A stretch of 64,000 bases of DNA from Glutamicibacter halophytocola (GTDB taxonomy: Bacteria; Actinomycetota; Actinomycetes; Actinomycetales; Micrococcaceae), in NCBI RefSeq assembly GCF_001302565.1, contig NZ_CP012750.1, forward strand, positions 3,720,001 through 3,784,000, written 5' to 3'. Shown in pieces: positions 1 to 64,000 of the stretch (positions are counted from its first letter, which is position 1; every line of letters begins with the position of its first letter). A model generated the notes under the pieces. That model was not told the origin of the DNA, ran no database searches, and saw only the letters and a list, made by a program, of their open reading frames with translations. Position numbers and translations under genes: made by a program.

Positions 1-284
1 TCCACAGCCCAGGAGTCGACCCCGATGCTGGAAATGTCCGGGCGCAGTTCAAAGGCCTTCTTGAGCCCCTGGCGGATCTGCGACCACAACTCATCGATAT
101 CCCAGGCCAATGCCTGCGCCGGGGCATCGTCCTGCAGCCGGGCCAAGGGCACCGGCCCGTTGGCGAATCGGTGGACGAGGGTCAGCTGGACCTTCCCGTC
201 CACCAGCTCGCCAATCATGACCCGGCCGCTGGTGGCGCCCAGGTCAATGGCTGCGACCGGGGTTCCCGTTTCTTTCTGGCTCAT
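1..284 (-). CDS. rhaB: Rhamnulokinase, N-terminal part (cut by window edge)
   Basis: Phosphorylates L-rhamnulose to L-rhamnulose 1-phosphate in the cytoplasm. Only about the first 94 residues are in the window. They begin MSQKETGTPVAAIDLGATSG, with the FGGY-kinase phosphate-1 motif (DLGATSGR), and end in the IGVDSWAVD segment typical of rhamnulokinase. The ATG overlaps the upstream aldolase-dehydrogenase stop as ATGA, so the two are translationally coupled. It is the last visible gene of the rhamnose operon; its 3' end lies before position 1. Confidence 0.9.
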   Translation of the reverse strand, partial: MSQKETGTPVAAIDLGATSGRVMIGELVDGKVQLTLVHRFANGPVPLARLQDDAPAQALAWDIDELWSQIRQGLKKAFELRPDISSIGVDSWAV

Positions 285-2338
285 CGCAGGAACGCTGCAG
301 CAACCCCAGAATCCACTGGAATGTGCAACCCTGTGGTGCGGGTTAATTCGGGTCCGGTCAGTACATATACCGCATCGGCAATATTTTCCGGGATGACCTC
401 GCGCTTGAGGATCGTGCGGTTTGCGTAGAACTGGCCCAGGTCTTCTTCGGCTACGCCATAGGTCGCGGCGCGCTGGGCGCCCCATCCCGAGGAGAAGATC
501 CCTGAACCGCGAACGACGCCATCTGGATTGATGCCATTCACCCGGACACCATGCTCGCCCAGTTCAACGGCCAGCAATCGCACCTGGTGCGCCTGGTCCG
601 CCTTGGTCGCGGAGTACGCGATATTGTTCGGGCCGGCAAAAACTGAATTCTTGGACGAGATGTAGATGATGTCCCCGCCGAGCTTCTGCTCAATCAGCAC
701 CTTGGCGGCGGCCTTGGAGACGAGGAACGAGCCCTTGGCCATGACGTCATGCTGCAAATCCCAGTCAGCTTCCGTGGTCTCCAGCAGCGGCTTCGACAGT
801 GACAGGCCGGCGTTGTTGACCACCAGATCCAGTCCGCCAAAGGCCAAAACGGCTTCATCGATAGCCGCCTGCACGGCGCCGGCATCGGCCACATTGGCGG
901 CCACGCCGACGGCAACATCCGCATCGCCCAATTCAGCGGCCGCAGCTTGCGCCTTGGCCAAGTCGAGATCGGCGATCACCACGCAGGCGCCTTCGGCAGC
1001 AAGCCGCTTGGCCACGGCCTTGCCGATCCCCGAAGCGGCCCCGGTCACCAGTGCGATGCGCCCGGCATGGGACTTGGGCTGGGGCATGCGCTGCAGCTTG
1101 GCCTCTTCCAGCGCCCAGTATTCAATGCGGAATTTTTCCGCATCCGAAATCGGGGTGTAGCTCGACAGCGCTTCGGCGCCGCGCATGACGTTAACGGCGT
1201 TGAGGTAGAACTCGCCGGCTACCCGCGCGGTTTGCTTGTTGGCACCGTAGGAGAACATGCCCACGCCGGGAACCAGAACGATCAATGGGTCCGCGCCACG
1301 CATGGCCGGGGAGTTCTCGTCCTTGTGGGTCTCGTAGTAGCGCCGGTAGTCCTCGCGGTACTCCACGTGCAATTCGTTGAGCCGCTCCAGCTGCTCTTCG
1401 ATGCTGGCCGAAGCCGGCAGATCCAGGACCAATGGCTTGATTTTGGTCCGCAGGAAATGATCTGGGCAGCTGGTGCCCAGTTCCGCGAGCTGCGCCAGCT
1501 TCTGGCGGGAAAGGAAGTCCAGGACCCGCTGATCATCGCAATAGTGGCCGACCATTGGCTTGTCGGCGCTGGCCAGGGAGCGGATGGTCGGGGCCAGTGC
1601 CGCGGCGCGGGTTCGGCGCTCGGAGTCAGGCATGGCCTCGAAGCCTGGAACGACTGCTCCAAATGGCTCAGGCGCCCCATGTTCCTGGATGTATGCGGCA
1701 GCGGTGTCTATGATCCACAGCGAATTAGCTTCGGACTCGTCGCTGGTATCGCCCCAGGCCGTGATTCCGTGGCCGCCCAGAATGCAGCCGATAGCTTGTG
1801 GATTCTCTTCCTTGATCCGCGCGATATCCAACCCGAGCTGGAAGCCTGGACGCCGCCAATCCACCCAAGCCACCTTGCCGCCGAAAATCTTGGCCGTAAG
1901 TTCCCGGCCATCCTTGGCGGTGGCAATGGCGATGCCGGAGTCAGGATGCAGGTGGTCGACGTGGTTGGCATTGACCAGTCCGTGCATGGCGGTGTCGATG
2001 GAGGGGGCTGCGCCGCCCTTGCCGTGCAGGCAGTAGTCGAATGCTGCCACCATTTCGTCTTCGCGGTCCACGCCGGGGTACACCTCAACCAGCGAACGCA
2101 TCCGGTCCAAGCGCAGCGTGGACAGGCCCTTTTCGGTCAGCGTTCCCAGATCGCCACCGGATCCCTTGACCCACAGCAATTCGACGCTCTCCCCGGTGAC
2201 CGGGTCGACGGCGCTGCCCTTGGCCGAGGTGTTGCCGCCGGCGTAATTGGTGTTCTTCTTGTCTTGGCCCAAACGGTTGGAGCGCTCGATGAGCTGAGCT
2301 GCCGTGCTGGTGCCCGTTGATGCGATGCTTTGTGTCAT
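281..2338 (-). CDS. rhaEW: Bifunctional rhamnulose-1-phosphate aldolase / lactaldehyde dehydrogenase
   Basis: A two-domain enzyme of 685 residues. Residues about 1-420 form a class II aldolase domain, with GGNTSAK near residue 35, a metal-binding HVDHLHPDS segment at 126-134 and GGHGITAWG near 189. This half should split rhamnulose 1-phosphate into dihydroxyacetone phosphate and L-lactaldehyde. Residues about 425-685 are a short-chain dehydrogenase with the TGAASGIG nucleotide loop (432-439), Ser561 and YSATK (Tyr575, Lys579); this half should oxidise L-lactaldehyde. The same fusion is known in Bacillus and many actinobacteria. It lies between the MFS transporter and rhaB in the operon. A purine-rich GAGAGA precedes the ATG. 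Confidence 0.93.
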   Translation of the reverse strand: MTQSIASTGTSTAAQLIERSNRLGQDKKNTNYAGGNTSAKGSAVDPVTGESVELLWVKGSGGDLGTLTEKGLSTLRLDRMRSLVEVYPGVDREDEMVAAFDYCLHGKGGAAPSIDTAMHGLVNANHVDHLHPDSGIAIATAKDGRELTAKIFGGKVAWVDWRRPGFQLGLDIARIKEENPQAIGCILGGHGITAWGDTSDESEANSLWIIDTAAAYIQEHGAPEPFGAVVPGFEAMPDSERRTRAAALAPTIRSLASADKPMVGHYCDDQRVLDFLSRQKLAQLAELGTSCPDHFLRTKIKPLVLDLPASASIEEQLERLNELHVEYREDYRRYYETHKDENSPAMRGADPLIVLVPGVGMFSYGANKQTARVAGEFYLNAVNVMRGAEALSSYTPISDAEKFRIEYWALEEAKLQRMPQPKSHAGRIALVTGAASGIGKAVAKRLAAEGACVVIADLDLAKAQAAAAELGDADVAVGVAANVADAGAVQAAIDEAVLAFGGLDLVVNNAGLSLSKPLLETTEADWDLQHDVMAKGSFLVSKAAAKVLIEQKLGGDIIYISSKNSVFAGPNNIAYSATKADQAHQVRLLAVELGEHGVRVNGINPDGVVRGSGIFSSGWGAQRAATYGVAEEDLGQFYANRTILKREVIPENIADAVYVLTGPELTRTTGLHIPVDSGVAAAFLR

Positions 2339-2378
2339 GATTCTCTCGGTAGTTCTTCTCGGGGATCCACGCAGGCGC

Positions 2379-3686
2379 TTACGCGTCGACCTTGTGGGGT
2401 GCGACCAGCTTGCCGTAGCGTGCTACTTCAATTTCTTCCAGGGACTTGCCGCGGGTTTCGGGAGCCCAGATGGTTCCGATCAGCAGGGCTGCGGCCAGCA
2501 GGCCCAGGATCAGCAGGCCGAGCTTTTCCAGGCCCATGCTGGTGAGCAGCACCGGGAAGACCAGCGAGAGCAGGCCGACCATGACGCGGGCGAGCATGAA
2601 CAACATGCCCTGGGCGCTGGCGCGGTACGTGGTGGCGAACAGCTCTGCGGTCCACAGTCCATAGAAGGCCTGCGCGCCGATGCCTGCTGAAATGCCCCAG
2701 GCCAACGCGTAGAACAACAGCGAGAACGCTCCGGGCGGAACGAAGATCAGCACCGCCCAGGCCACGATGCCAAGCAAGGCCCCGGCGAAGTAGAGCCAGC
2801 GGCGCGAAACCCGGTCGCCATATTTCATGAAGCCGAAGTAGGTGGCCGCGGCGGTCAGCATCCAGACCAGGACCTGGAGCAGGTTCTGCTGGGTGGCCGA
2901 TTCAACGCCGGCCGCTTCATAGACGCGCGGCTGGAAGATTCCGGCCTGGCCTGCCACGGTATTCCACAGTCCGTAGACACCGATCAGGAACAGCAGTGCC
3001 GACCAGTTCTTGCGTTCGGCCAGCAATCCGCGGATGCCGGAGAAGAAGGACAATTTGGTTCCATTGGCCAGCTCGGCGGCCCGCTGCTCTTTCCAGCGGG
3101 TGGATTCCGGCAGGCCTCGACGGACCCACCAGGTGACCGCGGCGACGATGAACAGATGGAAGAAGATCAGCCGCGATCCGCTCACGCCCATCGGCTCGAC
3201 CATGATGGCCAGGGCAAAGCCCACGGCCGGGCCAAAGGACCAGGCCAGCTGAGCGGTGCCCACATGGGCTGCGCGTGATTCCTCGGGCGCCTCTTCGGCG
3301 ATGTAGGTCCAGGAAGCCGGGACGCCAGCGCCCACAGCGATGCCCATGAGCACCACGCCCACCACCAGCAGCGTGGTGTTGAAGGTGAAGGTGATCAGCA
3401 AGGCACCGATCATGAAGACCATCAGGTCATAGGTGTAGATGAATTTGCGGCCCAGGCGGTCGCACAATGGGCCGCCGATCATGGCGCCCAGCGCCGCGCC
3501 AAAGGCGTTGGCGGACACCGCGGCGATCACCCCGACCAGCGCGTCATCGAATCCGAATGCCGACTGCCACAGGCTCAGGCTGGTGGCCAGGGCGATAATG
3601 GCGCCGGCCTCGATGTAGTTGCTCATCGCCACCGCGATGGTGGCTTTCCATCCGGAGATGCCGCGCTTCGTTGCTGCGGTACGCAT
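2379..3686 (-). CDS. MFS transporter, probable L-rhamnose uptake
   Basis: A 435-residue membrane protein of the major facilitator superfamily with about 12 hydrophobic segments. It has sugar-porter-like signatures: CDRLGRK after TM2, LPESTRW before the central loop and PETRGKSLEEIE near the end. The ATG directly follows the TAA of rhaI, and the ribosome site (GGGGAG) lies inside the rhaI 3' end, so it is co-translated with rhamnose enzymes. Uptake of L-rhamnose is inferred from position; no residue proves the substrate. It is not related to the E. coli RhaT type. Confidence 0.85.
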   Translation of the reverse strand: MRTAATKRGISGWKATIAVAMSNYIEAGAIIALATSLSLWQSAFGFDDALVGVIAAVSANAFGAALGAMIGGPLCDRLGRKFIYTYDLMVFMIGALLITFTFNTTLLVVGVVLMGIAVGAGVPASWTYIAEEAPEESRAAHVGTAQLAWSFGPAVGFALAIMVEPMGVSGSRLIFFHLFIVAAVTWWVRRGLPESTRWKEQRAAELANGTKLSFFSGIRGLLAERKNWSALLFLIGVYGLWNTVAGQAGIFQPRVYEAAGVESATQQNLLQVLVWMLTAAATYFGFMKYGDRVSRRWLYFAGALLGIVAWAVLIFVPPGAFSLLFYALAWGISAGIGAQAFYGLWTAELFATTYRASAQGMLFMLARVMVGLLSLVFPVLLTSMGLEKLGLLILGLLAAALLIGTIWAPETRGKSLEEIEVARYGKLVAPHKVDA

Positions 3687-4859
3687 TTATGCTCCCCATC
3701 CTGCTTGGACTCCGCCGACGCGTTCGGCTTCAATGCGGTTTTGGTAGTCCGATGAGCGGAAGGCCGCCATCGGGTCTGCTGGCAGGCCGCGTTCGGCTCG
3801 CCAGGCTTCAAGTTCCGAACGGATATCGGTGTAGAAGGCGTTCATGAAGATCTCGTTGGCGGCCAGCACGTCCCCGGAAATCTGCGCCTCGGTCAGTGCG
3901 ACACGGTCGATCAGCAGGGCACGGGCGGTCATTTCCTGGACGTTGAGCACGCTGCGGATCTGTCCCTGGATCTTGTTCTCGACATTGTGGCACTGGTCGA
4001 GCATGAAGGAAATGGTGCTCTGCTCCTCCAGCCCGCCACCGCGAATCACCTCGGCCATAATGCGGAAGAGCTGGTATGGATCCGCGGATCCGACGATGAG
4101 GTCGTCGTCGGCGTAGAAGCGCGAGTTGAAGTCGAAGGAGCCCAGCTTGCCCAGGCGCAGCAGCTGCATCACGATGAATTCGATGTTGGTGCCCGGTGCG
4201 TGGTGCCCGGTGTCGAGGCAGACCATCGCGCGCTCCCCCAAGGCCGCGACCTGGGCGTAGGAGGTGCCCCAGTCGGGAACATCGGTGTGGTAGAAAGCCG
4301 GCTCGAAGAACTTGTACTCCAGCACCAGGCGCTGCTCGCCGGTGAGCCGGGCGTAGATTTCTGCCAGCGAATCCGCGAGGCGATCCTGGCGCCCGCGCAT
4401 ATCGGCCTGCCCGGGGTAGTTGGAGCCTTCCGCCAGCCAGATCTTCAGGTCCTGGCTGCCCGTTGCATCCATGACGTCAATGCATTCGAGGTGGTGGTCA
4501 ATGGCTTTGCGGCGGATCTTTGGATCCTCGTGGGTCAGCGCACCGAACTTGTAGTCATCATCCTGGAAGGTATTGGAGTTGATGGTTCCCAGGCGCACGC
4601 CCAGATTTTCGGCATGGGTGCGCAGCGCGGTGAAGTCCTCGACCTTGTCCCATGGAATGTGCAGGGCCACCGAGGGCGCGAGGCCGGTGAGCCGGTGCAC
4701 TTCGGCGGCATCGGCAATCTTTTCAAAGGGGTCTCGTGGCGTGCCCGCGGTGGAGTAGACCTTGAAGCGGGTGCCGGAGTTGCCGTAGGCCCACGAAGGG
4801 ACCTCGATGGCCAGCCGGTTGAGGGTTTGCAGGTTCTCGGGGCTCAGCGTTGCGCCCAT
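3687..4859 (-). CDS. rhaI: L-rhamnose isomerase (RhaI type)
   Basis: Converts L-rhamnose to L-rhamnulose with a divalent metal. It is the TIM-barrel RhaI family found in Gram-positive bacteria and Pseudomonas stutzeri, not E. coli RhaA. Visible landmarks are VLEYKFFEPAFYHTDVPDWG and the metal-site segment MVCLDTGHHAPGTNIE. I chose the ATG at 4859 (MGATLSPENL, 390 residues) because GGAG lies six bases upstream. A TTG at 4880 would add seven residues. It follows rhaM and abuts the MFS gene without a gap. Confidence 0.92.
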   Translation of the reverse strand: MGATLSPENLQTLNRLAIEVPSWAYGNSGTRFKVYSTAGTPRDPFEKIADAAEVHRLTGLAPSVALHIPWDKVEDFTALRTHAENLGVRLGTINSNTFQDDDYKFGALTHEDPKIRRKAIDHHLECIDVMDATGSQDLKIWLAEGSNYPGQADMRGRQDRLADSLAEIYARLTGEQRLVLEYKFFEPAFYHTDVPDWGTSYAQVAALGERAMVCLDTGHHAPGTNIEFIVMQLLRLGKLGSFDFNSRFYADDDLIVGSADPYQLFRIMAEVIRGGGLEEQSTISFMLDQCHNVENKIQGQIRSVLNVQEMTARALLIDRVALTEAQISGDVLAANEIFMNAFYTDIRSELEAWRAERGLPADPMAAFRSSDYQNRIEAERVGGVQAGWGA

Positions 4860-4889
4860 AGACCTCTCCATTTCTGTCAATGCGGTGAA

Positions 4890-5237
4890 CTAGTTCTTGG
4901 TTGCTGGAAGGCTTGCCAGCTGGTCTTCGAGGTTGAATACTTCAGTGAGCCGTTGGGCCTGCTGGTCTGCGCGCCCGTCGAGGCTGACGAAGAATTGCGA
5001 CATTTGCGCCTCCCATGCCGCGGTGCGCGGATCGACGTCGAGGGCCGCTTGGGCCGCGTGATCATCGTCGGTTTCGTAGTAGCCGATAAGCAGCCCGTCA
5101 CCACGCAGGAAGAGCGAGTAGTTCCGGCGCCCGGCCTCCTCGATGGCCTGGAGCATCTGTGGCCAGACTTCCCGGTGGCGTTCGATGTATTGATCCATCA
5201 GCTCGGGAAGAACTTGTAGCTGGAAGCAAACTCGCAC
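4890..5237 (-). CDS. rhaM: L-rhamnose mutarotase
   Basis: A small (115 residues) cytoplasmic enzyme that interconverts the alpha and beta anomers of L-rhamnose before isomerisation. It matches the RhaM/YiiL family: the N-terminal RVCFQLQVLPELMDQYIERH with the conserved HREVWP motif, then RNYSLFLRGDGLLIGYYE and a C-terminal acidic helix. It starts at GTG with GGAAAA just upstream. It is the first gene of the rhamnose operon and lies opposite the LacI regulator across a 246-base control region. Confidence 0.93.
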   Translation of the reverse strand: MRVCFQLQVLPELMDQYIERHREVWPQMLQAIEEAGRRNYSLFLRGDGLLIGYYETDDDHAAQAALDVDPRTAAWEAQMSQFFVSLDGRADQQAQRLTEVFNLEDQLASLPATKN

Positions 5238-5301
5238 GGGTTTTCCTTATCTGCGCCAAACGTCAATGTTAGTGGTGCCGGCGATTCCCTAATTCAAAAA
5301 A

Positions 5302-5313
5302 TGAATCGTTTCA
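5302..5313. promoter_or_regulatory. Probable LacI-family operator 1 (rhamnose)
   Basis: TGAATCGTTTCA is symmetric at 10 of 12 positions with a central CG, the form of many LacI-family operators. It lies about 65 bases upstream of rhaM and 170 bases upstream of the regulator gene. It shares TGAA-N4-TTCA with the site at 5390. Confidence 0.65.
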
Positions 5314-5389
5314 ATTACCCGGCATATTGAGTGTAAGGCACTTCACTCTGGAAGATCAAGCGGGATTTGCCATCACCATTGAAAAGATT

Positions 5390-5401
5390 TGAAACCTTTC
5401 A
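5390..5401. promoter_or_regulatory. Probable LacI-family operator 2 (rhamnose)
   Basis: TGAAACCTTTCA is symmetric at 10 of 12 positions and is closely related to the site 88 bases away at 5302. It is nearer the regulator gene and would allow autoregulation or looping with operator 1. Confidence 0.6.
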
Positions 5402-5483
5402 ATTGGGTCCTGCATTAAGCCGGCTGCCACAGCCCGGGATATACTCGCAAGAGCAGCACCTTCGATCAGAACAGGAATTCTCT

Positions 5484-6506
5484 GTGGCCGTCAGCGTTAA
5501 GGAAGTCGCCGCCGAAGCCGGAGTTTCCGTGGGCACCGTTTCCAATGTGCTCAATCGCCCCGAGGTGGTCTCGGAACGCACCGTGGCCAAGGTGACCGCA
5601 GCCATTGAAAGGCTCGGTTTTGTCCGCAACGATGCCGCCCGGCAATTGCGCGCAGGACACAGCCGGAACTTTGGGCTCGTGGTCCTCGACGGGCGCAACC
5701 CCTTCTTCATGGATGTCACCCAGGGCGCGCAGCACCGGGCCCTGGAAAACGGCTACACGGTGCTGATGGGTTCCAGCGACAACTCGCTCACCACCGAGCA
5801 GCAGCTGCTGGATCTCTTTGACGAGCAGCGCGTGGCCGGGGTGCTCATCTCCCCCATGCACAGCGACCTGAGCCGCCTCTGGAAAATTCGCGAGGCTGGC
5901 ACCCCGGTGGTCCTGGTTGACCGAGGCAGCGGAGACCGCAGTTTCTCCTCCGTGTCGGTCAACGACGTTGAAGGCGGCCGCATCGCGGTGCAGCATCTGG
6001 TTGATCTTGGCCGCAAGAAGATCGCGTTTGTCGGCGGACCGCAAAGCATCGTGCAGGTCCAGCACCGCCTCGAAGGAGCCCAGTCGGTCATCGCCGGCAC
6101 CGCCGGAACCGTCCTCCAGCATATGCCAACCAGGCAATTGACAGTGCTGGAAGGGCGGGCCGCCGGCGAGCGCATCCTGGCCATGGATCCAGCTGAACGT
6201 CCCGATGGCGTTTTTGCCGCCAATGACCTGCTGGCCCTGGGCATCCTGCAAGCGCTCGTGATGTCCGGTTCGCTCCGTGTCCCCCAAGACATCGCACTGG
6301 TGGGCTACGACAACATCGACTTCGCCGAATCAGCGGTTGTCCCCATCACCACAGTGCGCCAGCCGGCCGAGGAAATCGGGCGCACCGCCGTTGACGTGCT
6401 GTTGCGCGAGTCGGAGGCAGGCGCAGACGCAGTGCGCGAACAGTTCGTTTTCACTCCGAAGCTTGTCATCCGCGAATCGACTGCGGGTGCAGGCACCGCG
6501 GGCTGA
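5484..6506 (+). CDS. LacI-family transcriptional regulator, probable rhamnose repressor
   Basis: A sugar-responsive repressor of about 340 residues. The helix-turn-helix is at the very N-terminus (VKEVAAEAGVSVGTVSNVLN), followed by the hinge and a periplasmic-binding-like domain (GLVVLDGRNPFFMDVTQGAQ, DRGSGDRSFSSVSVNDVEGG, DGVFAANDLLALG). I chose the GTG at 5484 because LacI proteins start a few residues before the helix-turn-helix. An in-frame ATG at 5367 would add 39 residues that overlap operator 2. Control of the divergent rhamnose operon is inferred from position and the two operators. Confidence 0.9.
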   Translation: MAVSVKEVAAEAGVSVGTVSNVLNRPEVVSERTVAKVTAAIERLGFVRNDAARQLRAGHSRNFGLVVLDGRNPFFMDVTQGAQHRALENGYTVLMGSSDNSLTTEQQLLDLFDEQRVAGVLISPMHSDLSRLWKIREAGTPVVLVDRGSGDRSFSSVSVNDVEGGRIAVQHLVDLGRKKIAFVGGPQSIVQVQHRLEGAQSVIAGTAGTVLQHMPTRQLTVLEGRAAGERILAMDPAERPDGVFAANDLLALGILQALVMSGSLRVPQDIALVGYDNIDFAESAVVPITTVRQPAEEIGRTAVDVLLRESEAGADAVREQFVFTPKLVIRESTAGAGTAG

Positions 6507-6605
6507 TGGCTTGCTGATTGCTTCCTCAAAGCGGGCCCGGTGAAGATGCATCCACCGCGCATCTGATGCTAGGTTGGCCGTCCAGCCAACGAAAGGAACG
6601 GAAGC

Positions 6606-6764
6606 ATGACTGCAAATAATCCGGAAGTATTCCTGGACAAGGACGAAGCCGAAGTGCCGGACGCCATCTCCGACCCTGCGCGCAATGATGAGGTCGGCCA
6701 GGACTGGACCGACGAGGGCGGGGCAACTCCCGATGGCGCTGCCATCGACGGCACCGACGACTGA
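6606..6764 (+). CDS. Small acidic hypothetical protein
   Basis: A 52-residue ORF (MTANNPEVFLDKDEAEVPDA...) with a good ribosome site (AAAGGAACGGAAGC before ATG). It is rich in Asp and Glu with only three basic residues, and has no membrane segment or recognisable domain. It stands alone between the LacI gene and a LysR gene. The clear ribosome site and protein-like composition support a real gene; I do not know its function. Confidence 0.6.
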   Translation: MTANNPEVFLDKDEAEVPDAISDPARNDEVGQDWTDEGGATPDGAAIDGTDD

Positions 6765-6876
6765 ATACCCGCGAGCCCCATTGCCGCGACGCACGCCAGC
6801 CGGTGGCCACAGGCGGCCATGCTAGCGTTTTCCGGTAGTACTGCTGCTGCCGCATCTTCCAGGGGACCTTCACGCT

Positions 6877-7764
6877 ATGGCCAATCAACCAGACCTCAGT
6901 GCTGTCTCCCTGCCTCAGATCGCAGCTGTGATCACCGTGGTCGACTACGGATCGTTCACCGCAGCCGCAGACATCCTCGGCATCTCGCAGCCCTCGCTCT
7001 CCCGCCGGATCCAGTCCCTCGAACAGGGCCTGGGCCTGCCAATTTTCCGGGCCGCGGGGCGCACCATGCAGTTGACCGAGGCCGGCCGCGCCATCGTGCC
7101 GGCGGCGCGCCGGATCCTCGACGAGCTGGCCTCGATCAACGCCCTGGGTGCTTCGACCAGGGAACTGAAAACCGGTTCCCTGCGCATCGCAGGCCTGCCG
7201 TCGCTCATTGGCAGTGTACTGCCGGAGTATGCAGGCAAATTCCATCAGAAGCATCCCGGCGTGCATTTGGAAATCCTCAGCGTCCAGGACCACGATGAAC
7301 TGGTGGAGGCGATTCGCCTGGGCAGCGCCGACGCGGCCTTCGGTGTCAGCCACGCAGTCCCCGCAGACCTGGAAACCCAACTGGTCTGCCACCAGGAATT
7401 CTCGGCAGTGCTCCCCGCAGGCCTGGACGGCGCCAACGAGCTCAACGCGCAGCTGCTAAGTAATTTGACCTTGGTCAGCCTGCCCCAGCCCACCTCCATC
7501 CGCAAGGTGACCGATGAGGTTTACCGTTCGCTTGGCTGCACCCCGCCGCGGGTCATCACCACGGTGCAGCGCGATGCCCTGGTGCCGCTGAGCATTGCCA
7601 GCGGCGGGATCACCATGATCCCCCGCACCATGGCCAGCACGGCGGAAGTCTATGGCGGAAAGCAGTTGCCGCTGCCAGCTGGAACCGGCCGGGCCATCGG
7701 CGTGATCTACCGGCGCGACCCGTTCCAGAATCCTGCGCTGGCAGAGTTCTTGCACTTCTTGTGA
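6877..7764 (+). CDS. LysR-family transcriptional regulator
   Basis: 295 residues. The N-terminal winged helix-turn-helix reads AVITVVDYGSFTAAADILGISQPSLSRRIQSLEQGLGLPIF, the classic LysR pattern. A periplasmic-binding-like effector domain follows. There is no divergent partner: the gene upstream is the 52-residue acidic protein on the same strand, and the next gene downstream is an LCP protein. Its target and effector cannot be read from context. Confidence 0.9.
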   Translation: MANQPDLSAVSLPQIAAVITVVDYGSFTAAADILGISQPSLSRRIQSLEQGLGLPIFRAAGRTMQLTEAGRAIVPAARRILDELASINALGASTRELKTGSLRIAGLPSLIGSVLPEYAGKFHQKHPGVHLEILSVQDHDELVEAIRLGSADAAFGVSHAVPADLETQLVCHQEFSAVLPAGLDGANELNAQLLSNLTLVSLPQPTSIRKVTDEVYRSLGCTPPRVITTVQRDALVPLSIASGGITMIPRTMASTAEVYGGKQLPLPAGTGRAIGVIYRRDPFQNPALAEFLHFL

Positions 7765-7928
7765 GCCATTGCACCGGCACGGGGGTATCCGCGCAGTGAT
7801 GGGCCTGCGCGACCTGCCATAGCTTCGATGCATGGATCCGATCGCCAAATCTATTGGCGCAGTGCATGGCTCTCGTGATCGTCTGGAGGTTGACCCATGA
7901 CCAGATGAAGAACGCAGGAGGCCCCTAG

Positions 7929-9293
7929 ATGACCGAGCTTCGAATCCGACCTCACCGCCGGCGCATCACGCTTCTGCTCGTCTTTGCACTGGTCATTGCC
8001 CTGGTTGTCGCCGCAAGCGGGCTCTGGTTCAAGCTGCAGGGCAACATCTCCACAGCATCCATGCGCAGCGCCGAATCCGCCGCTCCCGACTCCAGCCACG
8101 GGCTCAATCTGCTGCTGCTTGGCTCTGACACCCGCGACCTTGAAGCCTCCGGATTCGGCAAGGGCAGCGGTGCCCGCAGCGACTCCATGGTGCTGGTCCA
8201 CGTGGCCGCAGGCAACAAGCGCATCGACGCGGTGCAGATTCCGCGTGACACCCTGGTTGACATGCCAGCCTGCGATGACACCGGGCATGGGTCCTTTTCC
8301 GGCGGCGTGGCAATGATCAACTCGGCGCTGAATTACGGCCCGGCCTGCTCGGTGGCCGCCGTTGAGTCGCTGACCGGGGTGCAGCTGAACCACTTCATCG
8401 AGATCAATTTCGAAGGCTTCATCTCCATTGTCGATGCCCTGGGCGGAGTCGATGTCTGCCTGCCGCAGCCCATGAAGGACCCCAAGGCCAAGCTCGACCT
8501 GCCAGCTGGCGACCAGAAGGTTAATGGCACCGATGCCCTGGCTCTGGCCCGGACCCGCCACGCGGTGGGCGATGGCAGCGACATCGCCCGGCTGGGCCAC
8601 CAGCAAATGGTCATGTCTGCGATCGTCCAGCAGGCGACCAGCCGTGAAACGCTGGCCCGTCCGGATCGGTTGTACTCGTTCCTGGACGCTGCGACCTCGT
8701 CCCTGACGGTCGACCCCGGCTTGAGCTCGCTCTCGGATCTCACGGCCCTGGCAGCCCGGGCCCAAGCGGTCCCTTCCGATGACATCACCTTCATGACCAT
8801 GCCCTGGTCGCCGGCACCGCAGAACCGCAATCGCGTAGTCCCCTCCGCAGACGCAGAATCACTTTTTGCCAGCCTCCGGGAAGACTCGCCGGTCGCCCTC
8901 GCAGGCACAAAGTCCGGCAAGAAATCCGATGCTGATGCCGCGTCGGAAATTAATGACCGTGCGGCAGCCGTGCACATCACCAATGCTGCCCGGGTCGCGA
9001 ATCTCGCCGGCGACTACGCCAAGAAGGCCAGCGAACAAGGGTTCACGGTGTCCGGTGTCGGCAATGCCGCCAGCGTGCAGGGCGCTACCACCTTGCTGGC
9101 AGCCGACACCGACCAGGCGCAGCAAACCGCCGTGGCCCTGGCCAAGGACTTGAATCTGGATCTCAAGCCGGAAACCGCCGCCATCGACGGAGTCCAGCTG
9201 CACCTGGGCCAGGACTACCAGAGCGTAGAGAAACCGGAAAAGTCACCGGTGAAAACCACCAATCGCAAAGCCAGCCAAAGCCTGTGCGGCTAA
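7929..9293 (+). CDS. LytR-CpsA-Psr (LCP) family protein with LytR_C domain
   Basis: A membrane-anchored protein of 454 residues. A basic N-terminus (RIRPHRRR) precedes one membrane segment at about 13-36. The extracellular LCP domain shows the conserved pieces GSDTRD, RSDSMVLVHV, QIPRDT and a C-terminal LARTRHAVGDGSDIARLGHQ. Residues about 340-430 resemble the LytR_C domain. LCP proteins attach wall polymers such as arabinogalactan, teichoic acid or capsule to peptidoglycan. AGGAGG lies nine bases before the ATG. It is convergent with the next gene, ten bases apart. Confidence 0.9.
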   Translation: MTELRIRPHRRRITLLLVFALVIALVVAASGLWFKLQGNISTASMRSAESAAPDSSHGLNLLLLGSDTRDLEASGFGKGSGARSDSMVLVHVAAGNKRIDAVQIPRDTLVDMPACDDTGHGSFSGGVAMINSALNYGPACSVAAVESLTGVQLNHFIEINFEGFISIVDALGGVDVCLPQPMKDPKAKLDLPAGDQKVNGTDALALARTRHAVGDGSDIARLGHQQMVMSAIVQQATSRETLARPDRLYSFLDAATSSLTVDPGLSSLSDLTALAARAQAVPSDDITFMTMPWSPAPQNRNRVVPSADAESLFASLREDSPVALAGTKSGKKSDADAASEINDRAAAVHITNAARVANLAGDYAKKASEQGFTVSGVGNAASVQGATTLLAADTDQAQQTAVALAKDLNLDLKPETAAIDGVQLHLGQDYQSVEKPEKSPVKTTNRKASQSLCG

Positions 9294-9303
9294 CCGTTCG
9301 GTT

Positions 9304-11094
9304 CTAGAACTCCGCGTCCAAGTTCTCGTTGATTTCCTCGATGCTGAACACCGCAGGGTCGAAATCCTCGCCCGGAACCGCGGCGAATTCTTCAGGGAGC
9401 ACGTCCTCCATCATGGTCAATGGCTGGTCATTCTTCAGCTCCTCGACCATCTCATTCCAGCGCCACGGTCCGCCAGTGTCTTCCAGCGGGCCCATCCGGC
9501 GTCCGCCGATGCACCTCGGCAGCTGGCCGTCATCGGACTTGAGAACGTCCTCGACCTCGATACCGATCCGCCAATCATCGCCAAAGTCGTAAGCGTAGGC
9601 CAGGCGGTCCTTGGGCTGTTTGAAGAGCTTGGAGAGCAGCACCGTCGACTCGTCGATATCGCTCTTCATATATGGGTTCTGCGGACCGTAGCTGACCTTG
9701 TAGTTCTTCCCGTAGAACTGGTGCAGGTGCGAATCGGACCAGTCGAAGCTGATCTGGATAATGTCGTGCAGATCGCCAAGGTTCAAGTCAGCGGGCACCA
9801 TAACGCGGCGCCAGATCGGCGGCTTGGCTTCGCGCAGGGTGAGCTTCAGCTGCAGCACCTTGCCCTTATACGGTTCAGTGCGCTTCAGGCGCTTGGGCTC
9901 CTCTTCCTCGTCAAGCGAGAATCCGAAGGGATCGGCCACTGACTGGTCTCCCGGCGCTTGTCCCAGCGCTTGTTCTTGGGCGTCTGCATCCAGATCGGTC
10001 AGTGCTAGCCGGACAATTCCCGGAATATCGTAGGCCCGCCCCTGGCTCACTAGGCCAAGCGAACGCAGCAATTCCATGCGATGATGGGCCCCGGCCCACC
10101 CTGCTTCGGAGAACGCCTCGCTGCGATCTTCAGCCACCGGCTGCGCCTGGCCATCAATGGCTTGGAGCAGCCAGAGGTTGGACAAGCCCCAGGCCTCAAG
10201 GCTTTCGCCGGCACTCTGCTCAGGCTGGGCCAGCAGCAGATCAAGGACGGCTTTGAGGTAGCTGTACTTGCTCTCGTAGTTGGCTACGTCGCCGGGGGCC
10301 ATGAGATCTTCGGCATTGTTGCCGCGCTCCGGAACAGCACCGGTTGCGGTGTCCAGCGCGCCGACCGATTCGAGGGCGGAGAGCACAACAGAAGCAGCAT
10401 GCTGACGGCTTGAAGTATCAATGTCCTTTGAAAATAGCCCGCGGGCCGTTTCAGCGGCTTGGGAAATATACTTCGGGCCCGGGCCAGCGTTCCAGTGCTC
10501 ATGGCCTTTGGTGGTGGCCCAGGCAAGGAGAACCCGTCCCATCTCCAAGACCTGCATTTGGCCGATTTCAGCCACGGCGTCCTCTGCAGACTCCGGAACA
10601 TCCAGCAACTGCGCGTCACTGTGCTCGCTGAAGGGATCGTCCGAGTTGATCGTCTCAAGCAGCCATTCGAGACCCGCTGGGTCACCCCGCCACAGATCAT
10701 TTTCACGCAGGAAATCCAGGTAGACGGTCCATGCGGTGAAGACCATCTCGCGAAGCTCTCCGGAGCCGTCATCAGGGTCTTCGGCCTCTTCAAATTCGAT
10801 GGTTGCATTCAGCACCGTGAAAAGCTGCGGCGGATCGAAGTCGGTGACGCCGCGAAGCTCGATCACTTCAGCGTAGTAGCTCAAGGTCTCACCCACTGCG
10901 GCCAAAACCATGGGTGCCAGCTCGCTATCTCCATGCTGGGCTTCGAGCCACCGGGTGAATTGAGGGGCTAGCGCATCCAAACCGCGCTTGACCTTCGCCC
11001 GTTCAATGGAGATGACGTCTCCTTGCAGGCGCGCCGGGTGCCCCTGCTTGGGCTTCTGCTTCTTCTTTTTCTTCGCCACTGAGCTGCTTCCCAT
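9304..11094 (-). CDS. Plasmid pRiA4b ORF-3-like protein with long N-terminal region
   Basis: About 596 residues. The C-terminal part, from YKGKVLQLKLTLREAKPPIWRRV to the end, is the pRiA4b ORF-3-like domain (LHDIIQISFDWSDSHLHQF, YAYDFGDDWRIGIEVE). Its function is unknown, although it is often found near mobile DNA. The first 400 or so residues are acidic and helical with no domain I recognise, after a Lys-rich start (KKKKKQKPK). I chose the ATG at 11094 (MGSSSVAKKKKK); an ATG at 11148 has no ribosome site. No transposon ends are visible nearby. Confidence 0.75.
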   Translation of the reverse strand: MGSSSVAKKKKKQKPKQGHPARLQGDVISIERAKVKRGLDALAPQFTRWLEAQHGDSELAPMVLAAVGETLSYYAEVIELRGVTDFDPPQLFTVLNATIEFEEAEDPDDGSGELREMVFTAWTVYLDFLRENDLWRGDPAGLEWLLETINSDDPFSEHSDAQLLDVPESAEDAVAEIGQMQVLEMGRVLLAWATTKGHEHWNAGPGPKYISQAAETARGLFSKDIDTSSRQHAASVVLSALESVGALDTATGAVPERGNNAEDLMAPGDVANYESKYSYLKAVLDLLLAQPEQSAGESLEAWGLSNLWLLQAIDGQAQPVAEDRSEAFSEAGWAGAHHRMELLRSLGLVSQGRAYDIPGIVRLALTDLDADAQEQALGQAPGDQSVADPFGFSLDEEEEPKRLKRTEPYKGKVLQLKLTLREAKPPIWRRVMVPADLNLGDLHDIIQISFDWSDSHLHQFYGKNYKVSYGPQNPYMKSDIDESTVLLSKLFKQPKDRLAYAYDFGDDWRIGIEVEDVLKSDDGQLPRCIGGRRMGPLEDTGGPWRWNEMVEELKNDQPLTMMEDVLPEEFAAVPGEDFDPAVFSIEEINENLDAEF

Positions 11095-11281
11095 CGTTGC
11101 TTCGCTTACTTTCAAGGCTACGTGCCATCCCGTGCTCCTGCCCAACATTTGGGAGGACGCGATTCAATGGAATTCTGGAATAGCCACGGCGAATACGACT
11201 GTGCAGATCTGAATCCAGACCACTTGGATGTCTATGACGAAATCTTTATTGCGCCAAGGCCCGCGTTGGTAGGGTGGCAAC

Positions 11282-11980
11282 ATGATCAATACTGCGCAAT
11301 TGCACTCGGATCTCGCCCGGCTTGCTCGCGAAACTGCGATGATGTCCGCTACGGTGCAGGCCTTGTCCGCCGAAGAATTGGCTGCCGGATCCTTGTGCGA
11401 GGGCTGGAGCCGCGCCCACGTCATCGCGCACTTGGCCTCCAACGGCCGCACCCTGGTGAAGCTTATTGACTGGGCTATCAGCGGCGAACCCCAGAAACTA
11501 TACGCATCACAGGAAGCCCGCAACGCGGAAATCGACCAGCTGGCCGCACTGCCCCGCGAGGAACTGCTTTCCGCTTTTGGGGAATCTGCCACCTACTTCG
11601 CCCAGCAGTGCGAGCGCCTGGCTGGTGAGCTAGCGGTGGAAGAAGTCGACCTGCACGGCAAGATCATCCCGGCCGCTGACATCGTGGCTCTGCGAATCAC
11701 TGAAGTGGCCATCCACCATCACGATCTCGATACCGCCTGGACCATTGGGGAAGCCGATCCGGCTTCCCAAAAAGATGCCATCCAGGCTGCGGTGCGCACC
11801 ATGCGCGCCAAAAATGCTCCAGGCATGACACTTCTCAGCGAAGAAGGCGACACATGGGTCGTCGGCGATGGCTCGCTGACCGTCCGCGCCAACCGCGCAG
11901 GCTTGGTTGAATGGCTGGCCCGGGGCAATACCCGCAACATCAAAGCCGACGGACCGATTCCCGGCCTTCCGACCTGGTAG
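11282..11980 (+). CDS. Maleylpyruvate isomerase family, mycothiol-dependent enzyme
   Basis: 232 residues of the DinB-like four-helix-bundle family to which mycothiol-dependent maleylpyruvate isomerase belongs. The metal-site histidine lies in GWSRAHVIAHLA (His46/His50), and a second pair of ligands in EVAIHHHDL near residue 145. A C-terminal SCP2-like part follows. Many actinobacterial members are not true maleylpyruvate isomerases, and no gentisate pathway gene is in the window, so the substrate is open. Mycothiol dependence fits an actinobacterial host. Confidence 0.8.
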   Translation: MINTAQLHSDLARLARETAMMSATVQALSAEELAAGSLCEGWSRAHVIAHLASNGRTLVKLIDWAISGEPQKLYASQEARNAEIDQLAALPREELLSAFGESATYFAQQCERLAGELAVEEVDLHGKIIPAADIVALRITEVAIHHHDLDTAWTIGEADPASQKDAIQAAVRTMRAKNAPGMTLLSEEGDTWVVGDGSLTVRANRAGLVEWLARGNTRNIKADGPIPGLPTW

Positions 11981-12072
11981 CCGCCTCGCCCACGTGTGCC
12001 CACCCGTGATTTTGCCTTGGCTAACCGGGAGAATGGGCATGGCCCGCTCGTCCAGCTGAAAAGGAACCGGTC

Positions 12073-13140
12073 TTGATCCCCGTTATTGTGCTCACCGGAT
12101 ATCTCGGCGCGGGCAAAACCAGTCTGCTCAATGGCTTGTTGACCCGTCCGGGAACCCGAGTTGGCGTAATCATCAACGATATCGGCAAGATCAATGTTGA
12201 TACCGGCCTGATCACCGGGCAGATCGATGCCGCCGAATCCATTGCCGGCGGCTGCGTGTGCTGCCTTCCGGACAGTGGCGGGCTGGACGAGCTGCTGGAA
12301 AAGCTGGCCCAGCCAAAGCTCCGCTTGGACGCAATCATCGTTGAAGCCAGCGGCGCCGCCGATCCGATCAATGTGGATCGGCTCCTGCGCTACGGAAACG
12401 CGCCCGGGGTGCGCCCTGGAGGCATCATCGATGTCATCGACGCGGTGCAGCATGAACATACGGTGGACACCGCAGCCATGGCGCCTGCCCGCTTCACCGC
12501 GGCCAGCCTCGTGGTGGTCAACAAGCTGGATATGCTCCCGGAAAAGGCGAGGGACGCGGCCTTCGCGCGGATCAGCGACAGGGTCCGCGAGGCGAACCCG
12601 CAGGTGGCCATCGTTCCCGCTTCGCACGCCGCCATAGATCCTCAGCTGATCTTTGATATCGCCATGAATGAAGATCCGTCGGATGAGCTTCCGCTGGCCG
12701 CTGCTTCACGGGCCGAACATGACCACAGCCATGCGCCGCATGCCCACGCAGTCACCGTGCCCTGCCCCGAGCCGGCAGATCCGGGAGCTCTGCTGGATCT
12801 TCTCGAGAACCCTCCGGCAGACGCTTACCGGCTCAAGGGCCACGTGAAATTACGGACCGGTCGCGGCACGCAACGCTTTCTGGTCAACATGGTCGGAAGG
12901 CAACCACATCTTCAGGTAGCCACACCAGGTTCTGACCCTGCCGATGACGCCTTAGTCGCAGTCGGAGTCGAGCTGGATGAGCAACGGGTCGGTGATCGCT
13001 TGCGCACTTCGTTGCAAGCTTCCACCGCTGAACCGTCCTCGCAAAGTCTCACGCGTCTTGAGCATCGCTTGATCCTCAGTTCACCCGCTGAACAGCATCA
13101 AGACGTGCTGATCGACGACGACGAATCTGTGACTAGTTGA
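12073..13140 (+). CDS. CobW/COG0523-family GTPase, probable metallochaperone
   Basis: 355 residues of the G3E GTPase family. Visible motifs are Walker A GYLGAGKTS (9-17), the metal-binding CVCC (61-64), NKLD (150-153) for guanine recognition, a His-rich linker HDHSHAPHAH (216-225), and a CobW C-terminal domain. Such proteins deliver zinc or cobalt to target enzymes. The start is TTG at 12073, preceded by AAAAGGAA at a good distance. No paralogous ribosomal protein genes or Zur box lie beside it, so the metal is uncertain. Confidence 0.85.
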   Translation: MIPVIVLTGYLGAGKTSLLNGLLTRPGTRVGVIINDIGKINVDTGLITGQIDAAESIAGGCVCCLPDSGGLDELLEKLAQPKLRLDAIIVEASGAADPINVDRLLRYGNAPGVRPGGIIDVIDAVQHEHTVDTAAMAPARFTAASLVVVNKLDMLPEKARDAAFARISDRVREANPQVAIVPASHAAIDPQLIFDIAMNEDPSDELPLAAASRAEHDHSHAPHAHAVTVPCPEPADPGALLDLLENPPADAYRLKGHVKLRTGRGTQRFLVNMVGRQPHLQVATPGSDPADDALVAVGVELDEQRVGDRLRTSLQASTAEPSSQSLTRLEHRLILSSPAEQHQDVLIDDDESVTS

Positions 13141-13385
13141 GCGCGGAATTGTAGTTGATGAGCAGCCGACGATTTCAGAAACCGAGTGCTTACCGGCAAT
13201 GATTCGGGCTGATTGTAATTGTGGGCAAATAAAACCGGGGCCAGCACCTGCGCAATACCCGTTGCACCGGCCCGCCATGTCCTGGTAAAGATGAAACATC
13301 ACTCGGACAGTGAGTCGGATACGGCGTGCCGGCAATGCGGCGGGTTGCGCGGGCACTGGCCCCGGAAGATTATGGACGCGCTGGC

Positions 13386-14222
13386 TTACAACGCGATCTG
13401 GCGGTTCTGATCCTTGTAGAGCAGGTAGCGGAAGTTGTCCGGGCCACCGGCGTAGCAAGCCTGCGGGCAGAAGGCACGCAGGGACATGTAGTCCCCGGCC
13501 TCAACCTCGACCCAGTCGCCGTTCAGGCGGTACACGCCCTTGCCCTCCAGCACGTACAAGCCGTGCTCCATGACGTGGGTTTCGGCGAATGGGATGGATG
13601 CGCCCGGCTCGAAGGTCACGATGTTCACGCCGAAGTCGAAGGCCGCATCGTTCGGGTCGAGCATGCGGGTGGTGCGCCATTTCCCATCGGTGCCTGGCAT
13701 GGCGCCGGGCTCGACGTCGCGCTCGTTGCCAACCACTGGGCCCGGAGCGTCCACGCCGGCCAGCGGCTCGTAGCGCTTGCGCAGCCAGTGGAAGCTGGTG
13801 AGCTCGGTGCCGTCATTGCGTGCCGACCAGGTGGCCCCTGCTGGCAGGTAGGCGAAGCCGCCGTCTTCGAGCACATGCTCGGTGCCTTCGATGACCACGG
13901 TCAGCTGGCCGGTGAGCACGAAGATGAAGCCCTGGACTTCTGCCTGCGGCTCCGGCTTGGTGGATCCGCCGCCTGGGGCAACTTCCACGATGGACTGGGC
14001 GAAGGTGGTGGCGCCACCGGCGACCGGGCGGTTCAAAACCCAGGCGCGGGTATTGGTCCACTCGGGGAAGACGCTGGTCACGATGTCGCGCAGCACGCCC
14101 TTGGGGATGACCGTGTAGGCCTCGGTGACGATGGCGCGGTCGGTGAGCAGATCGCTCTGCGGCGGGTGCCCGCCGAAGTTCGCGAAATAGGATGAAGAGT
14201 TCTGGATTGCTGGAACAGTCAT
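13386..14222 (-). CDS. allE: (S)-ureidoglycine aminohydrolase
   Basis: A bicupin of 278 residues that releases ammonia from (S)-ureidoglycine to give (S)-ureidoglycolate in allantoin breakdown. Both cupin barrels are visible: GFIFVLTGQLTVVIEG with AYLPAGATW in the first, and THVMEHGLYVLEGKGVYRLN with EAGDYMSLRAFCPQACYAGG in the second, where the metal ligands lie. It is the third gene after malate synthase and the CitE-like gene on the same strand. Allantoinase and allantoicase are not in the window. Confidence 0.9.
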   Translation of the reverse strand: MTVPAIQNSSSYFANFGGHPPQSDLLTDRAIVTEAYTVIPKGVLRDIVTSVFPEWTNTRAWVLNRPVAGGATTFAQSIVEVAPGGGSTKPEPQAEVQGFIFVLTGQLTVVIEGTEHVLEDGGFAYLPAGATWSARNDGTELTSFHWLRKRYEPLAGVDAPGPVVGNERDVEPGAMPGTDGKWRTTRMLDPNDAAFDFGVNIVTFEPGASIPFAETHVMEHGLYVLEGKGVYRLNGDWVEVEAGDYMSLRAFCPQACYAGGPDNFRYLLYKDQNRQIAL

Positions 14223-14232
14223 GACAGGATCC

Positions 14233-15486
14233 TTAGGCGTGGGAGCGATTCAGCGCGATCGCTTCGAGTTCGGACAGGGTGATCTGGGCTAGTTCGGCGA
14301 CTTCCTCGGCGCTCACCGCACCGCAGGTGACCCCGCGGTGGATGTAGCGGGCGAGGGCCCGTGCGGTGGCGGGCTCATCCATGATCGTGGAGCTGATCTG
14401 GTGGACGTAGTTGCGCAGGCGGGTGCCGGCCGCCTGCAGGCCTTCGCGGAAGAATGCGAAGGTGGCCAGGTAGCGGGTGGGCAGCTGGTTTTCGTGCAGG
14501 TCCCAGCCCTGGTAGATGCCGCGGGCCAGGTGGCGGGAGACCAATCGGGCGTGCAGGGCCCAGGCTTCTGCCATATTTTCCGGGTCGCCGGCAGGGATGA
14601 TATTGGTCGAGCCATCGGACAGCTCGACGCCGGTCCCGGCCACGGCCACCTGCATGACATCCTTGGCGTAGTCAGCCACCGGGTGTTCCATGGACTGGTA
14701 GCCGGCGGCCACGCCCAGCGAGGCCGAGTAGTCGTAGGTGCCGTAGTGCAGGGAAGATACCCGGCCTTGGCCTGCGTGGATCAGCTGGGCCACGGGATGG
14801 GTGCCGTCGGCGGCGATGATCACCTGCGGGGTTTCGACTTGGACTTCGAAGCGGATCTTGCCCGCTTCAAGGCCGTGGGCCTGCTCCAGCTGCTCGGCGA
14901 GCAGCACCATGGCCTTGACCTGGTCCACGGTGGTGACCTTGGGCAGGGTCAGGCGCAAGCCAGCAGGCAGTTCCCCATGGGAAAGCAGCTGCGAAATGAA
15001 CAGCCCCAGGGTGCGGATGCCGCGGGCGCGGGTCGGGGCTTCGAAGCATTTGAAGCGGATGCCGATGAAGGAGGGAGCCTTGTTGGCGGCCACGGCCGCA
15101 GCGAGCGAGTCGGCCGCGGCCAGCACGGCTGCGTCCTCCTCGGCATCGCTGCGATTGCCGAAGCCGTCTTCAAAGTCAATGCGCAAGTCTTCGATGGGTT
15201 CGCTGGCCAGCTTGTCGGCCACCAGCTCGGCCAGGCGCTGCGGCTCGGCCAGGTTCAGCTTGGCTGCCAGGGCGGACAGGCCCATGAGGCCGCCGGCAGC
15301 CGCAATGGCGTTCCGGCCCCAGGCCGCGGGCAGATCGGGGGTGTACTTGTCGCCCGGAACATACACGGTATGGATGGGCTGGCGTGCCCCGGAATCGCCC
15401 GGGTAGGACTGTTCCAGCAGCTGGTCTGTGCCGGCTAGCAGCGCTTCTACGCTGTCCAGCGTGGACTCATCGAAGGGGTTGATCAT
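14233..15486 (-). CDS. CitE/HpcH-like TIM-barrel protein (DUF6986-type), function unknown
   Basis: 417 residues. The acidic patch IDFEDGFGNRSDAEED, the central IRFEVQVETPQVI and SSLHYGTYDYSASLG resemble the metal and substrate segments of the citrate-lyase beta/HpcH aldolase superfamily. I believe it belongs to the group called DUF6986, sometimes labelled aldolase or phosphoenolpyruvate kinase without proof. It overlaps the malate synthase stop by ATGA and lies ten bases before allE, so it should act on a glyoxylate- or ureide-related compound. The reaction is unknown. Confidence 0.7.
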   Translation of the reverse strand: MINPFDESTLDSVEALLAGTDQLLEQSYPGDSGARQPIHTVYVPGDKYTPDLPAAWGRNAIAAAGGLMGLSALAAKLNLAEPQRLAELVADKLASEPIEDLRIDFEDGFGNRSDAEEDAAVLAAADSLAAAVAANKAPSFIGIRFKCFEAPTRARGIRTLGLFISQLLSHGELPAGLRLTLPKVTTVDQVKAMVLLAEQLEQAHGLEAGKIRFEVQVETPQVIIAADGTHPVAQLIHAGQGRVSSLHYGTYDYSASLGVAAGYQSMEHPVADYAKDVMQVAVAGTGVELSDGSTNIIPAGDPENMAEAWALHARLVSRHLARGIYQGWDLHENQLPTRYLATFAFFREGLQAAGTRLRNYVHQISSTIMDEPATARALARYIHRGVTCGAVSAEEVAELAQITLSELEAIALNRSHA

Positions 15487-17114
15487 GACTTGCTCACGTA
15501 CTCCTTTTCCAACAGTTCATATGCGCCAGTGGTGAGGAAGTCTGCGAAGTCCTCATCCTTGCCGCTGGTCAGGGTGGCGATCAGCTGTGCAGCTGGCTCG
15601 TAGTAGGCCTTGAAGTGCTCTTCATTATTGACCTCGCCGCGCAGGCGTTCCACCTCTTCGCCCAGAATGGTTGACACCAATTCTGCGGTGATGGTGTTGC
15701 CGGTGTCGGCAGCCACCACCTCGTTGCGGATCTGCTGCCAGATCTGCGAACGGGAGATTTCAGCGGTGGCGGCATCTTCCATCAGGTTGTGGATGGCCAC
15801 CGCGCCGTTGCCCGAAAGCCACACTGCGGTGTATGCCACGGCCACGTAGAGGTTGGCGCGCACGCCGGCTTCGGTGACATCACCCGGGGCGCTGGCGACG
15901 TCGAGCAGCTGGGCTGCGGTGACCTCAACCTCTGGACGCTGGCGGTCGATCTGGTTTGGCTTCTCGCCGAGCTTGGCGTCGAAGATTTCCTTGCAGATGT
16001 TCACCAGATCCGGGTGGGCTACCCAGGAGCCGTCGAATCCGTCGTTGGCTTCGCGGGTCTTGTCATCTCGGACCTTCCCGAAGGCGGCCGCGGTGACTTC
16101 TGGTTCGCGGCGGTTCGGGATGACGGCGGCCATGCCGCCCATGGCGAAGGCTCCGCGCTTGTGGCAGGTCTTGACCAGCAGTTCGGTGTAGGCGCGCATC
16201 ATCGGTGCGGTCATCGAGACTGCGGAGCGGTCCGGCATGATGAATCCGGCTCCGGCTTCGCGGAAGGTCTTGATGATGGAGAACAGGTAGTCCCAGCGGC
16301 CGGCGTTCAGGCCCGAGGCGTGCTCGCGCAGCTCGTAGAGGAATTCTTCCATCTGGAAAGCGGCCGGAATGGTTTCGATGAGCATGGTGGCGCGCACGGT
16401 GCCATGGGCGATGCCCAGCTCGGCCTGGGCGAAGGTGAAGATCTCGTTCCACAGGCGGGCTTCGAGGTAGTGCTCCATTTTCGGCAGGTAGTAGAACGGG
16501 CCCTGGCCCGACTCGGTGAGCACCTTGGCATTGTGGAAGAAGTGCAGGCCGAAGTCCACCAAGGCGCCGACGGCAGGCTTGCCGTCCACGAGGACGTTGT
16601 TTTCCGTCATGTGCCAGCCGCGCGGACGAACCACGACCACTGCGCGTGGTGCATCGGTGCGCAGCTCATAGGACTTGCCGGTCTTGGCGTCAGAGAAGGC
16701 CAGGGTTCCGCGGGCGGCGGCCGAAAGGTTCGAGATGGCGTCGATGACGTTGAACCAGCTCGGGGTGGAGGCGTCTTCCAGGTCGGCCAGCCAGACCTTG
16801 GCGCCGGAGTTCAGGGCGTTGATGGCCATCTTGGCCGGGGAGGCCGGGCCGGTGATTTCCACTCGGCGGTCGCGCAGCGCTTCTGGCGCTTCGGCGACCT
16901 TCCAGTCGCCGGTGCGCACCGATTCGGTCTGCGGGTCGAAGTCGATGCCCTTGGCATCGGAGAATTCCTTGCGGCGCACCGCGCGGGCGGCCAGCAGTTC
17001 ATCGCGAGTTCCGGCGAATTTCTGGTGCAGCTTCTGGATGAAAGCTAGGGCGTCATCGGAGAGGATCTGCTGGGCATCAGCGACATCAGGGATGCTGGTA
17101 ATTGAAATACTCAT
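15483..17114 (-). CDS. aceB: Malate synthase A
   Basis: Condenses glyoxylate with acetyl-CoA to give malate. 543 residues, normal for the A isoform. Landmarks are VVVRPRGWHMTEN (the catalytic Arg region), GTVRATMLIETIPAAFQMEEFLYELREH, LNAGRWDYLFSIIK and DGSWVAHPDLV. I chose the ATG at 17114 (MSISITSIPD) because AAGGAA lies just upstream; the frame is open for 62 more codons without a ribosome site. There is no isocitrate lyase nearby. With allE and the IclR regulator, the source of glyoxylate is more likely ureides than acetate. Confidence 0.94.
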   Translation of the reverse strand: MSISITSIPDVADAQQILSDDALAFIQKLHQKFAGTRDELLAARAVRRKEFSDAKGIDFDPQTESVRTGDWKVAEAPEALRDRRVEITGPASPAKMAINALNSGAKVWLADLEDASTPSWFNVIDAISNLSAAARGTLAFSDAKTGKSYELRTDAPRAVVVVRPRGWHMTENNVLVDGKPAVGALVDFGLHFFHNAKVLTESGQGPFYYLPKMEHYLEARLWNEIFTFAQAELGIAHGTVRATMLIETIPAAFQMEEFLYELREHASGLNAGRWDYLFSIIKTFREAGAGFIMPDRSAVSMTAPMMRAYTELLVKTCHKRGAFAMGGMAAVIPNRREPEVTAAAFGKVRDDKTREANDGFDGSWVAHPDLVNICKEIFDAKLGEKPNQIDRQRPEVEVTAAQLLDVASAPGDVTEAGVRANLYVAVAYTAVWLSGNGAVAIHNLMEDAATAEISRSQIWQQIRNEVVAADTGNTITAELVSTILGEEVERLRGEVNNEEHFKAYYEPAAQLIATLTSGKDEDFADFLTTGAYELLEKEYVSKS

Positions 17115-17457
17115 GAGTTGTTCCTTAACCTCTTGTGCTCTTTTGCACTGCTCTGTTCCATGTATGGATGCTTTGACATGCACCCAATTGTCTTGCTGCA
17201 ACCTGCTCTGCCGTGACGGCATTGGCTGCCAGTTCATGATCTCGGCGATCCAAAAGATTTCCGTATAGTGGATACTATTATCCTCAAAATGAAAATGCAA
17301 GGGGTATTTGCAACCTCATGCACGGATTTTTGTCGATGAATTATCGGATCGTGGAAGAAATGCCGGTTTTTAGGCTATTGTTGAGACGAGGATTTCGCAT
17401 CGTAGAACTTACACGTAAGCTACTTCCAAAATGAGTGCCTTAACTAAGGAGCAAAAG
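17115..17457. other. Divergent control region, malate synthase operon / IclR regulator
   Basis: 343 bases without a supported gene. It holds the promoters of the minus-strand glyoxylate operon and the plus-strand IclR gene, and a palindrome at 17259-17278. Its A+T content is higher than that of the flanking genes, as expected for promoters. Confidence 0.7.
17259..17278. promoter_or_regulatory. Probable IclR operator before the malate synthase operon
   Basis: TTCCGTATAGTGGAT carries TTCC and GGA half-sites seven bases apart, a spacing seen in IclR-family operators. The overlapping ATAGT-GGAT-ACTAT is a second perfect short palindrome. It lies about 145 bases upstream of aceB. A related site (TTCCGAATTATGGAA) precedes the dicarboxylate carrier at 22399. 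Confidence 0.5.
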
Positions 17458-18231
17458 ATGACGCAGACTTCCAGCAAGTCCACCACTGGCGGCGTCCAGT
17501 CCGTTGAACGCGCATTTGAGCTTCTTGAAGTCATCGCCCGCGCCGGCGGCGAGGCGGCGCTGAGCGAATTGGCCGCCGACACTCCCCTGCCGCTGCCGAC
17601 CATCCACCGCCTGCTGCGTACCTTGGTGGGAGTCGGCTATGTCCGCCAGCTGCCCAACCGCCGCTATTCCCTGGGCCCGCGCTTGATTCGCCTGGGTGAA
17701 GTCGCCAACCGGCAGCTCGGCGCATTGGCTTCCCCGGTACTCAAGGATCTGGTCTCCAAGCTTGGCGAATCAGCCAACATCGCCGTACTGGATGGCGATA
17801 TGGTCACCTACATCGCCCAGGTGCAGTCTGCGCACTCGATGCGCATGATCACCGAAGTAGGACGCCGCGCCATGCTGCACAACTCCGGGGTCGGCAAGGC
17901 CGTGCTCTCGGTGCTTGACGATGAACGCGTGCAGCGCCTCGTTTCCCAAGCGGGCATGCCGCCGAAGACCGCCAACACCATCACGACGCTGGGCAAGCTG
18001 TTCACCGATGTCGAGGCCACCCGCGAACGCGGCTACTCCATCGACGAGGAAGAGCAGGAATTGGGCGTGCGATGCATCGCCGTCCCGGTTCCCGGGGCCC
18101 CGACCCCGATGGCCATTTCTGTCTCCGGGCCAGTCACCCGCGTGGATGAGGCTTTCATCAAGTCCGCGGTGCCGGTGTTGCAAGAGGCAGCCAAGGAACT
18201 CGGCGTGCAACTGGTTGCCGCTGCCGACTAG
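17458..18231 (+). CDS. IclR-family regulator, probable control of the glyoxylate/ureide operon
   Basis: 257 residues. The N-terminal helix-turn-helix (ALSELAADTPLPLPTIHRLLRTLVGVGYV) is followed by an IclR effector domain (GESANIAVLDGDMVTYIAQVQS, LHNSGVGKAVLSVL, GVRCIAVPVPG). I chose the ATG at 17458 because TAAGGAG precedes it; an ATG at 17431 has none. It is divergent from malate synthase-allE, and IclR proteins of the AllR type respond to glyoxylate or allantoin products. The TAG stop shares the bases CTAG with the stop of the opposing MFS gene. Confidence 0.9.
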   Translation: MTQTSSKSTTGGVQSVERAFELLEVIARAGGEAALSELAADTPLPLPTIHRLLRTLVGVGYVRQLPNRRYSLGPRLIRLGEVANRQLGALASPVLKDLVSKLGESANIAVLDGDMVTYIAQVQSAHSMRMITEVGRRAMLHNSGVGKAVLSVLDDERVQRLVSQAGMPPKTANTITTLGKLFTDVEATRERGYSIDEEEQELGVRCIAVPVPGAPTPMAISVSGPVTRVDEAFIKSAVPVLQEAAKELGVQLVAAAD

Positions 18232-19478
18232 CTTTTCAGGGCAGCAGTCTTCGGTGTCACCGTTGTCATCAGCACCAGGGGAATCAGCACGATGCCCGCG
18301 ATGGCCGCCAGCGCCGAAAAGGAACTCACCGCCATCAAAGGGCCGGCTGCAAAAGCAGCTGTCGCGCCACAGAGGTTGGAGAGCGCGTCGACGCCGCCCT
18401 GCACCGAGGCGCGGTCTTGCTTGCTGATCACTGTGGCAAACAAGGCGGATCCGGCCACGTTGATAAAGGACCAGCCCACACCAAGCAGAATCAGGCTGGT
18501 CATGATCCATCCCATGTTCTGCGGGTGCAACCCTCCGGCCAGAAGCGAGCCGGCAAAAATCGCCAGTCCTACGGCAATGGAGAAGCGATAGCCCCAGCGG
18601 TCTGCCACGTAGCCCACCAAAGGCGCCAGCGCATACATGCCAAGAATATGCAGCGAGATGGTCACACCGACCAGCGAAACCGAGCCGCCATGATGGGTAA
18701 CGTGAATCGGCGTCATCGTCATGATGGCCACCATCACCATTTGCGCGCTGAGGATCGCCACTACTGCATAGCGTGCGCGCGGGTTGTTGCGCAGCTCGGC
18801 GGCAAAGCGCTTGAGGCCGCCCCTGTGGCGAACAGGCAGCGCTGGTCCCGCCAATTGGTCAGTCTCGCGGTTGAGCAATAGGGGATCCGGGCGCATCAGG
18901 AGGAATACCAGGAGGCCCGCAACCAGCATGGCGACACCTGCAATGAGGAACGCCCCGGCGTAGACGTGCAGTCCGGTCGCGTCGCTGATCCGCTGCGCAG
19001 GAATTCCTAGATTTGGGCCCAGGACCGTGCCAATGGTTCCCACCCATACGATCAGGGCCAGGCTGCGCCCCTTATGGTCATCGGCAGCCAGATCCGTCGC
19101 GGCAAAGCGTGCCTGCAAGCTGATCGCCGAACCGGAACCAATCAACAGCAAACCAGCAAAAAGCGGAATCACCAACTGGTACTGGGCCGCAGGAACTAGC
19201 AGCAAGGCGCCGAGAGCCGCCAGCCACCAACCGCTAGCCAGGGCAACGCGACGGCCGAAGCGCGCGGCCAGGTTGCCTAGAGGCAGCCCCAGCAGAGCCG
19301 CGCCAAGGGTGCTGGCTGTGCGGGCCAGGCCCGCCCAGGCTTCGCTGGAGGTGACCTCTTCGGCTAGCAGGATACCGATGGACGGGGCGACGCCTACTCC
19401 GATGGTGCCAAAGATCTGGGAGACGGCAAGGATCCACAACGTACGTTGTTGCACCCTGCTTCGCGTCAGTTCGTTCAT
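18228..19478 (-). CDS. MFS transporter, substrate unknown
   Basis: 416 residues, about 12 hydrophobic segments, with GNLAARFGRR after TM2 and VGYVADRWGYR after TM8 as the MFS inter-repeat loops. It resembles drug/metabolite-efflux-type MFS proteins more than sugar porters. A GntR regulator gene lies just upstream on the same strand, and a strong palindrome (19541-19563) is placed before this gene, so it is probably GntR-controlled. Its stop overlaps that of the convergent IclR gene by four bases. Confidence 0.82.
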   Translation of the reverse strand: MNELTRSRVQQRTLWILAVSQIFGTIGVGVAPSIGILLAEEVTSSEAWAGLARTASTLGAALLGLPLGNLAARFGRRVALASGWWLAALGALLLVPAAQYQLVIPLFAGLLLIGSGSAISLQARFAATDLAADDHKGRSLALIVWVGTIGTVLGPNLGIPAQRISDATGLHVYAGAFLIAGVAMLVAGLLVFLLMRPDPLLLNRETDQLAGPALPVRHRGGLKRFAAELRNNPRARYAVVAILSAQMVMVAIMTMTPIHVTHHGGSVSLVGVTISLHILGMYALAPLVGYVADRWGYRFSIAVGLAIFAGSLLAGGLHPQNMGWIMTSLILLGVGWSFINVAGSALFATVISKQDRASVQGGVDALSNLCGATAAFAAGPLMAVSSFSALAAIAGIVLIPLVLMTTVTPKTAALKS

Positions 19479-19540
19479 GGCCCGTGCCCTTCCAATTGCC
19501 CTGGGGAATCGTCCATCACCCAGGAACAGTGTAGTTCAAG

Positions 19541-19563
19541 CTGGGATACAAGGTGTATCCCAG
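19541..19563. promoter_or_regulatory. Perfect 10+3+10 palindrome, probable GntR operator
   Basis: CTGGGATACA, three bases, then TGTATCCCAG: a perfect inverted repeat in the 134-base gap between the GntR gene and the MFS gene, 63 bases upstream of the MFS start. The ATACA/TGTAT core fits FCD-type GntR operators. Confidence 0.7.
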
Positions 19564-19612
19564 ATCGAATTCATGACACCAGAGGGTTGCCACGCTGGGA
19601 TCAGGACGTCCC

Positions 19613-20266
19613 TTACGGAGCATTTCCGTTATCGGAAACATGCTTGCCCAGGCTCGCCCTGAATTCATCGGAGTCGCCTTCGACCATGAGCCGAACCAGT
19701 TGCCGATGCTCGGCGATGATCTCTTCGCGGCGCGTGATCAAATCTTGGGAGGTAGCAAAAAGAGCGAACCGGTGCCGGTCGGCCAAGTGGTCGTAAAGCT
19801 CGACTCGAATGCTGTTGCCACCAGCTTCAACAAAACCGCGGTGGAAGGCAATGGTCAGTTCCACAAATTGGCCCAGCTCGCCGGCCGCCAGGGCATCGTC
19901 CTGCTCTTCAATGGACAGGTATTGGCGCTCGGCAATCAATTCACGCTGCTTGGCCGGAGCCTCGAGAACCGAGACCGACTCAAGAAGCAGGCGCGTGCCA
20001 GCCAGCTCTGCCACTTGGCGCTCGCTCAGTCCACGGACCACTGCCCCGCGCTTGGGGAAGATCTCGATCCATCCCTCTTGCTGCAGTCGCCCCAGGGCCA
20101 AGCGAACCGGAGTGCGGCTCAATTCGAATTGCTTGGCCAGCGAAGCTTCGCCAATCATCGAGCCGGGCGCATAGGTGCCGCGCAGGACTCCATCACGGAT
20201 CAGCCGATAGGCTCTCTCGGACGCACTGGGTTCTTCGGTGGGCACCACTAGTGGGGTTCTCCTCAT
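19613..20266 (-). CDS. GntR-family regulator (FCD subgroup)
   Basis: About 217 residues. The N-terminal winged helix-turn-helix (YRLIRDGVLRGTYAPGSMIGEASLAKQFELSRTPVRLALGRLQQEGWI) is followed by a helical FCD effector domain with LTIAFHRGFVEAGGN. The start is uncertain: AGGAG lies just inside the ATG at 20266, so a GTG at 20248 may be the real start. It is followed by the MFS gene it probably controls, with a strong palindrome between them. Confidence 0.88.
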   Translation of the reverse strand: MRRTPLVVPTEEPSASERAYRLIRDGVLRGTYAPGSMIGEASLAKQFELSRTPVRLALGRLQQEGWIEIFPKRGAVVRGLSERQVAELAGTRLLLESVSVLEAPAKQRELIAERQYLSIEEQDDALAAGELGQFVELTIAFHRGFVEAGGNSIRVELYDHLADRHRFALFATSQDLITRREEIIAEHRQLVRLMVEGDSDEFRASLGKHVSDNGNAP

Positions 20267-20338
20267 AAGCTAAGCAGGCCGCGTTTTGTGCATCGCGGTG
20301 TCTCAAGACTACGTGAACACTCGCCTCGCAAGGCCTTG

Positions 20339-22195
20339 CTACTGGGCGAACTGGGTTTCGTACAACTGCGTGTAGCGCCCACCCAGTGCAAGCAATTCGG
20401 TATGCGTTCCGCGTTCAATGATCCGGCCGGCTTCCACCACCAGGATCTGGTCAGCTGAGCGGATGGTGGAGAGCCGGTGGGCAATGATCAGCGCAGTGCG
20501 GTTCTCCAAGGCCTCGGCCAAGGCCGCCTGCACCGCTGCTTCATTGGCCGAATCCAGTGCTGCGGTGGCCTCATCCAGGATGACCACCTGGGGAGCTGCC
20601 AAGAGCAATCGCGCGATGGTCATGCGCTGGCGTTCGCCACCAGAGAGCCGGTAGCCGCGCTCCCCCACCACCGTTTCCAGCCCATCGGGCAAAGACTGGA
20701 TGACCGGCTTGAGGCGGGCACGCTCCAATGCTTCCCAAATTTGCTCGTCGGTGGCTTCCGGCCGAGCCAGGGTCAAGTTGGATCGGATGGTTTCATGGAA
20801 CAGGTGCCCGTCCTGGGTCACCATGGAGACCGAGGTGCGCAGGGAATCCAGCTTGAGCTGGCGGATATCCTCGCCCGCCAGCTGAACGCTTCCCGAGTCC
20901 ACGTCATAAAGCCGGGCCAGCAGCGAAGCCACGGTGGACTTGCCCGCACCGGATGAGCCAACCAGCGCGAAGGTCTGGCCAGCCGGGATTTCGAAGTTGA
21001 TATCGTGCAGGACTTCTTCGCCACCACGAGTATCCAGAATGGCCACTTCCTCCAGCGAGGCCAGCGAGACCTTGTCCGCGCTCGGGTAGGAGAAATCCAC
21101 GTGATCAAATTTCACCGGAATGGGCGCTCCGACCTCCAGGCGACGCGCGCCGGGAGCATCGGTAATGAGCGGCTCCAGGTCCAGGACCTCGAAGACCCGG
21201 TCGAAGCTGACCAGGGCGCTGGTGATTTCCACGCGGGCATTAGCTAGTGCAGTCAGCGGCGTGTAGAGCCTGGTGAGCAGCATGCCAAGGGTGACCACGT
21301 CACCGGCAGCCAGTTCGCCGCGAACCGCATACATTCCGCCCAAGCCATAGACCAGCGCGAGGGCCAGCGCGGCAACCAGGGTCAGTGCGGTGACGAAGTA
21401 GAACTGGCGCATGGTCATCTTCACGCCAATATCCCGGACCCTGCCAGCATGCATGGCGAATTGCCTTGACTCATCCTTGGGGCTGCCGAAGAGCTTGATC
21501 AGGGTAGCGCCCGGTGCCGAGAAACGCTCGGTCATCTGATTGCCCATGCTCGCGTTCAATTCCGCGGATTCACGGCGCATCAATGCCACAGACTTGCCGA
21601 AGTGGCGGGCAGGCAAAAGGAAAATCGGCAAAAGCACCAGCGCAATGAGCGTCACCTGCCATGAGGTGGTGAACATGACGGCGGCAGTGAGGATCAAGGC
21701 CACGGTATTGGAGACCAATCCAGAAAGCGTTCCTGCGAAAGCCGATTGGGCGCCAATGACATCGTTGTTCAGCCGGCTGACCAGGGCGCCGGTTCTGGTG
21801 CGCGCAAAGAAGGCAACAGGCATTTTCTGAACATGGTCGAAGACCGCAGTGCGCAAGTCGTAGATGATCCCTTCGCCAAGCCGCGAGGAGAACCAGCGAA
21901 CGATCACGGAAGTAATGGCGTCCAACACTGCAATCACTGCCATGATGATCGCCAGGTTGGCGATGGTGCGCACTCCGGACTGCGCCACGATCTCGTCAAC
22001 CACCCGTCCGGCCAGAACCGGGGTCACGACAGCAAGCACGGCGGCGACCACCGAGAAGAGCACGAAGATCAGGAGCCGGGTTTTATATTCCGCCGCAAAT
22101 TTCAGGACCCGCTTGGGCGTAGTTGCGGCGTAGGCCTTCCCTTTGTCACCAGATAGTTTCCATAGCGAATGCCAAGCGGCACTTTCCATGCTCAT
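20339..22195 (-). CDS. ABC exporter, fused permease and ATPase (multidrug type)
   Basis: About 618 residues. The N-terminal half has six membrane segments of the exporter type; the C-terminal half is an ATPase with Walker A GSSGAGKST, signature LSGGERQRMTIARL, Walker B VVILDEATAALD and the H-loop IAHRLST. It is a half-transporter that should form a homodimer, like BmrA or LmrA. The start is uncertain: the ATG at 22195 (MSMESAAWH) has only a weak ribosome site, and the frame stays open to a TTG at 22270. It is divergent from the dicarboxylate carrier. The substrate is unknown. Confidence 0.88.
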   Translation of the reverse strand: MSMESAAWHSLWKLSGDKGKAYAATTPKRVLKFAAEYKTRLLIFVLFSVVAAVLAVVTPVLAGRVVDEIVAQSGVRTIANLAIIMAVIAVLDAITSVIVRWFSSRLGEGIIYDLRTAVFDHVQKMPVAFFARTRTGALVSRLNNDVIGAQSAFAGTLSGLVSNTVALILTAAVMFTTSWQVTLIALVLLPIFLLPARHFGKSVALMRRESAELNASMGNQMTERFSAPGATLIKLFGSPKDESRQFAMHAGRVRDIGVKMTMRQFYFVTALTLVAALALALVYGLGGMYAVRGELAAGDVVTLGMLLTRLYTPLTALANARVEITSALVSFDRVFEVLDLEPLITDAPGARRLEVGAPIPVKFDHVDFSYPSADKVSLASLEEVAILDTRGGEEVLHDINFEIPAGQTFALVGSSGAGKSTVASLLARLYDVDSGSVQLAGEDIRQLKLDSLRTSVSMVTQDGHLFHETIRSNLTLARPEATDEQIWEALERARLKPVIQSLPDGLETVVGERGYRLSGGERQRMTIARLLLAAPQVVILDEATAALDSANEAAVQAALAEALENRTALIIAHRLSTIRSADQILVVEAGRIIERGTHTELLALGGRYTQLYETQFAQ

Positions 22196-22513
22196 GAATT
22201 TTTGCTCGCAATCCTGCTCGGGGATTCGGTGGGTTCCACCTTGCCTAGTTTCCCAGCAACCCTTCTGCAACTTCTAGGTAGGGTCAGCTTATTTTTATGC
22301 GGCAGGCAGGGAAGGGCTCAGCAGTCATCCCACAGATCATTTCATGCAGCCCTGGCCACATTCCGCCTCTTTTGCTTCCACGATCCAGTAGCGATTCATT
22401 CCGAATTATGGAATTACAATTTTTCATTGCGGAATCTTGTGATCTGACTTACAGTTGACAGCATCCACCACTCAGGCACATACCTCGGAGTGAGACTTCC
22501 CTCAGGAGCAGCC
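22196..22513. other. Divergent control region, ABC exporter / dicarboxylate carrier
   Basis: 318 bases without a supported gene. Its right part is A+T-rich and holds the palindrome at 22399-22413 and a further GCGGAAT half-site near 22429. The dicarboxylate carrier start is preceded by CAGGAGCAGCC. Confidence 0.65.
22399..22413. promoter_or_regulatory. IclR-like operator before the dicarboxylate carrier
   Basis: TTCCGAATTATGGAA has perfect half-sites; the wider ATTCC-N7-GGAAT is also perfect. It lies about 100 bases upstream of the carrier start. It matches the site at 17259 at 11 of 15 positions, which suggests the same IclR regulator may act at both. Confidence 0.5.
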
Positions 22514-24025
22514 ATGAAAATGAAATCGCCCGACGACTTGACCTTCCAAGAACCGTCAGCTAAAAAACCCTTCTACACGTCGTTGTTTTTCCAACTCGGC
22601 ATTGCTATTGCAGCTGGCGTATTGATTGGGCATTTCCTTCCAAAAGTAGGATCAGAACTTCGCCCATTGGGTGACGGGTTCATCATGTTGATCAAGATGA
22701 TCATCGCCCCACTGATCTTCCTCGTTATCGTTACCGGCATCGCCGCCGTAGGCGACGTGAAAGCCGTAGGCCGAGTGGGCGTCAAAGCCCTGCTGTACTT
22801 CACCTGCGCAACCGTCTTTGCATTGATCTTCGGCCTGATCGTCGCCAACCTCGCTCAGCCCGGGGCTGGACTGAACATCGACCCTTCCACCTTGGACACC
22901 ACCACCCTGGAAGAAAAGTCCGGCGAGGCAAAGAACGCCGCCGACTTCATCCTGGGCATCATCCCGGTAAGCGTCATTGGCGCCTTTGCCGAAAACAACC
23001 TGTTGCAGGTCTTGTTCTTCTCGGTCTTCTTCGGTTCCGCCATTGTCGTGGTCGGCCAAGAACGCTGCGCGCCATTGCTGGCAGTATTCGAAAACATCCT
23101 GGAGCTGATCTTCAAGGTCATGAGCTGGGTTATGCGCGTCGCTCCTTTGGGCGCATTCGGCGCCATGGGATTCATCATCGGCCAGTACGGCATCGAAACC
23201 CTGGGCACCTACGCAAAGCTGATTCTCGCCTGCTACACCGCAGCACTTTTGTTCATCGGCATCCTGTTCCTGGTGGCATGGATCTTCGCCCGAGTCCCGC
23301 TGTGGCAATTCATCAAATACACCCGCGAAGAATTCCTCCTCGCGCTGGGCACCGCGTCAACTGAATCCGTGATGCCTCGCATCATGACCAAGCTGACCAA
23401 TGCAGGTTGCTCGCGTGCCACAACCGGGCTGGTTGTACCCACCGGATATTCCTTCAACCTTGATGGCGCAGCGATCTACCTGTCGATTTCCCTGCTCTTC
23501 CTGGCCCAGGCTTTTGGACATGACCTGAGCTTCGGCCAGCAGCTGGCAGCACTCGGTGTCCTGCTGCTGACTTCCAAGGGCATGGCAGGCGTTCCCGGCT
23601 CGTCCTTCCTGGCATTGTCGGCCACCGCAGCCGCCCTGGGCATCTTCCCGGTTGCCGGCGTCGCATTGCTGCTGGGCGCGGACCGCATCATGGATTCCAT
23701 GCGCGTCGCCGTGAACCTGCTCGGCAACTGCGTGGCAACGTTCGTAGTTGCCAAGTGGGAAGGGCAGTTCGACCGCGAGACGATGAAGCGTGCCTTCGCA
23801 GGTGAGATCACCAACGAAGACACCGCCCGAATGCTGGGACGAGATGAAGAGTGGGAAGAGATGGAAGCCGAACGCCTGGCTAGCGGCAACGCTCCATCGC
23901 CGAAGTTCGGCGGAGGCCCGACCCCGGACGCCTTGCCACGAATCGACATGCAACCGGCAGCTGAAGCGGCTTCGGCAACACCGGACGAAGATTCACCACA
24001 GGTCGCAGCACAGTCGAAGTCATGA
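22514..24025 (+). CDS. dctA: C4-dicarboxylate:cation symporter
   Basis: 503 residues of the dicarboxylate/amino acid:cation symporter family, which takes up succinate, fumarate and malate. Visible motifs are MIIAPLIFLVIVTGIA, the serine-rich hairpin region LALGTASTESVMPRI, GYSFNLDGAAIYL, and GVPGSSFLALSATAAALG in the second re-entrant loop. The last 60 or so residues are a hydrophilic acidic tail. I chose the ATG at 22514 (AGGAG upstream) over a GTG at 22490. A strong terminator follows. The similarity to DctA is clear; glutamate transport is less likely but not excluded. Confidence 0.88.
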   Translation: MKMKSPDDLTFQEPSAKKPFYTSLFFQLGIAIAAGVLIGHFLPKVGSELRPLGDGFIMLIKMIIAPLIFLVIVTGIAAVGDVKAVGRVGVKALLYFTCATVFALIFGLIVANLAQPGAGLNIDPSTLDTTTLEEKSGEAKNAADFILGIIPVSVIGAFAENNLLQVLFFSVFFGSAIVVVGQERCAPLLAVFENILELIFKVMSWVMRVAPLGAFGAMGFIIGQYGIETLGTYAKLILACYTAALLFIGILFLVAWIFARVPLWQFIKYTREEFLLALGTASTESVMPRIMTKLTNAGCSRATTGLVVPTGYSFNLDGAAIYLSISLLFLAQAFGHDLSFGQQLAALGVLLLTSKGMAGVPGSSFLALSATAAALGIFPVAGVALLLGADRIMDSMRVAVNLLGNCVATFVVAKWEGQFDRETMKRAFAGEITNEDTARMLGRDEEWEEMEAERLASGNAPSPKFGGGPTPDALPRIDMQPAAEAASATPDEDSPQVAAQSKS

Positions 24026-24062
24026 TCCTCAACGGATTGTGACAAGACTTCATAAATGAGAG

Positions 24063-24119
24063 AGGCTGGTCGGCCAGCGGTGAAAGGTTATCCCTTTCCG
24101 CTGGCCGACCAGCCTTTTT
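24063..24119 (+). terminator. Rho-independent terminator after dctA
   Basis: Arms AGGCTGGTCGGCCAGCGG (24063-24080) and CCGCTGGCCGACCAGCCT (24098-24115) are perfectly complementary, with an additional AAAGG/CCTTT pairing in the loop, followed by TTTTT. It lies 37 bases after the dctA stop. Confidence 0.9.
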
Positions 24120-24171
24120 GACGCTGCCTCGACCTGGCTGTTTTCAGTGGCCGCAGCTGTCGCGAGTGCGG

Positions 24172-24948
24172 CTAGATTGCGCTCCACCCGCCGTCGGAAG
24201 CCACCACTACGCCATTGATGTTGGTACTGTCCTCACTGAGCAGGAAGGTTATGGACGCGGCCAGCTGGCTAGCGGTGGCCAGCCCTGGAATGATGCTCAT
24301 GAGCGGGCCAATGGCTTCTTGGGCGAACACCGAATCCATCGGCGCCTCGATATTCGTCTGCACGGCTCCCGGGGCAACAGCGTTGAACCGTATCCCCTTC
24401 TTGGCATACATGACTGCCGAGTTCTTCGTCATTCCGATCACCGCGTGCTTGGACGCCGTGTAGGCGACTCCCGCAGCCGATCCGCGCAGTCCAGCCTCGG
24501 AGGCAACGTTGACTACAGCTCCATGGCCTGCGTCGAGCATCAGCGGCAGGACACCGCGAGTTAGCTTCAAGATGGAATTGACGTTCACGTTGAAGACCCG
24601 CTCCCAGGTCGCATCCTCAACTTCATGGATGGGCTCGAACTTGTCCATGATGCCCGCGACGTTTGCCAAGCCGTCGATTCTTCCTTCGCCAGCGGCAACA
24701 ACGCGGTCAGCGATCTCTTGCTCGGTGATATCGCCGGCCACAACAACAAAGTCCAACTCGGGATTCCCAGCCACCAGCTCTTCAAGCCTGCCAGCGCTGA
24801 TGTCTGCGGCAATAACCTTGCCGCCCTCTTTGGCCACGCGCAGTGCCGTGGCCTTGCCAATTCCAGATCCAGCTCCGGTCACGACGATCGTTTTGCCGGT
24901 GAACCGGCCTGCTGCGATCCGTTCCTGCCAAGTGTTTTCCGTGCTCAT
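24172..24948 (-). CDS. Short-chain dehydrogenase/reductase
   Basis: 258 residues, classical SDR. The nucleotide loop is TGAGSGIGKA, the structural Asn lies in NVAGIM, and the active-site pair is in YTASK. The Ser lies in VNVASEAGLRGSA. A good ribosome site (GGGGGAG) precedes the ATG. It is divergent from a TetR gene across an 82-base gap with a perfect palindrome, so it is probably repressed by that TetR protein and induced by its own substrate or a toxic compound. The substrate is unknown. Confidence 0.88.
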   Translation of the reverse strand: MSTENTWQERIAAGRFTGKTIVVTGAGSGIGKATALRVAKEGGKVIAADISAGRLEELVAGNPELDFVVVAGDITEQEIADRVVAAGEGRIDGLANVAGIMDKFEPIHEVEDATWERVFNVNVNSILKLTRGVLPLMLDAGHGAVVNVASEAGLRGSAAGVAYTASKHAVIGMTKNSAVMYAKKGIRFNAVAPGAVQTNIEAPMDSVFAQEAIGPLMSIIPGLATASQLAASITFLLSEDSTNINGVVVASDGGWSAI

Positions 24949-24987
24949 TGCACTCCCCCATCTGCTACGCCAGCTGTCCCGAACAGC

Positions 24988-25008
24988 TTATGACTCACAG
25001 TGTCATAA
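24988..25008. promoter_or_regulatory. Probable TetR operator between SDR and TetR genes
   Basis: TTATGAC-N7-GTCATAA, a perfect inverted repeat in the middle of the short divergent gap, placed to repress both genes. Confidence 0.7.
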
Positions 25009-25030
25009 TTCAATGGCCCATACTTGAGAT

Positions 25031-25630
25031 ATGCCGGACAGCAACAGTTCCACTTCCCAGCGCCTCTCCGGGCGGCCGCAATCCATCGACCCGGATGGCG
25101 TGGCCCGGATTGCCTTGGAGTTGTTTGACCAACATGGCTATGCCCAAGTTTCAATGGCCCAGATTGCGGAAGCCTCTGGAATTGGGCGCAAGAGCCTGTA
25201 CCGGTATTTCTCATCGAAAGCTGATCTCGTGTGGGGCGGGGCGCTTGAGGCAATTTCGGTTTCCGAAGCCGCTCTGAACACAGGGCGGCAAACCGGGCTG
25301 GGCCTGATCGAGTCCCTGCACAAGGCCACGCTGGCCGCCCTGCAGTCCTTGCCTGACTTGGAAGTTGCGCGGGGACGATTGCGCTTGATCGCAGAGCAGC
25401 CTGAATTGCTCTCGCAAGCGTCACTGCGCATGTCTCCGGATCGGGAACGAACCACGCGGTTCTTCATGGAACATGGAGTGAACGAAGAGCAAGCCGAATA
25501 CCTGACCATAGCTTTCGGCGCAGTTCTTTTCACTGCATGCGTCCGCTGGGCGCAGTCCACCCAGCCGGATCCAGCGCCTTTTCTGGCTAACGCCGTACAG
25601 GTCCTCCAGACGCCACAGGGGCTCGACTAG
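25031..25630 (+). CDS. TetR-family regulator (SDR neighbour)
   Basis: 199 residues. The helix-turn-helix (IALELFDQHGYAQVSMAQIAEASGIGRKSLYRYFSSKADL) is at residues about 22-61, followed by a helical ligand domain. It is divergent from the SDR gene, with the perfect palindrome between them. The upstream region lacks a clear ribosome site, so it may be leaderless. Its stop shares CTAG with the stop of the next, convergent TetR gene. Confidence 0.88.
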   Translation: MPDSNSSTSQRLSGRPQSIDPDGVARIALELFDQHGYAQVSMAQIAEASGIGRKSLYRYFSSKADLVWGGALEAISVSEAALNTGRQTGLGLIESLHKATLAALQSLPDLEVARGRLRLIAEQPELLSQASLRMSPDRERTTRFFMEHGVNEEQAEYLTIAFGAVLFTACVRWAQSTQPDPAPFLANAVQVLQTPQGLD

Positions 25631-26226
25631 GAAGTGCCTGCGGTCCAGCGGTCATCAATCATGGCCGCAAAGTCGAAAACCTCATCGAGGATTTCACGCA
25701 GGGTCTCATCCTGCGATTCGATCCATCTGACCAGGGCGTGGTCATAGAGGGTCAGCGCCAGCAACGCGGAGGTGTCAGCCAATCGGGGATTGGCGCAAAA
25801 GGGCTGCAGCGCGTGCGCCAGCGCAGCCTGTTGCTCCCTGCGTGAATCCTGCCAGCTGGCCCGCAGCGCAGGAGTGCTCCATACCAATTGAACTCGCGAG
25901 CGCATAGTGCCGGGGTCCTGGTCGGCGGCCACAACGGTTGGCTCGAAGCTTCGGCGCAAAAGCTCGAGCAAACTCTCGCTGGGATTTGATGCCATGGATT
26001 CGAGCATCTGGGAGAAATGCATATTCATCGACCGCAATGCAGTCACCACGGCGTCTTCTTTTAAAGAGAAATACCTGAAGAATGTCGCACGGGAAATGCC
26101 AACAGCCTGGGCCGCCTGCTGGGCCGTGACGTTCTCCAACCCGCGCTCGGCAAAAACGGCATACACCTGCTGCGCCAGCTCGGTTTTCATCTTCTCGCGC
26201 ACCCGATCGCGCACTACGCTGCCCAT
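25627..26226 (-). CDS. TetR-family regulator (aldo/keto reductase neighbour)
   Basis: 199 residues. The helix-turn-helix is VYAVFAERGLENVTAQQAAQAVGISRATFFRYFSLKEDAV near the N-terminus, and the C-terminal half is typical of TetR ligand domains (LLRRSFEPTVVAADQDPGTM). It is divergent from the aldo/keto reductase gene, with an operator-like palindrome at 26260. It is not closely similar to the convergent TetR protein, so the pair is not a recent duplication. Confidence 0.88.
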   Translation of the reverse strand: MGSVVRDRVREKMKTELAQQVYAVFAERGLENVTAQQAAQAVGISRATFFRYFSLKEDAVVTALRSMNMHFSQMLESMASNPSESLLELLRRSFEPTVVAADQDPGTMRSRVQLVWSTPALRASWQDSRREQQAALAHALQPFCANPRLADTSALLALTLYDHALVRWIESQDETLREILDEVFDFAAMIDDRWTAGTS

Positions 26227-26259
26227 GGCAAGAATTTTACTCTGAGATCACCATCCATT

Positions 26260-26278
26260 AATGAGACTCCGTCTCTTT
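26260..26278. promoter_or_regulatory. Probable TetR operator before the aldo/keto reductase
   Basis: AATGAGACTCCGTCTCTTT: GAGAC and GTCTC are perfect arms around a three-base centre, with near-symmetric flanks (AAT/TTT). It lies 34 bases upstream of the TetR gene and about 140 bases upstream of the reductase gene. Confidence 0.65.
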
Positions 26279-26420
26279 GCACTGATCAAGCCATGAAACC
26301 AGCAGGCGTGTCGCATGGTTGCCGATTCACGATACTCAATAATTGCCCGATATTGATGTCCACCTCCCACCACTTCGGTAGGCTCAAGAGCGGGCAGTAA
26401 ATCCGATACGAAGGACGGAC

Positions 26421-27455
26421 ATGGGACAGCAAGGAAGCGTAAACAGCATCGAACTTGGCCAAGGGCTAAAGGTCACCGAACAGGGGTTTGGATGCATGTC
26501 CTTGAGCAGCGCCTATGGAGCTGCTGATGATGCAGAATCCCTGCGCACCGTGAACCATGTGATCGATTCCGGAGTCACCTTCCTGGATACCGCGAACATC
26601 TACGGCGCCGGACACAACGAAAGCCTGCTCGCCGAAGTACTCAAGACCCGCCGCAACGAAGTCACGCTTGCAACCAAAGCCGGGATAGTCCGCCCCAAAA
26701 ATCCGGGTGACCCGCGCGCCAACGGCTCCCCCGCCTTCATCAAGGAATGCCTCGACGAAAGTCTGAAGCGCCTGGGCGTGGAACATATCGACCTGTACTA
26801 CTACCACCGAGTCGATAGCAGGGTGCCGATTGAAGATACCGTCGGCGCCTACAAGGAACTGGTCGACGCCGGCAAAGTAAGCCATATCGGATTGTCCGAA
26901 GTGACCGCCGATGAATTGCGCCGCGCGCACAAAGTGCACCCGATCACCGCCATTCAAATGGAGTACTCCATTTTCAGCCGCGACATTGAACGCTGGTTGC
27001 TGCCGGCCGCCAGCGAGCTCGGCGTGGGCCTGGTCAGCTACGCATCCCTGGGCCGCGGCTACTTCACCGGAGAAGTTGATTCATTGGATCAGCTGGATGC
27101 GACCGACGTCCGCCGGAACTTCCCGCGGTTCGAAGACGCCCGAATGAAGAATAATCTCCCGCTACGCGCAATCATCGGGGAAACTGCGCGGCGTGAAGGA
27201 ATTACCACCGCGCAGCTCTCGCTGGCTTGGGTTTATGAGCAGGCCCGGGCCCAGAACGTCGAGGTCTCGCCGATCCCGGGAACCCGCTACTCCGCCCACT
27301 TCGATGACAATCTGCGGTCCTTGGATGTCCGGCTTTCAGCAGACTCAATGGCCTCGCTGAACGCGTTGGCTGATCAAGTCGACGGCGAGCGCCAGGCTGA
27401 CATCATGTCGGTGTCCAAGGGTCGCGAAGAAGAACAGATGCTGGGTGCCAATTAG
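26421..27455 (+). CDS. Aldo/keto reductase
   Basis: 344 residues, NADPH-dependent TIM-barrel reductase. The catalytic tetrad is visible: Asp56 and Tyr61 in FLDTANIYG, Lys86 in ATKAG and His129 in YYYHRVD. The cofactor-binding segment IPGTRYSAHFDDNL lies near the C-terminus. It matches the AKR group of YhdN-like and general carbonyl reductases. AAGGACGGAC precedes the ATG. TetR control is inferred from the divergent TetR gene and the palindrome. The substrate is unknown; a detoxification role is common in this arrangement. Confidence 0.88.
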   Translation: MGQQGSVNSIELGQGLKVTEQGFGCMSLSSAYGAADDAESLRTVNHVIDSGVTFLDTANIYGAGHNESLLAEVLKTRRNEVTLATKAGIVRPKNPGDPRANGSPAFIKECLDESLKRLGVEHIDLYYYHRVDSRVPIEDTVGAYKELVDAGKVSHIGLSEVTADELRRAHKVHPITAIQMEYSIFSRDIERWLLPAASELGVGLVSYASLGRGYFTGEVDSLDQLDATDVRRNFPRFEDARMKNNLPLRAIIGETARREGITTAQLSLAWVYEQARAQNVEVSPIPGTRYSAHFDDNLRSLDVRLSADSMASLNALADQVDGERQADIMSVSKGREEEQMLGAN

Positions 27456-27472
27456 GCCCTGCCAATCCAGGA

Positions 27473-27507
27473 GTGTCGTGCGGGAATGCAACAGCACCGC
27501 ACGACAC
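27473..27507. terminator. Stem-loop between convergent genes
   Basis: GTGTCGTGCGG and CCGCACGACAC form an 11-bp perfect stem with a 13-base loop, 18 bases after the reductase stop and 36 bases from the end of the convergent gene. There is no T-run on either side, so termination is likely but weaker than usual. Confidence 0.6.
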
Positions 27508-27542
27508 CCATGATTCCGGTGCCAATCATTCAGATGAACCGA

Positions 27543-28610
27543 CTAGGCAACTTCAAGTGGCTCGGCCTTGCCGTCAAGGAGATCCTGAAGTGCCGGAATT
27601 TTCACGCTTTGCCCCTTGTGCAAAGACAACTGCGCCGCATCGGCGACCAGCGCCGCTGTCACTGCCTCAAATGGCGTGCAGGGGTTCTCCCGCTCGCCCA
27701 GAATCAATTCAACAAATCCCGCAAGCTCGTCTACATAGGCTTCATGGAAACGCTGCGCGAAAGTCTCGTGCGGGGTACCACCAGGGAATTCTATTCCGGC
27801 TTCCGCGGACCGGAAAGCAGACCGCTCATCAAGTCCGACCACTGCGGTAGCCAGCGATCCATGGACATCCAGTCGAACATCATGGCCTGAGCCGTTATAC
27901 CGGGTTCCCGTTACCGATGCCAGAGTGCCGTCCTCAAGCTTCAACATGGCGCACGAGGTATCAACATCACCGGCCTTCCCAATTTCCTCGTCACCCTTAT
28001 TTGATCCCCACGAGCACACTTCGACGATCCTCTTGCCCGTGAGCCATTGAATGATGTCAAAATCATGGACGGACACGTCCCGGAAGATTCCACCCGATGT
28101 TCTGATGTAATCAACGGACGGCGGAAACGCATCACCAGTTACCGCCCGCAAGGAATGCAACCAACCCAGCTCCCCGGCGGCGAAACGGCTCTTAGCTTCC
28201 GCATACCCCGCATCAAATCGACGCTGGTGGCCAACCTGGACTATTGCCCCTGCAGCACGGATCTCTTCGAGCAGAGGAAGCGCGTCGGAGACACTGCTGG
28301 AGACCGGCTTCTCGCAGAACATCGGTACGCCATACTTGAAGCCCAAACGGAGAAGCTCAGGGTGAGAGGCGGTATTGGAAGTAATGACAAAGCCATCCAA
28401 CCCCGATTCCAAGAGGTCTGCCACGGATTCGCGCGAATCAACGTGAAGCTCCGCAGCAACCCGCCGCGCTACCTCAGCGTTGGCGTCTGCGAGGAGTATC
28501 TGAATTTCAACGCCGCGTTGCGCCATTTTCTCCTTGACCGTCACTAGATTCTTCGCGTGCATTTGACCGATTCGCCCAGCTCCAACCAGACCAAGTTTTA
28601 ATGTTTTCAA
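27543..28610 (-). CDS. Gfo/Idh/MocA oxidoreductase, inositol 2-dehydrogenase-like
   Basis: 355 residues. NAD-binding LVGAGRIGQMHAKN at the N-terminus, the conserved EKP (FCEKPVSSS), and SGGIFRDVSVHDFDI, where the catalytic Asp and His of inositol dehydrogenases lie. QVGHQRRFDAGY matches the substrate-site Arg segment. It probably oxidises a cyclitol or sugar hydroxyl. It starts at TTG, with GGGAG seven bases upstream. It lies on the far left of the unusual hydroxyquinol/cyclitol region, and a GGACA-N3-TGTCC site is about 200 bases upstream. Confidence 0.85.
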   Translation of the reverse strand: MKTLKLGLVGAGRIGQMHAKNLVTVKEKMAQRGVEIQILLADANAEVARRVAAELHVDSRESVADLLESGLDGFVITSNTASHPELLRLGFKYGVPMFCEKPVSSSVSDALPLLEEIRAAGAIVQVGHQRRFDAGYAEAKSRFAAGELGWLHSLRAVTGDAFPPSVDYIRTSGGIFRDVSVHDFDIIQWLTGKRIVEVCSWGSNKGDEEIGKAGDVDTSCAMLKLEDGTLASVTGTRYNGSGHDVRLDVHGSLATAVVGLDERSAFRSAEAGIEFPGGTPHETFAQRFHEAYVDELAGFVELILGERENPCTPFEAVTAALVADAAQLSLHKGQSVKIPALQDLLDGKAEPLEVA

Positions 28611-28807
28611 CTCTTGACTCCCTTCAGGAATTCTCAGAAATAGTCGCTTTCATCGTTGAAAGCTGAGTGGTTCTACCCTTTGGCCTCTGCTGTCCACCCG
28701 TGAGAATTGATAACCTGCGGGCAGCGGGCACGCGGCCGGTCACCCCAATTCGGGGCCATGTCGCTATAGCATTCAACCGACTTCTTCGTTAATGGATATT
28801 GCCCATC

Positions 28808-28820
28808 GGACACCTTGTCC
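28808..28820. promoter_or_regulatory. GGACA-N3-TGTCC palindrome, site 1
   Basis: GGACACCTTGTCC has perfect 5-base arms. It is placed to control the minus-strand Gfo/Idh gene, about 200 bases from its start. One of four related sites limited to 28.8-36.3 kb; probably the operator of the tandem IclR regulator. Confidence 0.65.
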
Positions 28821-29025
28821 AGTTTCACATGAAGAGTTCAAGTCCCGCAAGGGTCGCAACCCCACTTTCATGGATTGATCGCGACTGCACTCGCACAGGT
28901 CACCATGGAAGTGAGTCCAACCCGCTCACCGCGGACGATCGCAGCCACAAGATCCTCCGCCCGAGCACCCCTCAGTGGAACGTTGTAATCTAGAGCACAT
29001 TTGCTATTATTAGTGTCAGTAAATT

Positions 29026-29038
29026 GAACAGGGTGTCC
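29026..29038. promoter_or_regulatory. GGACA-N3-TGTCC palindrome, site 2
   Basis: GAACAGGGTGTCC, one mismatch from the perfect arms. It lies about 15 bases after a TATTAT -10 element, so near or just after the expected transcription start of the MFS gene. That position suits repression. Confidence 0.65.
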
Positions 29039-29234
29039 AGCTAGTGAGAATTATGGCTGTTGATCAGTTTTCCGCACAGCACGACATCTCCCGCACTTCT
29101 CAGGAGTTGCCCTGTCCGTTTCAAGGTTGACCTTCATTGGCCATGCCGATGGCAAAGGAGCCATCAGGTCGAGGAGATTCGCCGATGCACCGCAACGGCG
29201 AATCAAATTTTGTGCAGTTCACAGAGGAGTTCCA

Positions 29235-30734
29235 ATGTCCAAACATCATCACGTCACAAGCCAAACAGCGCTACCGCCACTCAAATCTGGTCCCCATGAC
29301 AAGCGTCTAGGGCTCATTTCCCTGGTGGCTTGCTTTGGAGGATTGCTCTTCGGATACGACACCGGTGTCGCCAATGGTGCCGAGGGGCCCATGGCTGAAG
29401 AGCTGGGACTGAATCTCATTCAGATCGGTGTTGTCATCAGTTCACTGGTATTCGCAGCAGCTGTCGGAGCCCTCGTAGGCGGGCAGATATCCGACGCATG
29501 GGGTCGGCGCAAGAGCATACTACTGTTAGCCGTTCTGTTCTTTTTTGGCACCATGCTCGTGGTCTTCTCACCTGGTGGAGCCGAGCACGGCACGTTCTCC
29601 CCCGCTGGCTTTGCGATACTTGTGGCAGGACGCATCATGCTTGGACTTGCAGTTGGAGGCGCCTCCACCGTCGTCCCTGTCTACCTGGCAGAACTTGCTC
29701 CGTATGAAATCCGCGGTTCCATAACCGGGCGAAACGAGTTGGCCATTGTGAGTGGGCAACTAGCTGCCTTCGTAGTCAATGCGATTATTGCCAGCACTCT
29801 AGGTGGAACCGTCGACGGCATCTGGCGCATCATGTTTGCGGTCTGCGCCTTGCCAGCCCTGGCTTTGTTCCTCGGAATGCTCCGCATGCCAGAATCCCCG
29901 CGCTGGCTGGTTGAAAAGCGGCGTTACGCAGAAGCCCTGAAAGTCCTTAAGACTGTTCGTTCTTCAGATCGCGCACTCGCCGAGATCAATGACGTCGAAC
30001 GCATCGCCGACGAAGAACGCGGTCAAGGGCACACTGGTCTGCGTGCCTTGTTGTCCAACAAGTGGCTCATCCGCATCGTTCTGGTGGGGATCGGCGTAGC
30101 AATGGCCCAGCAACTTACCGGCATCAACTCGATCATGTACTACGGCACACGAGTTCTTGAAGAGTCCGGAATGACCGCTCAGCAAGCCGTCTTGGCAAAT
30201 ATCGCCTTCGGCGTTGTGGCCGTCATCGGCGGAGTATTCGCACTGCGCAACATGGACCGCATTGACCGGCGGACCACATTCACCATCGGCCTGTCGTTGA
30301 CCACCGTGTGCCATATTCTGATTGCGCTCGCTGGAATGTTCCTCCCAGAAGGCACCGCTCTTCGCCCGATAATCATCATGGTTCTAGTCGTCGCTTTCGT
30401 GCTGTCCATGCAATCATTCTTGAATGTAGCGGTCTGGGTGTGGCTGGCAGAAATATTCCCGCTCCACATGCGCGGACTAGGCATCGGAATCTCGGTATTC
30501 TTCGGCTGGGGCACAAATGGTGTTCTTACTTTGCTGTTCCCGTCGCTGGTATCAGGTATTGGCATCACCAGCTCATTCTTCATTTTCGCGGGCATCGGGG
30601 TCCTGGCTCTGATCTTCGTGATCACGCAGGTGCCCGAAACTCGCGGCCGTTCGCTGGAGTCCTTGGAAGAGGATGTCTCCACAGGAGCTATTTACGCCGT
30701 GCGCGCCAACGACAGCGTTCCGGCAGCGGAATAG
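29235..30734 (+). CDS. MFS sugar/cyclitol transporter (sugar porter family)
   Basis: 499 residues with 12 membrane segments and the full set of sugar porter signatures: FGYDTGVANGAEGP in TM1, ISDAWGRRKS, GLAVGGASTVVPVYLAELAPYEIRG split across TM4-5, MPESPRWLVEK, QQLTGINSIMYYGTRVL and PETRGRSLESLEE. The closest known type is the IolT/XylE-like H+ symporter group. I chose the ATG at 29235, with GAGGAG upstream. It is strikingly similar to the MFS protein at 57362-58858. Cyclitol uptake is inferred from the neighbouring dehydrogenases. Confidence 0.88.
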   Translation: MSKHHHVTSQTALPPLKSGPHDKRLGLISLVACFGGLLFGYDTGVANGAEGPMAEELGLNLIQIGVVISSLVFAAAVGALVGGQISDAWGRRKSILLLAVLFFFGTMLVVFSPGGAEHGTFSPAGFAILVAGRIMLGLAVGGASTVVPVYLAELAPYEIRGSITGRNELAIVSGQLAAFVVNAIIASTLGGTVDGIWRIMFAVCALPALALFLGMLRMPESPRWLVEKRRYAEALKVLKTVRSSDRALAEINDVERIADEERGQGHTGLRALLSNKWLIRIVLVGIGVAMAQQLTGINSIMYYGTRVLEESGMTAQQAVLANIAFGVVAVIGGVFALRNMDRIDRRTTFTIGLSLTTVCHILIALAGMFLPEGTALRPIIIMVLVVAFVLSMQSFLNVAVWVWLAEIFPLHMRGLGIGISVFFGWGTNGVLTLLFPSLVSGIGITSSFFIFAGIGVLALIFVITQVPETRGRSLESLEEDVSTGAIYAVRANDSVPAAE

Positions 30735-30777
30735 ATAAGGCGTCCATCCCCCGCGTACATTCTAAATATCCTTTCAA

Positions 30778-30817
30778 CTAGTGCTGGCTCTGGTCTCGAA
30801 CACCGGGCCAGCATTAG
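30778..30817 (+). terminator. Possible terminator of the MFS gene
   Basis: CTAGTGCTGGC and GCCAGCATTAG pair at 10 of 11 positions around an 18-base loop, 43 bases after the MFS stop. There is no T-run, so confidence is modest. Confidence 0.45.
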
Positions 30818-31050
30818 TCATGTTGATCAAGAGTCGCTTCGGGCACCCGAAGCATGCTGAAGCCAGCTTCTCGACTCCTAGGGCAGGCGCAAGGGGACCG
30901 AGTGCTCCCAGCCAAATATCCGTTCGTCGCGAGCGGCAAAGTCCACTCGGAAAAGAATTGAAAGCCGTCGCCACAACCGGGACAGCCACACTTTTCCTGG
31001 CCTGAGGATCCCTAAGGACCTTGGCTGCAATATTTCCCTGTTCAAGAACA

Positions 31051-31101
31051 AAGCCCAAGAGCATGGTTCCGATGTAGTTTCGGAACCATGCTCTTGGGCT
31101 T
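31051..31101. terminator. Strong bidirectional stem-loop before the dioxygenase 3' end
   Basis: Two perfectly complementary 22-base arms (31051-31072 and 31080-31101) around a seven-base loop, 65 bases after the dioxygenase stop on the minus strand. The AAGCCCAAGAG/CTCTTGGGCTT ends give short A/T runs on both sides. Confidence 0.75.
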
Positions 31102-31166
31102 TCAGGCGCCGGACCCGGTGATCGTCGGGTCCAAGCTACTCACCTAAATGGCAATTCGTTCGGTCT

Positions 31167-32066
31167 TTATCCGCCCTCTGGCGGAAGCACGATATCAAAT
31201 TGGGCCCGTGCCCAGCTACCTTCATCAAGCACTCGGCCATCTGGTGTCGGCGTACCGAGTGGCTGCTGCACAAAGTCCTTGATCAGGGACTGCTTAACCC
31301 CGAACACGGAATCTTGGGTCAGCAACTCATCGCCAGTAACAAAAATGTGGGTCACTAATGTCCGGTGACCAGCTGACGAGACCATGAAGTGCAAATGACT
31401 AGCGCGCATTGGCGAGCGCCCGGCATTCTCCAGCAAGCGCCCAACCGGACCGTCATGGGGGATCGGATATGGAGTTGGAGTCAGCCCCCAGAAACTGTAA
31501 GCGCCATTTTCGTCGCTGTACAGATGCGCACGCCCGTATACTCGCCCATCGCTGTGTTGCACGTCGTAGAAGCCTTCTTCATCAGCCTCCCAGACTTCGA
31601 TGCGTGCCCCGGGAAGGGGATTGCCCTCAGTGTCTTTCACAGTACCTTCAACCCAGCATGGCTGTCCGGGAGCTCCGCCGGAGATATCTCCGCCGTTCTC
31701 GATCCGAGGGGCATCGTCAACAAAGAACGGGCCAAATACGGTCGCTTCCGTAGCGTTGTCGTGCACTTCGTTATTGACGTTGATGGTCTGCATCGAAGCA
31801 CCGAAAACGTCTGAAAGCAGAATGAATTCCTGGCGCTTATCATCGGTGATATGGCCTGCTGCGGTCAGGAACTCGATCGCCGCGTTCCATTCGGGTTCAG
31901 TCAACCGCACGTCTCGGATGAAGGCATGGAGATGCTTGGTCAAGGACTGCATCAACTCTTTGAGTCGAGGATCCGTACAGTTGTCGAATGAGTCAACGAC
32001 CGTCTGGATCAGCTGTTCTTCAACTGCAGCTTGCTCGTTGGCTACATTATGGTTTTGCTTGGTCAT
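31167..32066 (-). CDS. Hydroxyquinol 1,2-dioxygenase (intradiol)
   Basis: 299 residues. Opens the ring of hydroxyquinol (1,2,4-trihydroxybenzene) between adjacent hydroxyls to give maleylacetate, using Fe(III). The N-terminal helical linker domain ([26 protein letters not shown]) precedes the intradiol barrel. The iron ligands lie in GFYDVQ and [16 protein letters not shown] (Tyr residues) and RASHLHFMV (two His). The sequence is of the hydroxyquinol/chlorocatechol type rather than protocatechuate. AGGAACGAAG precedes the ATG at 32066; an ATG at 32081 is less likely. It is the third gene of an operon with maleylacetate reductase, which fixes the pathway. Catechol as an additional substrate is possible. 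Confidence 0.88.
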
Positions 32067-32101
32067 CTTCGTTCCTAACAAATAGTTTGTCTGCGCAATA
32101 C

Positions 32102-33040
32102 CTATATTCGGGAGGCCTCATCAAGAAGCTGCACTTCGCCTTCATCGAGAACCAGGTTCATCGTGCTGAGCAAAGGCGATAACTGGTCAAGGTTGCGTGC
32201 ACTGGCAATCGGCGCTGTCACGTCGTTTTTGCCGCGAATCCATGCCACAGCGATGGCAGCTGGCTGCACCTGACGACGCTTGGCGATCTCGTCCAGAACG
32301 GCCAGCACTGAAAGCCCTCTGGCATCCATATATTGCGATGCGTCAGACGTTCTTGCACCCTGGGGAAGATTCCCTGGCCGGTATTTTCCGGAAAGGAAAC
32401 CGTGAGCCAAGGAATAGTAAGGGTATACATCAAGTCCGTGTTTGGACGCTAGCGGAAGAATGTCGGTTTCAACTGCGCGTTCCATCAGGTTGTATTGGGG
32501 CTCGATGGCGATTGGCACGTGGTACCCCGCGCTTTTGGCTATGCTGATCCATTCTTCAATCCGCTGGGACGAATAATTGGACACCCCAATCGACCTGATT
32601 TTTCCTTGATCCACTAATTCCGACATAGCCTGGACGCTTTGTTCCAAAGGGACAGAAGGATCATCAAAGTGCGCGTAGTAGAGGTCGATGCATTCGGTTC
32701 CTAGCCGGCGAAGCGATTCCTCGACGGCGACTCGAATATTCTCCGGGGACATGCCGGAGAATTCCGGATGATGGCTGACCTTAGTCGCGACGATCAATTG
32801 GTCTCTATCGCTGCGGCCCGAGAGCCACGAGCCAATGATGCGTTCAGACTCCCCACCAGCGTTCCCTTCCGCCCAGAAGGAATACGAATCCGCAGTATCA
32901 ATGAAGTTGCCCCCACCATCTACATACGAAGACAAGATTTCGTGCGACGCTTCCTGGCCAGCAGTCCAGCCGAAAACATTGGTGCCGAGAACCAGTCGAC
33001 AAGCTTCAGCTCCGCTGGCTGTAGTAGCAGTTGCGGTCAT
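32102..33040 (-). CDS. Aldo/keto reductase within the hydroxyquinol operon
   Basis: 312 residues. Catalytic tetrad Asp48 and Tyr53 (FIDTADSYS), Lys87 (VATKVSHH) and His124 (YYAHFDD); C-terminal cofactor segment [10 protein letters not shown]. It lies 55 bases after maleylacetate reductase and 35 bases before the dioxygenase on the same strand. That is unusual for a hydroxyquinol operon, where a monooxygenase or hydroxylase would be expected. It may reduce or dehydrogenate a keto-cyclitol or keto-sugar intermediate, which is inference. It is not closely similar to the reductase at 26421. Confidence 0.87.
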
Positions 33041-33095
33041 GCGCTTACCCCACTTCTTGTGCGTGTTTCTAAATCGGAGAACGGAGAATTGCTGG

Positions 33096-34196
33096 TCAAA
33101 GTCCGGGGTTGGCTTGTGGCTGGCTACCTCGCCAAGCGTCGCTAAGCAATCCCTGAATAGATTCCAGGTCTATGGCGCGTGGATTCCCATAGGAGTACCC
33201 GACAACCTCTTCAGCAATCCGCTGAATGTCGCTCTCTTCCATGCCCAGCTCGGATAGGGAACGAGGGGCGCCCAGCCTTTCTGCGAGGTTCCACAGTTCA
33301 AGTGCCGGATCGTCTGCTCCGCCCAATGCCCGCGACAAGGCTGCCTTGGCGCCGGGTGCAGCAACCTGGTTGAACGCCAAAGCGTAGGGAAGGACCACGG
33401 TGTGCGTCTGAGCGTGCGGAAGGTTAAGCGTTCCTCCTAGCGCATGGCACAGTTTGTGATGCAACGACATCGTGGTGGCACCCAGCGTAGCGCCGCAAAG
33501 CCAGGATCCGTACAAGGCTTGCGCCCGGTTTTCCAGGTTGCTTGGATCATCCACAATCAGTGGCAATGCTTGCGTTAGAGCCTTTACGCCTTCTTCAGCC
33601 ATCAATGAAATGATCGGAGTGGCATCCGGAGCGTACAGCGCTTCAACCGCATGTGCGATGGCGTTGATTGCGCTCGTCACGGACATTCCCACCGGCAAGG
33701 TGGCCGTCAAGGACGGATCATACACAACACTCGTTGGCAGCACTCGAGGGTCTTTGCCAGTTTGCTTGCGGCCGTTGCTGGTCAGCCCCCAGACCGGAGT
33801 CATCTCGGAACCTGCGTAAGTTGTCGGAACGGCGATAATCGGCAGGCTGTGCTTAAGCGCAATAGCCTTGCCCAGTCCTATGGCAGAACCTCCCCCGACG
33901 GTTACGCAACCGTCAGCGCCGAGTTCAGTAGCCTTCTGGCTGGCAGAAAGCGCAGCTTCTTCCGGAACATGCATCACTGCTTCCGGGAGGATTCCGGCGG
34001 CTCGATCGCCTAGCGCGTCGGCCACCATCTGCCCCGTTGCCTGCTGCTCTGGCGAACAGATTACCAGCACGCGCTTTAAGCCCAACGCGTCCAGCTCTGC
34101 GGGAAGCTCCTGCAAGGATCCGACACCGAACTTAACTCTCATCGGCAAAGCCTGGTAGCTAAATTCAAGACCCTGCTCCGTGTTCAGATTAGTCAT
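33096..34196 (-). CDS. Maleylacetate reductase
   Basis: 366 residues of the iron-type alcohol dehydrogenase superfamily, maleylacetate reductase branch. Reduces maleylacetate to 3-oxoadipate with NAD(P)H. The nucleotide motif GGGSAIGLGK is at 101-110, followed by PTTYAGSEMTPVWG; His-rich segments AIAHAVEALY and SLHHKLCHALGG lie in the catalytic domain. It is the first gene of the operon with the aldo/keto reductase and the hydroxyquinol dioxygenase. It is divergent from the tandem IclR gene, with a GGACA-N3-TGTTC site between. The 3-oxoadipate CoA-transferase and thiolase genes must be elsewhere. Confidence 0.92.
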   Translation of the reverse strand: MTNLNTEQGLEFSYQALPMRVKFGVGSLQELPAELDALGLKRVLVICSPEQQATGQMVADALGDRAAGILPEAVMHVPEEAALSASQKATELGADGCVTVGGGSAIGLGKAIALKHSLPIIAVPTTYAGSEMTPVWGLTSNGRKQTGKDPRVLPTSVVYDPSLTATLPVGMSVTSAINAIAHAVEALYAPDATPIISLMAEEGVKALTQALPLIVDDPSNLENRAQALYGSWLCGATLGATTMSLHHKLCHALGGTLNLPHAQTHTVVLPYALAFNQVAAPGAKAALSRALGGADDPALELWNLAERLGAPRSLSELGMEESDIQRIAEEVVGYSYGNPRAIDLESIQGLLSDAWRGSQPQANPGL

Positions 34197-34611
34197 CTGC
34201 TTAGTCCTCTTTGTCGTGTTTAACGTACCGCCGCGCCCGCCCTCTGCGCCGGGCTTGGCGGATTTTCCTATAGTTCGGGGAGGTTTCCCAGATATTTGGT
34301 TGGCTTGCTCTCATCCTCGCGATCGAGATTGCTCCGTCGCATTCAGCTCCCGTTAGGTGACAGCCATTGCGATTTGATTCCTGAAGTCATCAGCTGCCTC
34401 TGGTTGAATCTCATTCATTGCAATACTCTTATAGAATGGACAAGGTGTTCAAAAACTATCATAGGTCGGCACTTACCGCGAGCGATATTTCGTTTTCTTG
34501 GTTCCACCTCCCCCAACCAGGCAATAATCCACGGCAGAATAAATTAACTGCCCAAGACGCTGACAAGGCGGACTGGAGCCACACCGCTTTCCCGATCGAA
34601 GGAGCCACCAG
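34197..34611. other. Divergent control region, maleylacetate reductase / tandem IclR regulator
   Basis: 415 bases, A+T-rich relative to neighbours, with no gene. It contains a promoter-like TTGAAT at 34404, 17 bases, TCTTAT at 34427, directed at the regulator gene, with operator site 3 directly after it. The regulator ATG is preceded by AAGGAG about ten bases upstream. Confidence 0.6.
34437..34451. promoter_or_regulatory. GGACA-N3-TGTCC palindrome, site 3
   Basis: TGGACAAGGTGTTCA, one mismatch from perfect symmetry. It starts about five bases after the proposed -10 of the regulator promoter, so it covers the start point. It is also in reach of the opposite promoter for the hydroxyquinol operon. 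Confidence 0.7.
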
Positions 34612-36183
34612 ATGAGTAGTGAACGGACGAAAAAGGTCTCTCCGATTCAGCTGGTTCTGAAAGCAGGCCTGCTTGTCGATGAGCTCTCCGCTCTTGGCCC
34701 TTCCACGCCAGCTGATCTAGCTAAGGCCACCGATGAACCAAGACCCTCGGTCTACCGCATACTTTCCACGCTTGAAAAGTCTGGCCTCGTTAGACGGAGC
34801 GAGAACTCGCTTGTCGAACTCGGAACTGGAATTCTAAGGCTTGGCGAAGCGGCAAGCGACGCGCTGATCGACAGAAACACGCTCACTACAGTTCTCGAAG
34901 ACATGCAATCGAGACTGGGCTTGACCTCAGCGTTTTGGATCTATCGAAACAACACCGCTGTCTGCTTGGATCAGGTCGACGCTACCGACGTGGATCTGCA
35001 TGCGCTTTCCTCCGGCAGAATCCTTCCCTTGCACGCAGGCGCCGCCTCGCATGTGATCCTGGCTTTCAGCACGCCGGAAATACTGGATTCCCTCATCAAG
35101 AGCGCGCCGTTCCCCGCCCTTGCGCCTCACACGCCCACAGGAGCCAAAGATCTTGTGAAGCTGGTCGAGAAGACACGAAATGACGGATGGCGCTTGGAAG
35201 TCAATGAAGTCGTCAATGGCATCGCCGCCATAGGCTTCCCCGTATTCAACCCTGATGGAACCTTGTTTGGAGCCCTCACCGTAGCCGGACTAGTTGATCA
35301 CGTCAGGGCCACTGAGCAAGAAGTCCGAAAGGCAATGGAAGCGGCAGCCATGGAGCTGGGCGAGGCGCGCCAGGACTTCTCCCCTGCACCCACGGGCGCC
35401 GTATTCGATGCCCCGGATTCTCAGGGATCGGTGCTAGCCAAGGCAGGCACGTTGATCAGCGCCTTGGCGTCAGAGCGAGTGGCCACATCGAGCAGGCTGA
35501 CAGAGTTGATCAATGAGCCAGCGAGCTCGGTTTACCGAATGCTCGGAACGCTGCAGGATATTGGCTGGATCGAACAACTCGCCAATCGAGGCGCTTTCCG
35601 GATTGGCAGCAAAATGATCTCGCTGGCCGGCAATATGCTCAATTCCCTAGACGTGCGAAGGGCCTCCTTGCCGATTCTTCGCTCGATTCACGATGCCACG
35701 GGAGAGACTGTATTCCTGTGCGTACGGCGCAATTCCCGAGCCGTGTGCATTGAGCGCATCGAAGGAAAGCGGGTCAATAGTCGCCTGCTCTCACTAGGAA
35801 GTTCTCTGCCGCTCCATGTCGGCGCTGCGCCACGGGCATTGCTTGCGTTTGAAGAACGCCCCGCGTGGGAAGACTACGCGGCACTCCTATCACAGAGCCC
35901 CGACGAACGCTTCAGCGCGCGCTCGAAGAGCAAACTCCTAGCTGAACTCCAGGACATCCGCGATGCAGGATATGTGGTGAGCGACGACGAGCTTACCCCG
36001 GGCATCGCCGCCGTTGGCGCCCCCATCTACGATCACCGCAACCACGTGGTTGCATCACTATCGATCAGCGGCTTGCGCGAGGGGATCCTCGCCTCGCCGA
36101 GCGAGGATTCCAGCGCCGCACAACTAGTGATCCAGGGTGCGCGGGAGCTCTCCAGCCGCCTGGGCGCGCGCCTCGAATGCTAG
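34612..36183 (+). CDS. Tandem double IclR-family regulator
   Basis: 523 residues made of two complete IclR proteins in one chain. The first has a helix-turn-helix at about 25-60 (LADLAKATDE-type segment STPADLAKATDEPRPSVYRI) and an effector domain to about 255. The second has its own helix-turn-helix at about 285-325 (SSRLTELINEPASSVYRML) and an effector domain to the end. Most IclR proteins are near 250 residues and bind DNA as dimers or tetramers, so one chain could act as a built-in dimer. The two halves are clearly diverged. It sits between the hydroxyquinol operon and the cyclitol operon and is probably their shared regulator. AAGGAG lies about ten bases before the ATG. Confidence 0.9.
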   Translation: MSSERTKKVSPIQLVLKAGLLVDELSALGPSTPADLAKATDEPRPSVYRILSTLEKSGLVRRSENSLVELGTGILRLGEAASDALIDRNTLTTVLEDMQSRLGLTSAFWIYRNNTAVCLDQVDATDVDLHALSSGRILPLHAGAASHVILAFSTPEILDSLIKSAPFPALAPHTPTGAKDLVKLVEKTRNDGWRLEVNEVVNGIAAIGFPVFNPDGTLFGALTVAGLVDHVRATEQEVRKAMEAAAMELGEARQDFSPAPTGAVFDAPDSQGSVLAKAGTLISALASERVATSSRLTELINEPASSVYRMLGTLQDIGWIEQLANRGAFRIGSKMISLAGNMLNSLDVRRASLPILRSIHDATGETVFLCVRRNSRAVCIERIEGKRVNSRLLSLGSSLPLHVGAAPRALLAFEERPAWEDYAALLSQSPDERFSARSKSKLLAELQDIRDAGYVVSDDELTPGIAAVGAPIYDHRNHVVASLSISGLREGILASPSEDSSAAQLVIQGARELSSRLGARLEC

Positions 36184-36229
36184 GCCAGCTTCCTCGGTAG
36201 CGCGGAACTCTTGATTCCCAGCAAGGCAC

Positions 36230-36275
36230 TTGACCGGACTAGTGTGACGTGAAATACTTTGGACAGGTTGTCCAA
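36230..36275 (+). promoter_or_regulatory. Promoter with GGACA-N3-TGTCC palindrome, site 4
   Basis: TTGACC at 36230, 17 bases, AATACT at 36253 form a plausible promoter. Directly after it, TTGGACAGGTTGTCCAA (36259-36275) is the longest and most symmetric of the four sites. It precedes the three-gene operon beginning at 36384 by about 110 bases. An operator right behind the -10 again suggests repression. Confidence 0.65.
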
Positions 36276-36383
36276 TGTATGAAAATTACAGTCGACATTT
36301 CACCACCGCATTTCGGCAAGAGAACTTGCCACCACCGGTCGCATCGAGACCGTCCCACGCAACAAATCTATGGGAGACAGCAC

Positions 36384-37478
36384 ATGGAAAAAATTGTCGT
36401 TGGCTTGCTGGGTATCACCCATCCGCACGCTTCAGCCAGAGTGCGCGCGCTGCGCGCCATTGAGGGAGTGGAAGTGGTTGCAGCCGCTGACACCGACCCG
36501 CGCTTGACGTACTTCACCGACAAGTATGACGTTGCCCCTTGCAGTGTTGATGAGTTGCTCAACGATGAGCGCATTAACGCAGTCATGGTGCATTCGAAGA
36601 GCAAGGACATGCTGGCACATGCCAAACGTGCCATTGCGGCAGGGAAATCGGTTGTCGTAGAAAAACCCGGAGGTGGAACCGTCGAGGATCTCGAACAGCT
36701 CCTCCAGGCCGAAGCCGCTGCTGGTGCTAATCAGGTCATCCAGGTAGGGTACAACGTTCGCCTTGCCCCGAGCATCGAACGAGCAAAACAGCTCCTCGCG
36801 CAGGGAACGATCGGTGAAGTGGTCACCGTAGCAGCACGTGGTTCGGCCATGGTCGGCGAACACCTCACCGAACATCTCAAGCAACCAGCTGACATGGGCG
36901 GCGTACTGTGGATCCTGGGATGCCACATGCTCGACTCGCTGGTCAGCATCTTCGGCACGCCCCAGTCCGTTAATGCACGCGTCCACAAATCTCCCCGGCT
37001 CTCCGACGAGAGCAGCCGTGAAGATTCAGCCTCGGCTTTGCTGAACTACGAGGACCTATCAATTACCTTCAGCTTCGACGGGCACGACTCTCTGGAGTGG
37101 TTCGAAAGCTCAAGAATATTTGTTTACGGCACCAAGGGCATGCTTGAGATCGGCGTTCTGCCTCAAACCCTGAGAGTGCACGTTGACCAGGCTCGTGACG
37201 GATTCATGCCAGGTTGGAATGAATGGATTGAATCTCGTTTCACTCCACCCTTCGCTCGAACTGAATCGAACAAGTTCTCCGAACTGCCCGAACTTGAAAA
37301 CATCTCAAATTTCCACACCGAAATGCAGGGATGGGTCGATTCAATCCGCAATGGAGCTCCGATCCTTGCCCCGGTCCAGGATGCCCTAGACGTCGCCCGA
37401 ATCGTTGCAGCTTGCTACGAATCAAGCAAGAATCAAGGGGCTTGCGCAGCCTTGTCCGTTGTCGATTACAGCAAATAG
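36384..37478 (+). CDS. Gfo/Idh/MocA oxidoreductase, atypical nucleotide loop
   Basis: 364 residues. The family is clear from VVVEKPGGGTVEDLEQLL, the Rossmann fold and the C-terminal beta-sheet domain with the WILGCHMLDSLVSIFG segment. However, the usual GxGxxG loop is replaced by GLLGITHPHASARV, which suggests a different cofactor fit or an unusual subgroup. I chose the ATG at 36384 with GGGAGA upstream; the frame extends to a GTG at 36249 that would overlap operator site 4. It is the first gene of an operon with a TIM-barrel isomerase (11 bases apart) and an inositol dehydrogenase. The substrate is unknown. Confidence 0.82.
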   Translation: MEKIVVGLLGITHPHASARVRALRAIEGVEVVAAADTDPRLTYFTDKYDVAPCSVDELLNDERINAVMVHSKSKDMLAHAKRAIAAGKSVVVEKPGGGTVEDLEQLLQAEAAAGANQVIQVGYNVRLAPSIERAKQLLAQGTIGEVVTVAARGSAMVGEHLTEHLKQPADMGGVLWILGCHMLDSLVSIFGTPQSVNARVHKSPRLSDESSREDSASALLNYEDLSITFSFDGHDSLEWFESSRIFVYGTKGMLEIGVLPQTLRVHVDQARDGFMPGWNEWIESRFTPPFARTESNKFSELPELENISNFHTEMQGWVDSIRNGAPILAPVQDALDVARIVAACYESSKNQGACAALSVVDYSK

Positions 37479-37488
37479 GAATGAACAG

Positions 37489-38382
37489 ATGACAACACAT
37501 CGCACTACCCCTGAGCTGATCGCCACCTGCTGGCTTAGTGCAGGTGATGCCGCGCCATTGCGCCCCAGCGAAGCCAGTCCCATCGAGATCGCTGAGCGCA
37601 TTAGCGCGGTAGCCGATAGCGGCTTCGCGGGAATCGGCCTGGTTCACGCAGATCTCGTCATTGCCAAGGAAACACTTGGCTATCAAGCACTGGGCGAAAT
37701 GATCCGCTCAGCCGGTTTGAAACATATCGAAGTGGAGTTTCTCAACGATTGGTGGGCTACAGGCCAACAGCGTCGGGTCTCCGATCAGATCCGTGCAGAC
37801 CTGTTTGAAGCTGCTGTCGCCCTCAAGGCACGCCACATCAAGGTCGGCGCGGGCAATGCCGATCATCCGCTGCCGATCCAGTTGCTCTCCGATGCTTTCG
37901 GTGAACTGGCAGACGACGCAGCCATGCACGGAATCCAGCTGGCACTTGAAGCCACCCCGTTCTCCAATCTTCGAACAACCGAGGAGGCAATCAAAGTCGT
38001 CATGGCCAGCGGCAGCCCCTCCGCCGGCCTCATGATCGATATTTGGCACACCGCAAAATCCGGGCTCTCCCATGAGGAACTCTGGCGGATGCTGCCTCTG
38101 GAACGGGTCGCGGCGGTAGAAATCGACGATGGGTATTTCCAGACCCTAGGCACCGTTTTTGAAGATACGATCAATCGCCGGACCTACTGCGGCGAAGGCG
38201 AGTTCAATACGGCAGAATTCATAGCCCGTGCCATCGAGGCCGGCTACCAGGGACCGTGGGGTGTTGAAGTCATTTCCGAAGTGCACCGCAATACTCCGGT
38301 ACGCGAAGGCCTTCAGCACGCCTTCGACACGGCCATAGCAAGTTTTCCGCATTCACTGGCAACATCTTCCCGAAAGGCCTAA
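37489..38382 (+). CDS. TIM-barrel sugar isomerase/epimerase-like protein
   Basis: 297 residues of the xylose isomerase-like TIM-barrel superfamily. Metal-ligand segments are visible: KHIEVEFLNDWW, IQLALEATPF, GLMIDIWHT and AAVEIDDGYF, with the late GVEVISEVHR. Members include inosose dehydratase (IolE), IolH, keto-sugar epimerases and C-glycoside deglycosidase subunits. Flanked by two Gfo/Idh dehydrogenases in one operon, it most likely acts on a keto-cyclitol or 3-keto-glycoside made by them (epimerisation, dehydration or beta-elimination). The ATG at 37489 has AGGAATGAACAG upstream. Confidence 0.8.
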   Translation: MTTHRTTPELIATCWLSAGDAAPLRPSEASPIEIAERISAVADSGFAGIGLVHADLVIAKETLGYQALGEMIRSAGLKHIEVEFLNDWWATGQQRRVSDQIRADLFEAAVALKARHIKVGAGNADHPLPIQLLSDAFGELADDAAMHGIQLALEATPFSNLRTTEEAIKVVMASGSPSAGLMIDIWHTAKSGLSHEELWRMLPLERVAAVEIDDGYFQTLGTVFEDTINRRTYCGEGEFNTAEFIARAIEAGYQGPWGVEVISEVHRNTPVREGLQHAFDTAIASFPHSLATSSRKA

Positions 38383-38387
38383 CTATC

Positions 38388-39401
38388 ATGGCGACTCGCC
38401 CCCTGCGCCTTGCGCTCTTCGGCTCCGGCCGCATCGGCCAAGTCCACGCTCGCAACCTGGCCGCAGATCCATCCGTCAATCTGGTCATGATCGCCGACCC
38501 CTTCATCGACGGCGCTGCAGCACTTGCCTCGGCCACTGGCTCGCGGGCCGTTCAAGACCCTGATGAAGTATTCGCCGATGCGTCTCTGGATGGCGTCATC
38601 ATCGGTTCGCCAACCAACACCCACGTTGAATTGATGACCAGGGCAGTCAAGCAGGGTCTCGCCGTGCTGTGCGAAAAGCCCATCGATCTGGACCTGTCTA
38701 CAGTTCTGGCTTGCCGCGACCACATCAAGGACTCGACGAGTCCAATCATGCTGGGTTTCAACCGCCGTTTCGACCCGGGGTTCGCGGCCGTTAATGCGCG
38801 CGTGGCTTCCGGAGAGATCGGCAAATTGGAACAACTCACCATCATCAGCCGGGATCCGGCTCCGGCACCCCGCGGTTATCTGGAGACTTCCGGTGGAATC
38901 TTCCGCGACATGACCATTCACGATCTGGACATGGCCCGGTTCTTCGTCCCCGATATTGTCGAAGTGACCGCCGTGGGCGCAAACCAATTCAGTGATGATA
39001 TTCGAGAGCTCGGGGATTACGATTCTGCGGTCCTTACGCTTCGAGGCCGCGGCGGAGAACTGATCTCCATCACGAACTCGCGGCACTGCTCCTATGGCTA
39101 CGATCAACGGTTGGAAGCCTTCGGTGCACAAGGCATGCTGGAAGCGCGAAATCTGACACCTACTGCAGTCAGAAAACACGCGGCTTCCGGAACAGAGCTG
39201 AAAGATCCCATCTATAACTTCTTCCTGGAACGCTACGCTGATGCATACCGTTTGGAGCTGCAGGCATTCACCGCAGCCATCCGTGGAGAATCGTCTCCTA
39301 CGCCCGATTTTGCCGATGGGCTCGCCGCCTTGGTGCTGGCTAATGCCGCAGTAGAATCTGCCGCTACGGGCAAGACCGTAAAGATCGATCAGATCTGGTG
39401 A
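38388..39401 (+). CDS. iolG: Inositol 2-dehydrogenase-like oxidoreductase
   Basis: 337 residues, close to the IolG group of the Gfo/Idh/MocA family. LFGSGRIGQVHARN binds NAD; LCEKPIDLDLS carries the catalytic Lys; GFNRRFDPGF and SGGIFRDMTIHDLDMARF carry substrate-site Arg, Asp and His. Normally oxidises myo-inositol to scyllo-inosose, but relatives oxidise other inositols, glucose or glycosides. Last gene of the three-gene operon, five bases after the isomerase, and followed by a terminator. iolB, iolC and iolD are not here. Confidence 0.82.
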   Translation: MATRPLRLALFGSGRIGQVHARNLAADPSVNLVMIADPFIDGAAALASATGSRAVQDPDEVFADASLDGVIIGSPTNTHVELMTRAVKQGLAVLCEKPIDLDLSTVLACRDHIKDSTSPIMLGFNRRFDPGFAAVNARVASGEIGKLEQLTIISRDPAPAPRGYLETSGGIFRDMTIHDLDMARFFVPDIVEVTAVGANQFSDDIRELGDYDSAVLTLRGRGGELISITNSRHCSYGYDQRLEAFGAQGMLEARNLTPTAVRKHAASGTELKDPIYNFFLERYADAYRLELQAFTAAIRGESSPTPDFADGLAALVLANAAVESAATGKTVKIDQIW

Positions 39402-39405
39402 CGCT

Positions 39406-39439
39406 GGAACGGCCCGCGCAGTAGGCCCGGGCCGTTTCC
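39406..39439 (+). terminator. Terminator of the cyclitol operon
   Basis: GGAACGGCCCG and CGGGCCGTTTCC pair with a single-base bulge, four bases after the iolG-like stop. There is no long T-run. It separates the operon from the amidase gene. Confidence 0.65.
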
Positions 39440-39516
39440 ATTCGGGCAGCCGGAAACAACATAGGGTTTACGCTGTTAGTGACTCTGGTGATCAAAGCTT
39501 CGGAAGGAGCCGCCTC

Positions 39517-40311
39517 ATGAAAATTGCTCTCGCTCAGGTGCTCAGCACCTCAGATCCGCAACGCAATCTGGTGATCGTGCGGGATCACGCGAAGCGGGCC
39601 AAGGAGGCCGGCGCTTCCCTGGTGGTCTTCCCGGAAGCGATGCAAGTTGCATTTGGCAATGACCTGGCCAGGAACGCCCAGTCGCTGGATGGACCGTGGG
39701 CGACACTGATCCGCCAGCAAGCACGGGAAATCGGGATCACCATCATCGCCGGAATGTTTACCCCCGGAGTAGAGGGCCGGGTCCGCAATACCCTATTGAT
39801 TGCCGGTGCCGAGGCAGATACCCACTACGACAAGATCCACCTGTACGACGCTTTCGGCTATGCCGAATCCGACGCGGTGACCCCCGGAAACACTCCAGTG
39901 CGCTTTGAGCACGAGGGGCAGATCCTGGGCGTTGCCACCTGCTATGACCTGCGATTCCCGCAGCTGTTCATCCACCATGCCAATTCCGGAGCAACCGTGA
40001 ACGTCGTCTGCGCGTCCTGGGGCCAAGGCGAAGGCAAGGCCGAACAGTGGACAACGCTCGCCAAGGCCCGTGCCTTGGATTCAACCACCTTCGTTGTAGC
40101 CGTTGACCAGGCCGACCCGCAGAGCGTTGGGCAACAGCTGTCGGGCACCGCGCCGCTGGGCGTGGGGTACTCGGTGGTAGTTAATCCGCTGGGGCAGATC
40201 ATTGCGCAAGCTGGCGCCGAACCCGAATTGCTCGTGGTCGACCTGGATCTGGCGTTGGTCGAGGAAGCACGCAGGCAACTGCCGGTGCTGGCCAATTCGG
40301 TCGATCTTTAG
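39517..40311 (+). CDS. Nitrilase-superfamily amidase (carbon-nitrogen hydrolase)
   Basis: 264 residues. The catalytic triad is visible: Glu40 in VVFPEAM, Lys106 in HYDKIHLYDAFGYAESD and Cys142 in GVATCYDLRFPQL. This is the Nit1/Nit2 branch, which includes omega-amidases and deaminated-glutathione amidase, rather than true nitrilases. GGAAGGAG precedes the ATG. It appears to be a separate transcription unit. The substrate is not clear from context. Confidence 0.85.
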   Translation: MKIALAQVLSTSDPQRNLVIVRDHAKRAKEAGASLVVFPEAMQVAFGNDLARNAQSLDGPWATLIRQQAREIGITIIAGMFTPGVEGRVRNTLLIAGAEADTHYDKIHLYDAFGYAESDAVTPGNTPVRFEHEGQILGVATCYDLRFPQLFIHHANSGATVNVVCASWGQGEGKAEQWTTLAKARALDSTTFVVAVDQADPQSVGQQLSGTAPLGVGYSVVVNPLGQIIAQAGAEPELLVVDLDLALVEEARRQLPVLANSVDL

Positions 40312-40460
40312 CACGCGAACCACAGCTGGATGCCCTGTCCCTGGAGACGCCGCCATCGGCAGATACAAGCAATCCCCCCGGGGGCAGCTCGGGCTGCCTT
40401 GCCTCCGGCCGAGATAGTGCGAATACTATCCGGCCCCACTGACTATATTTAGGAGTTTCC

Positions 40461-41489
40461 GTGTCCCTAGCACTTCCCCAGCCTGCCCTGCAGCATCCCT
40501 CGTCGGCACCAGCACTGAATTGGGGAATTTTGGGGCCCGGGTGGATTGCCGAGCAATTTGCCACCTCCCTGAATTCGCTGACCCAGAGCCGTATTGCAGC
40601 GGTTGGTTCGCGCAGCCAGGAGCGCTCCACGCTGTTCGCCCAGAGGCATGGCGACAGCAATACGCGCGCCTACGATTCCTACGACCAGGTGCTCAACGAC
40701 CCATCGGTAGATGTTGTCTACATTGCCGTCCCCCATAGCGGCCACGCTGAACTCGCCATCAAGGCCATCAACGCCGGAAAACATCTTCTGGTGGAGAAGC
40801 CGATGACCTTGAACGCCGGGCAAACCCAGCAGGTGATCACCGCGGCCAGGGCTGCAGGCGTCTTTGCCATGGAAGCCATGTGGTCGCGCCTTTTGCCCGT
40901 CGGCAACGTGATCGCGCAGGTCATCGAGTCCGGGCTGCTCGGCCAGGTTCTTTCCATTAACGCCGACTTCGGAGCGAAGTTTGAGGTTGATCCCGCTTCA
41001 CGGATCTATGACCCTGCCCTGGGCGGTGGCGCCTTGCTGGATCTTGGCATCTACCCGATCGCTTTCAGTGCCATGGTTTCCCCGGTTCGGCAGCTGCTTC
41101 ATGCTTCTGGGCGAATGACCGAGACGGGTGTCGACGCATCGTTCACGGCAGTGCTTGCCAACGAGGACGGGTCTACGACTAGCGTGTTCAGCAGCATTGA
41201 AACTGATTCACCGCAGAGTGCCTGGATTGCCGGAACCGAAGCGACCTTGGAAGTGCAACGCCCGATTAGTTCCGGGTCGCGGCTGGTGCTGCGCAACTCC
41301 GATGGCAGCATCGCCGACAGCCAGGAATTCAGCGAGCACTCTGCTGCTACTGGCCTTGGCTGGGAAGCCGCCCATGTTGCCCGGTGCATCGGTGAAGGCC
41401 TGCTCGAATCCCCTGTCATGCCGCTTGATGAATCGCTGGCCATCGCGCAGACCATGGACCGCATCGCGGCCGAGCTTCGCAGAGGCTAG
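40461..41489 (+). CDS. Gfo/Idh/MocA oxidoreductase, dihydrodiol dehydrogenase-like
   Basis: 342 residues. The nucleotide loop WGILGPGWIAEQFA, LLVEKPMTLN with the catalytic Lys, AMWSRLLPV and GGGALLDLGIYPIAFSAMV place it with dimeric dihydrodiol dehydrogenase and D-xylose dehydrogenase relatives, a different branch from the inositol dehydrogenases in this window. It starts at GTG with AGGAG seven bases upstream. Its stop shares CTAG with the convergent hydrolase gene. Confidence 0.85.
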   Translation: MSLALPQPALQHPSSAPALNWGILGPGWIAEQFATSLNSLTQSRIAAVGSRSQERSTLFAQRHGDSNTRAYDSYDQVLNDPSVDVVYIAVPHSGHAELAIKAINAGKHLLVEKPMTLNAGQTQQVITAARAAGVFAMEAMWSRLLPVGNVIAQVIESGLLGQVLSINADFGAKFEVDPASRIYDPALGGGALLDLGIYPIAFSAMVSPVRQLLHASGRMTETGVDASFTAVLANEDGSTTSVFSSIETDSPQSAWIAGTEATLEVQRPISSGSRLVLRNSDGSIADSQEFSEHSAATGLGWEAAHVARCIGEGLLESPVMPLDESLAIAQTMDRIAAELRRG

Positions 41490-42292
41490 TGGATCGGCTC
41501 CGCTGGATGCGGGGCGCCGTGCTTGGCCACATCATCCATCAAGATCTGCGGCCAGGCATTCACTTCGCCGCGCGTGCTCGCTACTTGCAGCCTCGCCTGG
41601 GGCAGCGCATACAACAGGGCTTGTGCGGTAGCCACCGGATGGGAGGGGTCCTCAGTCCACGCAAGAATATGCGTGGGAACGGTGACGCGTGCCAGGTCCG
41701 CAAGCTGGGGCAAGTCGCTGGCGGCAGCACCTCGGAAAATGGCCGGCAGCAGCTCGGGAGCATTATCCGGTACCGTCACGGGATTCCCGATGGTGGCTGG
41801 CGGGACCGGCTGATTGAGATCCGCCTGGATGAAGGCATCCCAGCCCTCGGTTTCCAGTACCCGGGCGTGGTTCGCATAGGCTAGCGACTTCGCCTTGCGA
41901 GACTCCCACGCCGTGGGCGGAAGCAGAAGCGTCAATCCGCAGAAGCGCTCGGGATCCTTGATCGCTGCGTATAGCAGGGTGGCGCAACCCATCGATGGGC
42001 CCACCCCGTAGACTTTTTCGCCAGGGAAGTACTCGTGCAGCAGATCCAGCAGATCATCGGCGAGGTGCTTCCACTCGTAGTCCTCAGCCATTGCACGCCC
42101 AGTAGATTCACCGTGCCCGCGAGCATCGTAGCGAAGCAGCCGAGTGCCGCTGAGCCCTCGGCCTAGATCCAAATTCAACAAGCGGTCGCGTGCCCGGCTT
42201 GAGGTCAAGCCATGTAGCTGGACTACCGGATGCCCGCCTTCATCACTGAGTTCTACTGCAAGATCAGCGCCTTGAACACTAAATGTCGCCAT
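41486..42292 (-). CDS. Alpha/beta hydrolase
   Basis: 268 residues with the alpha/beta hydrolase fold. LHGLTSSRARD forms the oxyanion region, the nucleophile Ser is in VGPSMGCATLL, Asp is in AWTEDPSHP, and the expected His near the C-terminus would be in the MDDVAKHGAPHP segment. It is most like small carboxylesterases or lactonase-type hydrolases such as 3-oxoadipate enol-lactonase relatives, but is not one with certainty. It is divergent from the condensation-GNAT gene, 50 bases apart. Confidence 0.82.
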   Translation of the reverse strand: MATFSVQGADLAVELSDEGGHPVVQLHGLTSSRARDRLLNLDLGRGLSGTRLLRYDARGHGESTGRAMAEDYEWKHLADDLLDLLHEYFPGEKVYGVGPSMGCATLLYAAIKDPERFCGLTLLLPPTAWESRKAKSLAYANHARVLETEGWDAFIQADLNQPVPPATIGNPVTVPDNAPELLPAIFRGAAASDLPQLADLARVTVPTHILAWTEDPSHPVATAQALLYALPQARLQVASTRGEVNAWPQILMDDVAKHGAPHPAEPIH

Positions 42293-42342
42293 AATCCAAG
42301 TTCGCTTCCGTCATAGTCAATCTTGGGTAATAGGATAACGCC

Positions 42343-44109
42343 ATGAGACTGACGAACGTCGCACAGTTACGGTTGCCCTTTGGAAAGTTGCACGGATACG
42401 ACGTCGCTGTCCAGCGCACCGGAGTTGAGCTGCCGATTTCCTTTGACCAGCGGCGTCATGTCTCGCTTGGCCAGCGCCCGGGATCATGGATGGCCATCAG
42501 CTTCCGATTGCCTGCCAAGGTGGCGCTGGATGAGCTAGCCGCCGCGTGGCTGGAAGTCGTCAACCGCCATGGAACCTTGTGCTCTGCCTTCAGCCAGGAT
42601 GAGCAGGGCGAGCTGCGTCTTGAAGAGATCAACGTGTCGCCCGGGGCGTGGACACAGCACCCGGTAGCCAGCGGGCAGTCGATGAACGATGCGCTTCGGG
42701 ACGTTTTTGACCAGGCTTGCTCGCCGTTTAATGCTCCGTCCCATCGGTTGTGCCTGCTGGAGACCGCGTTGGAGTCGACGGTCGTCATCGCCTCGGACCA
42801 TTCGCATGTGGACATGTGGTCGATGCTGGTCATCGTGCGCGACCTGCTGCGGGCATTGGGGCTCTCCGATGATGATGTGGTGCCACAGCCACTGGCCGCA
42901 GCAAGCTTCACCGAGCACACCCGGGCCTTGGCCGAGCGCGAACGCGCCCCTCGCGAGGTCCACCAGCGGTGGGCAGAGGTGCTGGATGCCAGTGGTTCGG
43001 TCATGCCCCGCTTCCCGCTGCCGCTAGGCGAACCAGTGCCCCACGCAGAACGGGTAGAGGTCCGCGATGTTTTGGACGTGGATGACAGCGCCGCCTTTGC
43101 AGCCCAGGCCAAAGAGGATTCTGTCTCCACGCTGACCGCTGTCATCTCTGCGATGACCTCGGTGACCTTGGACCTCGCCCAGGCCCCGCTGCGGGCAGTC
43201 TTCCCCGTGCACAGCCGCTACGATCACCAATGGGATAACTCCGTGGGCTGGTTCATCACCAACGCCGTCATCGAATCTGCAGATCCATCCCCGCTCGCCT
43301 GCGCAGCCGCAGTCAAGGAAGCGGTACGGCTTGGCTCATGGCCATTGGAGGAAATACTCGAACCATGGGGCGGGATGCCCGAGGCGCCGGGCATGTTCGC
43401 CATTTCCTGGTTGGACCTGCGCAGGCTTCCGGTTCGAGTTGATTCCATCGGCCTAGAAGCCCAGTACATTGGCGCCAGCATCCGCACCGACGGGGTGATG
43501 CTGTGGTTCATCCTCGATGACACCGGACTGCACCTGCGGTGCCGCTACCCGGATACTCCCGAAGGCCGTGAGCACGTGGGCGGATGGCTGGATGCGCTGA
43601 TCCTCAAGCTTCGTTCCCAGGCCCGGGCATCGGTGGGCGGATTGCTCCGCCTCGGCGAGCGCAGGTACCGTGTGCAGCGTGCCGAGCGCTCCGATGTACC
43701 ATCCATTGTCGCATTGCTTTCCGATGACGAGTTGGGCGCCGCCCGCGAAGGCGAGGAACTGGTGGCCTACGAACGGGCCTTCGACAAGATCAGCCGCGAC
43801 TGGTCAAACTATCTTGCGGTGGTCCGCGATGAACAAGACACCGTCATCGGAACGATGCAGCTATCGATCATCCCTGGGCTGTCCCGCAAGGGCACCACGC
43901 GCTTGCAGATCGAAGGCGTGCGCGTAGCTGCCAGCGAAAGGTCCCACGGCGTCGGCCGGGCGATGCTCGAATGGGCTCATGCGCATGGCCGGGCCCGCGG
44001 GGCGCGGCTTGCACAGCTGACTACCGATTCATCGAGGCTCAAAGCCCATGCGTTCTATGCGCGCCTGGGCTACGAGCAGAGCCATGTGGGACTCAAGCTG
44101 CTGCTCTGA
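42343..44109 (+). CDS. Stand-alone condensation domain fused to a GNAT acetyltransferase
   Basis: 588 residues, two domains. Residues about 1-415 form a condensation domain: VVNRHGTLCSAF, the active-site HxxxD (His153-Asp157 in SDHSHVDMWS) and SVGWFITNAV match known core motifs. Residues about 425-588 form a GNAT acyltransferase with EGVRVAASERSHGVGRAML, whose RSHGVG is the acyl-CoA loop. No adenylation or carrier domain and no peptide synthetase lies nearby, so the first half may act on an acyl-CoA or a carrier protein from elsewhere, as PapA-type enzymes do. It could acylate an alcohol or amine in a two-step manner; the product is unknown. Confidence 0.82.
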   Translation: MRLTNVAQLRLPFGKLHGYDVAVQRTGVELPISFDQRRHVSLGQRPGSWMAISFRLPAKVALDELAAAWLEVVNRHGTLCSAFSQDEQGELRLEEINVSPGAWTQHPVASGQSMNDALRDVFDQACSPFNAPSHRLCLLETALESTVVIASDHSHVDMWSMLVIVRDLLRALGLSDDDVVPQPLAAASFTEHTRALAERERAPREVHQRWAEVLDASGSVMPRFPLPLGEPVPHAERVEVRDVLDVDDSAAFAAQAKEDSVSTLTAVISAMTSVTLDLAQAPLRAVFPVHSRYDHQWDNSVGWFITNAVIESADPSPLACAAAVKEAVRLGSWPLEEILEPWGGMPEAPGMFAISWLDLRRLPVRVDSIGLEAQYIGASIRTDGVMLWFILDDTGLHLRCRYPDTPEGREHVGGWLDALILKLRSQARASVGGLLRLGERRYRVQRAERSDVPSIVALLSDDELGAAREGEELVAYERAFDKISRDWSNYLAVVRDEQDTVIGTMQLSIIPGLSRKGTTRLQIEGVRVAASERSHGVGRAMLEWAHAHGRARGARLAQLTTDSSRLKAHAFYARLGYEQSHVGLKLLL

Positions 44110-44134
44110 GGTTCTGGCCGAGGACGCAGCCGGC

Positions 44135-45331
44135 CTACGCTCGGCCAGCGCCCTCGTCGGCAACGACGGTGAAGATATTCGGCTGCACATAACCTGCCTG
44201 TTCAAAGGCGGCCAGCACCGCTTGGCTGACCGGCTCCACCTGTTCTCGGCGAATCAGTGCAATAGCGCTTCCGCCAAAACCACCGCCGGTCATCCGGGCG
44301 CCGATCGCCCCGGCTTCCATCGCCGCTTCCACCGCGGCATCAAGTTCTTCGCTGGAGATCTCGTAGTCATCACGCATGGAAACGTGGGACTGGTACAGGA
44401 GCTCGCCGACCGCCTTAAGGTCTCCCTCGCCCAAGACCTTGACTGTCTCCAGCACTCGCTGGTTCTCGGTGACAATGTGCTTTGCGCGTCGCTTGATCAC
44501 CGGATCTCCGATGGCTTCAAGCGCCTCAACGCTGTCCACATCCCGAAGCGCATCCACTCCCAAGACTTCGCAGGCCTGCTCGCAGCTGCGCCGGCGGGCC
44601 GCATACCCGCCATCAACATGCGAATGCTCCACCCGCGTATCTATCACCAAGACCACAGCATCATTCTGGGCCAACGGCAATTGCACGGCCTGTGCTTCCA
44701 TGGAACGGCAATCCAGGAACAATGCATGCTGCGCATGGGACATCAGCGATGCGCTCTGATCCATGATCCCCGTCGGAGCACCCACAAACTCGTTCTCAGC
44801 CCGCTGAGTCAACTGCGCCATCTGGGTGAGCGACAACCCCAGCTCATAAAGGTCGTTGAGCGCAACAATCGTTCCCACTTCCAGCGCATGGGAAGAAGAC
44901 AGCCCCGAACCCACCGGAACATCAGAATCCACCAGCAACTCAAAACCGGCCAGCTCGACACCTTCCAGCTGGTTCAACGCCCACACCACCGCCGCAGGAT
45001 AAGCAGCCCAGCCAGGCACGGCCTTGGGCACCAGCTCGTCGATGGTAATCGAGGTGACGGGAATGGATTCTCCGCCGCCATAGGTCGAGGCGAAGTCCAG
45101 CGACGTGTTCTCCGGCTCCAGCTGGGACTTGCGCCGGATGGCCACCAGGGCATTCTTGTCGATGGCAAAGGGCAGGACGTAGCCCATGTTGTAGTCCGTG
45201 TGCTCGCCGATCAGGTTCACGCGTCCCGGCGCACGCCAGATGCCCTCCGGGTGATGGCCAAAGGTCTTGGTGAACTTCTCGCGCAGTGCGCTGACGCGCG
45301 CTGCGTGGTCTTTGCTGTCGCTAATGCTCAC
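44135..45331 (-). CDS. galK: Galactokinase
   Basis: Phosphorylates D-galactose to galactose 1-phosphate. 398 residues of the GHMP family: the galactokinase signature GRVNLIGEHTDYNMGYVLP, ATP loop PVGSGLSSSHALEVG, and the C-terminal GARMTGGGFGGSAIAL. The ATP loop has His where most galactokinases have Ala (SSSAALEV), a minor oddity. The GTG start overlaps the galT stop as GTGA. Last gene of the long sugar array. Confidence 0.94.
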   Translation of the reverse strand: MSISDSKDHAARVSALREKFTKTFGHHPEGIWRAPGRVNLIGEHTDYNMGYVLPFAIDKNALVAIRRKSQLEPENTSLDFASTYGGGESIPVTSITIDELVPKAVPGWAAYPAAVVWALNQLEGVELAGFELLVDSDVPVGSGLSSSHALEVGTIVALNDLYELGLSLTQMAQLTQRAENEFVGAPTGIMDQSASLMSHAQHALFLDCRSMEAQAVQLPLAQNDAVVLVIDTRVEHSHVDGGYAARRRSCEQACEVLGVDALRDVDSVEALEAIGDPVIKRRAKHIVTENQRVLETVKVLGEGDLKAVGELLYQSHVSMRDDYEISSEELDAAVEAAMEAGAIGARMTGGGFGGSAIALIRREQVEPVSQAVLAAFEQAGYVQPNIFTVVADEGAGRA

Positions 45332-46437
45332 AGGGTCACCTCGCGCAGTCGTGCTGCCGTTGCCTCGGCTGGAATGTCATTGATGAAAGCGCCCATGGCC
45401 GCTTCGGATCCAGCCAAGAATTTCAACTTGTCTTCGGCTCGCCGCGGGCTGGTCAGCTGAAGGTGCAACCGGGAAGCAGCGCGTTCCCTGGCGGCCAGCG
45501 GCGCCTGGTGCCAGGCTGCGATGTATGGGGTTGGCGTGTCATAGAGCGCGTCAAAACGGCGCAGCAGATCCCGATACATGATCGCCAATTCGTCTTTTTC
45601 CTCTTCGGTCAAGGCCGCAAAATCCGGCACATGCCGGTGCGGGACGAGGTGGGCTTCCAACGGCCAGCGTGCTGCATAGGGAACAAAAACGGAGAAGTGC
45701 TCGCCCTGCACGACCATGCGCGTGCCTTCGGCCTGCTCGAATTCGAGGATGTCGCCCATCAGCGTTCGGCCGGTGGATTCAAGATGCTTGACCGCTTGAT
45801 CAGCCATCTTGCGGGCCGTGGGGGTCAGGTACGGATAGGCGTAGATCTGCCCGTGGGGGTGATGCAGGGTCACGCCAATATCCTGCCCGCGGTTCTCAAA
45901 TGGGAAGACCTGGGCGATGCCCTCCATGGCGGAAAGCTCTTCGGTGCGCTGGGCCCACGCTTGCACGACGGTGCGGGCGCGCTCGTCATTCAGCGAGGCG
46001 AAGGATCCGGCATGGTCGGGGGTGAACACCACGACTTCGCAGCGGCCATAGGCTGGCAGCGGAACCTGTTCCGCGGCATGCTCCGGAATCTTCCCCAGTG
46101 CCGGGCCGAGGGATGGGAAGCGGTTCTCGAAAACCACCACATCAAAATCTTCGGCCGGGATTTCGCTGAGCCGCCCGTCAACGCTCGGGCACAGCGGGCA
46201 CTGGTCCTTGGGCGGAAGGTAGGTGCGCGACTGGCGGTGGGCCGCCACCGCCACCCAGTCGCCGGTCAACCTGTCATAGCGCAGTTCACCTGGCTCGCCG
46301 CGCGGGTCCAAGGCCCGGGTGTCATGCACCTCTTCGGGCACGCTGCCCGAGCCATCGGCGAAGAAGATTGCCTGGCGGCCATCGGCAAGGTGGTGGACCC
46401 GGTGGGTTGCTTCATGTGCTGCGTTGCCCTGCGGCAT
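45328..46437 (-). CDS. galT: Galactose-1-phosphate uridylyltransferase
   Basis: 369 residues. Transfers UMP between glucose 1-phosphate and galactose 1-phosphate in the Leloir pathway. The active-site HHPHGQIYAYPY, the zinc site CPLCPS with ENRFPSL, and the second half segment EAHLVPHRHVPDF are visible. GGAGACATTGCC precedes the ATG. It is coupled to galK by an overlap and follows the mutarotase by 54 bases. galE is not in the window. Confidence 0.94.
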   Translation of the reverse strand: MPQGNAAHEATHRVHHLADGRQAIFFADGSGSVPEEVHDTRALDPRGEPGELRYDRLTGDWVAVAAHRQSRTYLPPKDQCPLCPSVDGRLSEIPAEDFDVVVFENRFPSLGPALGKIPEHAAEQVPLPAYGRCEVVVFTPDHAGSFASLNDERARTVVQAWAQRTEELSAMEGIAQVFPFENRGQDIGVTLHHPHGQIYAYPYLTPTARKMADQAVKHLESTGRTLMGDILEFEQAEGTRMVVQGEHFSVFVPYAARWPLEAHLVPHRHVPDFAALTEEEKDELAIMYRDLLRRFDALYDTPTPYIAAWHQAPLAARERAASRLHLQLTSPRRAEDKLKFLAGSEAAMGAFINDIPAEATAARLREVTL

Positions 46438-46491
46438 GGCAATGTCTCCAGATAGTTCGTCAGTTCGGTGGTGTGGAACAGGCCGGCGAGC

Positions 46492-47436
46492 TCAGCTCGC
46501 CTGCGCCGGGCCAATCAGCCAGCTGGCTTGGTGGGTGGCGGCCGGTTCCAGCCGGATCACGCCTTCACCGGAGTTGAAGGCCCCCGGCGGGCAGGTCATG
46601 GGCTCGACGGCCAGGCCGGTGCGGTTCAGGGCCGGATCATCGCCGTCGGCGGTGTGCACTTGCACCCAGCCGCAGGTGCCATCCCAGATGATCTGCGAGC
46701 CCACGCCGTGCTCATCGGTGAGAACCGCCCTGGCCAGCTTCTCGCCGTCGAATTCCAGGGCGGTGTAGGCATGGTCGATGAAGGTGGTGCCCAGCGTCCG
46801 CGGGGTGCGGAAATCAAGTTCGGTGCCGGCCACCGCGACAACCTCCGTGGGCAGCAGGCGCTGGCCCTCGGTGAGCTGGACCTCGTGCGCCGGCAGGCTC
46901 AGCGTCCAGGCATCGGCCTTTCCGCCAGGGGCCACCAGGTAGGCGTGCGATCCCCAGCCGAAAGGCGCCGCTTCGGCCCCGAGGTTGGTGGCGGTGGCGG
47001 TGGTGCGCAGCCCTTGCGGCTCCAGCTGGTAGCTGATCACCAGCTGCACCTCGAAGGGGTAGCCCTCGCTCGGGGTGATGATGGTGCGGAACTCCGCGAA
47101 ATCATCGCCGTGCTGGACCAGGGTGAAATCGGTGTCGACCACCAGCCCGTGCAGGGCGTGCCCCCGGGCCGGTTCGGTGATCGGCAGCTGGCGCTGCACC
47201 CCTTCCCAGGTGTAGCGTCCATCGCGCACGCGGTTGGGCCAGGGAGCGAGGATCGCCCCGGAGAAGACCGGGCGGGGCTGCTGCGGGTCAAAGGCCCGGA
47301 CCAGCGGCCGGCCCTGGTGCTCCAGGCTGACCAGGGTGGCGCCAACGCTGGCTAATTCTGCGCTGAAGCCATGGGCGGCCAGGGCCACCACCTGGCCATT
47401 GGCGCTGGTCAGCTGGGGTTCGCTCATGCTGGGCAT
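46492..47436 (-). CDS. galM: Aldose 1-epimerase (mutarotase)
   Basis: 314 residues. Interconverts anomers of galactose, glucose or arabinose. Landmarks: NRVRDGRYTWEG, EPARGHALHGLV with the catalytic His region, GWGSHAYLVAPGG and a C-terminal GLAVEPMTCPPGAFN with the catalytic Glu. I chose the ATG at 47436 with AGAGGAACC upstream; the frame is open to 47526. It sits between the ABC transporter and galT, which fits a shared role for galactose and arabinose. Confidence 0.88.
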   Translation of the reverse strand: MPSMSEPQLTSANGQVVALAAHGFSAELASVGATLVSLEHQGRPLVRAFDPQQPRPVFSGAILAPWPNRVRDGRYTWEGVQRQLPITEPARGHALHGLVVDTDFTLVQHGDDFAEFRTIITPSEGYPFEVQLVISYQLEPQGLRTTATATNLGAEAAPFGWGSHAYLVAPGGKADAWTLSLPAHEVQLTEGQRLLPTEVVAVAGTELDFRTPRTLGTTFIDHAYTALEFDGEKLARAVLTDEHGVGSQIIWDGTCGWVQVHTADGDDPALNRTGLAVEPMTCPPGAFNSGEGVIRLEPAATHQASWLIGPAQAS

Positions 47437-47481
47437 GGTTCCTCTTTCTGTGCTGGTCCGGATTTGGAGCTCATGGCACAC

Positions 47482-47519
47482 GCTGGGCCCTCCCGCACAC
47501 CGGTGCGGAAGGGCCCAGC
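47482..47519 (-). terminator. Stem-loop after the ABC transporter operon
   Basis: GCTGGGCCCT and AGGGCCCAGC are perfect arms, extended inward by a near-perfect CCGCAC/GTGCGG. It lies 23 bases after the permease stop. No T-run follows, so it may reduce rather than stop read-through to the mutarotase gene. Confidence 0.65.
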
Positions 47520-47541
47520 CATGCACTGCGCGGGGCTCGGC

Positions 47542-48723
47542 CTAGTTGCCGGCGCCTGCGCGTCGCTTGTTGTAGATGTCGAAGGCCACTGCCAGCAGCA
47601 GCACGATGCCCTTGACGATCTGCTGGGTGGAAGCGCCCACGCCCATCAGCTGCATGCCGTTGGAGAGCACCGCCATGACCAGGCCACCGACGATGGCTCC
47701 GGTCACCCGGCCAACGCCACCGGTGGTCGAGGCGCCGCCGATGAAGCAGGCCGCGATGGCATCCAGCTCGAACATGTTGCCGGCACCGGGCTGGGCGCCG
47801 TTGGAACGCGAGGAGAAGACCACGCCGGCGATACCCGAAAGCAGGCCCATGTTGATGAAGATCCACAGGTTGATCTTCTTGACGTTCACGCCCGAGAGCT
47901 TGGCTGCCGACAGGTTGCCGCCGATGGCGTAGACGTGGCGGCCGAAGACCGTGCGGGTGGTCAGCACGTGGTAGCCCAGGATCAGAACGGCCAGGATGAT
48001 CAGCACGATCGGCATGCCGCGGCTGGTGGCGATCTGCCAGAAGAACCAGAGGATGATGATGGCCGAGAGGACGTTCTTGCCCAGGAACATGGCCAGGGAT
48101 TCGACGCTCTGCCCGTACTTCACGCGGCCCTGGCGGGTGCGCCACTGCGAGTAGATCAGTCCGGCCACGGCGATTGCGCCGATGACCAGGGTGAAGGTGT
48201 CAAAACCGTAGCCGCCGAGCAGGCCGTTGAGGAATCCGCCGGCAATCTGGCCGTATTCGCCAGGGAATGGGGAGAGTGAAACGTTGTTCAGCACTTCGTA
48301 GGTCAAGCCGCGGAAGAGCAGCATGCCCGCCAGGGTCACGATGAAGGCCGGGATGCCCACATACGCCACCCAGAAGCCCTGCCACAGGCCGCACAGCGCG
48401 CCGACGGCGATGCCGGCAAGCATGCCGGCCCACCAGGGCATGTCGTGCTTGATGATCAGCACCGCGGAGACGGCGCCGGTCAAGGCGACCAGCGAGCCGA
48501 CGGACAGATCGATGTGGCCGGCGACGATCACGATGATCATTCCCAGGGCCAGCACCAGCACGTAGGAGTACTGCAGGACGATGTTGGTGATATTGGTCGG
48601 GCTGAGCAGCAGCCCATTGGTCAGGATGGCAAACAGCACCACGATGAGCACAAAGGCAATGTAAATGCCCGAGGTGCGCAGGTTCTTGGTGAAGATATCC
48701 TTCAGCTCGCTTGTGATGGTCAT
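47542..48723 (-). CDS. CUT2 sugar ABC transporter permease (XylH/GguB type)
   Basis: 393 residues with about 10-12 hydrophobic segments and the typical pieces [38 protein letters not shown] and [21 protein letters not shown] of the ribose/xylose-class permeases. The ATG overlaps the ATPase stop as ATGA. With the ATPase and the binding protein it forms a high-affinity importer. L-arabinose and D-galactose are the probable substrates, inferred from the flanking ara and gal genes and the shared operator. Confidence 0.88.
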
Positions 48724-50258
48724 CGGGTGCTTTCCTTCTCGATGGTCATGAGTTCCATGAGGCGTTCCTGGTTGGCTTCGTGCCGTGGCAGTTCACCGGT
48801 CAGCCGGCCGTAGGCCAGCGTGTAGATGCGGTCGCAGATGCCCAGCAGCTCGGGCAGCTCGGAGGAGATCACCAGCACTGCCTTGCCGGCCGCGGCCAGC
48901 TCGTTGATGATGGTGTAGATCTCGTATTTGGCGCCGACGTCGATGCCGCGGGTGGGCTCGTCGAGGATCAGCAGCTCGGGTGCGGTGTGCAGCCATTTGC
49001 CCAGCACCACCTTCTGCTGGTTGCCGCCCGAGAGGTTGCCGACCTTGGCCATGACGTTGGGGGTCTTGATGCGCATGGACTTGCGGTAGTGCTCGGCGAT
49101 CTGGATTTCGCGGTTGGAGTTGACGAACCCGTTGGAGGAGATCTTCCCCAAGCCGGCCGCGGTGGTGTTCACCCGGATATCCTCGATGAGGTTCAGCCCG
49201 AACTTCTTGCGGTCCTCGGAGACGTAGGCGATGCCGGCCTTGATGGCTTTGCCCACGGTGGAGGTATCCACTTCCTTGCCGTCCATCAGCACGCTGCCGG
49301 TGATATTCCGGCCGTAGCTGTGGCCGAAGACGCTCATCGCCAGCTCGGTGCGCCCGGCGCCCATGAGCCCTGCGATGCCGACAATTTCTCCGGCGCGCAC
49401 ATTCAGCGAGGCGTGATCCACCACGGTGCGCTCCTGCTGCACCGGGTGCTGCACCGACCAGTCGCGCACCTCGAAGACCACATCGCCGATCTTCGGCTCG
49501 CGTTCGGGGTAGCGCGAGGACAGCTCGCGGCCGACCATGCCGCGGATGATGCGGTTCTGGTTGGAGGCCGGGTCGGCCATGTCCAGCGCTTCGATGGACT
49601 GGCCATCGCGGATGATGGTGGTGGTATTGGCGATGTCCTCGATTTCGCCGAGCTTGTGCGAAATGATGATCGAGGTGATGCCCTGCTCGCGCAATCCGCG
49701 CAGCAGGTTCAGCAGGTGCTCGGAGTCATCGTCGTTCAGTGCCGCGGTGGGTTCGTCCAGGATCAGCAGCTTCACGTTCTTGCTCAGCGCCTTGGCGATT
49801 TCCACCAGCTGCTGCTTGCCGACGCCCAGCTGGCCTACCGGGGTGACCGGAAGTTCATCCAGGCCGACGCGGGAGAGCAGTTCGGCGGCACGGTGGTTGG
49901 TTTCGTTCCAGTCGATGAAGCCGCCGCGGGCGGTCTCATTGCCAAGGAAGATGTTCTCGGCCACCGACAGGTAGGGCACCAAGGCCAGTTCCTGATGGAT
50001 GATCACGATGCCCTGGGCTTCGGAATCCTTGATATTCGAGGCTTTGAGTTCCTCGCCTTCGAAAATGATCTGGCCCTCGTAGCTGCCGTGCGGGTAGACC
50101 CCGGAGAGCACCTTCATGAGGGTGGATTTGCCGGCGCCGTTTTCGCCGCAGATGGCGTGGATTTCGCCCTTGCGAACCGAAAGGTTGACGCCGTCCAGCG
50201 CCTTGACCCCGGGGAAAGTCTTGGTGATCTCCTGCATTTGCAGGATGGTGGTGTCCAT
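48720..50258 (-). CDS. CUT2 sugar ABC transporter ATPase, two nucleotide domains (XylG/GguA type)
   Basis: 512 residues with two ATPase halves. The first has Walker [25 protein letters not shown] in the signature position and [12 protein letters not shown]. The second has [10 protein letters not shown], the signature [15 protein letters not shown] and [12 protein letters not shown]. This degenerate second Walker A is normal for the class. I chose the ATG at 50258 (MDTTILQMQ) with AAGGA upstream. A stem-loop lies between it and the binding protein gene. Confidence 0.9.
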
Positions 50259-50301
50259 AGTGCAGACGTCCTTGGTGTGTGCTGAGAGCGACCTGCCCGC
50301 G

Positions 50302-50333
50302 GCCGGCCGCAACATCGTGATGCTGCGGCCGGC
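50302..50333 (-). other. Stem-loop between binding-protein and ATPase genes
   Basis: GCCGGCCGCA and TGCGGCCGGC are perfect 10-base arms with a 12-base loop in the 90-base gap after the binding-protein stop. Such hairpins commonly stabilise the upstream message or cut downstream transcription, giving more binding protein than transporter. No T-run follows. Confidence 0.6.
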
Positions 50334-50348
50334 GCTGGGTGCGGGAAG

Positions 50349-51518
50349 CTACTTGCTGCGGCCGGCCTTTACTTCTTCTGCCGTGTAGTACTCGGAGTCA
50401 ACGAGCAGGGACTTGATGTTGTCCTTGACCACGATGTCCGAATCCAGCAGGAAGGATGGGACGACCTTCTTGCCGTTGTCGTAGGTCTCGGTGTCGTTGG
50501 CTTCCGGCTCGCCGCCGCCGGCGTAGGCCTTGACGGCTTCAACGGCCTGGGTGGCCAGCTTGCGGGTGTCCTTGAAGATGGTGGAGTACTGGACCCCGTC
50601 ATCAATCAGCTTCACCGAGGCGATTTCGGCGTCCTGCCCGGTGACAACCGGCAGGCCTGCCTTCATCGACTTGCCGTAGCCGGCGTTGGACAGGGCGGTG
50701 ATCACGCCGCGGGAGATGCCGTCAAATGGCGAGAGGATGCCATCGATCTTGGTCTTGCCGCCGGCATAGTGGGCGGTAATCAGATCTTCCATGCGCGACT
50801 GGGCTTCTTCCTGGCTCCAGCGCAGGGTGGCTGCCTGCTCGATGTCGGTCTGGCCGGACTTCACCACGAGGGTCTTGTCATCCAGGAATGGCTTGAGCGT
50901 GTCCATGGCGCCCTTCCAGAAGAAGTGCGCGTTGTTGTCATCGATGGAACCGGCGAAGAGCTCGATGTTCAGCGGGCCCTTCTTGTCGGTCTTCTTGCCA
51001 TCCGCATCCAGCAAGCCAAGGCCGGTCAGCAGCGAGGTGGCCTGCTGCACGCCGACGTTGTAGTTGTCGAAGGTGACATAGAAGTCGACGTTCTCGGTAC
51101 CGTTGATCAGGCGGTCGTAGGAGATGATCGGGATTCCTGCATCCGCCGCGGCCTGCAGCTGGGTCGACAGCGCGGTGCCGTCAATCGAGGCCACCACCAG
51201 GATGTCGTCGCCCTTGGTGATCATCTGGTCGATCTGCTGCTGCTGGGTGGGGATGTCGTCATTGGCGAACTGCAAGTCGACGCTGTAGCCAACTTCTTCC
51301 AGCTGCTTCTTGACGGCAGCGCCATCAGCGATCCAGCGTTCCGAGGTTTCGGTAGGCATTGCCACGCCAACCTGGATGTCCTCCGGTGCCTTTGATTCGC
51401 CGTCGCCGGCGCCTGCACCGCCACCTGCGCCGCTGCCGCCACAGGCTGCCATTGCGGTAACCAGCGCGAGGGAACCAACAGTCGCCGCAGCCTTGCGGGT
51501 CCAGTTATTCCATGCCAT
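50349..51518 (-). CDS. Sugar-binding lipoprotein of the ABC transporter (ChvE-like)
   Basis: 389 residues. A signal peptide with lipobox (LVTAMAACGG, Cys near residue 26) anchors it outside the membrane. The mature part is a type I periplasmic-binding fold: QVGVAMPTETSERWIADG, DILVVASIDGTALS, ISYDRLINGTENVDFYVTFDNYNVGVQQ. These strongly resemble ChvE, the multiple-sugar-binding protein that accepts galactose, arabinose and related sugars. AAGGAGG precedes the ATG at 51518. The LacI operator at 51573 is 55 bases upstream. Confidence 0.9.
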   Translation of the reverse strand: MAWNNWTRKAAATVGSLALVTAMAACGGSGAGGGAGAGDGESKAPEDIQVGVAMPTETSERWIADGAAVKKQLEEVGYSVDLQFANDDIPTQQQQIDQMITKGDDILVVASIDGTALSTQLQAAADAGIPIISYDRLINGTENVDFYVTFDNYNVGVQQATSLLTGLGLLDADGKKTDKKGPLNIELFAGSIDDNNAHFFWKGAMDTLKPFLDDKTLVVKSGQTDIEQAATLRWSQEEAQSRMEDLITAHYAGGKTKIDGILSPFDGISRGVITALSNAGYGKSMKAGLPVVTGQDAEIASVKLIDDGVQYSTIFKDTRKLATQAVEAVKAYAGGGEPEANDTETYDNGKKVVPSFLLDSDIVVKDNIKSLLVDSEYYTAEEVKAGRSK

Positions 51519-51572
51519 CTTTTCCTCCTTGAAAATGTGCCCCACTCTGCGAGTGAGACGGGGCTCACACCA

Positions 51573-51586
51573 TGTTAGCGCTAACA
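51573..51586. promoter_or_regulatory. Perfect LacI operator before the ABC transporter
   Basis: TGTTAGCGCTAACA, a perfect 14-base palindrome with central CG. Identical to the site before araB at 55683. Confidence 0.85.
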
Positions 51587-51638
51587 ACATCGGTTGCGCC
51601 ACCCCTAATTGAAGATAAATTAAGATTCCTTACTCATT

Positions 51639-51675
51639 GCGCTGGCGGAGCCCCGTCAGCGGGCTCCGCCAGCGC
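51639..51675. terminator. 15-bp stem-loop between araA and the transporter operon
   Basis: GCGCTGGCGGAGCCC and GGGCTCCGCCAGCGC are perfect arms with a seven-base loop, 27 bases after the araA stop. On the minus strand a run of T precedes the hairpin rather than following it, so it may stop or pause transcription without the usual U-tract. Confidence 0.6.
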
Positions 51676-51702
51676 AAAAAACCGCGGGAAAACGGCCGAG
51701 AG

Positions 51703-53214
51703 CTAAAAACCCTGAGCCAAACGGTAGTAGCTCTGGTTCACGCGGATCTGCTGGGCAAAGTTCCGGCGAGTGGTTTCCTCATCGATGACCAGCAGTTCGG
51801 TCCCGGCGATTTCGGCGAAGATCTCAAAGGCTTCGATGCCCGCGGCGGTGGACATCACCGTGTGGTGCGCCCCGCCAGCAGCAAGCCAGGATTCGGCCGA
51901 CACGTTGAAGTTCGGGCGCGGGCTCCACACGGCGCGGGCCACCGGCAGGTTCGGCAGATCGGCCGGCGGGACGACCACGTCAACCACGTTGGCGGTCAGG
52001 CGGAAACGCTCGCGCATATCGGCCATGGACACCACGACGGCACCGTCGGTGGCGTCGGCGTTGAAGACCATGCGCACCGGATCTTCGCGGCCGCCAATGC
52101 CCAGCGGGTGGATTTCCACGCGTGGCTTGGCGGTGGTCAGCGAAGGGCAGACCTCGAGCATATGCGCGCCGAGGATCAGCTCCTTGCCCTCGGTCAGGTC
52201 ATAGGTGTAGTCCTCCATCAAGGAGGCGCCGCCTGGCAGCCCTTGGCCCATGACCTTGGCCGCGCGCACCAGCACCGCGGTCTTCCAGTCGCCTTCCGCT
52301 CCAAAGCCGTAGCCCTTGCCCATCAGGCGCTGCACGGCCAGACCTGGCAGCTGGCGCAGCCCGCCAAGATCCTCGAAATTGGTGGTGAAGGCCATGGCAT
52401 TGGCCTCGCGCAGGAAGGTTTCCAGCGCGATTTCCTGGCGGGCCGCGTAGCGCAGCGACTCGTGGCGGGCGCCGGAAGCGCGCAGTTCTTCCACGACGTC
52501 GTAATCGCGCTCGTACTCGGCCACCAGGGCGTCGATATCGGTCTCGGCTACAGCTTCCACCGCCTCGACCAGGTCATTGACCGCCCAGGTGTTCACCGAG
52601 ACGCCGAAGCGGATCTCGGCCTCGGTCTTGTCCCCCTCGGTCACGGCAACATTGCGCATGTTGTCGCCGAAGCGGACCAGGTTCAGGTTCTGCACGGCGT
52701 TGAAGCCGGCGGCCCCGCGGATCCAGATGCCCACGCGGCGGGCTACCGCCGGGTTGGATACGTGGCCCACCACGGTGGTGCGCGATGCCCCCAATCGGGT
52801 GGCCAGGTAGGCGTATTCGCGGTCGCCGTGCGCGGCCTGGTTCAGGTTCATGAAATCGAAGTCGATGGAATCCCACGGCAGTTCAACGTTGGCCTGAGTA
52901 TGCAGGTGCAGCAGCGGCTTTTGCAGGGCCTTCAGTCCGTTGATCCACATCTTGGCCGGGCTGAACGTGTGCATCCAGGTGATGACGCCCAGGACGTTGT
53001 CATCCGAATTCGCCTCTAGCATCGCGCGGCGGATGGAGTCGGAGTCCTTGAGCACCGGCTTCCACACGATTCTTGCCGGGACCTCGGTGGAGGCGTCCAA
53101 TGCCTGCGCCACCTCGGTGGATTGCTGGGCCACCTGGCGCAGGGTCTGCTCGCCGTAGAGGTCCTGGCTTCCGGTGAAGAACCAGATTTCCTTGTCGTTA
53201 TATGCCTTGGCCAT
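51703..53214 (-). CDS. araA: L-arabinose isomerase
   Basis: 503 residues, normal length. Converts L-arabinose to L-ribulose with Mn2+. Landmarks: [20 protein letters not shown] at the N-terminus, [33 protein letters not shown] and [12 protein letters not shown] with the metal-binding Glu residues, and a C-terminal GGAHHTVMS. Third gene of araB-araD-araA, seven bases after araD, with GTAAGGA upstream. Confidence 0.96.
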
Positions 53215-53221
53215 GATGTCC

Positions 53222-53938
53222 TTACTGTCCGTAAACGTTCTGGTAGCGCTCGTAGAGCGAGTCGATCTTTGCGGGGTCGATTGGCTGCGGGTCCCCGAGC
53301 TGCTGGGCGATATGCACGGTGCGGGCCACTTCCTCGCACATCACCGCCGCCTTGACGGCGGCACGCGCATCCTTGCCGATGGTGAAGGGGCCGTGGCTGG
53401 CCATGAGCACCGCGGGGCTGCGCGAGCCGCGCAGCGTGGAGACAATTCCGCGGCCGATGGAGTCATCGCCGATGATCGCGAAGGGGCCCACGGGGATGGG
53501 GCCGCCAAACTCGTCGGCCATCATGGTCAGCACGCAGGGAATTTCTTCGCCGCGGGCCGCCCATGCGGTGGCATAGGTGGAGTGGGTGTGGACCACGCCG
53601 CCAACTTCTGGCATGTGCTCGTAGGTGTAGGCGTGGGCCGCGGTATCCGAGGAGGGCGCGTGCCCGCCGTCCAGCAGCTGCCCATCGAGGGTGCACACCA
53701 CCATGGATTCTGCGGTCAGGTCATCATAGGAGACCCCGGAAGGCTTGATCACGAAGAGGTCGGCGCTGCCGTCGGCCACCTCGGGGTGGCGCACCCGCTG
53801 GGAGACGTTGCCGGCGGTCCAGACCACCAGTTCATAGCGCGGAAGTTCCGCATGCAGGTCGGCGACAACTTGGCGCACCCGCTGGATCTCTTCGCGCATC
53901 GTCTGCGGGTAGCTGTCCAGGGTTCGTTGTTGATTCAT
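53222..53938 (-). CDS. araD: L-ribulose-5-phosphate 4-epimerase
   Basis: 238 residues, class II aldolase/adducin family. Converts L-ribulose 5-phosphate to D-xylulose 5-phosphate. Visible: [36 protein letters not shown] with two zinc-binding His, and [17 protein letters not shown] with the third. AAAAGAG precedes the ATG. It lies between araB and araA. Confidence 0.95.
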
Positions 53939-53971
53939 CGGTTTCTCTTTTCGTCCAATGCTGCGTGGTGC

Positions 53972-55585
53972 CTAGATGGCGGTAATTGCGGTGCGCTGGA
54001 TGGCCAGGCCGGCTTCGTAGGTTTTCAGGTAGGCCTCGAATCCTGCACGGTCTTCCTCCACTGGCTCGGCCAGGCTCAGTTCGGCACCGGCGAAGACCTC
54101 GGAGTCCAGGAATTCGGGCAGTGCGGCCTGCAGGCCTTCGAGCACCCGCTGGCGGTAGGCCGCCAAGACTGCGATGCCCCACGCTCCCCCGTGCCCGGCG
54201 CTGTCGCCGACGAGAATCGGGGTGTTGATCGCCGCGGCCAGCAGCCGCTGGGCGACCCCTGCGGTGCGGAAGATGCCGCCATGGGCAAACATTTGCTTGA
54301 CCTCAACGCCTTCGGCGGCCAGCACCCGGAGCCCGAGGCTCAGGGTGGCGAACATGGCATAGACCTGCACTCGCATGAGATTGGGCAGATCCAGGCTGGA
54401 TCCGGGAGTGCGCAGGATCGCTGGGCGTCCTTCAGCCAAATTCGCCACCGGTTCCCCGGAGAGGTTGTTGTAGGCCAGCAATCCGCCGCCGTCGGCCGCG
54501 CCTTCCAAGGCCGAGCGCAACAGGGTCTCGAAGACCGCGTTGCCATCGGCCTTGCTTCCCAGCGCCTGGGCGAACTGCCCGAAGACCTGGGCCCAGGCGG
54601 CAAATTCGCTGGCCCCGTTATTGCAGTGGACCATGGCCACCGGATGGCCATCCGGCGTGGTGACAACATCGATTTCGTGGTGCACTTCGGCCAGCGGCGC
54701 GTCAAGGACCACCATGGCAAAAATGGACGTGCCAGCGGAAATGTTTCCGGTGCGCTGGGCCACCGAATTGGTGGCAACCATGCCGGTTCCGGCATCCCCT
54801 TCCGGGGGGCATAGCGGGCTGCCGGCTTGCAGTTGGCCGGTGGGATCAAGCAGCAATGCGCCTGCTTCGGTGAGCGTGCCGGCGTCGGCTCCGGCAGGCA
54901 GCGCAGCGGGCAGCAACGAGGCCAGTTCGGCGGTGGCGCCGTGTTGCGCTGCCAGCGCATCGAAGGCCGAGAGCATCGAAGCGTCGTAGCTGCCAGTCGC
55001 CGGGTCAACGGGGAACATTCCGGCCGCGTCGCCGACGCCGAGCACAAATTTGCCACAGAGCAACTCGTGGACAAACCCGGCCAGGGTGTTCAGCCGAGCC
55101 ACTGCAGGCACATGCTCTTCGCCATTGAGCAAAGCTTGGAAGTAATGCGCCACGGACCAGCGCTGCGGGATATTGAAGTGCAGCTCTTCGCTGAGCAATG
55201 CCGCCGCTTCGGCGGTGGAGGTGTTGCGCCAGGTCCGGAACGGAACGAGCAGTTCGCCGTCGGCGTCGAAGGCCAGGTAGCCGTGCATCATCGCGGAAAT
55301 CCCGATGGCGCCAAGCCGTGTTGGGCGCACTCCATGGCGTTCCTGGGCGTCTGCAAGCACCTGCGCCATGCAGTCCTGCAGACCGGCGATGATGGCTTCG
55401 CGGGAGTAGGTCCAGTTCTTGTCCTGGTATTGGTTTTCCCAGGCGTGGCTGCCGCTGGCAAGCTGCTGGTGATCGGGTCCGATCAGGCTGGCTTTGATAT
55501 TCGTTGAACCGAATTCGATGCCCAGCACGGCCTGGCCGTTGCTGATGACCTCGCGGGCGGCTGTCCCGTTGAGCTGTGCTGCCAT
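53972..55585 (-). CDS. araB: Ribulokinase (FGGY family)
   Basis: 537 residues. Phosphorylates L-ribulose before the AraD step. The N-terminal phosphate motif GIEFGSTNIKASLIG, the FGGY central segment with GISAMMHGYLAFDADG, and a C-terminal GHGGAWGIAVLAAYR are visible. The sequence is of the actinobacterial type, often mislabelled xylulokinase; the ara context settles it. I chose the ATG at 55585 with ACGGAG upstream; the frame is open to 55669. The LacI operator lies about 100 bases upstream. Confidence 0.88.
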   Translation of the reverse strand: MAAQLNGTAAREVISNGQAVLGIEFGSTNIKASLIGPDHQQLASGSHAWENQYQDKNWTYSREAIIAGLQDCMAQVLADAQERHGVRPTRLGAIGISAMMHGYLAFDADGELLVPFRTWRNTSTAEAAALLSEELHFNIPQRWSVAHYFQALLNGEEHVPAVARLNTLAGFVHELLCGKFVLGVGDAAGMFPVDPATGSYDASMLSAFDALAAQHGATAELASLLPAALPAGADAGTLTEAGALLLDPTGQLQAGSPLCPPEGDAGTGMVATNSVAQRTGNISAGTSIFAMVVLDAPLAEVHHEIDVVTTPDGHPVAMVHCNNGASEFAAWAQVFGQFAQALGSKADGNAVFETLLRSALEGAADGGGLLAYNNLSGEPVANLAEGRPAILRTPGSSLDLPNLMRVQVYAMFATLSLGLRVLAAEGVEVKQMFAHGGIFRTAGVAQRLLAAAINTPILVGDSAGHGGAWGIAVLAAYRQRVLEGLQAALPEFLDSEVFAGAELSLAEPVEEDRAGFEAYLKTYEAGLAIQRTAITAI

Positions 55586-55682
55586 GAATTCTCCGTTCGC
55601 ACAGCTCGGTGAGCAGCGCCTCTGCCATCGTTGCCTGCTCCACTCGCCAAAAATGCGCGGGCAGAACAAAACCTCGATGCAA

Positions 55683-55696
55683 TGTTAGCGCTAACA
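55683..55696. promoter_or_regulatory. Perfect LacI operator before araB
   Basis: TGTTAGCGCTAACA, identical to the site at 51573, in the 161-base gap between the LacI gene and araB. Confidence 0.85.
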
Positions 55697-55746
55697 ATTT
55701 GTGATGCGCAACACCGGATCCCAGATTCGGGAAATGAAGAGCTGGC

Positions 55747-56808
55747 CTAGCGGGGCTTTGGCGGTGCGGTGCTCGCACGGATTACCAGCGTTGGGGCAAT
55801 CACCTTCGGAGCTTTGTCCGCCATGGCGCCTTCCAGCAATTCCGTCAGCGCCGCATGGCCCACATCGCGGAACGGCTGGCGCACGGTAGTCAGGGACGGG
55901 ATGAGGAAGTTCGAGATTTGCAGGTCGTCAAACCCGACCACCGAAACATCATTGGGCACTTCGAGCCCGGCTTCCCAGAAGGCTCGCAGAACGCCGGTGG
56001 CCAGGTAGTCATTGGCGGCGAATACTGCCGTAACTTCGCCAGCTCGCACCGAATCGACCAATCGCTTGCCCGCCTCGTAGCCACTGGGCGCCAGCCAGGA
56101 TTCGGCGGGCACCTCGATGACCGGAGCTTTGGCTTCCAGCATTTTTTCTTGCCAGCCAATCTGGCGTTCGGTCGCATCGAACCAGCCGCTCGGACCGGAA
56201 ATGTGGGCGATCTTTCGGTGACCCAAGGCCAGAAGATGGCCGGTGGCCATTCGCGCGCCTTCGCGCTGGTCGATGTACACGTAATGCGCCGGATCCGCGG
56301 CGGGCACCTGGGTGCGCGCGGCCACGACCACCACCGGAATTGTCAGCGCAGCATCATCCAGCGCGTCGATCACCTTTTCGAAAGGCGCAACCATCACCAC
56401 GCCATCAACACCCTGGTCCACCAGATGGCTGAGCGCTTCGCTCGCGCTGTGCGCGTCATAGCGGTCCAGCGCGGTGACAGTCACGAAGTATCCCTGTGCG
56501 CGGGCAGCGGCCTCGATGGCCAGCACGGTGGATTGGGGCCCGAAAAATTCGCTGCCAACGGTGAGAATGCCAATGGTGCTGGAATGCGATGTGGCCAGTG
56601 CACGCGCGGCTCGATTGCGGCGATAGCCGAGCTGGCGAATGGCTTCCATCACCTGATCGCGGGTTCCCTCCCGGACATTTGGATGGTCGTTGAGCACGCG
56701 GGAGACCGTCTGATGGGACACCCCTGCCATGGCCGCCACATCCGCCATCGACGGGGGTCGGTTTCCTGGGCGCCCTTCACCGGGCTGAGCAATGTTCACA
56801 ACGGTCAT
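55747..56808 (-). CDS. LacI-family regulator of the arabinose/galactose array
   Basis: About 353 residues. The helix-turn-helix reads MADVAAMAGVSHQTVSRVLNDHPNV, followed by YRRNRAARALATSHSSTIGIL and a sugar-binding domain (GVVMVAPFEKVIDAL, VFAANDYLATGVL). I chose the ATG at 56808; no ribosome site is clear, and the frame is open to 56865. It lies upstream of araB in the same direction, and the two perfect operators fit its family. It probably represses the ara and transporter operons, with arabinose as inducer. Confidence 0.87.
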   Translation of the reverse strand: MTVVNIAQPGEGRPGNRPPSMADVAAMAGVSHQTVSRVLNDHPNVREGTRDQVMEAIRQLGYRRNRAARALATSHSSTIGILTVGSEFFGPQSTVLAIEAAARAQGYFVTVTALDRYDAHSASEALSHLVDQGVDGVVMVAPFEKVIDALDDAALTIPVVVVAARTQVPAADPAHYVYIDQREGARMATGHLLALGHRKIAHISGPSGWFDATERQIGWQEKMLEAKAPVIEVPAESWLAPSGYEAGKRLVDSVRAGEVTAVFAANDYLATGVLRAFWEAGLEVPNDVSVVGFDDLQISNFLIPSLTTVRQPFRDVGHAALTELLEGAMADKAPKVIAPTLVIRASTAPPKPR

Positions 56809-57361
56809 TATTGCAAAGATCGCTGACCGCACACGCAAGAACTCGCATCTCCGCCCTCGCACCACCGGAAGGTCGCAAAGATCTGGATCCTGGCGACCCT
56901 TTAACGATTATCCGTGTCTCGCTTCAGCATGCCGCGATTAGAAACTACGCAAAATCCACTGTCCCAGTATCGCAAAATCCTCATGAATCGCACGTAAGAG
57001 TAATTATTAACTTAAATGACTGATTTTATAGGTTGTATTGAAATCATCAGGTTGACATGAGCATATACACGCAAGAACAGTCAATAAAAAGCGATAAATT
57101 TACTTCAAAATTTCTATCGTACGCCAAGAGCTTGATACGGGATCGCAGCTGATCCAACACTCCGCGAACATTTTAAGAAAGTCATAGCTGGATGTCTGGG
57201 GGTTCATCCAGCAACGTTCACGGTATGGGGCACCTCGGAAGCAGCTTTCTCGAGTTGGGACAAAGAGATCAAACTTATTGGTTCGCCGAATCGGCGTCCT
57301 TGCCTTAGTCACTTGCATCCGCGGCATTCCGTGCCCGATAAGCATCAGGGGTGGTGTGCTT
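56809..57361. other. A+T-rich gap between the arabinose regulator and the MFS gene
   Basis: 553 bases without a supported gene. The stretch at about 56990-57120 is far richer in A+T than anything else in the window. A GCTGGATG/CATCCAGC stem-loop at 57187-57212 may end the MFS transcript. An 81-codon minus-strand frame (57100-57345) has no ribosome site or known domain. The region probably includes the promoter of the LacI gene and may be the remnant of a foreign insert. Confidence 0.5.
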
Positions 57362-58858
57362 CTAACGCTGGGCGATTGTCGCAGACTTGGCCTGGAAAAT
57401 TGCTCCGCTAGAAACAGCTTCTTCGATTACTTCCAGCGTCCGCCCCCGAGTTTCTGGAACCTGGGTAGCCACAAAGTACAGGGCCACCGCTCCAACGCCG
57501 GCAAAGATTAAGAAAGAGCCAGTGATTCCAACGCCTGAGACCAATGAAGGGAAGAACAATGTCAGTACACCGTTGGTTCCCCATCCAAAGAACACCGAGA
57601 TACCGATACCCAAGCCGCGCATGTGCAAGGGGAAAATTTCAGCTAACCAAACCCAGACAGCAACACTCAAGAATGTCTGCATCGAGGCCACAAAAGCCAC
57701 TACCAAAATCAGGATGACAATAGGGCGCAGCGCACTTCCTACCGGCAACAGCAGGCTGGCGAAGGCCACGAACAAATGGCAAGTGGTGGTCAATGACAGA
57801 CCGATCATAAATGTTGTTCGGCGATCAAGCCGGTCCATATTGCGCAAAGCAATCACGCCGCCAATCACAGCAACTACGCCAAAAGCGATGTTGGCCAAGA
57901 CCGCCTGCTGCGTTGTCATTCCAGCCTCTTCAAGTACTCGCGTTCCGTAGTACATGATTGAGTTAATCCCGGTGAGCTGCTGCATGGTCGCCACGCCGAT
58001 GCCAACGCCAACAATGCGCAATAACCACTTGTTAGCCAACACCGCTTTGATGCCTACGGGCGTGTTCTTCCGTTGTTCTCTATCGGTGACAGCCTGGATT
58101 TGGCGGGCCTCGGCGAGCGCCCGTCCAGGTGACCGCACGGTCTTCAGCACATCAAGGGCCTTGTCGTAGTCGCCCTTCTCCACGAGCCAGCGAGGAGATT
58201 CGGGCATGCGCAGCATCCCGAAGAACAGAGCCAGGGCTGGCAACGCACAAATGGAGAACATGATGCGCCAGACACCGTCCATGCTTTCACCAAGCCAGGT
58301 GTCTAGAACCGCGTTTATCACGAAGGCGGCTAGTTGGCCTGAAACAATGGCTAACTCGTTGCGGCCGGTGATGGAGCCACGTATCTCGTACGGCGCCATC
58401 TCAGCCAGGTAAACGGGAGCCACGGTGGATGCACCACCCACGGCCAGCCCGAGCATGATTCTTCCAGCGATCAGAACGCTGAACCCTGTTGGAGAGAACG
58501 TCCCCGCTTCGGGGCTCGAGGGAGAGAACACTACCAACAGGGTTCCGACAAAGAACAGCACGGCCAGCGAAATGATGGTTTTGCGTCTGCCCCATGAATC
58601 AGCGATTTGTCCCGCAACGAGCGCACCAACCGCTGCGGCAAAAACCAAAGAACTGATCACGACGCCAACTTGCAAGAGATTCAGCCCCAGCTCCATTGCC
58701 ATCGGGCCTTCAGCACCATTTGCAACACCGGTGTCGTATCCAAAGAGCAGGCCGCCAAAGCAGGCGATAGTAGAGATCAAGCCAAGTCGTTTAGAGTGCG
58801 GTCCAGTGGTCAGGGACGGCAGGATCGAGTCGGCAGCAAGATTCCGCGCGTTGGGCAT
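57362..58858 (-). CDS. MFS sugar/cyclitol transporter, paralogue of the one at 29235
   Basis: 498 residues, sugar porter family, same motifs as its paralogue: FGYDTGVANGAEGPMAMELGL, GQIADSWGRRKT, GLAVGGASTVAPVYLAEMAP, QQLTGINSIMYYGTRVLEEAG, PETRGRTLEVIEE. By eye the two proteins are identical over long stretches across their full length, so they come from a duplication. It is divergent from the isomerase-dehydrogenase pair at 59280, which suggests cyclitol or related sugar uptake. An IolT-like function is likely but not proven. Confidence 0.88.
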   Translation of the reverse strand: MPNARNLAADSILPSLTTGPHSKRLGLISTIACFGGLLFGYDTGVANGAEGPMAMELGLNLLQVGVVISSLVFAAAVGALVAGQIADSWGRRKTIISLAVLFFVGTLLVVFSPSSPEAGTFSPTGFSVLIAGRIMLGLAVGGASTVAPVYLAEMAPYEIRGSITGRNELAIVSGQLAAFVINAVLDTWLGESMDGVWRIMFSICALPALALFFGMLRMPESPRWLVEKGDYDKALDVLKTVRSPGRALAEARQIQAVTDREQRKNTPVGIKAVLANKWLLRIVGVGIGVATMQQLTGINSIMYYGTRVLEEAGMTTQQAVLANIAFGVVAVIGGVIALRNMDRLDRRTTFMIGLSLTTTCHLFVAFASLLLPVGSALRPIVILILVVAFVASMQTFLSVAVWVWLAEIFPLHMRGLGIGISVFFGWGTNGVLTLFFPSLVSGVGITGSFLIFAGVGAVALYFVATQVPETRGRTLEVIEEAVSSGAIFQAKSATIAQR

Positions 58859-59279
58859 AGATACTCCTCTGGTCTACCGGTAAAAAGCTCTTTGGCCCGG
58901 AGCCGTGGCTAATTCCCCTGCGCACCGCTCGCTTTCACTCGGTGCAGCACGGTCGGGACAGAGTGGCCATTTGTGCCTGAACGCCAAATTCCACGTTATT
59001 CGTCATGGACTTGATGTTCTCTCGGCGGCCGGTTGCACCGCCTTGCCCACCTAATAGTTTCATCCAATGCGCGCTCATCCAAGCTCGCTGCCCCGTCTCC
59101 TTGGAGTCCTGTTCAACAGCGCTTTCTGTGATTCCAAAAAATTGCGCCCATCCCCGCAAAAATTGGACATCAACGCCTATCTTTCCAGTGGGATATGGGC
59201 CTATGATTTCTAATAGTCTTTGTACTGACAACTGTACATATGAACTTGATTTCAGCCCTGCCAAAGCCAAGGAGGACCC
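58859..59279. other. Divergent control region, MFS gene / isomerase operon
   Basis: 421 bases. It holds the promoters of the two divergent units and a TGTAC palindrome at 59221. A minus-strand frame is open for about 100 codons (58935-59240), with a protein-like composition (HWMKLLGGQGGATGRREN, VEFGVQAQMATLS) but no start or known domain. It could be a decayed gene. Confidence 0.5.
59221..59238. promoter_or_regulatory. TGTAC-N8-GTACA palindrome before the isomerase operon
   Basis: TGTACTGACAACTGTACA: perfect five-base arms, with extra symmetric G and C inside. It lies 42 bases upstream of the GTG start, a typical operator position. No regulator gene is adjacent, so the protein is unknown. 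Confidence 0.55.
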
Positions 59280-60164
59280 GTGGCAAAACTCTCCATGAAT
59301 GTCACAACAAGTTTTTACGGAAACGTGGCAACCGACATTGCTGCTGCCCGGTCGGCAGGATTCGGCGGCATCGAACTGCAAAGCCCGAAACTCTATCGCT
59401 ATCTTGACGCCGGCTACTCGGTGCACACACTTCCAGAAATGCTCACCGGGCTTGAAGTCACAGGCATCGGCGCGGTCCTCGACCTCGAACGCCAGGGCAC
59501 AGCTCGCGATCAGATGCTCCGCGAAGTCCAGCGGATGGCCGAAATCGCCACAGTGGTCGGCGCACCGATCCTGCAAATGTGCACTGGGCCGGTGGACTGG
59601 AACGTGGTCAAGGATTTCAAGGCCGGACGCCTTGCCGATTCCGATGGCCGCTACCGCGGAACCCTTGGTCTTCCAGAGTCGGAGGCACTTGCCGTTGCGG
59701 CAGACAACGTCGGTGCTGCAGCCGATATCGCCGCTGATCACGGGTTGGAGATCTACCTGGAGCCCCTGGCATGGTCCAACATCAACCGTTGCCGCCAGGC
59801 CCTGGAAATCATTGAACGCTGCGGCCGCGAGAACGTCGGAATCGCCTTGGACACCTGGCATTTTTGGACTGTCGGCGACACCTTGGAGGAGGTCGCCGCG
59901 CTGCCCAAGGAAATCATCAAGGCCGCGCATATTTCCGACGGCCTGGATCTGGACCGCGAACGTGATGTTCCCGCCCAAGACGTGCACCGCAATGTCGTGA
60001 TCGGCGGTGGCGCCATTCCATTGCAGCAGTGGGTGGATGCCATCAAGTCCACCGGCTACGACGGCTGGTGGGTGTCCGAGATGTTCTCCGACCGCGCCAA
60101 TGAACACGACTTCCACAAGGTTGCCAGCACCATGCGCAACCTTCTGGACATCATGATTTCCTAG
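59280..60164 (+). CDS. TIM-barrel sugar/cyclitol isomerase (IolE/IolH-like)
   Basis: 294 residues, xylose isomerase-like TIM barrel. Metal-ligand segments: GGIELQSPKLYRYL, LEIYLEPLAWSN, GIALDTWHFWTVGD and KAAHISDGLDLDRERD, with WWVSEMFSDRANEHD near the end. It starts at GTG with AAGGAGG four bases upstream; ORF and family length agree. It is followed 28 bases later by a Gfo/Idh dehydrogenase, the same pairing as at 37489-39401. Possible roles are inosose isomerase or dehydratase, or keto-sugar epimerase. Confidence 0.82.
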   Translation: MAKLSMNVTTSFYGNVATDIAAARSAGFGGIELQSPKLYRYLDAGYSVHTLPEMLTGLEVTGIGAVLDLERQGTARDQMLREVQRMAEIATVVGAPILQMCTGPVDWNVVKDFKAGRLADSDGRYRGTLGLPESEALAVAADNVGAAADIAADHGLEIYLEPLAWSNINRCRQALEIIERCGRENVGIALDTWHFWTVGDTLEEVAALPKEIIKAAHISDGLDLDRERDVPAQDVHRNVVIGGGAIPLQQWVDAIKSTGYDGWWVSEMFSDRANEHDFHKVASTMRNLLDIMIS

Positions 60165-60192
60165 CTGCCAACTACTTCGTACGGATCCCAAA

Positions 60193-61194
60193 ATGCAAAA
60201 ATTTGCCTTGATCGGCGCTGGCTTCATTGGCTCAGTGCACGCACACAACCTGGCTTCGCACCCAGACGTTGACTTCAAGCTGGTCTACGATATCGACCTC
60301 CAGCGCGCCACCACGCTGGCCGCACAACATGGCGCCACAGCGGCAGCATCACTAGATCAGATCTTCGAGAACAATGACCTTGATGCGGTTTTCATCGCCT
60401 CATCCACCGATTCCCACGCGCAGAACCTCCGTCATGCGGCCGACGCAGGCCTGGCAGCATTGGTTGAAAAGCCAATCGACCTGGACCTGGAAACCGCCAA
60501 ATCAACGGTAGCCTACGTGGAACGCGCTGGAATCAAGGCCATGGTGAACTTCAATCGGCGCTTTGATCGCGCCCACGCAGAGCTGAAAGAGCTCGTGCAC
60601 ACCGGAAGAATCGGAGATGTCGCGCTGCTCCAGCTCACCTCGCGCGGGCCAGCGCTGCCGCCGGTGGACTACCTGAAAAGCTCTGGCGGCCAATTCCGCG
60701 ACCAGGCCGTCCATTTTTATGATTTGGCCCGCTGGATCACCGGACAGGATCCGGTGAAGATCCATGCCTACGGCTCGGCCTTGGCGGCTCCCGAGATCGC
60801 AGAGTTCGGGGACGTGGATACCTCGATCAGCTCGCTGCTCTTTCCCGATGGGTCGCTGGCGCAAATCGATTGCGTGCGCCACACCAATTACGGCTACGAC
60901 GAACGCATCGAGGCACTGGGGTCGGAGGGCATGGCCGAATCCGAGCGGCAGCGTTCGGGCCATGTCACCCTGCTCCAAGGACAGCAAGCGCAGTCCCACG
61001 GCCTGCACGGAAACTGGTTCGACAGGGTCCAGCCAACGTACGCTGCGAGCCTGGGCGCCTTTGTCCAGGCCCTGGAGGACGATCGCGAAGTGCCCATTAC
61101 TCTTCGCGAAGGACTCAAATCCCAGGCCATCGCCCAAGCTGCGGTTCGCTCCGCAGCTTCGGGACGCAGCGAAACGATCGACTACTCGCTCTAG
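60193..61194 (+). CDS. Inositol 2-dehydrogenase-like oxidoreductase
   Basis: 333 residues, Gfo/Idh/MocA family, IolG branch. LIGAGFIGSVHAHNL binds NAD; LVEKPIDLDLET has the catalytic Lys; NFNRRFDRAH and SGGQFRDQAVHFYDLARW carry the substrate-site Arg, Asp and His. It resembles the protein at 38388 along its length, with the same Lys-Pro-Ile-Asp-Leu-Asp motif. It forms a pair with the TIM-barrel protein at 59280. A strong terminator follows. Confidence 0.83.
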   Translation: MQKFALIGAGFIGSVHAHNLASHPDVDFKLVYDIDLQRATTLAAQHGATAAASLDQIFENNDLDAVFIASSTDSHAQNLRHAADAGLAALVEKPIDLDLETAKSTVAYVERAGIKAMVNFNRRFDRAHAELKELVHTGRIGDVALLQLTSRGPALPPVDYLKSSGGQFRDQAVHFYDLARWITGQDPVKIHAYGSALAAPEIAEFGDVDTSISSLLFPDGSLAQIDCVRHTNYGYDERIEALGSEGMAESERQRSGHVTLLQGQQAQSHGLHGNWFDRVQPTYAASLGAFVQALEDDREVPITLREGLKSQAIAQAAVRSAASGRSETIDYSL

Positions 61195-61206
61195 GTGCCG
61201 CAACAG

Positions 61207-61256
61207 CCAAATGGCCCGGCCCCTTTCACCATGGTGAAAGGGGCCGGGCCATTTGG
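61207..61256. terminator. Very strong stem-loop between convergent units
   Basis: Two perfectly complementary 24-base arms (61207-61230 and 61233-61256) with almost no loop, placed between the dehydrogenase stop and the ABC ATPase stop. It should end transcription from both sides, although the flanking T-run is short. Confidence 0.8.
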
Positions 61257-61276
61257 GCATTGATTGCATCAGGCTG

Positions 61277-62161
61277 CTAGTTGGGGGCTGCGCCTGCCTC
61301 GGCTTCAGCCAGTTCCTCGGCGTGCCCGCCAAGTTGTTCGAGCTCGTGAGCCAGCTCGGCCAATTCGGCGCCACCGGCCATCTGGGCGGTCAGCTCCTCG
61401 ACGGTGATTTCCGACTTGGAATAGTACCCGATGGAGCGTCCGCGCTTGAGCAGCAGGAACGAGTCGCCCACCGGATATGCGTGGTGGGGGTTGTGCGTAA
61501 TGAAGATGACGCCCAGCCCGCGATCGCGCGCCTGCAGGATGTAGCGGAGCACCACGCCCGACTGCTTGACGCCCAAGGCGGCCGTTGGCTCATCGAGGAT
61601 CAGGACCTTGGCACCGAAATACACTGCACGGGCGATGGCAACACACTGGCGTTCACCACCTGAGAGCTGGCCAATCGGCTGTTCCACGTCGCGCAGGTCG
61701 ATCCCCATGTCGGAGAGCTCCTGCTTGGTGATGTCCTTCATCTTCTGCACATCAAGCTTCTTGAATGGACCCGCACCGGTGGTGAGCTCCGAGCCAAGGA
61801 AGAAGTTGCGCCAGATCGGCATTAGCGGAACTACGGCCAGATCCTGGTACACCGCGGCGATGCCGGCATCCAGTGCGATGCGCGGGCTCTTGAGCTTGAT
61901 GGCAGAGCCATGCAGGTTGAACTCGCCCTCGTCATGCTGGTGCAGTCCGGCGATGATCTTGATCAGCGTGGACTTTCCGGCACCGTTGTCACCGAGCACG
62001 CAGGTCACCTTACCCGGGTCAACCACCATGTCCACACCGCGCAGGGCGATGATGCTGCCATAGTGCTTGCCGACGCCCTTGAGGGTCAGCAGGTTGTCGC
62101 TGGTTTTGGGCTCGAGCTTTTCGAGCAGCTCTTCGGCCTTCTTGTTCTGTCGATTTTTCAT
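61277..62161 (-). CDS. CUT2-type sugar ABC transporter ATPase, single domain
   Basis: 294 residues with one ATPase domain: Walker [14 protein letters not shown], signature [15 protein letters not shown], Walker [13 protein letters not shown], and the H-loop FITHNPHH. Most CUT2 ATPases have two domains, but the single-domain FrcA/inositol-type subgroup is known. The C-terminus is a Glu/Ala-rich tail. I chose the ATG at 62161 (MKNRQNKK), which has AAGGA at a better distance than the ATG at 62167. Last gene of the transporter operon. Confidence 0.85.
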
Positions 62162-62179
62162 GATCATGTCCTTGGCTTC

Positions 62180-63244
62180 CTACTTGCTGGATTCCGCGCG
62201 CTTTTTCACCACGATGTTCACGACCGTGGCCAGCAGCAGCATCAGACCCAGGAAGAACTTGAACCAGTCCGGGTTCCAATCGGCGTAGACGATGCCCTTA
62301 TTGGCCATGCCGAAGATGAAGGCGCCGATGGCACCACCGATGGCTGAACCGTAGCCACCGGTGAGCAGGCAGCCGCCGATCACCGCGGCAATGATGTAGA
62401 GGAATTCGTTGCCGATGCCTTCACCTGACTGCACTGCGTCGAAGGCGAACAGGTTGTGCATGCCCAAGACCCAGCCGCAGAAGCCGACGGCCATGAACAG
62501 GCCAATCTTGGTGCGGACTACCGGTACACCGACGGCACGAGCGGCCTTTTCATCGCCGCCGATGGCGAAGATCCAGTTGCCGACTTTGGTGCGGAGCAAG
62601 ATCCACGAGGCCACGATGACCAGCGCGATCCAGATGAAGACAGTCACCTTCACATCGATTCCGGCAATACTCACCGACGAAGCGAAGACTGCCTTGGCAC
62701 TCTGGAAACCGTCCATGTCCGCAATGGAAGGAGAGGAGACCGAGCCGCCGATGGCTCGGGTCAGGCCCAAGTTCAGGCCGGTAAGCATCAGGAAGCTGGC
62801 CAGAGTCACGATGAAGGATGGCAGCTTGGTCTTGATCAGGATGATTCCGTTGATGAATCCGATCAGCAACGATACGACCAGCGCCAAGACGACACCGACC
62901 CAGACATTCATGCCGAAATACCAGGAAATCAGCGAGGCGCTCAGGGCCGAGGAGATCACCGCGACACCGGTGGACAGGTCGAATTCGCCACCGATCATCA
63001 GCAATGACACGCCCACTGCCATGATTCCGATGGTTGACGCGCCATACAGGACGGTGGCCAGGGAAGCCGGGGACAAGAAGACCGGGGCGACGATGGCAAA
63101 GAAGACGAACAGTGCCACGGCGCCTACCAGGGCGCCGATCTCCGGGCGGCCCAGGAGAATGGATAGCGTGCTTTTCTTGCCGACTCGCTCGTCTTGCTCA
63201 GCGGCGCTTTTCTTATGCGAGGGTGAGGCTGTTAGTGATGACAT
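62180..63244 (-). CDS. Sugar ABC transporter permease
   Basis: 354 residues with about 10 hydrophobic segments. Typical CUT2 permease pieces are GVSLLMIGGEFDLSTGVAVI, KLPSFIVTLASFLMLTGLNLG and GNEFLYIIAAVIGGCLLTGGYG. A basic N-terminus precedes the first membrane segment. I chose the ATG at 63244 with ACGGAGG upstream; the frame is open to 63301. It lies between the binding protein and the ATPase. The neighbouring cyclitol genes suggest inositol or a similar substrate. Confidence 0.87.
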   Translation of the reverse strand: MSSLTASPSHKKSAAEQDERVGKKSTLSILLGRPEIGALVGAVALFVFFAIVAPVFLSPASLATVLYGASTIGIMAVGVSLLMIGGEFDLSTGVAVISSALSASLISWYFGMNVWVGVVLALVVSLLIGFINGIILIKTKLPSFIVTLASFLMLTGLNLGLTRAIGGSVSSPSIADMDGFQSAKAVFASSVSIAGIDVKVTVFIWIALVIVASWILLRTKVGNWIFAIGGDEKAARAVGVPVVRTKIGLFMAVGFCGWVLGMHNLFAFDAVQSGEGIGNEFLYIIAAVIGGCLLTGGYGSAIGGAIGAFIFGMANKGIVYADWNPDWFKFFLGLMLLLATVVNIVVKKRAESSK

Positions 63245-63316
63245 GAGTTTTCCTCCGTGTCCAAGATGCGTGCCTGCAGGTTGCAGCAACCTGCAGGACA
63301 CGCGCTGGGGACGTGG

Positions 63317-64000
63317 CTAGCGGACGCCTTCTTCGGCGAAACTGGTGATTTTCTCTGCCACGGCCTTATCGACGATGGCAGGGCCGGTCAACGTTGCCTG
63401 TCCGCCGCCAATCGTGAATCCGCCACGGTAGTTCTGCCACAGGGCATCAACCGCCATGTAGCCCTGCAACCATGGTTGCTGGTCCACGGTGAACAGCACG
63501 TTGCCCTTGGTGATTTCCTGGACAAGCTGCGCGTTCATGTCGAAGGATGCGACTTCAACCTTCGAATTGGCCGTTGCCTTGGCTTTGAGCAAGGTCATGG
63601 TGAAAGGAGCGCCCAAGCCGATGATGGCATCAGCCTGCTTGTCGGATTGGAGCTTGGCAGTGGCAGTGGATTCAACCTGCGTCATATCTGTGCCTTGGAC
63701 GTAGAGCACCTCGGTGCCTGGGATAACCTTCTTCACGCCGGCGCATCGGGCTTCAAGGCCAACGTGTCCTTGTTCCTGGATCACGCAGATAGGCTTCTTG
63801 AGACCGGCTTCCTTGAGCTTTTCACCGGCCGCTTCGCCGGCGAGCTGCTCATTGGATCCGAAGTGGGCGAAGACGCCAAGGTCCTTGAACCGGTCTTCGC
63901 CAGCGTTCAGGCTGACGATGGGAATCCCGGCGTCGGTGGCCTTTTTCAGCGCGCCCTTCATGGCATCCGGCTTGGCCAGGGTTACTGCAATGCCGTCGAC
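63317..64000 (-). CDS. Sugar-binding protein of the ABC transporter, C-terminal part (cut by window edge)
   Basis: The frame runs past the right edge; 227 residues are visible, from VDGIAVTLAKPDAMKGAL to the stop. The type I periplasmic-binding fold is clear: GIPIVSLNAGEDRFKDLGVFAHFGSNEQLAGEAAG, a Cys pair (PICVIQEQGHVGLEARCAG), VASFDMNAQLVQEI and FTVDQQPWLQGYMAVDAL. This matches ribose/inositol-type binding proteins. The internal ATG at 63961 is not the start. It is the first gene of the operon; its signal peptide lies beyond the window. Confidence 0.88.
   Translation of the reverse strand, partial: VDGIAVTLAKPDAMKGALKKATDAGIPIVSLNAGEDRFKDLGVFAHFGSNEQLAGEAAGEKLKEAGLKKPICVIQEQGHVGLEARCAGVKKVIPGTEVLYVQGTDMTQVESTATAKLQSDKQADAIIGLGAPFTMTLLKAKATANSKVEVASFDMNAQLVQEITKGNVLFTVDQQPWLQGYMAVDALWQNYRGGFTIGGGQATLTGPAIVDKAVAEKITSFAEEGVR

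Follow-up and report, generated by a model that had tools for sequence, protein, structure and literature searches.

A gene cluster of Glutamicibacter halophytocola (contig NZ_CP012750.1) is best read as a catabolic regulon that would convert a cyclitol into hydroxyquinol without the use of an oxygenase, and then cleave the aromatic ring; the probability of this reading is estimated at about 0.65. The cluster occupies positions 27543–39401 of the 64,000-nucleotide stretch of DNA analysed (the window), and every gene named in the original prediction is found there as an open frame (Table 1). The reading is built on gene identities, on their conservation and on a palindrome common to the parts of the cluster, all of which were observed. 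The substrate would be a cyclitol, probably a deoxy-inositol (quercitol).

Gene content and common operator-like palindrome

Table 1. Genes and operator-like sites of the cluster (positions in the window)
Feature	Position	Strand	Basis
Gfo_A, second inositol-dehydrogenase-like Gfo protein	27543..28610	-	TIGR04380 265 bits, cut-off 355
Operator-like palindrome, one mismatch, ahead of Gfo_A	28807..28821	.	
Operator-like palindrome ahead of the MFS gene	29025..29039	.	exact, - strand
Sugar porter MFS, likely ATG 29235	29127..30734	+	TIGR00879 327.5 bits, cut-off 237.8
HQD, hydroxyquinol 1,2-dioxygenase, likely ATG 32066	31167..32081	-	Dioxygenase_N/C; PDB 1TMX
Aldo/keto reductase, between HQD and MAR	32102..33040	-	Aldo_ket_red
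MAR, maleylacetate reductase	33096..34196	-	PDB 3w5s, 3hl0, 3jzd
Operator-like palindrome TGGACAAGGTGTTCA, between divergent operons	34437..34451	.	exact match
Fused double-IclR regulator (IhtR-like), 523 aa	34612..36183	+	two IclR_C, two HTH_IclR
Operator-like palindrome TGGACAGGTTGTCCA, ahead of dehydrogenase operon	36260..36274	.	exact, both strands
OxiC-like Gfo/Idh/MocA protein (Gfo_B)	36384..37478	+	modified motif (see text)
TIM-barrel protein (AP_endonuc_2), proposed cyclitol-ketone dehydratase	37489..38382	+	profile vs PDB
Inositol 2-dehydrogenase, IolG/OxiD type	38388..39401	+	TIGR04380 374.4 bits; 3EUW 484.6 bits

HQD and MAR were predicted to define the lower hydroxyquinol pathway, and the sequence comparisons support both identities. 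HQD best matches the hydroxyquinol 1,2-dioxygenase of the PDB (465 bits, against no more than 116 bits for catechol dioxygenases), placing the enzyme firmly within the hydroxyquinol group as far as sequence can tell. Its Tyr, Tyr, His and His positions, presumably the iron ligands, are kept in all covering rows of a 27-row alignment (two to three rows being gapped). No close HQD paralogue was found in the genome, in which the two other matches score 32 and 20 bits. MAR scores 327 bits against each of the solved enzymes named maleylacetate reductase (3w5s and 3hl0), and 420 (3jzd) and 292 bits against solved enzymes named alcohol dehydrogenase. The aldo/keto reductase and sugar porter that had been claimed are both present; the former was found in 11 of the 14 full relatives described below, and is therefore considered accessory.

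Three Gfo/Idh/MocA dehydrogenases had also been predicted; three such proteins are indeed encoded, but three active dehydrogenases are not supported. IolG scores above the inositol 2-dehydrogenase equivalog cut-off and has the C. glutamicum OxiD structure as its best match, whereas Gfo_A and Gfo_B (79 bits) both fall below this cut-off. In Gfo_B, an LGITHPHAS-type motif replaces GxGxxG and Ile replaces the catalytic Asp in 10 of 10 sequences, the His of the catalytic pair being retained, and the idea that all three are active was rejected on this basis. The same Ile and an incomplete GxGxxG are reported for C. glutamicum OxiC in the available text of PMC9603128. In one relative (L004), a Gfo_A homologue adjoins a TIM-barrel paralogue downstream of an exact operator.

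The palindrome TGGACA-N3-TGTYCA stands ahead of both operons, that of the dioxygenase and that of the dehydrogenase, and of the transporter gene, and three of its five exact copies in the genome lie inside the cluster. The site between the divergent operons is conserved across nine aligned intergenic regions and has the top matrix score in the window, and the site ahead of the dehydrogenase operon is at the equivalent place in nine relatives (eight exact, one with two mismatches). A lack of co-expression between the operons, named beforehand as a point that would tell against the idea, is made unlikely by the presence of the same predicted operator ahead of both operons and the transporter. 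A larger regulon defined by the exact operator was rejected, since one of the two copies outside the cluster falls inside a DUF4031 ORF, while the other is some 120 bases ahead of secA and overlaps an AlkZ-like ORF at its end. One-mismatch sites are numerous (94 matches genome-wide over the two strands; the reversed pattern gives 24) and could hide further members.

The tandem IclR regulators that had been predicted are two IclR units fused into a single protein, which is 44% identical to a 494-aa IclR protein of C. glutamicum. In that species, binding of the regulator IhtR and its release by 1,2,4-trihydroxybenzene have been published; IhtR responds to 0.05 mM of this compound and hardly to 5 mM inositol. 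Walter et al. described transcription of the operon with resorcinol, and levels of rhcM2 RNA with added inositol and resorcinol comparable to those with indole (available text of PMC7764795 and PMC9603128).

The TIM-barrel protein and conservation of the cluster

The TIM-barrel protein had been taken to be IolE-like, but its nearest characterised kin proved to be QuiC 3-dehydroshikimate dehydratase and IolI. Profile searches of the PDB gave 3e-33 for Lmo2234, 2e-26 for QuiC1, 7e-19 for IolI and just 3e-5 for IolE, and the IolE model was not matched at E 0.001; identity with IolE was dropped. The presumed metal ligands E, D and E are conserved in 47 of 47 sequences, and a fourth, E258, is seen in an 18-row alignment only. 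We infer the reaction from kinship because the match to the QuiC model, which covers only positions 14–252 of 635, reaches 56.7 bits, far below the equivalog cut-off of 1200; the protein may nevertheless work like a QuiC-type dehydratase.

The distant relatives of this protein in actinobacteria (38–44% identity) lie mostly close to IolD. At 16 actinobacterial loci, IolD is encoded within 10 kb in 13 cases and HQD in none, and IolD exceeds its equivalog cut-off in all four of the loci scanned. A second TIM-barrel protein co-occurs in 7 of the 16; its label, IolE-like, is unproven, with no NCBIfam match at 1e-60. IolD is absent from the 10 close loci, including the cluster itself (27.0–41.5 kb). 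In a tree of the TIM-barrel proteins, linkage to HQD requires five changes, at least three of them on well-supported branches.

The core (HQD-MAR, divergent from double IclR-OxiC-like-TIM-IolG, accompanied by either a sugar porter or an ABC transporter of the sugar type) recurs in 14 distinct relatives. The relatives were collected through the TIM-barrel protein or Gfo_B, belong mostly to one family and are not independent. The gene order is retained in these relatives, and the association therefore exceeds chance. In a class-wide sample of 394 genomes, a match was found in one genome besides this one (43% identity). Four loci (L081, L082, L087 and L089) have SDR or MDR enzymes and no IolG match, and in another (L080) the cluster is missing although an OxiC-like gene is present.

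The association extends to plasmids. From the 50 plasmid records with the TIM-barrel protein, 15 were selected so as to represent diverse organisms; in 10 of these stretches the distance from HQD to the TIM-barrel gene is within 7 kb (from Rhizobium, Agrobacterium, Aureimonas and others), with MAR also present in eight, and in five HQD is not nearby. In six further records HQD is 2.6–2.8 kb away by match positions. For comparison, HQD-group genes occur on 312 of 72,556 records. A search of plasmids for the OxiC-like protein at E 1e-60 gave zero matches; an OxiC-like protein recurs beside the TIM-barrel protein, HQD and MAR in Aureimonas, Azospirillum and Rhizobium.

Proposed route and alternative explanations

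In the proposed route, the sugar-type porter would import a deoxy-inositol (quercitol, C6H12O5), and IolG, perhaps with Gfo_A, would use NAD+ to oxidise the carbinol that adjoins the CH2; the product would be a deoxy-inosose (C6H10O5). The TIM-barrel protein, as a relative of 3-dehydroshikimate dehydratase, would catalyse a β-elimination of water; a second β-elimination, spontaneous or assisted by the OxiC-like protein (a role that, again, we infer), would give aromatic 1,2,4-trihydroxybenzene (C6H6O3). HQD would open the ring to maleylacetate and MAR would convert this to 3-oxoadipate, a product that genes of the pcaI and pcaJ families (both scoring above cut-off) and thiolase genes at other places in the genome could take on. 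The double-IclR repressor would sense hydroxyquinol and govern all parts through the one palindrome. The mass balance originally put forward for quercitol, one oxidation and two dehydrations giving C6H6O3, is right, with a constraint added by our own derivation: only the ketone adjoining the CH2 gives hydroxyquinol, other ketones giving pyrogallol. C. glutamicum OxiD oxidises myo- and D-chiro-inositol (available text of PMC7764795 and PMC9603128); quercitol as an OxiD-type substrate would be an extension from these inositols. The cyclitol-to-hydroxyquinol idea as a whole has withstood the checks made, on the common predicted operator, on the TIM-barrel kin mostly beside IolD and on hydroxylases, and has lost the likeness to IolE and the three active dehydrogenases.

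A hydroxylase co-regulated from elsewhere in the genome had been named as a point that would tell against the idea. The genome has 18 matches to FAD_binding_3; no operator, with one mismatch allowed, lies within 17 kb of the four strongest genes (187–241 bits), and a search of the stretches from 25 relatives with HQD gave no homologue of any of the four at E 1e-5. A hydroxylase of the HpaB type was likewise not found. A linked flavin hydroxylase of the tested families was rejected on these grounds. Two genes of the phenol-2-monooxygenase subfamily are present in the genome and could in principle supply hydroxyquinol. Oxygenases of other families occur in some flanks of the 25 stretches; PhyH (L007), an LLM oxidoreductase (L082) and a P450 (L087) are found near some relatives, and a FAD-binding oxidoreductase near the cluster of L091. 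Some other plasmid HQDs (H79 and H82) overlap an annotated FAD-dependent monooxygenase.

These results bear on the strongest alternative, in which one regulator would serve two pathways, HQD and MAR clearing hydroxyquinol derived from aromatics and the dehydrogenases interconverting inositols for a separate iol pathway. An IolB-family gene and a true IolD lie about 29 kb and 40 kb from the cluster, respectively; in C. glutamicum, iol2 is dispensable on myo-inositol, which raises expression of genes of two clusters (PMC9603128), and the IhtR effector 1,2,4-trihydroxybenzene is also an intermediate of resorcinol breakdown, but a strain in which growth on myo- and D-chiro-inositol had been restored lacked cg3390 (available text of PMC7764795 and PMC9603128). 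This explanation appears unlikely, as it does not account for the recurrence of the OxiC-like protein, the TIM-barrel protein, HQD and MAR in two phyla with differing dehydrogenases, or for the lack of linked homologues of the flavin hydroxylases in relatives.

It is considerably less probable that an inositol is converted to 1,2,3,5-tetrahydroxybenzene, to be cleaved and reduced by the HQD and MAR homologues: OxiD accepts inositols, and inosose derivatives aromatise chemically to this compound by β-elimination (available text of PMC5327690 and PMC11467972), but IhtR responds to 1,2,4-trihydroxybenzene and hardly to inositol, tetrahydroxybenzene not being among the effectors listed in the available text of PMC7764795 and PMC9603128, and HQD belongs with the hydroxyquinol enzymes.

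Oxidative deglycosylation, in which an aryl glycoside would have its sugar oxidised by Gfo proteins and its phenol, hydroxyquinol, eliminated by the TIM-barrel protein, is just as improbable. DgpA-type Gfo proteins and TIM-barrel lyases perform such reactions on C-glycosides, DgpA chains are among the (weak) matches of Gfo_B, and one relative (L038) encodes a ChvE-type sugar-binding protein. However, the equivalog score marks IolG as an inositol dehydrogenase, the TIM-barrel kin lie mostly near IolD, hydroxyquinol glycosides are rare and no glycosidase family was found among the ORFs at 20339–44109, leaving this part of the original prediction unsupported. Intergenic gaps at 34612–39401 are 201 bases at most, and a DgpABC-like small beta subunit would not fit within that stretch.

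Relation to known pathways

The cyclitol-to-hydroxyquinol route would resemble the quinate/shikimate route, in which a hydroaromatic polyol is oxidised and aromatised by a TIM-barrel dehydratase to protocatechuate, which is passed via an intradiol dioxygenase to 3-oxoadipate. To our knowledge, aromatisation in bacterial catabolism is known mainly from quinate and shikimate. The likeness lies in QuiC, the nearest characterised TIM-barrel kin; the proposed product differs (hydroxyquinol, with HQD and MAR downstream), and the TIM-barrel protein is far under the QuiC cut-off. The myo-inositol pathway (IolG-IolE-IolD-IolB-IolC) shares the IolG first step, inositol-type transporters and TIM-barrel kin near IolD, but the cluster has no IolD match, and the ring would be opened with O2 by HQD rather than with water by IolD. 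HQD and MAR are also common to the resorcinol/nitrophenol branch of hydroxyquinol breakdown, whereas no linked flavin hydroxylase was found here.

The locus itself is not new. C. glutamicum iolT2-rhcM2D2/cg3388 (ihtR)/oxiC-cg3390-oxiD-oxiE is described with a matching gene content and a divergent layout (order from the available text of PMC7764795 and PMC9603128). The G. halophytocola cluster differs in the place of the porter, on the far side of HQD, in its additional aldo/keto reductase and Gfo_A, and in having a carbon-nitrogen hydrolase gene, not an OxiE gene, next after IolG. In the available text of these two separate papers, the aromatic and inositol halves are treated apart, and OxiC and Cg3390 are given no function. 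The novelty originally claimed is thus confined to the link between the halves, which appears to be new; no such cyclitol-hydroxyquinol link was found in a search of open-licence PMC articles.

If correct, the cyclitol-to-hydroxyquinol reading would connect the catabolism of sugar alcohols, by way of aromatisation, with the 3-oxoadipate pathway. In the industrial bacterium C. glutamicum it would account for the presence of an inositol transporter gene in one operon with genes for ring cleavage, for the response of the repressor to 1,2,4-trihydroxybenzene, and for the functions of OxiC and Cg3390. The idea can be tested directly with deletion strains and expression plasmids that exist for this species (available text of PMC7764795 and PMC9603128). 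Enzymatic conversion of a cyclitol to hydroxyquinol with no oxygenase would also be of interest to producers of bio-based aromatics. The chances are about even that Actinomycetota and Alphaproteobacteria have a widespread, repeatedly assembled catabolic module that needs only dehydrogenation and dehydration to aromatise deoxy-cyclitols to hydroxyquinol, the Asp-less OxiC-like Gfo protein and the TIM-barrel dehydratase representing new activities. Aureimonas sp. AU20 would then carry the whole route, from the transporter to a 3-oxoadipyl-CoA thiolase, in one gene run.

Gene content and predicted control of the cluster

In Glutamicibacter halophytocola, genes for hydroxyquinol 1,2-dioxygenase (HQD) and maleylacetate reductase (MAR) stand divergently to genes for Gfo/Idh/MocA-family proteins and a TIM-barrel protein (TIM), and their identities are clear. 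HQD scores no more than 116 bits against catechol enzymes, and the curated inositol 2-dehydrogenase cut-off is passed by IolG and failed by Gfo_A and Gfo_B. A general route taking a cyclitol-type compound through hydroxyquinol (1,2,4-trihydroxybenzene) is well supported by this association, with a probability of about 0.65, slightly lowered by the oxygenases flanking other loci and by the separate position of IolD. The G+C content is 0.555–0.579 across 28–40 kb of the window and 0.585–0.646 in the other 4-kb steps, except at 56–60 kb (0.566); the lower G+C of the cluster, together with its patchy spread, suggests gain by transfer. At 42343–44109 of the window, a 588-aa reading frame combines a condensation domain (barely over cut-off) with a downstream GNAT acetyltransferase domain.

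The palindrome TGGACA-N3-TGTYCA is shared by the intergenic regions of the cluster. The whole genome (3.9 Mb) has five exact copies, three of them in the cluster; one of the other two falls within a DUF4031 reading frame, and the second, which overlaps an AlkZ-like reading frame at its end, lies upstream of secA by about 120 bases. In an initial set of nine relatives, eight have an exact site before Gfo_B, the exception being locus L011 with two mismatches; between the operons, six have an exact copy, two have one mismatch and one has two. Both sites have at most one mismatch in five further full relatives. The window was scanned with a matrix built solely from the 18 sites of these nine relatives, with 200 block shuffles as background. 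The four window sites headed the ranking (26.2, 25.4, 20.0 and 17.6; next score 13.4); the best shuffled scores averaged 12.5 and peaked at 21.3, which the first two sites exceeded and the last two did not.

Features of the cluster and its predicted operators (window coordinates; the window spans G000:C1:3720001-3784000)
Feature	Position	Strand	Remarks
Gfo_A, another Gfo protein	28610-27543	-	far side of HQD
Predicted operator, one mismatch	28807		before Gfo_A
Predicted operator, exact	29025		before sugar porter
Sugar-porter MFS	29127-30734	+	far side of HQD
HQD	32081-31167	-	matches solved hydroxyquinol 1,2-dioxygenase, 465 bits
Aldo/keto reductase	33040-32102	-	between MAR and HQD
MAR	34196-33096	-	matches two solved maleylacetate reductases, 327 bits
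Predicted operator, exact	34437		between divergent operons
Fused double-IclR regulator	34612-36183	+	divergent from MAR/HQD operon
Predicted operator, exact	36260		before Gfo_B-TIM-IolG
Gfo_B, OxiC-like Gfo protein	36384-37478	+
TIM-barrel protein	37489-38382	+
IolG, inositol 2-dehydrogenase	38388-39401	+	over curated inositol 2-dehydrogenase cut-off

Conservation and variation among relatives

A scan of named genomes with TIM gave 18 loci, in eight of which TIM is 60–74% identical (Arthrobacter, Sinomonas, three Paeniglutamicibacter, two Rhodococcus and Mycobacterium aquaticum); all eight keep HQD, MAR, the double IclR, Gfo_B, TIM and IolG in the same divergent order. Within the family, Gfo_B was found in 14 of 395 sampled genomes, G. 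halophytocola included, and in none of the 17 other genomes of the genus in that sample. The 13 other genomes comprise 11 with the full set (genome G390 and loci L038 and L071–L079), one variant (L081) and one with Gfo_B alone, adjoining an IS110-family transposase gene (L080). Five of the 13 were taken as repeats of named-genome loci (G390 = L006, L071 = L004, L074 = L010, L077 = L007, L078 = L008), leaving, besides L080 and L081, 14 distinct full relatives (L004–L011, L038, L072, L073, L075, L076 and L079), some of them close to one another. The aldo/keto reductase is kept in 11 of these 14, and all have a transporter, either a homologue of the sugar porter or an ABC system, such as that of L004 (BPD_transp_2, double ABC_tran and Peripla_BP_4) or that of L038, with a binding protein over the ChvE cut-off (462.6 vs 460). 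In L074, L075, L077, L078 and L079, the gene beside HQD is homologous to the IolB-family gene of G. halophytocola. At 14386–16866 of L004, and likewise in L071 and L072, a Gfo_A homologue and a 65% identical paralogue of TIM have their own exact operator (at 16928 in L004) and may provide a second entry for substrate. Another TIM–dioxygenase pairing is seen at 282–1770 of L006, where a 30% identical TIM precedes a reading frame with a catechol-dioxygenase N-terminal domain.

TIM was also found on 50 plasmid records, from which 15 stretches of about 19 kb were fetched (L082–L096). HQD is present in ten (Agrobacterium, two Sinorhizobium, Shinella, three Rhizobium, R. opacus, Aureimonas and Azospirillum), of which eight have MAR, not found in L085 and L087; HQD-group genes occur on 312 of 72,556 plasmid records. 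By score, HQD belongs to the hydroxyquinol group in both L082 (330 bits) and L087 (333 bits), catechol enzymes giving ≤130. Five stretches (L087, L089, L091, L092 and L093) have an annotated sugar ABC transporter, and IolD is found in one of the 15 (Curtobacterium). In Aureimonas, one strand carries a sugar ABC transporter, TIM, iolG, Gfo, Dabb, MAR, the dioxygenase, CoA-transferase A and B, and pcaF. Neither HQD nor IolD was found in the four remaining stretches, two each from Sphingobium and Halobaculum: the Sphingobium TIM relative (L083, L084) lies near acyl-CoA dehydrogenase and enoyl-CoA hydratase genes and maybe serves a different alicyclic acid route, and that of the halophilic archaeon Halobaculum (L086, L096) lies beside 2-oxo acid dehydrogenase genes.

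In all ten close sequences, Gfo_B has LGITHPHAS (VGITHPHAS in L005) in place of GxGxxG and Ile in place of the catalytic Asp. Gfo proteins of Aureimonas, Azospirillum and Rhizobium SRDI969 (36–37% identical) have the same signature, with Val or Ile at the Asp position, so that the OxiC-like protein accompanies TIM, HQD and MAR in two phyla. IolD and TIM likewise have a Gfo_B homologue (43–45%) nearby in Nocardioides (L018) and in genome G023. In the variant L081, a single strand encodes a ribose-type ABC transporter, an SDR, HQD, MAR, an MDR enzyme, TIM, a regulator and Gfo_B, whose gene is interrupted by an internal stop. Its HQD belongs to another subgroup (42% identical to the window's; 272 bits for the hydroxyquinol type vs ≤134 for catechol enzymes), and the best curated match of the MDR enzyme, scyllo-inosose 3-dehydrogenase, is below cut-off (149 vs 450). 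SDRs hold the corresponding place in Agrobacterium, Shinella, Rhizobium and R. opacus. The polyol dehydrogenase varies while TIM and HQD, usually with MAR, stay, as a polyol-to-hydroxyquinol pathway predicts, the presence of TIM or Gfo_B being no evidence in itself in loci found through them.

The best curated match of TIM is QuiC (56.7 bits, far under the cut-off of 1200). A profile of 18 relatives finds Lmo2234 (3e-33), QuiC1 (2e-26), IolI (7e-19), weaker isomerases and epimerases, IolE (3e-5) and AsbF (1e-3), and all 47 sequences compared retain E, D and E as the presumed ligands of the metal. Of the actinobacterial loci with TIM at 38–44% identity, 13 of 16 have IolD within 10 kb, none has HQD, and three (L054, L055 and L057) have neither; IolD was over the curated cut-off in all four actinobacterial TIM loci scanned for it. 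On a 47-row TIM tree (26 rows with HQD, 14 with IolD, seven with neither), HQD linkage takes five changes, at least three forced by well-supported branches, against a shuffled mean of 15.8, near copies lowering such numbers. The TIM–HQD pairing has therefore arisen or been lost several times.

Possible sources of hydroxyquinol

Hydroxyquinol could in principle be supplied by a hydroxylase instead. The genome has 18 FAD_binding_3 matches, 16 over cut-off. Among the four strongest, one belongs to the 4-hydroxybenzoate 3-monooxygenase subfamily and lies with genes for the alpha subunit of protocatechuate 3,4-dioxygenase, for members of the pcaI and pcaJ families (both over cut-off) and for a thiolase that falls short of the pcaF cut-off (448 vs 597); two belong to the phenol 2-monooxygenase subfamily, and the fourth is an FAD-dependent oxidoreductase of a general subfamily. 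No operator, even with one mismatch, was found within 17 kb of these four genes, and neither the window nor the stretches of 25 HQD-bearing relatives contain homologues of them at E 1e-5; a search for HpaB-type hydroxylases was negative. Some flanks do have oxygenases of other families. A PhyH-type dioxygenase gene follows IolG in Paeniglutamicibacter (L007, 13530–14735) and has homologues in three further loci; L082 has an LLM-class oxidoreductase at 6 kb from TIM, L087 a cytochrome P450 at about 8 kb, and L091 an FAD-binding oxidoreductase at 1.5 kb on the opposite strand. In these partly annotated flanks, none of them is a recurrent member of the set in the way that TIM and HQD are.

The cluster has a counterpart in Corynebacterium glutamicum (iolT2-rhcM2D2/ihtR/oxiC-cg3390-oxiD), whose proteins are matched by those of the window, the gene order there being taken from papers. 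Cg3388 (IhtR) is reported to repress rhcM2, binding between its own gene and iolT2-rhcM2D2; binding is relieved by 1,2,4-trihydroxybenzene (>0.05 mM), hydroquinone (>0.5 mM) and indole (>4 mM), with hardly any effect of 5 mM inositol, resorcinol, catechol, 2,4-dihydroxybenzoate or protocatechuate (PMC7764795). A C. glutamicum IclR protein (P0234, 494 aa) gives a match spanning 98% of the window's fused regulator. By this match IhtR looks like a double repressor, whereas one HTH and one effector domain are cited for it (PMC7764795). OxiD (3EUW) is described as an NAD-dependent dehydrogenase of myo- and D-chiro-inositol, OxiC, without Asp179 and a full GxGxxG, as unlikely to be an active inositol dehydrogenase, and cg3390 as a putative sugar phosphate isomerase (PMC9603128). 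In a strain deprived of all seven dehydrogenases and of cg3390, IolG or OxiD alone restored growth on myo- and D-chiro-inositol (PMC9603128); Cg3390 is therefore dispensable for both. The main text of the IhtR paper does not name oxiC, cg3389, cg3391 or cg3392 (PMC7764795), nor does that of the OxiC/OxiD paper mention hydroxyquinol, maleylacetate or quercitol (PMC9603128); a link between the two halves was not found in the open-licence literature searched.

G. halophytocola has IolD (over cut-off, at 3799284) and an IolB-family gene outside the cluster, at distances of about 40 kb and 29 kb respectively, so ordinary inositol use is probably separate. A second cyclitol-type neighbourhood, followed by IolD, occupies 57362–64000 of the window and G000:C1:3776000-3795000 (L036). 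It has a sugar porter, a TIM-like and an IolG-like protein, an ABC transporter with a rhizopine-type binding protein, a levoglucosan-dehydrogenase-like Gfo and an IolB-family gene, the IolG-like, rhizopine-type and levoglucosan-dehydrogenase-like names reflecting scores below curated cut-offs.

Soil bacteria possess vibo-quercitol 1-dehydrogenase, and deoxy-scyllo-inosose has been converted chemically to hydroxyquinol. The mass balance is C6H12O5 - 2 H - 2 H2O = C6H6O3. By our derivation, a ketone beside the CH2 (2-deoxy-scyllo-inosose) would allow β-elimination of the C3 and C5 hydroxyls, leaving oxygens at C1, C2 and C4, as in hydroxyquinol; a ketone at other positions would give pyrogallol. 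Keto-inositol derivatives are reported to aromatise chemically, through enolisation and β-elimination, to 1,2,3,5-tetrahydroxybenzene (PMC5327690), elimination has converted protected myo-inositols to 1,2,4-trihydroxybenzene (PMC11467972), and quercitol is reported in honey (PMC8912080). Quercitol as the true substrate is a tentative proposal, a little short of an even chance. We infer the reactions of TIM, a putative cyclitol-ketone dehydratase, and of the OxiC-like protein, which might help the elimination. Small YciI or Dabb alpha/beta-barrel proteins are encoded near MAR or HQD in alphaproteobacterial clusters (L082, L087, L088 and L091–L095), and could aid the second elimination or tautomerisation.
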